A DNA stretch of 31,192 nucleotides from the IMG/VR virus record IMGVR_UViG_3300028177_000020, positions 1 through 31,192 of that record. One strand, written 5' to 3'. The stretch is from a virus. The notes under the pieces are model-generated. The model ran no database searches, was not told where the DNA came from, and saw only the letters and a program-made list of their open reading frames with translations. Positions 1 through 31,192 of the stretch are shown piece after piece. Positions within the stretch are counted from its first letter, which is position 1, and each line of letters opens with the position of its first letter. Position numbers and translations under genes: made by a program.

Positions 1-267
1 CTCAATTTTCCAACAGTACTCGCAACCTGCAGGGCGTTCTCCGCATTGCATTTGGTAACGGTCTTGTTTTTTTTGTTCAGTGTTATGTAGTGCTTTTGGA
101 TTTGCTATCACATCATCAACAGGAACATAGTGCGGCAATGGATGATGACAACTAGTAGTCATGCCAGATCCCAACCATATAGTTGCGTTGTACCACTTTG
201 CTCCGCAAAAACTAGCACTTTTGCTATCCAGTACTCTGTGTTTATAATCTAAATCTGTCTCGTTCAT
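1..267 (-). CDS. Radical SAM/twitch-like protein, N-terminal part (cut by window edge)
   Basis: An open frame of 89 codons starts at the ATG at 267-265 and runs off the left edge without a stop. The visible part matches the N-terminal region of the complete radical SAM protein at 2393-3799: SASFCGAKW against SPSFCLAKW, then SCHHPLPHYVP against SCYHPPLHEIP, NPKALHNTEQKK against NPSSLHNTSQKK, and GCEYCWKIE against ECQYCWRME. The four cysteines shared by the pair (residues 21, 40, 82, 85 here) are laid out as in twitch/SPASM-type auxiliary iron-sulfur sites. The CX3CX2C radical SAM motif should lie just beyond the edge, so the enzyme class is inferred from the paralogue. Its ATG overlaps the TGA of the upstream gene as ATGA, suggesting translational coupling. 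Confidence 0.8.
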   Translation of the reverse strand, partial: MNETDLDYKHRVLDSKSASFCGAKWYNATIWLGSGMTTSCHHPLPHYVPVDDVIANPKALHNTEQKKQDRYQMQCGERPAGCEYCWKIE

Positions 268-1361
268 TTAATTGCGTGTTTGAATTCATTTAAAGTTCTA
301 TTTTTTAAGTATTTAATAAATTTAGTTTTTGCAAACTGTGCATTTATTTTAAATCTTTCCTTATGTAACTTCCATTTATTAATAGTGTCGTTTTTATTTG
401 TAAATAAATGCATGTTTAATTGTACTGCCGCTTCCAATCTAGACGCCGGATTTGTAATATTATCATAACTGTGATCTACTACATCATCAAACATATCAAA
501 GCCCATGTTTCGCAGATGTTGTACTGTTCCTGCGGAACTTAGTAAAATTGGAAAATTACACCCATACACACTATTAATATACTTTTCGGTTAACATGCCT
601 TCTTCAACGTCATAGAGTGTTTCTGTAACAAGTTCAACTAAACTATGTCGATACAAATGTCGTAGTGTATTATTGAAGTTACTAGCATTGTGTATTATTG
701 GCACAGATGTTGTTCCTTCTAGCATTTTATAAGGCTCAGACAAGTGTAATTTGTTTATGTCTGCGTACATACGTGAGTAACCACGTATTCCAATATCTCT
801 ACATTCAGTGTTGTTGTCAAAATCCCAAGGCACATACGACATTAAATCTGCCTTTTTGTTAATATCCAAATGCACGGCTGATATCTTAATATGCTTATCT
901 AACTGTAATCCATACAAATAACTTGTTAAAAATAATCGGTGCTCGCGCATCTGTCTGTTCAGTGATATACCAATTTCTTTAACGTCCTTATCCAACACAG
1001 GCTCAACACTACTATAATTATATATCCCAGCACAATTGTTTATCCAATGTACAAACTTAATATTCTTTGAATATTTAAACGACTTTGAACTGTAATAAGG
1101 ATGAAACACAACAAACAGCGTATTTGGATGTTTGTGTGCCAATAATTGAATATTCTGATCCACTGGTAAATTATTTCCGTCAAATTCAAACATGTTGAAC
1201 GCATCCATTACACCCAATAACACTAAGTCGCTTTCAACTTTGTAATTCTTTCTAAGACCATACCCGTAACAATAGTCACAGCCTGTTGCTATGCTTGTAC
1301 ATTCTCTAAAAATTTCTTTAATGAAATTATCATTATGTGTAAATTTTTCTTCTATGTGCAT
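264..1361 (-). CDS. Putative GT-B/fucosyltransferase-like protein (divergent)
   Basis: The 365-residue product has no clear family match by eye. Its C-terminal third carries LTEKYINSVYGCNFPILLSS followed by LRNMGFDMFDDVVDHSYDNI (about residues 257-304). This is a divergent version of the TEK...P...L...GF..F signature also present in the proteins at 1363-2406 and 3792-4766. That signature resembles the nucleotide-sugar-binding end of GT10/exostosin-like GT-B enzymes. The N-terminal half has a small cysteine group (CTSIATGCDYC) with no assigned role. The start lies one base after the stop of the previous gene, and the end overlaps the next start as ATGA. No strong Shine-Dalgarno sequence is visible, so coupling is likely. 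The coding call is firm; the glycosyltransferase assignment is an inference from the paralogous motif and position. Confidence 0.75.
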   Translation of the reverse strand: MHIEEKFTHNDNFIKEIFRECTSIATGCDYCYGYGLRKNYKVESDLVLLGVMDAFNMFEFDGNNLPVDQNIQLLAHKHPNTLFVVFHPYYSSKSFKYSKNIKFVHWINNCAGIYNYSSVEPVLDKDVKEIGISLNRQMREHRLFLTSYLYGLQLDKHIKISAVHLDINKKADLMSYVPWDFDNNTECRDIGIRGYSRMYADINKLHLSEPYKMLEGTTSVPIIHNASNFNNTLRHLYRHSLVELVTETLYDVEEGMLTEKYINSVYGCNFPILLSSAGTVQHLRNMGFDMFDDVVDHSYDNITNPASRLEAAVQLNMHLFTNKNDTINKWKLHKERFKINAQFAKTKFIKYLKNRTLNEFKHAIK

Positions 1362-1362
1362 A

Positions 1363-2406
1363 TTAAAATAAATTTTCTAGTTTATTATTTTGTTCATTTG
1401 CAAATTCATAGAAACGTAACTTATTATGATTAAGTGCTGGTATCATATCATTATATATGTCTAATAAATTACAATTTGGTTCATTGTCTATCCATTGTAG
1501 TACTTTAATAATATTAGAAACTATTGTATTCTCATTAGTACTCTCAAGGTCACTAAATGGAAAATAATGCGTAAATGTTTTAAAACCATGTTTTCGTAAC
1601 CATGCATAGGTTCGTGGATTACCATTTATAATGAACGGCCTTTTTCCAATAATAGGCTTAAATGTTTTTTCCGTTACGAATATTGGATCATACGGCGATG
1701 CTATAGTTTCGCTAACAACATTCATGAAATGATCTTTCCAATACTTCATATCGCCCAAACTAAGAAGATCATGCGGTATTCCAAAATCGTTACTTGTATC
1801 GTCCAAATCAAACCAATGACCCGTTTCAACAAAATCCTCATTCTTTTCTTTAATTGAAACATGCATATCAGTGTCATTGCTTGCTCCTAATGTCACTACT
1901 GCATGTTTATTGAGATTTTTGGCAATAATACGCGTTACTAAGTCTGTTCTATGCGAAGTGGGTTTTCTATTATAATTTATAAATTTATATTTTATATTCG
2001 TTAATTTGATTTCGTCATCGGTATAATCTTTAAACTGTTGAGTAATTGCCCACGAAATAAAATTAAATTCATGCGGAGAATGATCAAAGTTTCCAAGAAA
2101 ATATATAGTTGGACTACCAAACTGATGAAATAGTTGAATAATTTCAGGGACTGATATTTGTGTTGGATCAACAGTGGTTAGAAAAAACACATTATCAAAA
2201 TTTCCTGTCATGTCAATGACTTCATTAAACACATCATTGTCCATTCTTGGACCAAACCACGTTCCATTAATGAACAAATTTTTATCCATTGGAAACGCAT
2301 TTGAAATTTGACCTTTAATGTTGTTTATTACTTTATTTTCTAATATTCCCCATATATTATTTGGGAATGTTACTCCGCAATACACTACATTATTATAATG
2401 TTCCAT
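1363..2406 (-). CDS. Putative GT-B-type (fucosyltransferase/exostosin-like) glycosyltransferase
   Basis: The 347-residue product shows two hallmarks of GT-B sugar transferases of the fucosyltransferase/exostosin kind. One is a central strand-turn KFINYNRKPTSHRTDLVTRI (about 145-165). The other is a C-terminal FVTEKTFKPIIGKRPFIING followed by LRKHGFKTF (about 250-280), where the TEK and P residues normally contact the nucleotide sugar. The N-terminal half (GVTFPNNIWGILENKV) is unlike the other two family members in this window. There is no signal peptide or membrane segment, so a cytoplasmic enzyme is expected. The first 14 bases overlap the end of the radical SAM gene at 2393-3799, which ties translation of the two together. 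Donor and acceptor cannot be read from sequence. Confidence 0.75.
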   Translation of the reverse strand: MEHYNNVVYCGVTFPNNIWGILENKVINNIKGQISNAFPMDKNLFINGTWFGPRMDNDVFNEVIDMTGNFDNVFFLTTVDPTQISVPEIIQLFHQFGSPTIYFLGNFDHSPHEFNFISWAITQQFKDYTDDEIKLTNIKYKFINYNRKPTSHRTDLVTRIIAKNLNKHAVVTLGASNDTDMHVSIKEKNEDFVETGHWFDLDDTSNDFGIPHDLLSLGDMKYWKDHFMNVVSETIASPYDPIFVTEKTFKPIIGKRPFIINGNPRTYAWLRKHGFKTFTHYFPFSDLESTNENTIVSNIIKVLQWIDNEPNCNLLDIYNDMIPALNHNKLRFYEFANEQNNKLENLF

Positions 2407-3799
2407 AGTACTTACACTCGTTCCACCATTCTAACATTTCAGGAAAAGTTTCCAAAAAATTAGTCATATGGCGTTTATCCGACTCATTAAAGAATCTATA
2501 AAAATCTGCTTGTTGTTGTTGTTTGTATTTAACGCTTAATGGTTCTTGTGCCCATGCAATATCACGTTCCAATCGTTTTACCTCGTAATCTTTGAATCCG
2601 TGATATAAATCATCTTTGGTTTCTAAATTATCATTCATCCAATCACGTAACTTATTTAACTTCATTACATAAGGCGCCGGCAATAGTTGCATACTTTGCC
2701 AACTTGGCGTTCTTAGTACAGGAGTATCAAACCATACACGCTGAAAGTCTTTACTATATGTTTTGCGTAACTCTAAAATACCTTCCATTAACTTATCTAG
2801 GTTACTAACAGACAAGTTATTCATAGTAATGATGAATGTAACACTACTATAACTAGGAACTTCTTCTAAGAACTGATGCACTCTTTTCCAAAGTAAATCA
2901 AAGTCCAATCCCTCACGCAAGTATTCTGCTTGGTTGCCCCACGTGTCTACACTAACGTATTGCATGAAGTGTTCAATCTTACCTGTGCATAGTAATTTAA
3001 CATAATCTAGGTACTTGTTCCACAATGCATCAGTTACACTAAGATTACTCGTAACGTTGAGATGCAAATTAGACTTAGGATTTTCAAGTACATAATCAAA
3101 TACCTTGTACGTGTTCTTATCCATTAGTGGTTCGCCACCTGTCATACGGAAGTGTTCTAATTCCTTGTATAACTCTGGCCACCATTCCCAAAATGCATCT
3201 ACGTATGGGTTCTCTTGGCTGTGTGGTATTGGTAAACGACTACCAACAAAATGTTCTAATGCGTTGTGTGGTGTACTTGTTGGGTATGCCCCTAAGTCCT
3301 TTATCTCAGACATCCATGTACTAGAAAATTGTGGACTGCAATAACTACATTTTAAATTACACGCATTATTAAAGTTTACTTCAACATAACTTGGAGTAAT
3401 GTCTTTACTTGGATTTTTTACAATGACATCAAAATCTTTAGATGCCCATGGTTCTCCCGAACGGTAATGTCTATCGCTTAAATTACCATTACTTTCCATA
3501 CGCCAACAGTACTGACACTCATCTGGCTTTTTGCCTTGCATCATTAGTTTACGTATTTCTTTTTTCTGTGAAGTATTGTGTAAACTAGACGGATTACTTG
3601 ATAGTGTTTCTATTGGTATTTCATGTAGTGGCGGATGATAGCAAGAGTTGTTTAATCCTGTTGGTAAATGTAGACTAACCTGTTTCCACTTTGCTAAACA
3701 AAAACTCGGACTAACTGTATCCAATTTTGCTTTTGCTAATTCTGCATCTGATAAGAATTTACTCTTAAACCCATCGCCACTTTCGTCTCCTTTATTCAT
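2393..3799 (-). CDS. Radical SAM protein with N-terminal twitch/SPASM-like cysteine set
   Basis: The 468-residue protein contains the canonical radical SAM motif CNLKCSYC (Cys147, Cys151, Cys154; CX3CX2C), which binds the [4Fe-4S] cluster that cleaves S-adenosylmethionine. TGGEP follows at 220-224 and HLNVTSN further on, both typical of the partial TIM barrel. Before the core lies a region with Cys34, Cys53, Cys95 and Cys98 (FCLAKW...SCYHP...CQYCW), spaced like the auxiliary cluster ligands of SPASM/twitch domains but placed N-terminally. Similar twitch radical SAM proteins are known in marine T4-like phages without an assigned reaction. Here it sits between two GT-B-like genes and overlaps both (8 and 14 bases). 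This suggests a role in making or modifying a sugar or glycoconjugate, but peptide modification cannot be excluded. A truncated paralogue lies at 1-267. Confidence 0.9.
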   Translation of the reverse strand: MNKGDESGDGFKSKFLSDAELAKAKLDTVSPSFCLAKWKQVSLHLPTGLNNSCYHPPLHEIPIETLSSNPSSLHNTSQKKEIRKLMMQGKKPDECQYCWRMESNGNLSDRHYRSGEPWASKDFDVIVKNPSKDITPSYVEVNFNNACNLKCSYCSPQFSSTWMSEIKDLGAYPTSTPHNALEHFVGSRLPIPHSQENPYVDAFWEWWPELYKELEHFRMTGGEPLMDKNTYKVFDYVLENPKSNLHLNVTSNLSVTDALWNKYLDYVKLLCTGKIEHFMQYVSVDTWGNQAEYLREGLDFDLLWKRVHQFLEEVPSYSSVTFIITMNNLSVSNLDKLMEGILELRKTYSKDFQRVWFDTPVLRTPSWQSMQLLPAPYVMKLNKLRDWMNDNLETKDDLYHGFKDYEVKRLERDIAWAQEPLSVKYKQQQQADFYRFFNESDKRHMTNFLETFPEMLEWWNECKYYGTL

Positions 3800-4766
3800 A
3801 ATAAAATTCTGTATCTAATATCTCATTGTTTGTTAAATTGCACAATATATCATAGTTGTGGTTAAGTGTTTCTTGCATCTCGTTGTACCATTGGGCGATA
3901 GTATCATCACTTTGTGATGCAACCCAATCTATTCCTTGCTTTAAAGTATAGTAGCGTGCATCAGATTCATCTAAATCATACCCCTCACACCACCACTTAC
4001 CAAACGTTCTAAATCCTAATTTTCTTAAGTTCTTTAAAAAATATTTAGGACCTTGAATCATAAATGGACGTTTATTTAATATACACCTATATGTTTTTTC
4101 AGTTACAAAGAATGTCTTTCCACTGAAGTAGGTTTCGCATATGATTTCACAAAATATTTCACGATAACTATTGCCCAAGTCATATGCATTATCTTCCCAC
4201 AATATAGGATATACTACTTCATCTCGCGTTAATGGCAATACTTTTAAAAATTCATACACTGTATCAAAATCTTGGTAATGATGGTGTATCAAATCTTCTA
4301 TACCTACGTTACTTACATGAAAATCACTCATATAATCATAATGAAATGTTATATCACTAATATCATTGTAGTTTTTCCAAATATAACTTGCCAATCCAAG
4401 ACGTTGCCAATTTGACCTTCCAATAAATATTCCAAATATATTTTTTAGATTACTATCAGATGGTGTGTAACTTTTGCACATACATAGTGCGCCGTGTAAG
4501 ATACAATTGACTGACCGCTTTTCCTTATACTTGGAACTTGGTAATTGATTGGCAGTAACGATTTCAAATCTCTTTTTATCGACATTAAATTTCTCTGATA
4601 TTGAATCGAGCAATTTATCAACCCCCGATGAGTCGCAACATGGACCTTCCGAATTCAAATCAATTATGATTTGGTTAGTATCAGAGGTCATTAGTTCTGA
4701 TATTATTCCTATTATGACTTCGGATTCATTCCATATCTTCGTATCACTCGTGATTGCAGTTACCAT
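3792..4766 (-). CDS. Putative GT-B/fucosyltransferase-like protein
   Basis: The 324-residue protein has the C-terminal signature FFVTEKTYRCILNKRPFMIQ followed by LRKLGFRTFGKWW (about 217-258). It closely parallels the protein at 1363-2406. Mid-protein IFIGRSNWQRLGLASYIW (about 112-129) occupies the place where the relative has its NYNRKP.HR segment. The N-terminal ~90 residues (DLNSEGPCCDSSGVDKLLDS) are not recognised and differ from the paralogues, so acceptor recognition may differ. The start ATGG overlaps the previous gene's stop (ATGGTAA), and a GAGGG sequence lies directly before it. A nucleotide-sugar transferase in the cytoplasm is the best guess; substrate is unknown. Confidence 0.72.
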   Translation of the reverse strand: MVTAITSDTKIWNESEVIIGIISELMTSDTNQIIIDLNSEGPCCDSSGVDKLLDSISEKFNVDKKRFEIVTANQLPSSKYKEKRSVNCILHGALCMCKSYTPSDSNLKNIFGIFIGRSNWQRLGLASYIWKNYNDISDITFHYDYMSDFHVSNVGIEDLIHHHYQDFDTVYEFLKVLPLTRDEVVYPILWEDNAYDLGNSYREIFCEIICETYFSGKTFFVTEKTYRCILNKRPFMIQGPKYFLKNLRKLGFRTFGKWWCEGYDLDESDARYYTLKQGIDWVASQSDDTIAQWYNEMQETLNHNYDILCNLTNNEILDTEFYYE

Positions 4767-5683
4767 CCCTCTGCTCTTCTAATTACGTCAATCTCTTTAA
4801 CTATTGCTCCTATATTGCGCCAATTGCTCATGTAGTGCTGTTTAAAGAATTTACTTTGTTCAGGACTGAAACTGACCGACGGCAAATCTAATTGATTGTT
4901 TAATTTCTCACCATAATCATAGAACACATCAACATCGAATTCTTTGTCTACGCCTTCCCAAATCTCTTTAAGATTATCGAACCACTGCACCTTTGTGTAA
5001 TCCCAATCAGTGAGCATAGTCATATATGTTCCTTGTCTAGCACCTAACATTGCCCAACTACCGTACTCTACATCATCGCCGACATTCTGCCATATACTTA
5101 AATGGTCCATATTACGTTTATGTACACTATCTTTAAAATCAATTAGACTAGGCTTTGCACCACGGTCTAAACACATTTTTACACCTTCTCTAAAGCCTGC
5201 ACGCCAAGCATGGAATGCACTACCATTGGGGTATGTTGTACTGTAGCAGTCATACATTGGCCAATACAGTGGGTCAAAACAAAACTCAACACACGTTTCA
5301 TTAGTTCCGTCACTACTTTCATGTGTTTGCATATTCTGTATGAACTCTTTAGTCCAACAACTAAGCCCACCATTGCCGTACATTAACCCATTGATATGAT
5401 TCTTTGCTCTCCACCTAAATACTGCACGGTCGTACTGCTCGTCTTTAATGTCTAGTTGTAGATTAAAGAACTCAGGGTCAGGTAAATTATCACCATCTAT
5501 TAATATAAAGCGTTCCGTTTGACTTGCTTCAGCGGCAGCCTTGTGCGCGGCGTCACTACCCTCTACACCATCTACACGTACAGCCCATGGAACCATGTTC
5601 TTTATCTTAACCCAGAACTCTTCCTTCTGTGGCTCATCGTAACTTAAATAAACTACATCCAAATCTGCTATATCAATTATCAT
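4760..5683 (-). CDS. GT-A-fold glycosyltransferase (GT2-like)
   Basis: The 307-residue protein begins with a strand DVVYLSYDEP. It then has RVDGVEGSDAAHKAAAEAS and RFILIDGDNLPDPEFF, the typical GT-A arrangement in which the Asp63-Gly-Asp65 (DXD) motif binds a metal and nucleotide-sugar phosphate. The block NHINGLMYGNGGLSCWTKEF (about 102-121) looks like the acceptor-side loop seen in GT2-like enzymes. HAWRAGFREGVKM follows later. There is no membrane helix, so it is probably a soluble cytoplasmic transferase. It overlaps the upstream small gene by 11 bases and the downstream GT-B-like gene by 7, consistent with one operon. Sugar and acceptor are not predictable. Confidence 0.85.
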   Translation of the reverse strand: MIIDIADLDVVYLSYDEPQKEEFWVKIKNMVPWAVRVDGVEGSDAAHKAAAEASQTERFILIDGDNLPDPEFFNLQLDIKDEQYDRAVFRWRAKNHINGLMYGNGGLSCWTKEFIQNMQTHESSDGTNETCVEFCFDPLYWPMYDCYSTTYPNGSAFHAWRAGFREGVKMCLDRGAKPSLIDFKDSVHKRNMDHLSIWQNVGDDVEYGSWAMLGARQGTYMTMLTDWDYTKVQWFDNLKEIWEGVDKEFDVDVFYDYGEKLNNQLDLPSVSFSPEQSKFFKQHYMSNWRNIGAIVKEIDVIRRAEGW

Positions 5684-5999
5684 AACTTCTTAAACTCCAA
5701 TTCGTACCTTTGGTCGAAACTATTGAAATATCATCATCACAACATGTTGTTTCGTTTCCATGTTGGGTTAACTTACTAATATCTTTGAATACCATCGTAA
5801 CTAGTACACCGTCGTTGATATACACACTATAGTTTGCTTGAGTATAGACTTCTTTGTCGACAATAATAAAATCACCATCAACTACATCCATACTATAAAA
5901 CAATGGTTTTCCATTTTTCTTATTATAGTACAGCATATATTCAGGTACTACCTTCGCAGTACGTTTCATGTTACTTACTGCTTTAAAAAAATTGCTCAT
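5673..5999 (-). CDS. Small conserved-looking hypothetical protein (108 aa)
   Basis: I do not recognise this 108-residue protein. It reads as a compact, mostly beta protein: KVVPEYMLYYNKKNGKPLFY, then MDVVDGDFIIVDKEVYTQAN, YSVYINDGVLVTM, and a polar tail with a Cys-Cys pair (TTCCDDD). There is no signal peptide or membrane segment. It is wedged between two glycosyltransferase genes with overlaps of 17 bases (upstream) and 11 bases (downstream). That arrangement supports a real gene of the same transcript. It could be an accessory subunit or a substrate of the neighbouring enzymes, but nothing in the sequence shows this. Confidence 0.7.
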   Translation of the reverse strand: MSNFFKAVSNMKRTAKVVPEYMLYYNKKNGKPLFYSMDVVDGDFIIVDKEVYTQANYSVYINDGVLVTMVFKDISKLTQHGNETTCCDDDISIVSTKGTNWSLRSYDN

Positions 6000-6798
6000 A
6001 GTGCTTGTTTAATACTTTACTAAAATCTTTGACTTGATAATGGAACGGGTACATTTGTTCAACTGTGTCAATCCTAATACGTGATTTGTTTAACTCATAT
6101 ACCATTTCCTTAGACCAATCTTCATCTTCTAGAAAGTTAATTTCCTTCTTCATATGAATCATACTTGGATAAGATGTATTAGGTAACGTTACGTTTTCGA
6201 CACCCATTATCTTACTTGCAATAGCGTACACTACATCTGTTGTTCCAGGGTCAGTGTCGCCACCTTTAATGGTTTTCTTAACAGTGTCCCAATTATTAAA
6301 TATGTCTTTAACTAAATTGAAGAAGTCTTGTGCTGTTTTACTTAAACGCCAATATGTTATCGCGTTATATACATCGGGTAGGTTATTTACGTCAAAAATC
6401 TTTCGGTAATGTCTATTAGACGTGTGTTCGTTTAAGTAGTTTCTTGCACCTGTTGAAATTACCACATCACGTTTCTCAAGCATCGTCCACCAATGTTCAA
6501 TACTATGTGGAATAATCATATCTGCTTCTAATTTAATGGTTTGTCTAAATGGACTGGCATAAAATACTTGCCAATCATTCTTTAACTTCCAATCACTATC
6601 AGGTGCTTGGTCTCCATAAGGAAATGGAACAACATAATCAAACACATCATTGGTAACATCACTAGAAGTAACCAAACAAATATTCGCTTCAGGGGTATGC
6701 AATTTAATACTACGTGCAAGTGCTAATGCACAATCTACATAATTAGTTTCTTTTGTATTGTCAGCGACAATTAAGTACCCACGTTCTTCTTTAGGCAT
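5983..6798 (-). CDS. GT-A-like glycosyltransferase with EAD in the DXD position
   Basis: The 271-residue protein has the layout of a GT-A (GT8-like) enzyme. It starts with strand YLIVADNTKETNYVDCALAL, followed by ANICLVTSSDV, then PFRQTIKLEADMIIP at about 84-97, where a DXD motif is expected. The acidic pair is Glu91-Ala-Asp93 rather than Asp-X-Asp. Later ITYWRLSKTAQDFFNLV and DPGTTDVVYAIASKI match the region that usually lines the acceptor pocket. The family seems common in marine T4-like phages, from memory. The gene overlaps the upstream glycosyltransferase by 8 bases and the following small gene by 17. Activity with the EAD variant is plausible but unproven. Confidence 0.78.
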   Translation of the reverse strand: MPKEERGYLIVADNTKETNYVDCALALARSIKLHTPEANICLVTSSDVTNDVFDYVVPFPYGDQAPDSDWKLKNDWQVFYASPFRQTIKLEADMIIPHSIEHWWTMLEKRDVVISTGARNYLNEHTSNRHYRKIFDVNNLPDVYNAITYWRLSKTAQDFFNLVKDIFNNWDTVKKTIKGGDTDPGTTDVVYAIASKIMGVENVTLPNTSYPSMIHMKKEINFLEDEDWSKEMVYELNKSRIRIDTVEQMYPFHYQVKDFSKVLNKHYEQFF

Positions 6799-7609
6799 GT
6801 ATCACCTTATTCAATGCAAACTTATTGATAAAGTGGAAGTCTGTCCCACTAATAATCGACTTGAACGGTTTCTTTGTTCCATTAACCATCTTTAAGTAAG
6901 ATATTTTAAACTTAGTATCATCCAACTGCTCTAAATCAACATCGTCATAAGCACTAGGCATTGCCCATGGTATAGTTGGTATTGCATCCAACTTATGACC
7001 ATATAAAATACTCAATGATATACTAACAACAAAGTCGTTACGCATTGGGTTTTCTCGGAACTTATATAAGTTACTATAATGTCGGTAATTATCCTTAACC
7101 ATTGTCATCAACTGGAACATTTCTTCTGCTTGTTTTGATTTTCTAAAGAACAGTACAGTTGCCCAATAATGAGGGAACTTATGTTTGCCGAATGTGTGGT
7201 AAGGAGTAAACCCATTCCTTCCAGTGATGTCATATACATCACGATGACAAAGAACATCGTAATTAGATTCAAATACTCTTAGTAATTGGTCACTGTTAAC
7301 AACATAATCACTGTCAATTACAATAGTTTCATCATACGGTGATAAGTTATATGATTGGAATCTATTCGAGTTATACCATGTCGCAATGTTACCTTCTTCT
7401 AAATGTTTGAAATTTCGTTGCCCACCAGATATGGCATCACTTAATATAAGGTTGTGTTTAAACTCCCTACCATTGATGCTTTTTTCATCTGTAATAATAG
7501 TAACAGGTAAGTCTAAGTACGTATTGACACGGTCGGCAATCCAATCTGCTTGTTCTAAGTAATCAATCTTTTCATTACTAAATGCAAATATTAAAATACC
7601 ACGAGTCAT
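6791..7609 (-). CDS. GT-A-fold glycosyltransferase (GT8-like)
   Basis: The 272-residue protein opens with RGILIFAFSNEKIDYLEQAD, a Rossmann-like first strand and helix. It continues with LPVTIITDEKS and reaches ETIVIDSDYVV, where Asp99-Ser-Asp101 is a good DXD metal-binding motif. FPHYWATVLFFRKSKQA (about 146-162) matches the strand that follows the donor site in GT8-type enzymes, and the C-terminal TDFHFINKFALNK may supply a late metal-binding histidine. It is probably a soluble cytoplasmic transferase. The start overlaps the stop of the small gene upstream by 4 bases, and the end overlaps the next glycosyltransferase by 8 bases. Confidence 0.82.
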   Translation of the reverse strand: MTRGILIFAFSNEKIDYLEQADWIADRVNTYLDLPVTIITDEKSINGREFKHNLILSDAISGGQRNFKHLEEGNIATWYNSNRFQSYNLSPYDETIVIDSDYVVNSDQLLRVFESNYDVLCHRDVYDITGRNGFTPYHTFGKHKFPHYWATVLFFRKSKQAEEMFQLMTMVKDNYRHYSNLYKFRENPMRNDFVVSISLSILYGHKLDAIPTIPWAMPSAYDDVDLEQLDDTKFKISYLKMVNGTKKPFKSIISGTDFHFINKFALNKVIHA

Positions 7610-7914
7610 CGTTGTCGACTAACCTCGTTGTACTCATGTAACCATGCATTCATCTGCTCTTGAAATCGTTCCTTCGCATCATGTAATAAGTTTTCTCTAT
7701 TCACTCTACAAGGGTTACCGTACGTATCGACTATTACAATAGTTTCATCGGTAAACATGGATAGTATTGTGATTAACTCAGTGTTTGCGCACCACATACC
7801 CCCATCCAAAGCAAATAACATCTTTGCTTCGTATTTTTCTTTAAGAACCTGTTTTGCAGATTCATAATCAAAGCGTTCTTTTATTGTTTGTATTAAATTT
7901 TCGGTATTATTCAT
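7606..7914 (-). CDS. Small hypothetical protein (102 aa), first gene of the sugar/radical-SAM block
   Basis: I prefer the ATG at 7914-7912 (product begins MNNTENLIQ). A longer frame using TTG at 7959 would start inside the terminator hairpin and add 15 unlikely residues. The protein is helical at both ends (TIKERFDYESAKQVLKEKY and LHDAKERFQEQMNAWLHEYN). Its middle, KMLFALDGGMWCANTELITI and ETIVIVDTYGNP, resembles small proteins I recall from marine T4-like phages without a known function. It overlaps the first glycosyltransferase gene by 4 bases and may be an accessory factor. Confidence 0.75.
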   Translation of the reverse strand: MNNTENLIQTIKERFDYESAKQVLKEKYEAKMLFALDGGMWCANTELITILSMFTDETIVIVDTYGNPCRVNRENLLHDAKERFQEQMNAWLHEYNEVSRQR

Positions 7915-7921
7915 ATTACTA

Positions 7922-7935
7922 CTTATTTTATATAG
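7922..7935 (-). promoter_or_regulatory. Possible promoter for the sugar/radical-SAM block
   Basis: The minus strand reads CTATATAAAATAAG just after the terminator and about 10 bases before the ATG at 7914. It resembles a TATA-type late box with one extra A, or a generic -10 element. The terminator before it means the downstream block needs its own promoter or read-through. The match is imperfect and the spacing is short, so this is tentative. Confidence 0.3.
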
Positions 7936-7948
7936 ATACCATGCAATA

Positions 7949-7972
7949 AAAAAGGGCAATTAAGCCCTTTTT
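7949..7972 (-). terminator. Intrinsic terminator at the end of the fibre block
   Basis: A 9-bp stem (AAAAAGGGC / GCCCTTTTT) with the loop AATTAA lies 24 bases after the stop of the gene at 7996-8940. On the minus strand the stem is followed by a run of six T, the classic rho-independent form. The element is nearly symmetrical and also has five T on the plus strand, so it could act in both directions. Confidence 0.85.
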
Positions 7973-7995
7973 ACCTAAAACACTATTTGGGTTAA

Positions 7996-8940
7996 TTATG
8001 CATCAGAATAACTTACGCTTGCAGTAGGTGTTCCCCAACTGGTACTAATATATGTAGTACTAGGTTGTCTAATAGTCAAGTTACACTGAATATTAAGGTT
8101 GATTGTCTCGTCCTGTGTTGCGCCTGGGTTACCAGAACTATTTGCATTATCAAATAATTTTACTTCAATGCTAATATCCCCTGTGCCCGAGTTATATAAG
8201 TATCTGCATGTAATATAGTTCGTTGTGTACAAATATGTCGAATCGTACTGCTTGAATGTTTCTACATATGCCCCCGTTAGGTTGAAAAAACCAGTATTTG
8301 ATTCAGTTGTTACTGAACCTGAACCACCTTTTTTGTCTGTTCCTTGATATGCAGTACCTGCTAATGTAACAGATGTTGCTGGACCAGATGACCCTGCAGA
8401 TGTTAACCACACTGTGCCGAATGCAGAAATTAAATTCCCCCAGCCAATGTCTTTTGAACCAGAACCGCCGCCTTGATTAGTAAAGTTAATACCAAGCATG
8501 CCCCCACAGTTAAAAAATTCTTTAGCACTTGTATCATCTGCAAAATTTGCGGTTGCTGTAAATGTAGTATGTGTATTCCACGTTGTGGTGTTATTACTAT
8601 TTGCAGTAATATCCGTGCCATGTGCGTGTAGATTTCCTCTGTTAGTAGTAACAGTTGATATGTCAGTTGTCAAATCAGTAATTGCAGAAATTGTATTACC
8701 TGCACTGATTGTGGCATTAGTAACACCTGTCGTTGCTTGATGCGAACCAATAGTTTCAAGTCTACTTAGTAATGTTTCCCATTGTGTTGCAGTTACGGTA
8801 GAACCTGCGCTCACTGCGCTTAGTGCACTGCCTTGTCCATAACCAGTATTTCCTGATGCTGTACTCCATATTGAATTCAAACTTGTTTTGAACCCATTAT
8901 AGTGGTCGTCTAGTATTGTATTTCCTGCTGTATAAGCCAT
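7996..8940 (-). CDS. Virion structural/tail fibre-type protein (314 aa)
   Basis: The protein starts MAYTAGNTILDDHYNGF, followed by GYGQGSALSAVSAGSTVTAT and WETLLSRLETIGSHQ. This is a layout I recognise from structural proteins of marine T4-like phages. The body is rich in Ser, Thr, Gly and Asn with few charged residues. It has alternating short hydrophobic strands typical of trimeric fibre or baseplate-attached proteins, ending in SWGTPTASVSYSDA. An AAGGA Shine-Dalgarno-like sequence lies about 9 bases before the ATG. It is the last gene before the terminator at 7949-7972 and is separated from the fibre gene upstream by two small hairpins. Its exact place in the virion is unknown. Confidence 0.75.
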   Translation of the reverse strand: MAYTAGNTILDDHYNGFKTSLNSIWSTASGNTGYGQGSALSAVSAGSTVTATQWETLLSRLETIGSHQATTGVTNATISAGNTISAITDLTTDISTVTTNRGNLHAHGTDITANSNNTTTWNTHTTFTATANFADDTSAKEFFNCGGMLGINFTNQGGGSGSKDIGWGNLISAFGTVWLTSAGSSGPATSVTLAGTAYQGTDKKGGSGSVTTESNTGFFNLTGAYVETFKQYDSTYLYTTNYITCRYLYNSGTGDISIEVKLFDNANSSGNPGATQDETINLNIQCNLTIRQPSTTYISTSWGTPTASVSYSDA

Positions 8941-8968
8941 GTTATTTTTTCCTTATAGTTTAGTTAAA

Positions 8969-9001
8969 ATGGAACATTCGTTCCATGAAATCTTCGATTT
9001 C
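8969..9001 (-). promoter_or_regulatory. Two back-to-back hairpins between structural genes
   Basis: Two inverted repeats abut in the 96-base gap between the genes at 9037-10512 and 7996-8940. ATGGAAC-ATTC-GTTCCAT occupies 8969-8986 (7-bp stem, 4-base loop). GAAATC-TTC-GATTTC occupies 8987-9001 (6-bp stem, 3-base loop). On the minus strand the second hairpin met is followed by only four T, so it is a weak terminator at best. RNA processing or a 3'-end stabiliser is equally possible. Confidence 0.6.
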
Positions 9002-9036
9002 TATTGAACACGTCAATGTATTATTGGCGCTAAGTC

Positions 9037-10512
9037 TTAATTGACTTTCACTATTGCCTCTACTGTGCCTGTGCCGTTCGTTGTTTTATTTTCTAATGAT
9101 CTACCAATAACATTAAATGCAGTAACTTCCGTGTCAGTTGCTGACCTTGCGTAGCCATTTCCTGCTGATACTAGTCTATCTCCCTTTTTTACCTTTCCAA
9201 TTACCTTAACTGGAACTCTTCCATTCATTGCAACTGGTGGGTGGGTATCATCTGCCCCAACACCAGCATTCATTAAATATGCAGCATTTGTACTTATAAC
9301 ACCAAATACATTGTCTGTTAATTCATCAATTGCTTCTGTGATTTCATTAATACCACCCAATTCCACTACTGTACCTGCTTCCAATACTTCATCCGATTCA
9401 AATCTCTCTGCCAAGTCAGCATAATTTGCGGTTGATGCATTTCCATTAAATGTGGTTGCATACACATTTTGAAATTTTAATGCATTTGAGCCAAAATCTG
9501 TTGTATTATTAATTGCAGGAGTAATAACGCCTGTTATTGTGTTTGAACCATCCCTTGCTACTGCTGATGCACCCGAGCCACTTGTTTGTGAATCAACGTA
9601 CGCTTTTGTAGCAATTCCCAACGCCACAGTAGGGTCAGCGTTAACAATCGCCTTGCCTGTAGCACCATCCACGGTAATAACTGGAGTTTGAACTCCACCG
9701 TCATTTACTGATAATATTAAATCACCATCCGATGTTACATTTTTAATAGTTACGTCACTTCCAGATACACTAATATTTGCATCACTGTCTGCACCAATGG
9801 ATAATCCGGTATCATTTAGCACTCCTAATGTACCACTAGTAGTATCATTTGCTCCTGAAAGTAAATAACCAGAAGCCAAAACTCCACCTAAACTATCAGA
9901 ATTGTCTGCTTGTGTGACGGATGCATCTGCTACAGTTGTTGTTAATCCAAATCCAGGCTTAATTGTTGCGAATCCTGCTATTGCAGGAGATGGAGTGAAT
10001 TCTGGGTCATCACTAATAAAACCAACCACTAAATTTTCAATAGACAATCTTAAAATGACATGGTCAACTGCACCAACATCAGTAATCGTAACTACTTCTA
10101 ATCCAGAAGTTCCAACGCCCACTGATGTTGGTGGTCCAACCAAGGTGAATGATGAACCATTATAAATATTTAATTGATTACTCCCACTATCAAACCATAA
10201 ATCACCAGCAGTCAATGAAGATGCAGGTTCGGAATCTGTTACTTTAACACTACTAATAGGTTTGAATTCAGTTCCGTTATAAACATTAAGAACTGTACTT
10301 GCAGAATCATACCACAACTGTCCTGCTAATGGACTACCCGGTGCTGATGTGTTGGAACTATTCTCGAGAATTTTAACAAAATTCTCCCCTAAGAACTCAC
10401 CATAACCTGCGTAATTTCTACCAACTATTGTGACACTACTTGTTGTGTCAATTGTACCATCTGCCACAGTTGCAAATATGCCACCATTTGTTTTATTAAT
10501 TACGTATGCCAT
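9037..10512 (-). CDS. Tail fibre protein 2, with chaperone/peptidase-like C-terminal domain
   Basis: The 491-residue protein shares its N-terminal half with the fibre protein at 12123-13454: VGRNYAGYGEFLGENFVKIL, then GQLWYDSAS, LNVYNGTEFKP, GDLWFDSGSNQL. This half probably attaches it to the virion. A middle part (DTTSGTLGVLNDTGL, NADPTVALGIATKAYVDSQ) carries the phage-fibre repeat. The C-terminal ~130 residues differ: NYADLAERFESDEVLEAGTV, DNVFGVISTNAAYLM, MNGRVPVKVIGKVKKGDRLV. This resembles C-terminal domains of the Peptidase_G2/intramolecular chaperone kind, which assist trimer folding and may cleave themselves off; that link is inferred. A late-promoter-like box lies 24 bases before the ATG, with AGGGA near the start. 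It probably helps bind the host. Confidence 0.85.
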   Translation of the reverse strand: MAYVINKTNGGIFATVADGTIDTTSSVTIVGRNYAGYGEFLGENFVKILENSSNTSAPGSPLAGQLWYDSASTVLNVYNGTEFKPISSVKVTDSEPASSLTAGDLWFDSGSNQLNIYNGSSFTLVGPPTSVGVGTSGLEVVTITDVGAVDHVILRLSIENLVVGFISDDPEFTPSPAIAGFATIKPGFGLTTTVADASVTQADNSDSLGGVLASGYLLSGANDTTSGTLGVLNDTGLSIGADSDANISVSGSDVTIKNVTSDGDLILSVNDGGVQTPVITVDGATGKAIVNADPTVALGIATKAYVDSQTSGSGASAVARDGSNTITGVITPAINNTTDFGSNALKFQNVYATTFNGNASTANYADLAERFESDEVLEAGTVVELGGINEITEAIDELTDNVFGVISTNAAYLMNAGVGADDTHPPVAMNGRVPVKVIGKVKKGDRLVSAGNGYARSATDTEVTAFNVIGRSLENKTTNGTGTVEAIVKVN

Positions 10513-10536
10513 TTCCCTATCCCAATATGTTTAATG

Positions 10537-10544
10537 TATTTATG
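10537..10544 (-). promoter_or_regulatory. Late-promoter-like box CATAAATA upstream of fibre gene 2
   Basis: The minus strand reads CATAAATA in the 47-base gap before the gene at 9037-10512. T4 late promoters use TATAAATA, and marine T4-like phages are described as using NATAAATA. Exactly 24 bases separate the box from the ATG, the same as for the endonuclease gene. The predicted leader of about 19 bases contains AGGGA, a plausible ribosome binding site. Confidence 0.65.
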
Positions 10545-10559
10545 ATATTTTTTTCAGAA

Positions 10560-12119
10560 TTACTCAGGCAACCACGTGACACTAACATTGCCAACTGTAT
10601 AAGACACCACTACCGTGGGGTAATCACTGCCGTATCCTCCTGCGTCGTATCCGCTTCCCGCAGTTCCATAATACGATTTTGCTATTGTTACGGTTGCTGT
10701 ATCCCCTGCGCTAACAGAATATGTAGTTGTATTAGATGTTCCCAATGATTGTTGAGTTCCATAGTTACAACCAGTGCCACCTGCCCCTGCATTATGCCCA
10801 CAATCCCCACAACTATTATTCTCAAATCTGCCTCCCACTGCACTTACTGTGGAGCCAAATCCCGAGGTTGGCACAAAGGATGATGTTGATGACCCCCAAA
10901 AATTACCCGAAGAGCAAGTCGTACATCCGGTAGATTGGCAACCTGTGGATGGTTTAAGATTTGAATTACCAGATACCGTTACCGTGATAGTACCATCTTC
11001 TGGTGCTGTCCAAGTAGATACAATGTCATTCTTCACTATGGCAGTGGGTGCGGTATACGTAGTGATTGCTGATGCGGTTGCTGATAAAGATGGTTGTCCT
11101 GATATTAAATCTGAATTGTAATAACTTATTCCGGCGCTACCACCATATCCATCACTATCATAAGAACCTTGGTATGCGCCACCAGCACCCGCACTACCAT
11201 CTGTACCCACAACGTTAAATGTTGCGCGACACCCATGGTCAACCCAAATACTAGTTCCCGTGATACCAAAACTATATCCCTCAGTACATGCAGAACTTGA
11301 ACGTTTACTTGCCACGTGCATATCGGATATGCTACTGAAATTTGTGGAAGTTGTTGAATATGCGTACCCCCAACTATCAGCGTTGTAACTTTTAGTGGTG
11401 TTTGATGCGCCCGAAACACCTCCACCGCCTCCACCGCCTGCACCACCATCCGATGTGCCACAATTGACACCATTGCCTCCATTGGATGCTCCGATTAAAC
11501 CAATATCACTAATAATTTTCGTACTATCTTTTCCATTTCTGTCACTAGCCGATAACTGTGCCCTATTACCACGACCACCGCCACCGCCACCGCCACCTGC
11601 AACCATTATAACCGTACCGTCAGATGATACTATTGAAGTGGCGCCACCGCCACCGCCACCGCCACCTGACGAACCAGTTCCACCTGCAGTTCCGCCACCG
11701 CCACCAGAAGCATATCCATTCCCTCCGGAACCGCCTGATGCCGATGATGCATGTCCTTGTCCATTACCACCGATAGTTCCTATGTTATAACTTAGTGTAG
11801 TGAATGGGTCGACATTCACGGTTGCAGTAAGAGATGCTCCATTACCGCCCGATGTGCCTCCATGCCCGCCGTCACCTCCGCCAGTGCCCCCATCAGCACC
11901 AATAATTGTTATTACTGCTCTAAAAGCACCTTTAGGGACAGTAATCGTACCCGTACCAGTTGATGCGATTGTGTTTGTGGACAATGAATACAGAACATGT
12001 TCCCATGTACCATCCTTTTTTATATAAACTTCCTTACACTGTTGCCAACTACCACCGTCTTTGATATGGACTTCTGTGGCTTCTCTCCAACTACCGGAAT
12101 ATTTAATATTCAGTGACAT
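10560..12119 (-). CDS. Glycine-rich adhesin-like virion protein with C-terminal cysteine cluster
   Basis: The 519-residue protein opens with three short repeats around Trp (SGSWREATEVHIKD, GGSWQQCKEVYIKK, DGTWEHVLYSL), a module I know from phage tail-tip proteins. Residues ~75-190 are dominated by glycine runs, including eight in a row twice, and IMVAGGGGGGGG, as in Gly-rich domain proteins. Polyglycine-helix adhesins such as gp38 of T4-like phages use such segments at the fibre tip to bind receptors. The last third has two cysteine groups, CQSTGCTTC and CGDCGHNAGAGGTGC, unusual in a fibre protein. The gene lies between two fibre genes and starts 3 bases after the first one's stop. A receptor-binding role is inferred from composition and position. 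The opposite strand reads as proline-rich frames only because of the glycine codons. Confidence 0.8.
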   Translation of the reverse strand: MSLNIKYSGSWREATEVHIKDGGSWQQCKEVYIKKDGTWEHVLYSLSTNTIASTGTGTITVPKGAFRAVITIIGADGGTGGGDGGHGGTSGGNGASLTATVNVDPFTTLSYNIGTIGGNGQGHASSASGGSGGNGYASGGGGGTAGGTGSSGGGGGGGGATSIVSSDGTVIMVAGGGGGGGGRGNRAQLSASDRNGKDSTKIISDIGLIGASNGGNGVNCGTSDGGAGGGGGGGVSGASNTTKSYNADSWGYAYSTTSTNFSSISDMHVASKRSSSACTEGYSFGITGTSIWVDHGCRATFNVVGTDGSAGAGGAYQGSYDSDGYGGSAGISYYNSDLISGQPSLSATASAITTYTAPTAIVKNDIVSTWTAPEDGTITVTVSGNSNLKPSTGCQSTGCTTCSSGNFWGSSTSSFVPTSGFGSTVSAVGGRFENNSCGDCGHNAGAGGTGCNYGTQQSLGTSNTTTYSVSAGDTATVTIAKSYYGTAGSGYDAGGYGSDYPTVVVSYTVGNVSVTWLPE

Positions 12120-12122
12120 AAT

Positions 12123-13454
12123 TTAGTATCTGTAATGAATATCACCATTGGCGCCCCCACTTGGTGCTCCAGTGCTAACAGTTCTAGTACCATATCCATT
12201 TGTTGTTGAGCCTGGTGTAACTGACGACACTTGTGTATCAACATATCCTTTGGTCGCTGCGTGTAACGCAACAGTAGGGTCGGCATTTAAAATCAATGCC
12301 CCTGTCATCGTATCGCCCGCCTTGGCAACTTTAAGTGCTAGTCCTGATGTACTCGAACTTGAAATATTTCCAATCTCCGTCTCTACTTCCGAAAATGTAT
12401 CAAATCCTGCGCCTGCACCACTTTTTAACGTAGTTATTAACCCATCTGCGTAGGCATTCGATGTGGATACTGCGTTTCCAGTAATTGGACCAACTACTGT
12501 ATCAACATATCCTTTGGTCGCAATCCCCAATGTTGCTGTTGGGTCTGCATTAACTAATGCTCTTGTAGTAGTATCATCTATGGTTATTACATTTCCACTA
12601 TCAACATTAAATTTTAAATCTCCTGTCGCAGTTTGGTTTGCAATAGTTACATCGTTTCCACTTACTGATACGTTAAAATCACTCCCTACACCAACTGTTA
12701 ACCCACTATCATTGATTACTCCTAATGTACCACTTGTAGTGTCATTTGCAATTGCGCTTAAAAAATCAGAACTACTAAACCCACTCAATGATGTCGCTTC
12801 TCCATGAAATTGTGCGTTTGAAATGGTACTTGATAATTGAATTCCCGGCTTAATAGTTGATGTGAATCCCGGAAATTGGCTACCGGCATCCAATGCAAAT
12901 GACGCATCCTTACTTATGGTTGCAACAACTCCTGAATTGGCGGGAATTGCTACGTCTGAGTTGTAAATTTTTGTAATTAAATGACTTCCACCTACATTAT
13001 CAATAACCGTTTCCACAATTGGACCAGATACCCCATCCACTTCTGAATACGCTGGTCCTATCAATATAAATGCTGAGCCACTGTATACTTTCAATTGGTC
13101 ATTTGTTGTATCAAACCATAAATCACCAATCGATGGTCCAGAAGGTTCGGTCGCACTGATATTGGCTCCGCCCAACGGTTTAAACTGAATTCCATTATAA
13201 ACACCAAGCGTCTTTGTTGAAATTCCACTTACTGTGCTTGCAGAACTATTAAACCAAAGTTGTCCTTTAATTGGGTTACTTGGAGCAACTGTATTTGCAT
13301 TATTTTCTAATAATTTAATAAAGTTTTCAGCGAAAACTTCTCCGTATGTGGTAACATTTTTACCAACAAGGGTAATACTAAACGTAGAATCTTTTATCCC
13401 ATCCTCTACGAGTTTTGCTACTGTTCCATCTGTAAAATTAACTTCGTATGCCAT
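12123..13454 (-). CDS. Tail fibre protein 1 with phage-fibre repeats and short tip
   Basis: The 443-residue protein starts MAYEVNFTDGTVAKLVEDGI and shares the same attachment half with fibre 2 (VGKNVTTYGEVFAENFIKLL, GQLWFNSSA, GDLWFDTTNDQLKVYSG). It contains phage tail fibre repeats: NADPTATLGIATKGYVDTV, AKAGDTMTGALILNADPTVA and LHAATKGYVDTQ. It finishes in GGANGDIHYRY, the short aromatic tip common in cyanophage fibres, instead of the long C-terminal domain of fibre 2. Its gene follows the 201-residue structural protein by 8 bases and precedes the glycine-rich adhesin by 3. This arrangement suits a fibre shaft with a separate adhesin. Function in host attachment is inferred. Confidence 0.85.
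   Translation of the reverse strand: MAYEVNFTDGTVAKLVEDGIKDSTFSITLVGKNVTTYGEVFAENFIKLLENNANTVAPSNPIKGQLWFNSSASTVSGISTKTLGVYNGIQFKPLGGANISATEPSGPSIGDLWFDTTNDQLKVYSGSAFILIGPAYSEVDGVSGPIVETVIDNVGGSHLITKIYNSDVAIPANSGVVATISKDASFALDAGSQFPGFTSTIKPGIQLSSTISNAQFHGEATSLSGFSSSDFLSAIANDTTSGTLGVINDSGLTVGVGSDFNVSVSGNDVTIANQTATGDLKFNVDSGNVITIDDTTTRALVNADPTATLGIATKGYVDTVVGPITGNAVSTSNAYADGLITTLKSGAGAGFDTFSEVETEIGNISSSSTSGLALKVAKAGDTMTGALILNADPTVALHAATKGYVDTQVSSVTPGSTTNGYGTRTVSTGAPSGGANGDIHYRY
12234..12521 (-). repeat. 24-bp exact direct repeat within fibre gene 1
   Basis: The same 24 bases occur at 12234-12257 and 12498-12521, encoding the conserved ATKGYVDT part of two successive fibre repeats. Identity at every base, including third codon positions, suggests a recent internal duplication or conversion. 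Confidence 0.8.
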
Positions 13455-13462
13455 AATATCCT

Positions 13463-14068
13463 CTATGTTGTGCTAAGGTTCGTTAACGTCTGTACTCGAA
13501 CCGTATAATCTATTTGTATTTGTCTATTTAATGATTTTTGTACTGGGTGAAAAACCACGTGTGTTATCAAGCGTAAATCAGTAGCACTACCATTCCATGT
13601 TTTTAATCCTAACTCATCAAATACAAACTCCCCATCTAAACTCGTACTATTATCAAATGCGTGTTGACCTGATGGTTCACTAAAATCCAACAAGCAACTG
13701 ACTAAAATATCTGTATACACATTTCCAGGGGTATGCAACACAGTTAAATTGTTTCTTGATGTATCTGTATTTGTTAATGAATTGTCATCAACTACCTTAG
13801 TGAATGTTTCGTTGTATAAATCCGCATTTTGGCTAGTTGAGTTGGCAGGTAAATATGTTATGATTCCAGTTGGGTCGACACTCGTGCCTCCATTACCAAA
13901 CGACATTTGGTAAATGTATCCTAGATTTTTATTTGATAAACTCTGTGCCATTGCCTCTGAAATATTCTCAAAATGAATCGCGTTTGAACCCTCGAAGAAA
14001 ACTTCCTCGGTGCTTGGGTCAAATACTTTTAAAAATCCTTTAATATTGCTATTTGTTATTTCACTCAT
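13463..14068 (-). CDS. Virion structural protein (201 aa), baseplate/fibre-associated type
   Basis: The protein begins IKGFLKVFDPSTEEVFFEGS, then NAIHFENISEAMAQSLSN and GYIYQMSFGNGGTSVDPTGI. It ends VQKSLNRQIQIDYTVRVQTL. These blocks match a protein type I recall from marine T4-like phages near the baseplate-to-fibre gene transition, with no defined role. The central part (TDILVSCLLDFSEPSGQ, FDELGLKTWNG) looks like a beta-rich oligomeric domain. It follows the 43-codon gene at 14072-14203 by 3 bases and precedes fibre 1. It is probably a connector between baseplate or tail and the fibres, which is inferred from position only. Confidence 0.78.
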   Translation of the reverse strand: MSEITNSNIKGFLKVFDPSTEEVFFEGSNAIHFENISEAMAQSLSNKNLGYIYQMSFGNGGTSVDPTGIITYLPANSTSQNADLYNETFTKVVDDNSLTNTDTSRNNLTVLHTPGNVYTDILVSCLLDFSEPSGQHAFDNSTSLDGEFVFDELGLKTWNGSATDLRLITHVVFHPVQKSLNRQIQIDYTVRVQTLTNLSTT

Positions 14069-14122
14069 AATTTAACTTCTTTTATTAACAAAAACTTCCT
14101 CGGTGTTTGGGTCAAATACTTT
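13998..14122 (-). repeat. 32-bp direct repeat pair (one mismatch) across two gene heads
   Basis: The segment at 13998-14029 recurs at 14091-14122 with a single C/T difference. It encodes KVFDPSTEEVF in the 201-residue protein and KVFDPNTEEVF in the 43-codon gene. The near identity at nucleotide level marks a recent duplication or a recombination junction. Confidence 0.9.
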
Positions 14123-14203
14123 AATATGCCCTTCTACACTTACTGCACCTGCTTCGTTGGGTTTTTTTGAAACTTCTTTATCTTTATCTTTATTTTTATC
14201 CAT
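14072..14203 (-). CDS. 43-codon gene, truncated paralogue of the next gene's N-terminus
   Basis: An ATG at 14203-14201 opens a 43-residue frame ending in TAA at 14074-14072. The product begins with a lysine/aspartate stretch (MDKNKDKDKEVSKKP), continues AVSVEGHIKVFDPNTEEVF and stops at VNKRS. The second half aligns with IKGFLKVFDPSTEEVFFEGS of the 201-residue neighbour, where the protein goes on with NAIHFEN. It therefore looks like the head of the same family cut off before that conserved block. It may be a remnant of gene replacement or a functional mini-protein. The late-promoter-like box ends only 5 bases before the ATG, so a late transcript would have almost no leader. No clear Shine-Dalgarno sequence is visible. 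Confidence 0.6.
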   Translation of the reverse strand: MDKNKDKDKEVSKKPNEAGAVSVEGHIKVFDPNTEEVFVNKRS

Positions 14204-14208
14204 TGCAC

Positions 14209-14216
14209 TATTTATG
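14209..14216 (-). promoter_or_regulatory. Late-promoter-like box CATAAATA before the fibre block
   Basis: CATAAATA on the minus strand lies in the short gap between the giant gene and the 43-codon gene. By analogy with T4 late promoters, transcription would begin at or next to the ATG at 14203, making the first frame leaderless or silent and the 201-residue gene the first conventional product. Confidence 0.6.
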
Positions 14217-14230
14217 TATTTTAATTAGCA

Positions 14231-17200
14231 TTAATTTTTAATAAAATTTGCTTGGGTGGTAACTTGGTCCTGTAACGCGATGCCGTTACTCGGGGTACCG
14301 TCACCACTCCCGTACCAAATACTATCATACGTACTAGATACAGTATTTGTGTCAGACCCCAATGTACTTGATGTAATTACACTCCCAGTTACTATATTAC
14401 CAATACTTACATCATTTACAATGGCATTCAATGAATGTTCCTTGATTGCTGTACCTGCTGTTCCTCGTCTTAATCCACTAATTGTATTATTTGGTAGGTT
14501 TACTTCTCTGTATGTAATTCTTTCACCGTTTATAATAATAATGCCAAATATTCCTATATCTAGATTAGGGGTGGTCAATATACTAGCATCATTAACGTAA
14601 ACTGCTTCGTCTGTTATATTCAATTTTTTAGTAAGTACTACTGAATTATTAACCTTGTACATTGCTGAACTACCATTCATATCTTTGAACAAACGGAACG
14701 ATAATTCTTCAGGAACAACATCATCTGTGATACTAGTTACAATAATCTCATCACTCGGACTTAACAAATCTCCGATAATTAACAACGTAGAATTTGATAC
14801 AACGTAATCATTTCCTGCCAATAATATATTCCCATTTCTAGTAACCCACAACCTATTATTAGAAGTTATCGTTCTGCCTAATTCAAACAGATTAACATTA
14901 TTGCCCTCTGATGTAACGCTATCAAACAATTCAATATCGAACCCAGCGCTATCAAACAACTCCGTAATTACTTCTGTTGTTAATGTAGGTCCTTTAAATA
15001 CTGAGGTCAATACATCAAGTTGTGAAGTATCATTCCATGTAGTAACTGTGATTTTGTCAGTTGCTGATACATATATACTGTCTTTAATATTAAGAATTGT
15101 ACCGTCGATAGTGTAATCTGCATTAGTAGTTATATACACATCTACTATGGTGTTCAATAGTGGCGTTGTCCCTATAAATGCAACTTGTTTAAATCCTTGA
15201 TACAATGTATTTGTATCCGATGTGATAATATCAGTATCTACTGTCGTACTTGTTGTATCCGCCGTTACTACCCCAGCATCAACAGTTACATCTGTGGTAT
15301 CCGCTGTAATTGTGTCTGTATCAGCAGTTAATTCTACAATAATATAATCTGTATTCAACGTTTGTAAAATATTATCTACGTATACTACAATTTCACTATT
15401 TGATACTAACGAGTGCTTAATTCTGCCAGAAGTAGGTAACTTAAAGTTTGTTTCTATTGCATCACCGGTGTATCTTACCGCCTCTGGTGACCGCAACCGC
15501 AACCCATTATGTTCTACAATAGCATTATGTCTATTCTTACCACTTGTACTAATTGCTTTATCAATTCCACTTGAACCTACCCCTAATTCAAAACTAGTAG
15601 ATATATTATCTGCAGTTATCTCATTGGTATCGGTGGTGTAAAGTGAAGAATCTGCTCCAAACGGAGTAAATGATTTAGTAGTAGGATAACAATGTTCATG
15701 TTGCTCACTTTCAAAACCGAATACCGTAATAGCAACGAAGTTCACCGAGGTATATGTATTTGTAAAATTAATAGTTGTTGTTTTTTCAGTAGATGTGGAA
15801 ACGGCATCTACTGTAATTGTGTTTGCATCTACGGTTTCTAGTATAGAATCAACAGTGATACTACCATCTGATGTTGCGGTAAATCCACTTACTAATTCAA
15901 CTCCATCTACATGAACAACAATATTGTAAATACTCTTTGATTCAACAGGAATAGTTATTTCATTACCTATTTCATTACCAGTATATGTATTCCTGTACAG
16001 TTGATTTCCACCACCAATTTCATAAACAAATATTTGGATAACATCACTATCTGATGCTCCACTTATTACAGTAACATTTCCATTCACCCAATCAATAGTG
16101 TAGTTGAATGTTTCATTTAATGCCAATCCATCGGTTGTATTGACTACTTTAATAGCAATTGGATACTCGACTATGTTATTGAAGTTAAATTCAGTTGTGC
16201 TTGGTGTATATTCAAATAACTCGTACTGTACTTCGAATGCATGCCCATTATTATCATAATCAAAACCAGGTCGAGTGGAGATGACCATACTTAACGTGTC
16301 AAACATACTTCCAGGAATTAACTCCTCTGGTGAATGGCTACTATAAACATCGATAAATTCACCACCATCTGCATTAATGTCACTAGGCTGAGTTCCCAAA
16401 TACATGTCATTAAATACACTACTGTACTCTGTGTCAACAACCCCCGATGAACTTCCATCCGCCAACACCGTAATCACATCAAATGGGGTTGTGTCAAATG
16501 GTAGTACTGAGAACCCTGCACTATTATTAAAGTCTAAATCTTTGACCTCTACTCCTGGGTAATCAATTCCATGTACTAATAACGGAAGATTCAATCCATA
16601 GTTGTTGGCACTTGGATTGTAAAATCCCATAGTTCTATCAACACCGCTCAATGTACTCGAATCAACAACAGTATAATTATCTATATCGAATTCAGTACCA
16701 AATGCTCGTGTTTCATTAAATGAATATACACTATCATTATGTCTTACTAACTGTCCGACAGTGTGCACCGATGCCTCAGAATCAACTCTGATTGTGTCGC
16801 TATTATCCACTGTGATTGTTGTAACATCACTAGAAACCAACGAATTACTCTCCCAATTAATAATTGACGGAGCGTACTCATATCTGTCGTACTTGATAGT
16901 AGTTACTAAATTTCTAACTAACGTATTTTGCATTATCGGAGTGATAATAGCACCATTGCCATTCCCACCTGTAATTGTAATCGTCGGTGTAGTGAAATAA
17001 CCCACACCTTCATTATCAATTACTATATCTATAATTTGTCCCGAATTGTTAATTCTGGCAGTCATTGTGGATTGGGTGGTTGCACCACCACCTGTTACTG
17101 TTATGGTCGGGGTGGTTGTATAATTGCTACCACTATTAACGATGAATACATCCTTTATGGTTAACGCGTTATTATTGTACCAATTACTCCATGGTGATAT

Positions 17201-20200
17201 TTCCCAAATATTATAATCGCGTTCTGTTAGTCCTACCCCATCATCATTGAAGTTACTTTGGTCGGAGGTTAAAATAACCCCGTCGTAATCTAAAATAGGA
17301 TTTACATATTTTTTAAACGCATCATCATAATGGGTAGGTACATCAAAGTCCGCCATATCAGTATTGTATTGTTCTGTTCCATTATATTTTAATAAAAATT
17401 CTTTAATTTTGGTATGGTACGGTTTTGACTCGATTAAGTAATTTAATAAGAAATCTTGGTCATCCTTTTTATACGTTGCGTACTGTTCTAAATCACGCAC
17501 TTTATGTTCAACATCAATCAAACTTGTTTTATAAAGCCAATCGATATTTCCTTGTTCCGATAATATATAATTAAATATTGAAATCAATAATTTATTTCTT
17601 TCCAATAACAATTCGTCAACCAAGATATGTTCATTGATTGCTCTAATAACATTCCTTAATTCAATACCACCCGTTCCAGTGTCAGATGTATTGATGATAG
17701 AGTCTGTAGTAAATGTATTTGAATCAATTGTAATATTATCCTGAGTTGATGCACCACCCCATAACGAAGTATTAAATTGTATGGTTCCATCTTCTAACCC
17801 AACTCTCACCCAAAATGAATCCCGTAGTTGATAGAGTTCGAACTTTCCGGAACTATTACTAGATACTTTAACGTATGTTTCATTATCTACCACCAACGTA
17901 GATAACTTAGACGTATCTGAAACAATCCTATATGGTATTACTGTTTCCACCGTATCATTCTCATACCAATTGCTATATGTCCATGCACGGGTTGTGTTGT
18001 ACTTTTGTATTTTAGTTAATTGTAAGGTTACACCACTTGTGCTAGTAACAACTTCATGAATACTCCACCCACCACCACTATTAGTCGTATCAGTAGTTAC
18101 TAGGTACTTGTATCCAATCGCAACTATATCTAAATTTTGATAATTAAGTTCTGCAATATCCGACACTTGTATGTCCCATGTACCTGTTGATATACTTGGC
18201 ATTGCTTCTTCTGCCTCCAATAAAGAAAAATCTTTATTAGTCGTTACGATATTCTTTTTTAAGATAGAGTTAACTTGTGTCAGATATTCACTTAACGCAG
18301 TAAATCGATTTTCAAACATTGACTGTCTTGGTCTAAAACTAATTCCTATTCTTTCTGCTACACTTAGTTTAATATCAGGTACTGCTAATCCTATATCATT
18401 GCCACCAATAAAACTATCTTGTAATTTTTTATAAGTAGCGTCATTAAGAAAATCATTCTTACTATTTTCCTTAATCAACTTATATTCATTAAAAATGGCA
18501 TTTTCACTATGGGTGCGATTGTACGAAATATGCAATACTGAATTAGTAATAGATTGGCGTGAATTATAAATTCCGACAGTACTATTATTCAAGAATGCAA
18601 CAAAAGGCACTCCACTTAGTATTGGGGCTTCTATATATTGCTTAATATTATTAATACTCAACGTTTTATTTGATGAAATATCACTTAAATCAGTTACCCA
18701 AAAATAATAGTCTTGGATAATGGTATTAGTCGTATCAATATTTGAAATTATTGTATATTTGGCAACATCTACTACCGTTCCTGGTCCGCTATATCGTGAT
18801 GGATGAACAGAACTTTTAACCCACTGCCTAATATCTACGGTACTACCAGGGAATAAATTCGCCCAATTTTTACTTGCATATGTTAAATCTGTTTGATTAT
18901 AATCAATGTATCTAATATTAAATGTATCCCACCACACTTCGCCTACACGCTCATCTCCCCATATAATTCCCGTAATATCGATACCTTGATTGTATGATGC
19001 TGGGTCAGTCGCTCCAATAAAATTAATATTTTCAGCAGCCGCACCAAGTATCTTGCCATTGATTGGGTCGAGGTAGTCTACATGCTGAACTGTTTTATTA
19101 GTATCTTTATCATAAAATAACACTTTATTAATTAACCCAACGTCAACTGTATCTTGTTCTTCATGCAGTAACCCCCATGCACCATTACCGTCTGCCGTAT
19201 ACACGTCATTATCAGACGTAACTAAACCAGTATCCATGGTGATATTGCCGGTTACGTCATATTTTTGATAAACGGCATGCTTGTTATTATCATTCACATC
19301 CACCCATACACGAGCACCCATTGGCATTCGGTCAATGTACTTGCCTAATAAAGCATTGTTGTTTGGTAACCTAACTGATGTTAACTTATACACAAACCCT
19401 AATTTATGGTCAGTGGTATATAACTCTGTATCTGAAGTTATTGAACTATCACTTGTGATGTTAACAAATGTATCTTCGATAGTTCCTGTTAGGCGGATGA
19501 CTTTAGAATCAATAATATTCTCAACGGCGTATGCGCCATTAATTAAAAGACTGATATCTTGAATTACAATCTTATCATTAACTACGAAATCATGTGAGTG
19601 GAAAAATGTGACTTCAATTTTTCCATCAACAGGCAAAATACTACTAATATTACTTTGAATGTCGGTGCGATAAATGTTCCAATCGTACGCTGTGTCCTTT
19701 GCTACCCAAATTAATGAGCCTGATGACAATTTGTTCATAAACGGAACTCCTGCTCCGCCATTCAAATCTGTAATTTCGAATACTGCCAAATCCACATCAT
19801 CCGTGCGAACATGCCCTGCAATTGGTAACCCAATTTCAGTTGAACCATTTGTTCGAACAGGAAATACATGTTTGCTTACATGTATTTCACTTTGGTTATA
19901 CACATCGCCTATTTTAATTAATTGATGAGAGTCTACCTTTGTATCACTGTCATTTATAATTTCTACTACGGATGGGTTGTTTTGTAATTTACTACTATCT
20001 AACTCCAACTCAATGTAAGATTTGTTTCCACTATTACCGAATGTTGCTTCCCGAATTGCCCAATTCTCAAATACCGTATAGTCGGTAATCTTCTTATCAA
20101 ATTTGACATTTCTAAATGAATCTGCACTTACTTTGGTTCCTTTATTACTAATAAAACTAGTATAAAAATTAACCTGACTGACATCATCCAATGAGTTTAA

Positions 20201-23200
20201 ATAAGCCCGTGGTCTAAACCCAGTCAACCCCATTGCCAATAAATCAACATCAGATTCTAAATTAGTTGTTTTTTTATTGTAGTATTCTGCAATTTGTCCT
20301 GCTTTGTTTGCAATATTTGGTAATAATCCTTTTTTAATATTTCTGTAATCTATCTTAGTCCAATGATTGAAGTTAAAATCTTCAGAAGGTTCAATTTTTT
20401 GCTCTGCACTCCAATACGAATTCTTAAATTTAACTAAATTTCCCTTTGTGTAATATATATTAGGTTGCCATTCTTTAATATTATCTTGGTTAAGAATGAA
20501 TCCTTGTGCATCTAATTGCCCATTCCAATCATACGTAGTAAATCCAACTAGTCTAACTCTATGTTGTCTTAAGCCGGAAACTGGTTTATACATTAAATCA
20601 TTAAATATACTAACGTTATCTATTACCAACAAGTGTTCGTAACTTGTTGATTTAATTCGGAGAAAATTAATATTCTTTCCGTTAATTGTAGTTAACTTGA
20701 AGTTATTATCTAATCTAGTTATTACATAATCATTTGGAGTAAGTGGGGCTCCATTTTGGTCTAGAGCCTGTATATTTTTGCTGTTTATATTATCTACTAC
20801 TACTAATTCCTTGTTGAATTCCAATGAAATTGCGTTTGGATTTAAATTAACAACACTTCCAGTCCCCCAACCCTGAGCAGTCCATGCAAGAAATTCTTGC
20901 GACATTCTTCCCCAATTTAATGTGTTTGCATTTTCGACAGAATCAAAAACCAACCCACGGGATTCAAGGAACGCACCATAACTCGCCAAAAAATCAATAA
21001 CTATATTCTTATTAGTGAAAACGTAGCCATATGGCACTAAAGTAACTTTATCAGTGAAATCTTTTGGCAACTTGATATCACCCTCAACTATATTAAAATT
21101 ACTATTCGGAATGCTCTGTAATATTTCAAAATACTGGTGAGTTATGCTATGCCCGTGCACAGAATAACCGTCATCTGTTTTTTGAACAATAACCGACGAG
21201 TACTGCAACTCACTTAATGATTGATTTTTGTGCAACAGTAAATCATAACTTTGGTCAGGAAGAAGTAATCCAGTATTAGAACTATCGGGGCTACTTTTAT
21301 CAGTATAAATTTTTAAATAATTCTTATCAGTGTATGATGCCATGCGGTACGCAAGTCTAACGTCAATTCTAGATAATTGGTCTTTGATATCAATACAACT
21401 ACATCCATTATTATTATGATAATCTGCAATCCAATTAATGTAACTGTGTTTAGGGTTTGTATTTGTTTGGACTTCTACTGTACGAGTGTCCATGCGATAC
21501 CTTGAATCCATTAAGTACTGATTCATATCAGAATCAAAAACGTACCTATCCCTATCGATTGATAATGCAAAATACTGTGCTGGTTTTGTTAGTGCGAATA
21601 ACCGTTGCAGTGCGAATGGATACGAACTGCTTCTGCGCCATGCGGTTTCCGTAGGACTATAGTCACCAATCACCCAACTCTTTTTAAAATCTGATTGTGA
21701 GTAATTACGAACAATAGATACAAATGGGTTTAATAGGTTTCCCTCTGTGTCAACGGGTATGACTTTAATTAACCCGTCTCGCTTATACCGTATGTCCACT
21801 CTATTATTGCCCGGCTCTTTAATTATTCCGGATTCTAAATCTTCCCATAAAACTAAGTTTCCACTAGTATAAGGTAATGGTCCGTATTCATTCTCCCACC
21901 ACGCAGGCTTTGCTGTAATACCAAGCATCTCCCACGGAGTAGTATGAGGGGTATCCGTGTCATAGTAATTTTTATAAACTCCTCTCCAATGCCCTTTCAA
22001 CGAAGAGCCATCTAACTTACTACTGCAACTACTATAATTCCACGTCAACTCATTGTCTGCAAGATAGGTTTGCGTTTTATAATCAACTCTATTCCAACCT
22101 ACCCAATTTAAAAAACTTACTGATAATATATTAGTTGACTCTTTATCCGAATATTCGGTTGTTCTAAACTTACCTGGAATCACATCTATGTCACGTATAG
22201 GAATATTATTATTAACTTTAATATTATTATAAATTCTTGTTTCAAATTCCAATAATACATCATCGCGAATGTCATTAAATGCTACCGAAATACTACCGTC
22301 ATGTCCCTTTATTACATTTGTTGGGGTTGAATAAGTATCGTCTAAGTAATAACTTGGTTCAAATTTTGGATACAATCCTAACTTAGTAGGAGTATTAGGC
22401 ACGTACGAACCAATAGATGTTTCGTATTCCTTTATAGTAACGATGTCACCGACATTTAGCACAGTTGAATGAATTGTAATCGTAGCACTATCAATAGCAA
22501 CTGTATAATTTAAATCTTTTACCAATACAATATCATTCAAATACACCAATATAGAAGCATTACTTGCTTTGGTAAAATCATAAATGTTAACAATATTAAA
22601 TGTATCTGTGCTGATGGGGGTAATGGTATGCGTTGTTACTGTTGGGGTATTTGTTCCGACAAGCATATCACTTTTATAAAATGCACTTGTTGAGCCTTTT
22701 CCGATATTAATTAAATCTAACGCATTATTTAAAATTGTGGATGCTGCTAATCCGTACGTATCGTTTTTCATTACATAATCAAGTATCTTAAGTTTGAACT
22801 TTTCAAATGCGTTTGCATTAAAGTCTATTGCCTCAAAGAAGTTAAATTCTTCACTATGAAGGAACTTCGCCATGGGCGCGATTGGTGAACTATTCTGTAT
22901 GATGGTATCGCCATAAACTGCGATATTTCCTAAATCCCTTGTATTATTGGAACCGTTTGCATCACCATCTAAATCTAATAAATTCTGCGCCAAGTTACTG
23001 TAGTGATTTCTAATAGTTCCTAAAGTTAAAGTATCACTATTCTCATTAAATGTATTATTCTCTAAATTTTTAGGAATACCGTAATACGCAACTTTACTTT
23101 CCGTATCACTTATAATAGTAACTTTAATTTCACTACCGGTAGTAATAGTATCTACAAATGTAATTGTAGTTTTAACATCTCCGGTTGTTATGGTGTAATC

Positions 23201-25717
23201 ATTGGAATTTATGAATTTATTTTCAATATATACTTTAATTGCAGGAATACTTAACTCTAATCTAGGTAGCACATCCATGATTAATGAAACACCGTCGTAC
23301 TCAAAATTAAATATTTGTTCAGATGTAGTGTTATTGATAAATTTTTTCCAACCAATCTCATTGGTAAATGTCGTTCTATCTGAATATTTTCTAATAAATC
23401 CATTACTAACTTTATCTTTTACTACGGTGCCATAATCAAATGTGTCTGTGTACAAATTATTATCAAATACAATGTCTCCCAAGTTATCAATGTTTAAGAA
23501 TGATAATGGGAACCCAAGCACCACATCATTCCTACCAACTCCAATTTTATAACTAAACATTTTTGTTCCACCGAACGTAGACGCGCTATACATAACGGAA
23601 TCAGAAAAACTAACTCCATTTGCATCGTACACATCAAGTAAAGGTGCTTGATTAACCGACGTTTTTTGTTGTGAAACAATCCAATCACTTCCGTTGAAAT
23701 GATATGATTTGCCCTGAGTTGATATTCCATTAGTACATACTATGCTTTGGTTTACTTCTACATCGGTATCGGATGATTCAACTAAATTAACCTTAAGTAA
23801 TCCCTCTCCCTCTAAATCAATGAATTGAACTTCGTATATTTTATTACGCACATTAACGTCACCGTCATTAGCAAATATAACTCGAGAACCATTGGTAATA
23901 CTAAATCCATCAATAGAAAACCCACTAGACCCATTAAAATTACTTAACGCATCACTTTCATTAAAATCTATTGCTGTTATTGGAGTTTTACTTTCTGTGC
24001 CAAAATTAAATAATTTTAAATTCGATTCGAATTCGATAATAGGGCGGGTTGCTCTGGAATTGTTATCAAACGTTGCAACTGTTCTATTGTATTCCGCAGT
24101 TTTAATGATTACATCCTTGTGTACCCATCTATTACTCCTACTCCACGGGTTTGAATCCTCACTCGCTCTATTAATTGTGATGAAATCAAGTACAGTCGGG
24201 GAATTTAAGTTGCCATCAAAATTTGTACTATCAAATCCATGAAAATCGAATGGCTCTAGTTCACTAGTTGTATATGATTCTGGCGTAATTAAATCCGTAA
24301 CTGAAATAAGTTTAATTGCAGTACCTACACCTTCGACATAGTATTCATTATTTTGATATTTTTCTGGGGTAACGTTTCCTCTAAAAATAACTTTAAGACC
24401 ATTGGTAAATACAACCCCATTACCACTCGTGTGCGTTCGTTTACCCAAAATATCGTTAACATCTATTTTTGTGTCCTCGGTAGAATTTACTAAATTAATA
24501 ATACCAAACTTATCCTCATCGTCCGCATCTTGGTAATAAAGAGTATCCTGTGATGCGGTTAATAATGGAATCTCCTGAAAGAAACCAGATGAATTCTTAT
24601 AAAATGATTTATTACTATAAGTATCGCCATACAAAATATCAAACTTCTCAAGATTGCTAACACTTTTAATTTTATTTAATTTAATAATAGGTTCACCATT
24701 GCTAGTAGTGTACTCAATTTGATAAACGCTGTATCTATCTGATTGACTATCTATGAACGTGGTTTCTTCAAACGGTTCAGACTCAAATGGGGCATCTTCA
24801 TGTAAGTCTAAATACTGCCACCCCAAGTCCGCAGAATTACCAGCAGTTGTATTTAAGAATACAATGGTCTTTCCTTCTAAATCAACAATTCCGTCAATAT
24901 TCTTTAGTTGACTTACAAGTTTTCCATTAATAGAATCAAATCTATCGAATGTGGCCAAATCAACCCCATCAATTTCGGGCAAATCATAGTAGAACTGTTG
25001 ATTATTTGATTCAGGAACTGTGAATGTAATTATCCCATTATCATCACCGTTGTTTACAACCCCAACAACATCACGACTACTAATATTAGATGCATGAGAT
25101 AATACTCCATTGGAGCCCGTTGCGGATTGTATATAAAAATTATGTCCTGTTTGATTGACATCGAACGTGTACTCTCCGCCCCTTGCTAATGTTATAGTAG
25201 GGTTAACCCCGTGGATACCACTTAAACTATATGTGTCGTTTCGTGTTATATCGAAGTTGTCTGTTAGCATAATATCAATTGCACTAACATCAACGCTATC
25301 TGGTCCACTTGGCAACCAATAATACTGACTATGATTTACAAATTTATCAAAATCAATTAATGGACTCCAACTGTAAATTGGACTTGAGAATAATCTATCA
25401 TGTTTGGAAACATTTGCGCCCTTTGTCTTTAATGCATCAACTATCTCTGGGTAGGTTATCGCACTTTCTGCGCTCCCACCATCATCTGTAAATACAATAC
25501 TAGGTTCTAGTTGGTAATTTGTTCGCTCTACTGTTGGTTCCAATACATAAGAATCCCCACTTTCTATTCCTGCACCAAACTTTCTACCAATAAACCCTTG
25601 AGTTTGTCTCAATTTTGGCTCTTGGACGAGTTGGTCGAGGGTGGAGTTTAAAAATTCCTTGTTGGGATTAGATTTAAATATTTCAGGTAGTAAATCTACC
25701 GACCTATTTCTTGCCAT
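14231..25717 (-). CDS. Giant virion structural protein (3,828 aa), gene position of T4 gene 7
   Basis: The gene starts one base after the gp6-like stop, where T4 has gene 7, and fills over a third of the window. The N-terminus (SVDLLPEIFKSNPNKEFLNS, TQGFIGRKFGAG, NYQLEPSIVF) belongs to a type of very large structural protein I recall from marine T4-like phages. Residues ~171-235 (NPTITLARGGEYTFDVNQ, TGHNFYIQSATG) look like a small cupredoxin-like beta domain. Other landmarks are LLPNIANKAGQIAEYYN with LLAMGLTGFRPRAYL near the middle, PYHTKIKEFL near 2766, and two GxxYxTTPTITxTGG units near 2860-2925. ERITYREVNLPNNTISGLRR lies close to the C-terminus. Seven clusters of a TxD heptad lie between about 2085 and 3505. 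No signal peptide or enzyme motif was seen. T4 gp7 has about 1,030 residues and I see no clear similarity, so equivalence rests on gene order. Confidence 0.85.
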   Translation of the reverse strand: MARNRSVDLLPEIFKSNPNKEFLNSTLDQLVQEPKLRQTQGFIGRKFGAGIESGDSYVLEPTVERTNYQLEPSIVFTDDGGSAESAITYPEIVDALKTKGANVSKHDRLFSSPIYSWSPLIDFDKFVNHSQYYWLPSGPDSVDVSAIDIMLTDNFDITRNDTYSLSGIHGVNPTITLARGGEYTFDVNQTGHNFYIQSATGSNGVLSHASNISSRDVVGVVNNGDDNGIITFTVPESNNQQFYYDLPEIDGVDLATFDRFDSINGKLVSQLKNIDGIVDLEGKTIVFLNTTAGNSADLGWQYLDLHEDAPFESEPFEETTFIDSQSDRYSVYQIEYTTSNGEPIIKLNKIKSVSNLEKFDILYGDTYSNKSFYKNSSGFFQEIPLLTASQDTLYYQDADDEDKFGIINLVNSTEDTKIDVNDILGKRTHTSGNGVVFTNGLKVIFRGNVTPEKYQNNEYYVEGVGTAIKLISVTDLITPESYTTSELEPFDFHGFDSTNFDGNLNSPTVLDFITINRASEDSNPWSRSNRWVHKDVIIKTAEYNRTVATFDNNSRATRPIIEFESNLKLFNFGTESKTPITAIDFNESDALSNFNGSSGFSIDGFSITNGSRVIFANDGDVNVRNKIYEVQFIDLEGEGLLKVNLVESSDTDVEVNQSIVCTNGISTQGKSYHFNGSDWIVSQQKTSVNQAPLLDVYDANGVSFSDSVMYSASTFGGTKMFSYKIGVGRNDVVLGFPLSFLNIDNLGDIVFDNNLYTDTFDYGTVVKDKVSNGFIRKYSDRTTFTNEIGWKKFINNTTSEQIFNFEYDGVSLIMDVLPRLELSIPAIKVYIENKFINSNDYTITTGDVKTTITFVDTITTGSEIKVTIISDTESKVAYYGIPKNLENNTFNENSDTLTLGTIRNHYSNLAQNLLDLDGDANGSNNTRDLGNIAVYGDTIIQNSSPIAPMAKFLHSEEFNFFEAIDFNANAFEKFKLKILDYVMKNDTYGLAASTILNNALDLINIGKGSTSAFYKSDMLVGTNTPTVTTHTITPISTDTFNIVNIYDFTKASNASILVYLNDIVLVKDLNYTVAIDSATITIHSTVLNVGDIVTIKEYETSIGSYVPNTPTKLGLYPKFEPSYYLDDTYSTPTNVIKGHDGSISVAFNDIRDDVLLEFETRIYNNIKVNNNIPIRDIDVIPGKFRTTEYSDKESTNILSVSFLNWVGWNRVDYKTQTYLADNELTWNYSSCSSKLDGSSLKGHWRGVYKNYYDTDTPHTTPWEMLGITAKPAWWENEYGPLPYTSGNLVLWEDLESGIIKEPGNNRVDIRYKRDGLIKVIPVDTEGNLLNPFVSIVRNYSQSDFKKSWVIGDYSPTETAWRRSSSYPFALQRLFALTKPAQYFALSIDRDRYVFDSDMNQYLMDSRYRMDTRTVEVQTNTNPKHSYINWIADYHNNNGCSCIDIKDQLSRIDVRLAYRMASYTDKNYLKIYTDKSSPDSSNTGLLLPDQSYDLLLHKNQSLSELQYSSVIVQKTDDGYSVHGHSITHQYFEILQSIPNSNFNIVEGDIKLPKDFTDKVTLVPYGYVFTNKNIVIDFLASYGAFLESRGLVFDSVENANTLNWGRMSQEFLAWTAQGWGTGSVVNLNPNAISLEFNKELVVVDNINSKNIQALDQNGAPLTPNDYVITRLDNNFKLTTINGKNINFLRIKSTSYEHLLVIDNVSIFNDLMYKPVSGLRQHRVRLVGFTTYDWNGQLDAQGFILNQDNIKEWQPNIYYTKGNLVKFKNSYWSAEQKIEPSEDFNFNHWTKIDYRNIKKGLLPNIANKAGQIAEYYNKKTTNLESDVDLLAMGLTGFRPRAYLNSLDDVSQVNFYTSFISNKGTKVSADSFRNVKFDKKITDYTVFENWAIREATFGNSGNKSYIELELDSSKLQNNPSVVEIINDSDTKVDSHQLIKIGDVYNQSEIHVSKHVFPVRTNGSTEIGLPIAGHVRTDDVDLAVFEITDLNGGAGVPFMNKLSSGSLIWVAKDTAYDWNIYRTDIQSNISSILPVDGKIEVTFFHSHDFVVNDKIVIQDISLLINGAYAVENIIDSKVIRLTGTIEDTFVNITSDSSITSDTELYTTDHKLGFVYKLTSVRLPNNNALLGKYIDRMPMGARVWVDVNDNNKHAVYQKYDVTGNITMDTGLVTSDNDVYTADGNGAWGLLHEEQDTVDVGLINKVLFYDKDTNKTVQHVDYLDPINGKILGAAAENINFIGATDPASYNQGIDITGIIWGDERVGEVWWDTFNIRYIDYNQTDLTYASKNWANLFPGSTVDIRQWVKSSVHPSRYSGPGTVVDVAKYTIISNIDTTNTIIQDYYFWVTDLSDISSNKTLSINNIKQYIEAPILSGVPFVAFLNNSTVGIYNSRQSITNSVLHISYNRTHSENAIFNEYKLIKENSKNDFLNDATYKKLQDSFIGGNDIGLAVPDIKLSVAERIGISFRPRQSMFENRFTALSEYLTQVNSILKKNIVTTNKDFSLLEAEEAMPSISTGTWDIQVSDIAELNYQNLDIVAIGYKYLVTTDTTNSGGGWSIHEVVTSTSGVTLQLTKIQKYNTTRAWTYSNWYENDTVETVIPYRIVSDTSKLSTLVVDNETYVKVSSNSSGKFELYQLRDSFWVRVGLEDGTIQFNTSLWGGASTQDNITIDSNTFTTDSIINTSDTGTGGIELRNVIRAINEHILVDELLLERNKLLISIFNYILSEQGNIDWLYKTSLIDVEHKVRDLEQYATYKKDDQDFLLNYLIESKPYHTKIKEFLLKYNGTEQYNTDMADFDVPTHYDDAFKKYVNPILDYDGVILTSDQSNFNDDGVGLTERDYNIWEISPWSNWYNNNALTIKDVFIVNSGSNYTTTPTITVTGGGATTQSTMTARINNSGQIIDIVIDNEGVGYFTTPTITITGGNGNGAIITPIMQNTLVRNLVTTIKYDRYEYAPSIINWESNSLVSSDVTTITVDNSDTIRVDSEASVHTVGQLVRHNDSVYSFNETRAFGTEFDIDNYTVVDSSTLSGVDRTMGFYNPSANNYGLNLPLLVHGIDYPGVEVKDLDFNNSAGFSVLPFDTTPFDVITVLADGSSSGVVDTEYSSVFNDMYLGTQPSDINADGGEFIDVYSSHSPEELIPGSMFDTLSMVISTRPGFDYDNNGHAFEVQYELFEYTPSTTEFNFNNIVEYPIAIKVVNTTDGLALNETFNYTIDWVNGNVTVISGASDSDVIQIFVYEIGGGNQLYRNTYTGNEIGNEITIPVESKSIYNIVVHVDGVELVSGFTATSDGSITVDSILETVDANTITVDAVSTSTEKTTTINFTNTYTSVNFVAITVFGFESEQHEHCYPTTKSFTPFGADSSLYTTDTNEITADNISTSFELGVGSSGIDKAISTSGKNRHNAIVEHNGLRLRSPEAVRYTGDAIETNFKLPTSGRIKHSLVSNSEIVVYVDNILQTLNTDYIIVELTADTDTITADTTDVTVDAGVVTADTTSTTVDTDIITSDTNTLYQGFKQVAFIGTTPLLNTIVDVYITTNADYTIDGTILNIKDSIYVSATDKITVTTWNDTSQLDVLTSVFKGPTLTTEVITELFDSAGFDIELFDSVTSEGNNVNLFELGRTITSNNRLWVTRNGNILLAGNDYVVSNSTLLIIGDLLSPSDEIIVTSITDDVVPEELSFRLFKDMNGSSAMYKVNNSVVLTKKLNITDEAVYVNDASILTTPNLDIGIFGIIIINGERITYREVNLPNNTISGLRRGTAGTAIKEHSLNAIVNDVSIGNIVTGSVITSSTLGSDTNTVSSTYDSIWYGSGDGTPSNGIALQDQVTTQANFIKN
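15205..15333 (-). repeat. Longest heptad cluster (TxxxTxD) in the giant protein
   Basis: About five consecutive seven-residue units are visible: TDTITAD, TTDVTVD, AGVVTAD, TTSTTVD, TDIITSD. The underlying DNA repeats every 21 bases with many substitutions, so selection appears to act on the protein pattern. Shorter clusters of the same heptad lie near 15598-15650, 15787-15871, 16778-16830, 17676-17741, 19186-19247 and 19409-19462. Confidence 0.8.
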
Positions 25718-25718
25718 A

Positions 25719-28700
25719 TTATGTTATCCCGTTTAGATTATCTGAAGTTAATGAATCAACAACATTGATATTATCTACTGTAGTTGCATTTACAAAAATT
25801 TCATTTGATGCAGACCTAATTTCGTATAAATCGCCGAATTTTTTATTTACATCAGTCGGTACAATTACTACTGAGCCAACTATATCTCCCAATTGGTCAT
25901 GTAGATACGCAGACAGTTCAGAAAAATAAAATGTATCTCCGAAATCCCAATTATCGATATCAAAATAGTCATTCATTACAGATACTACTCTGCTTTTAAC
26001 TTCACTGTCGCTCACCAATGAATCGTGTACCTTAATTACTGAAATATTAGCACGTAATTCATCCTTCGCCTTATTGCCGAATAATGGCTTAAAAATAACA
26101 CTGTTTAATACAATGTTATCACTTAGCATCTTGCTATCCTGTAATGTTTGATAGGACGACGTTAACTCCGATATAGTTGGTGTAGATGGTATTGTGATTG
26201 TGTTAGTTACATCTTGGATATATTTCTTGTACTGTGTGTAATATGCACTAATCACGACAAATATATCAATTATATTGGTAAGTCCTGGATTAATGCGTTT
26301 TACGTTAGAACTGTTATGACGGTAATGAAATTGTAAATCTTGTCTACCTGTTTTCACTGACATATTTGTTTTTACTACTAATACATTAGATACTAATTCA
26401 CGAAACTTATCTACCTCATCAGCGAAGTAAAATAATTGATTTTCTGGATAACTAGTGAGCACTAATAATGGGTCAGTAGTACTGGTAAATTCAGTATCCA
26501 TCACGTTACTCCTAATAGGCAATTCTCTTTCCAATCCATCCGCGTCAACTATTGTCTCGAAAAATACTAATCCACTATTTAAAGTGATGTCGTCGAAAAA
26601 ATCAGGATTGTCGGCGACGTTATCATTGTCTTCATCCGTGTAACTAATTTCCACATTAAAGTCATTAACAAATCCATCTGATTCAGTTGGTTGACCAATA
26701 ATATCTAATTTAATATCATTACTTAATGGTAAATTGCTACCATGTTGTGTATTTGTTTTAAGAACATTAATAAAATCATTTACGATTTTTCCTGTTTTAG
26801 GGTCGAAAATTTTATTATGTCCACTGAAATAAAAACGCGTTTCAATAATACTTGAGAAGAAATACTTCAATGCACGTGATGTGGTTGTGTATATTTTATC
26901 TACCGAAACGAACTTAACAATCCAACTAGAATCAATACCGGTTCCTGAAGTATTTTGTGCATTATCTAAACTAAAAGCAGTTGATTTATCCAAATTAGCA
27001 CTCGCAATAATGTACCAACTTCCTATACTATTATCATAACCTATGCCAAAATCATTATATAATTCAAACTGTGTTAACATTTCTTGCTCAAACGCTAATG
27101 GCAAATCTGTATTAAATACAGGAACAATAGATGTGGGGATAGCCCCCGTTGGGATGAAATTGGTCAATGTTATTGGACCACTTCCATCTGATTTATTACC
27201 AACACCAAAGTTTGTGCCTTCTAACGTGACTAACTTAACTCCGCTCCATAGAATAGTATTGTCTGTTGTTAATAAATCACCACGTTGCTTTAACCTATTG
27301 TTCTTATCGAAATAATATACTCCATTACTATCAGTCTTTGGTGTTTCGAATTTAATTAATGCATTAGGTACGATAAATTGTCTATTATCAGACACATAAC
27401 TTCCGACTTGGAGTGCACTTCCTGCCGTATTTTTAAAATAACCAGTGGTTTCGTTGGTTGTTGTTGTACTTTGGTTCCACGCAATGTCAATTGCGGTTAA
27501 AGAACTTCTGTTAAACGTATTATAGTACAAGTGAACCGTACTCCGTTCCGCAATCTTTGGTTCAATTTGCTTTCTAATCACTGATTCGATATCATTCTTG
27601 TCATCAAAACTGAACGTGAATGATGTACTAGCATCATTCTTAAAGATAACTCCATCGCTATTAAATGTGTTGATGCTCGAGTACTTGCCAGTTGGGTCAA
27701 CTAAATCCAAATGCCTACTCGTTCCAATATTAGTCCTTGCAATTGCTTTACTTTTGATGATACTACTGAATGCTGTATATGGGAAGTTATTATAATCCTC
27801 TCCATTGACCATTCTATTTTGTGTGTGGAATTTCGCTGGAGCATTACGCTTAATATCATTTAAACTTTCTTTTGAACTTGCGTTACTAATATTTTGAGTT
27901 AAACTAACAATAAATGTTGCAGTTTCCGCCCTTCCATTTCTACTTATATAAGGTACACTAAGGTTAACCCCTGAAATATCACCGACATTAATGATATATT
28001 TCCTTCCATTGCTCAACCTTACAAATGAACGAAAAAATCCAATAGGTATATCACCAAAAACACCGTCACCGAAGTTCATTGTAATTTGGTCATTGGCACG
28101 TCCAGTTATACTAAAAAACCTACGGACAGTAGACTCGGTTTGTTTTGTGATAGGTGCATATATATTATCCACCTCTTCCCACTCACTTAATACAGTGCCC
28201 GTAGTTTTATCCAATTCATATAACCAAACATCACTATTATTAACGCCTTCTGTATTGATATCAACATTGCGATTCGCAATTCTGTCACTCAATGTGAAGT
28301 CTTTGTTAATTAATGTACCTTGTTTAAAGTGAAAAAAGAATCCTGTGTCTTTACTAGCAAATCCTAACTTATCATTTCTGTATAAGATATTAAAATCACC
28401 ATTAAGAACTGGTGATGGTTCATATACTGATGTTTTGTTTGCTGTGGTTGCACTAACAGCCTCAAAATCCATGTTAGCACCGTTCACAGTTGCTGAAAAT
28501 GGTATAATTGGCATCAAATTACTAACTAAATTTACCGTGTACTCATCTGTCTTGTTACCAAGTACATCTGCTGTTCTTCCAGGCTTTCCGATTTTTTGAC
28601 TATCAACCATCATAGAATTCATTACAGTGTTGAATTGGTCTTGCCAATCAATATTTGTACTATCATTCCACCGTAGTGTTACGTTCGCCAAGTTAGCACC

Positions 28701-29099
28701 ATTAAAGTCAGTAATATTTTCTGTCGTGCTTACTGAAGTAACCTTCAAAAATCCACTAGCATTTTCATTACGTTTTGGTGTGTATCCAACTAAATCAGCA
28801 AGTCTAACAACACTGTCTCTACGTTCTGCAGTATCTAAAAAGTTTTCACGTGTGTTTAAATCTTGTCTGTAACTTATCGCTTGTCCCATAAATGCCATTA
28901 CGTCAAGTAACGCAATGAATTCTGAACTCTCAACATAATCATTGAAGTCTTCTGGGTGATGCTGTCTTAGATAATCAACGAAACCTTTTCGTAGTGTTTC
29001 GAAGTTATAACTCTGAAAGTCTGCTTGATTGTATGTCTTATATAAAGAACGCCAATCCTCAATTCCAAAAATACTGGTTTGTCGACTAGATGTTGCCAT
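25719..29099 (-). CDS. 6: Baseplate wedge subunit, gp6-like (baseplate J-type)
   Basis: The N-terminus DWRSLYKTYNQADFQSYNFE, with VDYLRQHHPEDFNDYVESSE, FIALLDVMAFMGQAISYRQD and NTRENFLDTAERRDSVVRLA, is the conserved opening of T4-like gp6, the wedge protein that forms the continuous ring around the baseplate. A baseplate-J-like core follows: MNFGDGVFGDIPIGFFRSFV and APAKFHTQNRMVNGEDYNNF. At 1,126 residues it is much longer than T4 gp6 (about 660), like marine relatives. The extra length is in the C-terminal half, which ends with a short TxD-rich stretch (TTVDNINVVDSLTSDN) similar to the heptads of the next protein. AAGGAGA precedes the ATG at ideal spacing but lies inside the endonuclease gene, whose end overlaps this start by 14 bases. 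Confidence 0.92.
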   Translation of the reverse strand: MATSSRQTSIFGIEDWRSLYKTYNQADFQSYNFETLRKGFVDYLRQHHPEDFNDYVESSEFIALLDVMAFMGQAISYRQDLNTRENFLDTAERRDSVVRLADLVGYTPKRNENASGFLKVTSVSTTENITDFNGANLANVTLRWNDSTNIDWQDQFNTVMNSMMVDSQKIGKPGRTADVLGNKTDEYTVNLVSNLMPIIPFSATVNGANMDFEAVSATTANKTSVYEPSPVLNGDFNILYRNDKLGFASKDTGFFFHFKQGTLINKDFTLSDRIANRNVDINTEGVNNSDVWLYELDKTTGTVLSEWEEVDNIYAPITKQTESTVRRFFSITGRANDQITMNFGDGVFGDIPIGFFRSFVRLSNGRKYIINVGDISGVNLSVPYISRNGRAETATFIVSLTQNISNASSKESLNDIKRNAPAKFHTQNRMVNGEDYNNFPYTAFSSIIKSKAIARTNIGTSRHLDLVDPTGKYSSINTFNSDGVIFKNDASTSFTFSFDDKNDIESVIRKQIEPKIAERSTVHLYYNTFNRSSLTAIDIAWNQSTTTTNETTGYFKNTAGSALQVGSYVSDNRQFIVPNALIKFETPKTDSNGVYYFDKNNRLKQRGDLLTTDNTILWSGVKLVTLEGTNFGVGNKSDGSGPITLTNFIPTGAIPTSIVPVFNTDLPLAFEQEMLTQFELYNDFGIGYDNSIGSWYIIASANLDKSTAFSLDNAQNTSGTGIDSSWIVKFVSVDKIYTTTSRALKYFFSSIIETRFYFSGHNKIFDPKTGKIVNDFINVLKTNTQHGSNLPLSNDIKLDIIGQPTESDGFVNDFNVEISYTDEDNDNVADNPDFFDDITLNSGLVFFETIVDADGLERELPIRSNVMDTEFTSTTDPLLVLTSYPENQLFYFADEVDKFRELVSNVLVVKTNMSVKTGRQDLQFHYRHNSSNVKRINPGLTNIIDIFVVISAYYTQYKKYIQDVTNTITIPSTPTISELTSSYQTLQDSKMLSDNIVLNSVIFKPLFGNKAKDELRANISVIKVHDSLVSDSEVKSRVVSVMNDYFDIDNWDFGDTFYFSELSAYLHDQLGDIVGSVVIVPTDVNKKFGDLYEIRSASNEIFVNATTVDNINVVDSLTSDNLNGIT

Positions 29100-29715
29100 T
29101 ACTTATCTCCTTTTTACACAATCTTCCGTGCGCGAATCCATGCGGTTCTTCACCTGGAAATACCATAATCCCTATCAAACCATTATTATAATGTTTGCGA
29201 CCGTTTTCGCCTTTATTATGTGCAACTCTACCACGTTTAGTTTCGCTTATTTTTTGTTTATGCTCTTCTGTTAAAGACATACCTTTATTCCAAATATTTC
29301 TTCCTTTTAACCCTTTGCTCATATTTTTAATATGTTCATTTGATAACTTTCTTCCTCTAAGTGCATTTGCGGCGTTTTTAATATGCTGATTGGACTTTGG
29401 TTTACCTTTTTTTGCTTTAGATAACTTAAGGCGGTATTCATCCGTTATATGGTTACTTCCTCCTATAACTTTAATAAAATTTACCGAAATTTTATCACCT
29501 CTATTCTTGTGAATAGCAATATGGTCATCAGGATGTAATGCTATTAGATTTGATGGATGATGTATTTTTAAATCATCCTTGTTTTTAAACGTTGATTTTG
29601 GTTTAATATGATGCACGTGGAATCCTTTGGGTATTGTCCACCCAGGAATTAATTGATTCCAATAGTTGATTAAGTTTCGTTTATAGTTTGAAGTGTATTT
29701 GAATGTTGTTGCCAT
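29086..29715 (-). CDS. Free-standing HNH homing-type endonuclease with NUMOD3 repeats
   Basis: The 209-residue protein has an HNH nuclease core: FHVHHIKPKSTF (His35, His36), then HPSNLIALHPDDHIAIHK (Asn56, His61, His65, His69), which holds the catalytic metal. Residues ~97-175 contain two or three NUMOD3-type DNA-binding segments (SNQHIKNAANALRGRKLSNE, LKGRNIWNKGMSLTEEHKQK). The C-terminal NNGLIGIMVFPGEEPHGFAH with GRLCK is a tail frequent in phage HNH proteins. It probably cuts homologous phage genomes lacking the insertion and drives its own transfer. It is inserted between the gp25/LRR genes and gene 6, and its stop codon lies inside gene 6. A hairpin and a late-promoter-like box precede it. 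Confidence 0.92.
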   Translation of the reverse strand: MATTFKYTSNYKRNLINYWNQLIPGWTIPKGFHVHHIKPKSTFKNKDDLKIHHPSNLIALHPDDHIAIHKNRGDKISVNFIKVIGGSNHITDEYRLKLSKAKKGKPKSNQHIKNAANALRGRKLSNEHIKNMSKGLKGRNIWNKGMSLTEEHKQKISETKRGRVAHNKGENGRKHYNNGLIGIMVFPGEEPHGFAHGRLCKKEISNGNI

Positions 29716-29743
29716 AATAACGTAATTTTGTGTTTACGTTATT
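29716..29743 (-). promoter_or_regulatory. 10-bp hairpin abutting the endonuclease start codon
   Basis: AATAACGTAA at 29716-29725 and TTACGTTATT at 29734-29743 are perfect inverted repeats with an 8-base loop. In RNA made from upstream, the stem would end directly at the AUG and should hinder initiation. In T4, hairpins of this kind keep I-TevI and some late genes silent in early transcripts. Confidence 0.75.
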
Positions 29744-29747
29744 TATG
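29740..29747 (-). promoter_or_regulatory. Late-promoter-like box CATAAATA overlapping the hairpin
   Basis: CATAAATA on the minus strand ends 24 bases before the endonuclease ATG. Its last four bases are the first four of the hairpin's 5' arm. A transcript begun about six bases downstream (near 29734) would lack most or all of that arm and could not form the hairpin, leaving the start open. Confidence 0.65.
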
Positions 29748-29795
29748 CTGTTAATAAACTGTGTATATTATGAGGAGATTTATTTGTGGTTTTAT

Positions 29796-30374
29796 CTAAA
29801 CGTGGTATATGGTTCCTTTAACTACCAATGAACTTGGTAAGTTGTTTGTATCTAAGTTAGGGGTGCTGTTAATCCATAAATGCCCACTTACTTTTAAGTT
29901 ATCAGGAAGTGCAGTGATTTGTGTACCACCGAGGTATAAATCCCCTTGAACAGTTAAGTTATCAGGAAGTGCAGTGATTGCTGTACCATCGAGGTCTAAA
30001 GTCCCGTGAACAGTTAAGTTATCAGGAAGTGCAGTAATTGGTGTACCACTGAGGTATAAAGTCCCACCTACAGTTAAAGTTAAGTTATCAGGAAGTGCAG
30101 TAATTGCTGTACCACTGAGGTATAAATCCCCGTGAACAGTTAAGTTATCAGGAAGTGCAGTAATTGCTGTACCACTGAGGTATAAAGCCCCTTGAACAGT
30201 TAAATTATCGGGAAGTGCCGTGATTTGTGTACCACTGAGGTATAAATCCCCGATAACTTCAGTTACTTCTTTTCCTTGGAGTATTAGTTCTTTTGCTTCG
30301 TCTCCGAAGTAGAAATTTCTACTTGTGTGCCCGATTAACTCGTCTGGATTAGAATGGAATTTATAGATGTTCAT
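29796..30374 (-). CDS. Leucine-rich-repeat protein with 20-residue units
   Basis: The 192-residue protein has a ~40-residue N-terminal part (IYKFHSNPDELIGHTSRNFY) followed by about six units of the form GDLYLSGTxITALPDNLTV. The 20-residue period, with LPDNL and alternating leucines, matches short bacterial leucine-rich repeats, a curved solenoid used for binding other proteins. One unit has two extra residues (LTLTV). The C-terminal cap (HLWINSTPNLDTNN) is degenerate. There is no signal peptide, so it should act inside the cell or in the virion. Its ATG overlaps the gp25 stop as TAATG. Its partner is unknown. An LRR protein is not part of the T4 baseplate, so it is probably an accessory gene placed in a structural operon. 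Confidence 0.85.
   Translation of the reverse strand: MNIYKFHSNPDELIGHTSRNFYFGDEAKELILQGKEVTEVIGDLYLSGTQITALPDNLTVQGALYLSGTAITALPDNLTVHGDLYLSGTAITALPDNLTLTVGGTLYLSGTPITALPDNLTVHGTLDLDGTAITALPDNLTVQGDLYLGGTQITALPDNLKVSGHLWINSTPNLDTNNLPSSLVVKGTIYHV
29896..30250 (-). repeat. 60-bp tandem DNA repeat coding for the LRR units
   Basis: The landmark ATCAGGAAGT (last copy ATCGGGAAGT) recurs at 29901, 29961, 30021, 30087, 30147 and 30207. Spacing is 60 bases except one 66-base interval, where GTTAAA/GTTAAG is doubled. Copies differ mostly at a few fixed positions, so the array is young or kept uniform by recombination. Confidence 0.92.
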
Positions 30375-30748
30375 TACGCAAACTTAGCAGTGTTAGTATT
30401 TTGGTCGAACATCAAGTTAATAACTTCCAAATTAACATCGGGAAGAATACGCACGTTCATTTCAATTAATATATTGTGATTTTTAGCGTACACATTGACT
30501 TCTTCTGCTTGTATTCTAGGGTCGGCATCAATTAAGCGTTGTATCTCTGCTTTAATCTTACGTACAGTATCATCTGTATTTGGGTCAAATACATAACTCC
30601 AAATGTTTGTTCCAACTTCTGGTCGACCAGGCATCTCGCCTTCACGAATCATAATTGAATTAAGTAAGTCACGCTTCACTAACTCACGGTCAGTTAGTGT
30701 GAATTTCTTAACTTGCCCTATTGTATTGTATCCTATGTATGTTGTCAT
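30374..30748 (-). CDS. 25: Baseplate wedge subunit, gp25-like
   Basis: The 124-residue protein matches T4 gp25 in size (132) and pattern. The block IMIREGEMPGRPEVGTNIWS contains the conserved R-P-E-x-G core by which gp25-like proteins (also found in type VI secretion and contractile injection systems) hold the gp6 dimer and start sheath assembly. FDPNTDDTVRKIKAEIQRLI and a C-terminal strand pair (VNVYAKNHNILIEMNVRIL) complete the fold. It acts in the baseplate wedge with gp6 and gp53. Its ATG directly follows the previous stop, and its TAA overlaps the LRR start. The partner gene 6 is two genes downstream, separated by the LRR and endonuclease genes. Confidence 0.92.
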   Translation of the reverse strand: MTTYIGYNTIGQVKKFTLTDRELVKRDLLNSIMIREGEMPGRPEVGTNIWSYVFDPNTDDTVRKIKAEIQRLIDADPRIQAEEVNVYAKNHNILIEMNVRILPDVNLEVINLMFDQNTNTAKFA

Positions 30749-31135
30749 TTAGAACTCCTCATCTGCATCTTTATGTAGTTTTCCACTATCCCACATCTGT
30801 TTGACTTGTGGTAGTATGCGATTAACATCGTTCATATCTCCGCCACCTATTTTTAGAATATCATCATATGATACTTTTTCTTCCCATGTATCGTATCCTG
30901 GAAATTCTTGTAATGCCCCTTCCTTATCTCTAGTTCCTTTAACATCAATAATTGTATTCTCGTCTGTTTTTACGTAAGCGTGAACTAAAGCAATTTTATC
31001 TATACTGTTGTCGTATTCGAATGTGCTGTACACAGGAAGACCTGATACTTTACTAAGAGCAATTGCAAATAACCCACATTTACCGTGCAAATATGTATCT
31101 TTATCTAAATTTTCAACTATATCTTTAACTCTCAT
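30749..31135 (-). CDS. Small protein with possible transglutaminase/cysteine-peptidase-like triad
   Basis: The 128-residue protein has LHGKCGLFAIALSKVSGLPV (Cys20 at the start of a helix), ALVHAYVKTDENTIIDVKG (His52, then Asp64) and a polar C-terminus. A Cys on a helix followed by His-Ala-x-Val and a Ile-Asp-Val strand is the layout of the transglutaminase/papain-like core. A Cys20-His52-Asp64 triad is therefore conceivable, though the domain is short and I see no further family motif. It begins with ATGA overlapping the previous stop and ends directly before gp25. Similar small proteins occur near baseplate genes in marine T4-like phages, as far as I recall. The gene call is firm; the enzymatic idea is not. 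Confidence 0.75.
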   Translation of the reverse strand: MRVKDIVENLDKDTYLHGKCGLFAIALSKVSGLPVYSTFEYDNSIDKIALVHAYVKTDENTIIDVKGTRDKEGALQEFPGYDTWEEKVSYDDILKIGGGDMNDVNRILPQVKQMWDSGKLHKDADEEF

Positions 31136-31192
31136 GAGTACTTAGGTGGCTCCACTTTTAAATTATTAATTAAATCAATTACCTGTGTATTT
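31132..31192 (-). CDS. C-terminal end of an unidentified upstream gene
   Basis: A frame open from the right edge reads NTQVIDLINNLKVEPPKYS and stops with a TGA that overlaps the next ATG as ATGA. Tight coupling to a real gene supports it as coding, but 19 residues are too few to identify the product. Confidence 0.55.
   Translation of the reverse strand, partial: NTQVIDLINNLKVEPPKYS

Follow-up and report, generated by a model that had tools for sequence, protein, structure and literature searches.

What would a phage do with a dense run of glycosyltransferase genes interleaved with radical-SAM genes, directly beside its tail-fibre genes? The question is raised by one end of the window, a 31 kb stretch (31,192 nucleotides) from the genome of an uncultured jumbo T4-like phage. 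An earlier note on this DNA had suggested a joint pathway whose product decorates the virion's own fibres or adhesin, or else alters the host envelope. Our analysis indicates that many uncultured giant phages, which form a large group, encode three glycosyltransferases and at least five radical-SAM enzymes beside their tail-fibre genes; most likely these enzymes assemble and tailor an unusual coat of sugars, probably carried on a phage adhesin.

Arrangement and conservation of the operon

The ten open reading frames described in the earlier note lie where it had placed them, behind a terminator, all on the minus strand and overlapping or abutting with gaps of at most 5 bases (Table 1). The window holds only the first half of the operon, the rest lying past the end of the record; because the block extends beyond the window, the two radical-SAM genes counted earlier become at least five fixed ones.

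Table 1. Features of the block and its surroundings in the window
Feature	Position	Strand	Evidence
rSAM_B, probable N_Twi radical SAM, N-terminal 89 aa only, cut by record end	1..267	-	NF033640, E 6.9e-15, 55 bits
TEK1, GT-B-like, accessory cargo, slot 2	264..1361	-	TEK family alignment; phrog_31025, 1e-4; blast relatives in 24 loci
TEK2, GT-B-fold glycosyltransferase (predicted), GT10-like, accessory cargo, slot 2	1363..2406	-	AF2 pLDDT 91, Foldseek, VIA
rSAM_A, N_Twi radical SAM	2393..3799	-	NF033640, 327.9 bits; ortholog in 81/81 loci
TEK3, GT-B-like, slot 1	3792..4766	-	TEK family alignment
GTA3, GT-A-like glycosyltransferase	4760..5683	-	160/160 loci; AF2, Foldseek, VIA
S108, small conserved protein	5673..5999	-	141/160 loci; alignment
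GTA2, probable GT-A-type glycosyltransferase	5983..6798	-	159/160 loci; GTA1 homology; E91-x-D93
GTA1, probable GT-A-type glycosyltransferase	6791..7609	-	159/160 loci; D99-x-D101
S102, small conserved first operon gene	7606..7914	-	148/160 loci; alignment
Intrinsic terminator separating the operon from the adhesin gene	7948..7972	-	sequence; conservation in relatives
adh314, adhesin-like protein rich in Ser/Thr (30%), proposed acceptor	7996..8940	-	156/160 loci; S+T content; chromosomal cassette L246
fib491, tail-fibre-like, upstream of adh314 (context)	9037..10512	-	PHROG tail fibre matches

Across about 160 IMG/VR loci the gene order is nearly invariant (adhesin-like protein // S102-GTA1-GTA2-S108-GTA3-(slot)-rSAM_A-(slot)-rSAM_B-C-D-E-F13), and at least five N_Twi radical-SAM enzymes are encoded in 71 of the 72 loci that span the whole operon. 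Chance does not account for the arrangement, which is repeated at almost every one of these loci and also in far more diverged phage contigs (31–48% identity). The survey of phage genomes for co-occurrence and order that the earlier note had called for thus agrees with its idea of a joint unit, as does the finding of a GTA3 homologue adjacent to an N_Twi radical-SAM gene, or at most a few kb from one, in nine of ten Bdellovibrionota loci examined. The suspected association with the adhesin gene just upstream is likewise supported, that gene being kept in nearly all phage loci and in a chromosomal cassette. The TEK genes, however, are variable inserts in two slots and not backbone: slot 1 carries a TEK gene in 52 of 155 loci and is empty in 54.

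The adhesin-like gene is separated from S102 by a hairpin resembling an intrinsic terminator, AAAAGGGC TTAATT GCCCTTTTTT (approximately 7972–7948), which a generic terminator scanner missed because the stem runs into the T tract; it is kept in 94/141 loci, as against 1/141 after shuffling. A host-type sigma-70 promoter (TTTACT-N17-TATAAT) precedes S102 in 54 of 98 non-redundant loci, with no T4 late promoter there, and a T4 late promoter, TATAAATA, lies upstream of fib491 in 27/82 relatives. Judging from these motifs, the block is transcribed from a separate host-type promoter and not just together with the fibre genes. Given this early promoter and the intervening terminator, synthesis of the adhesin may differ in timing from that of the enzymes.

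Among the radical-SAM genes of some relatives lie genes for a SAM synthetase, an Fe-S assembly protein and an MTA/SAH-type nucleosidase, an enzyme able to clear 5'-deoxyadenosine; sugar-nucleotide or tailoring genes (epimerase, cytidylyltransferase, carbamoyltransferase, GDSL) also occur near the block in relatives. As a host indicator, a phage MetK was about 48–54% identical to every group compared and favoured none. A DNA search for near relatives with an 89-base query, an uninformative piece, gave no match.

Outside phages, Bdellovibrionota genomes contain arrays of 3–20 NF033640 N_Twi_rSAM copies each. These resemble the phage block in the radical-SAM family and, in some cases, in a GTA3 homologue alongside, but mostly lack GTA1, GTA2, S102 and adh. 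The exception is L246, a chromosomal locus beside rplS-trmD-rimM-pheST with the order adh-S102-GTA1-GTA2-x-GTA3-rSAM-rSAM, where an unrelated-looking 163 aa protein takes the place of S108 and where no fibre or tail genes were found; among 369 Bdellovibrionota genomes, the adh and GTA2 profiles match only this cluster. Because L246 is one MAG contig, close to whose end the cassette lies, it may be a chimaera. The bacterial GTA3–radical-SAM pairs sit amid GT2, PMT-like and other glycan genes. Of about 33 bacterial loci, 3 have a flagellin gene near a radical-SAM gene; being too few and in part selected, they were not taken as proof and were set aside.

The glycosyltransferases and radical-SAM enzymes

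The earlier reading of the gene classes stands, with differences among the three proposed GT-A enzymes. For GTA3, the most conserved glycosyltransferase of the block, the predicted structure (AF2, pLDDT 90) supports a GT-A fold with a D-x-D motif. Its best Foldseek match is a glycosyltransferase of PBCV-1 (2p6w, E 4.7e-4), a weak one that covers the nucleotide-sugar core only (query TM 0.24), and VIA gave Z 9.2 against B4GALNT1 over 138 residues. GTA1 and GTA2 are mutually homologous (hhalign 99.1%) and probably of GT-A type; Pfam and NCBIfam models make no glycosyltransferase call for either, or for the TEK proteins, and we infer the class from this homology and from motifs invariant in the alignments (D99-x-D101 and E91-x-D93). 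Sequence-profile searches of the PDB with GTA1–3 and the TEK proteins returned no credible relative. The GT-B-like character ascribed to the TEK proteins is borne out for TEK2 by its AF2 model, with a 2nzx fucosyltransferase as best Foldseek match (E 2.8e-4), and for TEK1, which has diverged furthest (15% identity to TEK2), and TEK3 by family alignment. In VIA, TEK2 ties between GT10 fucosyltransferase (Z 10.9) and T4 beta-glucosyltransferase (10.8). Because the GT10 models of Pfam and NCBIfam match no TEK protein, we call them GT10-like rather than GT10.

rSAM_A is a full-length NF033640 N_Twi_rSAM, well above the curated cut-off of 170 bits, and carries CX3CX2C plus the N-terminal C-X13-G-X4-C ... 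CxYCW auxiliary-cluster motif. rSAM C, D and E of relatives also exceed the cut-off (398, 339 and 285 bits), and CX3CX2C is present in 359/359 copies of at least 300 aa. The truncated rSAM_B is tentatively assigned to the family from its match over 72 residues and from relatives, whose truncated rSAM_B copies are 69–85% identical to it; the fragment includes the twitch Cys motif but, within the window, no CX3CX2C. Ten large records (228–364 kb) have 8–19 N_Twi matches each, most above the cut-off, which was reached in none of 14 well-known genomes.

The earlier note had reasoned that radical-SAM genes occurring freely without the glycosyltransferases would speak against a joint pathway. That objection applies by half. 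Within the block the order of both is fixed; enzymes of the same family nevertheless occur free elsewhere in the same phage genomes, where about 40 further copies are scattered in ten phages and show no enrichment around fibre or TEK genes, which speaks against a strict link.

Possible targets of the pathway

We tentatively favour, at somewhat less than even confidence, a model in which the soluble enzymes of the block glycosylate and radically tailor the Ser/Thr-rich adhesin adh314; its acceptor, order of steps, chemistry and destination on the virion are what we infer. The operon would be driven by the early or host-type promoter. GTA1–3 would add and extend sugars on adh314, and the optional GT10-like TEK enzymes would cap them with sugars differing between strains. 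The five fixed N_Twi enzymes, with SAM and Fe-S clusters, would act on unactivated carbons of the glycan or of the adhesin peptide, for instance by epimerisation, dehydrogenation or cross-linking, to give a tailored glycoprotein.

The Ser+Thr fraction of adh is 0.297, versus 0.134 across all genes, and no block protein of the window has a hydrophobic segment above threshold, hence no membrane glycosyltransferase; both were counted for a cytosolic type of protein glycosylation. After correction for phage background, adh co-varies most strongly with GTA1 (partial r 0.63, p 0.0005), a correlation that can also stem from linkage and shared ancestry. Counted in favour of adh314 as target were this co-variation, the fixed order, the L246 cassette without tail genes, the GTA3–radical-SAM pairing, the intact CX3CX2C, the SAM synthetase, nucleosidase and Fe-S genes, and a radical-SAM/SPASM block at the same tail position in the phages Atu_ph07 and Phosso. 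Counted against it were the early promoter and terminator, the scattered radical-SAM copies, the glycan-gene neighbours of the bacterial pairs, the Vibrio phage arrays and the possible chimaerism of L246. It is possible, though doubtful, that this represents a core jumbo-phage pathway, exchanged with predatory Bdellovibrionota, whose glycosyltransferases and several radical-SAM enzymes together produce a surface glycoprotein with a radical-installed modification of the sugar or sugar–peptide linkage.

The main rival, a serious but rather unlikely one, is that early-expressed glycosyltransferases and radical-SAM enzymes build or alter a glycan of the host's LPS, capsule or flagella, which would mask the cell or keep out superinfecting phages, adh being a mere neighbour in the host-recognition region. 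This would agree with the promoter evidence before S102, with the sugar-nucleotide genes near the block, with the bacterial homologues in GT2/PMT-like clusters, some near flagellin genes, with the Vibrio phage arrays near pagP or heptosyltransferase and with the published view of pelagimyophage glycosyltransferase islands (PMC7029224). Yet adh is part of the L246 cassette, and the backbone has no membrane glycosyltransferase, flippase, polymerase or polyprenyl-phosphate priming enzyme; the membrane flippase and polyprenyl-phosphate glycosyltransferase that define phage serotype-conversion gtr operons are lacking among the block proteins of the window. Alternatively, the radical-SAM enzymes might modify the fibre or adhesin polypeptide by cross-links or epimers while the glycosyltransferases act elsewhere, the operon being shared for regulation only. 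Most SPASM/twitch enzymes do act on peptides, the Atu_ph07/Phosso genes surround a protein with a conserved tail at the same locus, and radical-SAM genes appear swappable while glycosyltransferases stay (GTA3 68% versus rSAM_A 40% identity in the phage locus L224). This is improbable, however, as GTA3–radical-SAM pairing recurs on bacterial chromosomes and no Cys-rich or repeated target tail was found in the loci of the window's clade.

DNA hypermodification, with glycosylation of phage bases and radical-SAM enzymes making the base or sugar, would suit the early-type promoter, the tie of TEK2 with T4 beta-glucosyltransferase, which concerns the fold only, and the occurrence of QueE-like radical-SAM enzymes in phages. 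We consider it highly improbable: the block has no base-modifying hydroxymethylase or nucleotide kinase, and the chromosomal cassette goes with an adhesin rather than with replication genes. The presence of two small proteins beside radical-SAM and glycosyltransferase genes might also hint at a RiPP-like small-peptide pathway whose precursor would be S102 or S108. Both are, however, conserved over their whole length with no leader–core split, S108 is replaced in L246, and no precursor gene with a variable core beside a radical-SAM gene, as in a RiPP cluster, was found in the loci, making this the least probable reading.

If the product of the favoured adhesin pathway is on the virion, phages decorate adhesins by radical chemistry. 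This would bear on superinfection, on host range and on how phages evade surface defences of the host, and a large uncharacterised radical-SAM set would gain a candidate substrate close by. Were the product on the host instead, the block would be an elaborate superinfection-exclusion system. We know of no described counterpart to a radical-installed modification of a virion glycoprotein, nor of any earlier description of radical tailoring of a sugar coat on a phage surface.

Comparison with known systems

The host recognition cluster of pelagimyophages and cyanomyophages has several glycosyltransferases in a T4-like tail-fibre region, and radical-SAM cassettes are mentioned there as variable additions to a hypervariable island (PMC7029224). 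The block shares with it an aquatic T4-like tail-fibre region holding glycosyltransferases, but is a fixed jumbo-phage operon of three such genes and five radical-SAM genes under a separate promoter. The 'moraphage' jumbo lineage has core glycosyltransferases, radical SAM not being mentioned (PMC12619734), and we therefore did not adopt it as the lineage of this phage. In a collection of phage isolates, the radical-SAM family of the block was absent except for 22% matches in Vibrio phages; cultured Vibrio phages carry N_Twi arrays near pagP or heptosyltransferase genes.

Agrobacterium phage Atu_ph07 and Sinorhizobium phage Phosso share with the block the order gp25-gp6-giant tail gene-p201-fibre followed by several radical-SAM genes. 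Theirs, however, are SPASM-type with no blast similarity to ours, no glycosyltransferase was recognised there, and the genes surround a protein whose tail, DxCHxSCHASCHxSRSRR, is conserved. These partner proteins were rejected as members of the F13, S108 or adh families, being unrelated by hhalign.

In mycobacteriophages and chlorovirus PBCV-1 (A64R), virus-encoded glycosyltransferases decorate virion proteins. The block is alike in using viral glycosyltransferases, GTA3 having its best Foldseek match in PBCV-1; to our knowledge, no radical-SAM component takes part in either system. In the glycosylation of serine-rich-repeat adhesins, soluble cytosolic glycosyltransferases of several folds act on a Ser/Thr-rich adhesin. 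The block has no sequence relation that we found to that system and adds radical-SAM enzymes, but it shares the same logic, with soluble glycosyltransferases of several folds encoded beside a Ser/Thr-rich adhesin.

Extent and gene content of the operon

All ten open reading frames proposed in the earlier note were recovered where it had placed them, arranged head to tail and tightly packed. Its two radical SAM (rSAM) genes stand only in part: rSAM_A is full-length, whereas the frame at 1–267 is cut and keeps the N-terminal twitch part alone. In relatives, the operon continues past the window end with rSAM_B (450 aa), C (~427 aa), D (~403 aa), E (434 aa) and then F13 (353 aa), often followed by a carbamoyltransferase gene. 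Five to seven rSAM genes are present in 71 of the 72 loci covering GTA3 to F13, and every one of the 359 rSAM copies that reach 300 aa contains the motif CX3CX2C. Some relatives also carry SAM synthetase, MTA/SAH-type nucleosidase and Fe–S assembly protein genes among the rSAM genes, which is consistent with active, SAM-consuming enzymes.

The TEK genes, encoding GT-B-like proteins, are inserts in this operon. The slot between GTA3 and rSAM_A holds a TEK gene in 52 loci, other genes in 49 and nothing in 54; for the slot between rSAM_A and rSAM_B, the corresponding counts are 98, 15 and 30. The nearest relative, L003 (89% identity in rSAM_A), has none of the three window TEKs.

By the family model (NF033640), rSAM_A is a full N_Twi rSAM protein, and its N-terminal part contains C-X13-G-X4-C ... 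CxYCW, the spacing of auxiliary-cluster motifs in SPASM/twitch proteins. The predicted structure of TEK2 is a GT-B fold, with H. pylori alpha1,3-fucosyltransferase as the top match (Foldseek E 2.8e-4; VIA Z 10.9), in a tie with T4 beta-glucosyltransferase (VIA Z 10.8). GTA3 is predicted to be GT-A-like in its N-terminal domain (VIA Z 9.2 across 138 residues), the top Foldseek match being the capsid glycosyltransferase (GT) of PBCV-1. GTA1 and GTA2, which match no family model, are mutually homologous and both contain D/E-x-D.

The 31,192-base IMG/VR record is a fragment of an uncultured phage. Its tail genes, all - strand, encode gp25-like and gp6-like proteins, a 3,828-aa protein, p201 and fibres, and are most like those of jumbo T4-like myoviruses; the gp6-like protein shares 31–33% identity over most of its length with proteins of Atu_ph07, Phosso, SCTP-2, CBB and RaK2.

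Features located in the window and in the compared loci
Feature	Location	Organisation	Setting or basis
Chromosomal cassette, L246	G180:C21:121000-139884	adh-S102-GTA1-GTA2-163aa-GTA3-rSAM-rSAM, phage order	Bdellovibrionota chromosome, beside pheST
Phosso/Atu_ph07 candidate rSAM target	L083:15415-16335 (-); L167:16119-17009 (-)		sequence
N_Twi-like rSAM genes of cultured Vibrio jumbo phages K566, QD01	L166:14863-19265; L165:14806-24040		near pagP or heptosyltransferase-like gene
192-aa protein	window 29796-30374	near-identical LRR-like repeats (ALPDNLTV.G.LYLSGT.I)	within baseplate gene cluster
Homing-endonuclease-like gene	window 29086-29715		within baseplate gene cluster
519-aa fibre-like protein	window 10560-12119	glycine-rich, C-terminal part Cys-rich	counterpart in one relative, L003, among first 80 loci
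~49-aa gene beside p201	L010:3437-3571, and 56 further loci	ATGA overlap with p201	resembles N-terminal segment of p201 itself, as if duplicated

Spread of the block and of the rSAM family

IMG/VR searches returned 353 candidate stretches with the rSAM_A query and 134 with GTA3. In the comparison set of 160 loci, GTA3 is present in 160, GTA1 and GTA2 in 159 each, adh (directly upstream of S102) in 156, the fibre gene in 151, S102 in 148, S108 in 141 and p201 in 138, contig ends largely accounting for the losses. rSAM_A occurs in 76 of the 80 GTA3-query loci, the remaining four being short. Loci of a single phage clade are non-independent, and better evidence of linkage comes from diverged phage contigs and chromosomal pairs. 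Phage-like contigs in other MAG bins (L188, L191, L193, L200, L194/L212, L224) carry the same block; L224 combines GTs closely related to the block's with rSAMs that lack such close kinship, and hence the rSAM portion is exchangeable. GTA2, GTA3, S102, TEK2 and adh are absent from every INPHARED isolate, where rSAM matches (22% identity) are confined to Vibrio jumbo phages; three proteins of K566, one of these phages, match the N_Twi model, two above the cut-off.

The other home of the family is Bdellovibrionota (~30 of 42 genome_contigs loci), with 3–20 N_Twi rSAM genes in each of six genomes. GTA3 homologues were found in 12 of 192 Bdellovibrionota genomes, with an N_Twi rSAM gene adjacent or a few kb away in nine of ten loci examined. 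The L246 cassette, on a single MAG contig that also bears rplS, trmD, rimM, pheS and pheT (names assigned from sequences), lacks fibre and tail genes; adh and GTA2 profiles matched only the L246 genome among 369 from Bdellovibrionota. Other contigs of this group carry tandem N_Twi rSAM arrays of up to eight genes (L202, L203, L204, L189, L226) or flagellin genes within ~8 kb of N_Twi rSAM_A genes (L192, L205, L209).

Ten large phage records contain ~40 further N_Twi rSAM genes scattered outside the block, with no enrichment near fibre or TEK genes. The proposed tie between rSAM enzymes and GTs thus holds for orthologs A–E and fails for the family at large. These records (G001–G010, of L057, L004, L038, L071, L025, L063, L047, L094, L104 and L139) each yielded 8–19 N_Twi rSAM hits and 3–14 TEK-type GT hits.

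Transcription and possible targets

The terminator noted ahead of the block is indeed present in the window, and 94 of 141 loci have one separating adh from S102 (shuffled control, 1/141). Right behind it, a promoter, TTTACT-N17-TATAAT or a near variant (at least 11/12 positions matched), was found in 54 of 98 non-redundant loci, as compared with <1% of shuffles and 0–2 loci for any other gene; the window's own match is weak (9/12). Upstream of the fibre gene, 27 of 82 loci have the T4 late promoter TATAAATA; ahead of S102, it is missing from all 98 loci. Set off from adh by a terminator, with its own promoter and no T4 late promoter, the block is a separate transcription unit, probably transcribed early, we infer, by host RNA polymerase.

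The favoured reading is that the block GTs would glycosylate adh in the cytosol, the rSAM enzymes tailoring the glycan or peptide, since no membrane segment is found in any enzyme of the block, adh is rich in Ser and Thr (30%, twice the average) and, with phage background removed, adh co-varies most with GTA1 (partial r 0.63; GTA1–GTA2, 0.74; S102–GTA2, 0.64). The fibre N-terminus co-varies with no block enzyme and weakly with adh (0.15). Close behind comes modification of the host envelope, to which the promoter type, the glycan genes accompanying bacterial homologues and the Vibrio phage rSAM arrays near pagP or a heptosyltransferase all point.

Comparison with known phage loci

In the cultured phages Phosso and Atu_ph07, a gene between rSAM/SPASM genes beside a fibre gene encodes a ~300-aa protein with a conserved DxCHxSCHASCHxSRSRR tail; limited to these two phages, it looks, from its sequence, like an rSAM target. 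No published description of the present operon was found in the open literature, and the nearest report is that of pelagimyophage host-recognition islands carrying GTs and rSAM cassettes (PMC7029224).
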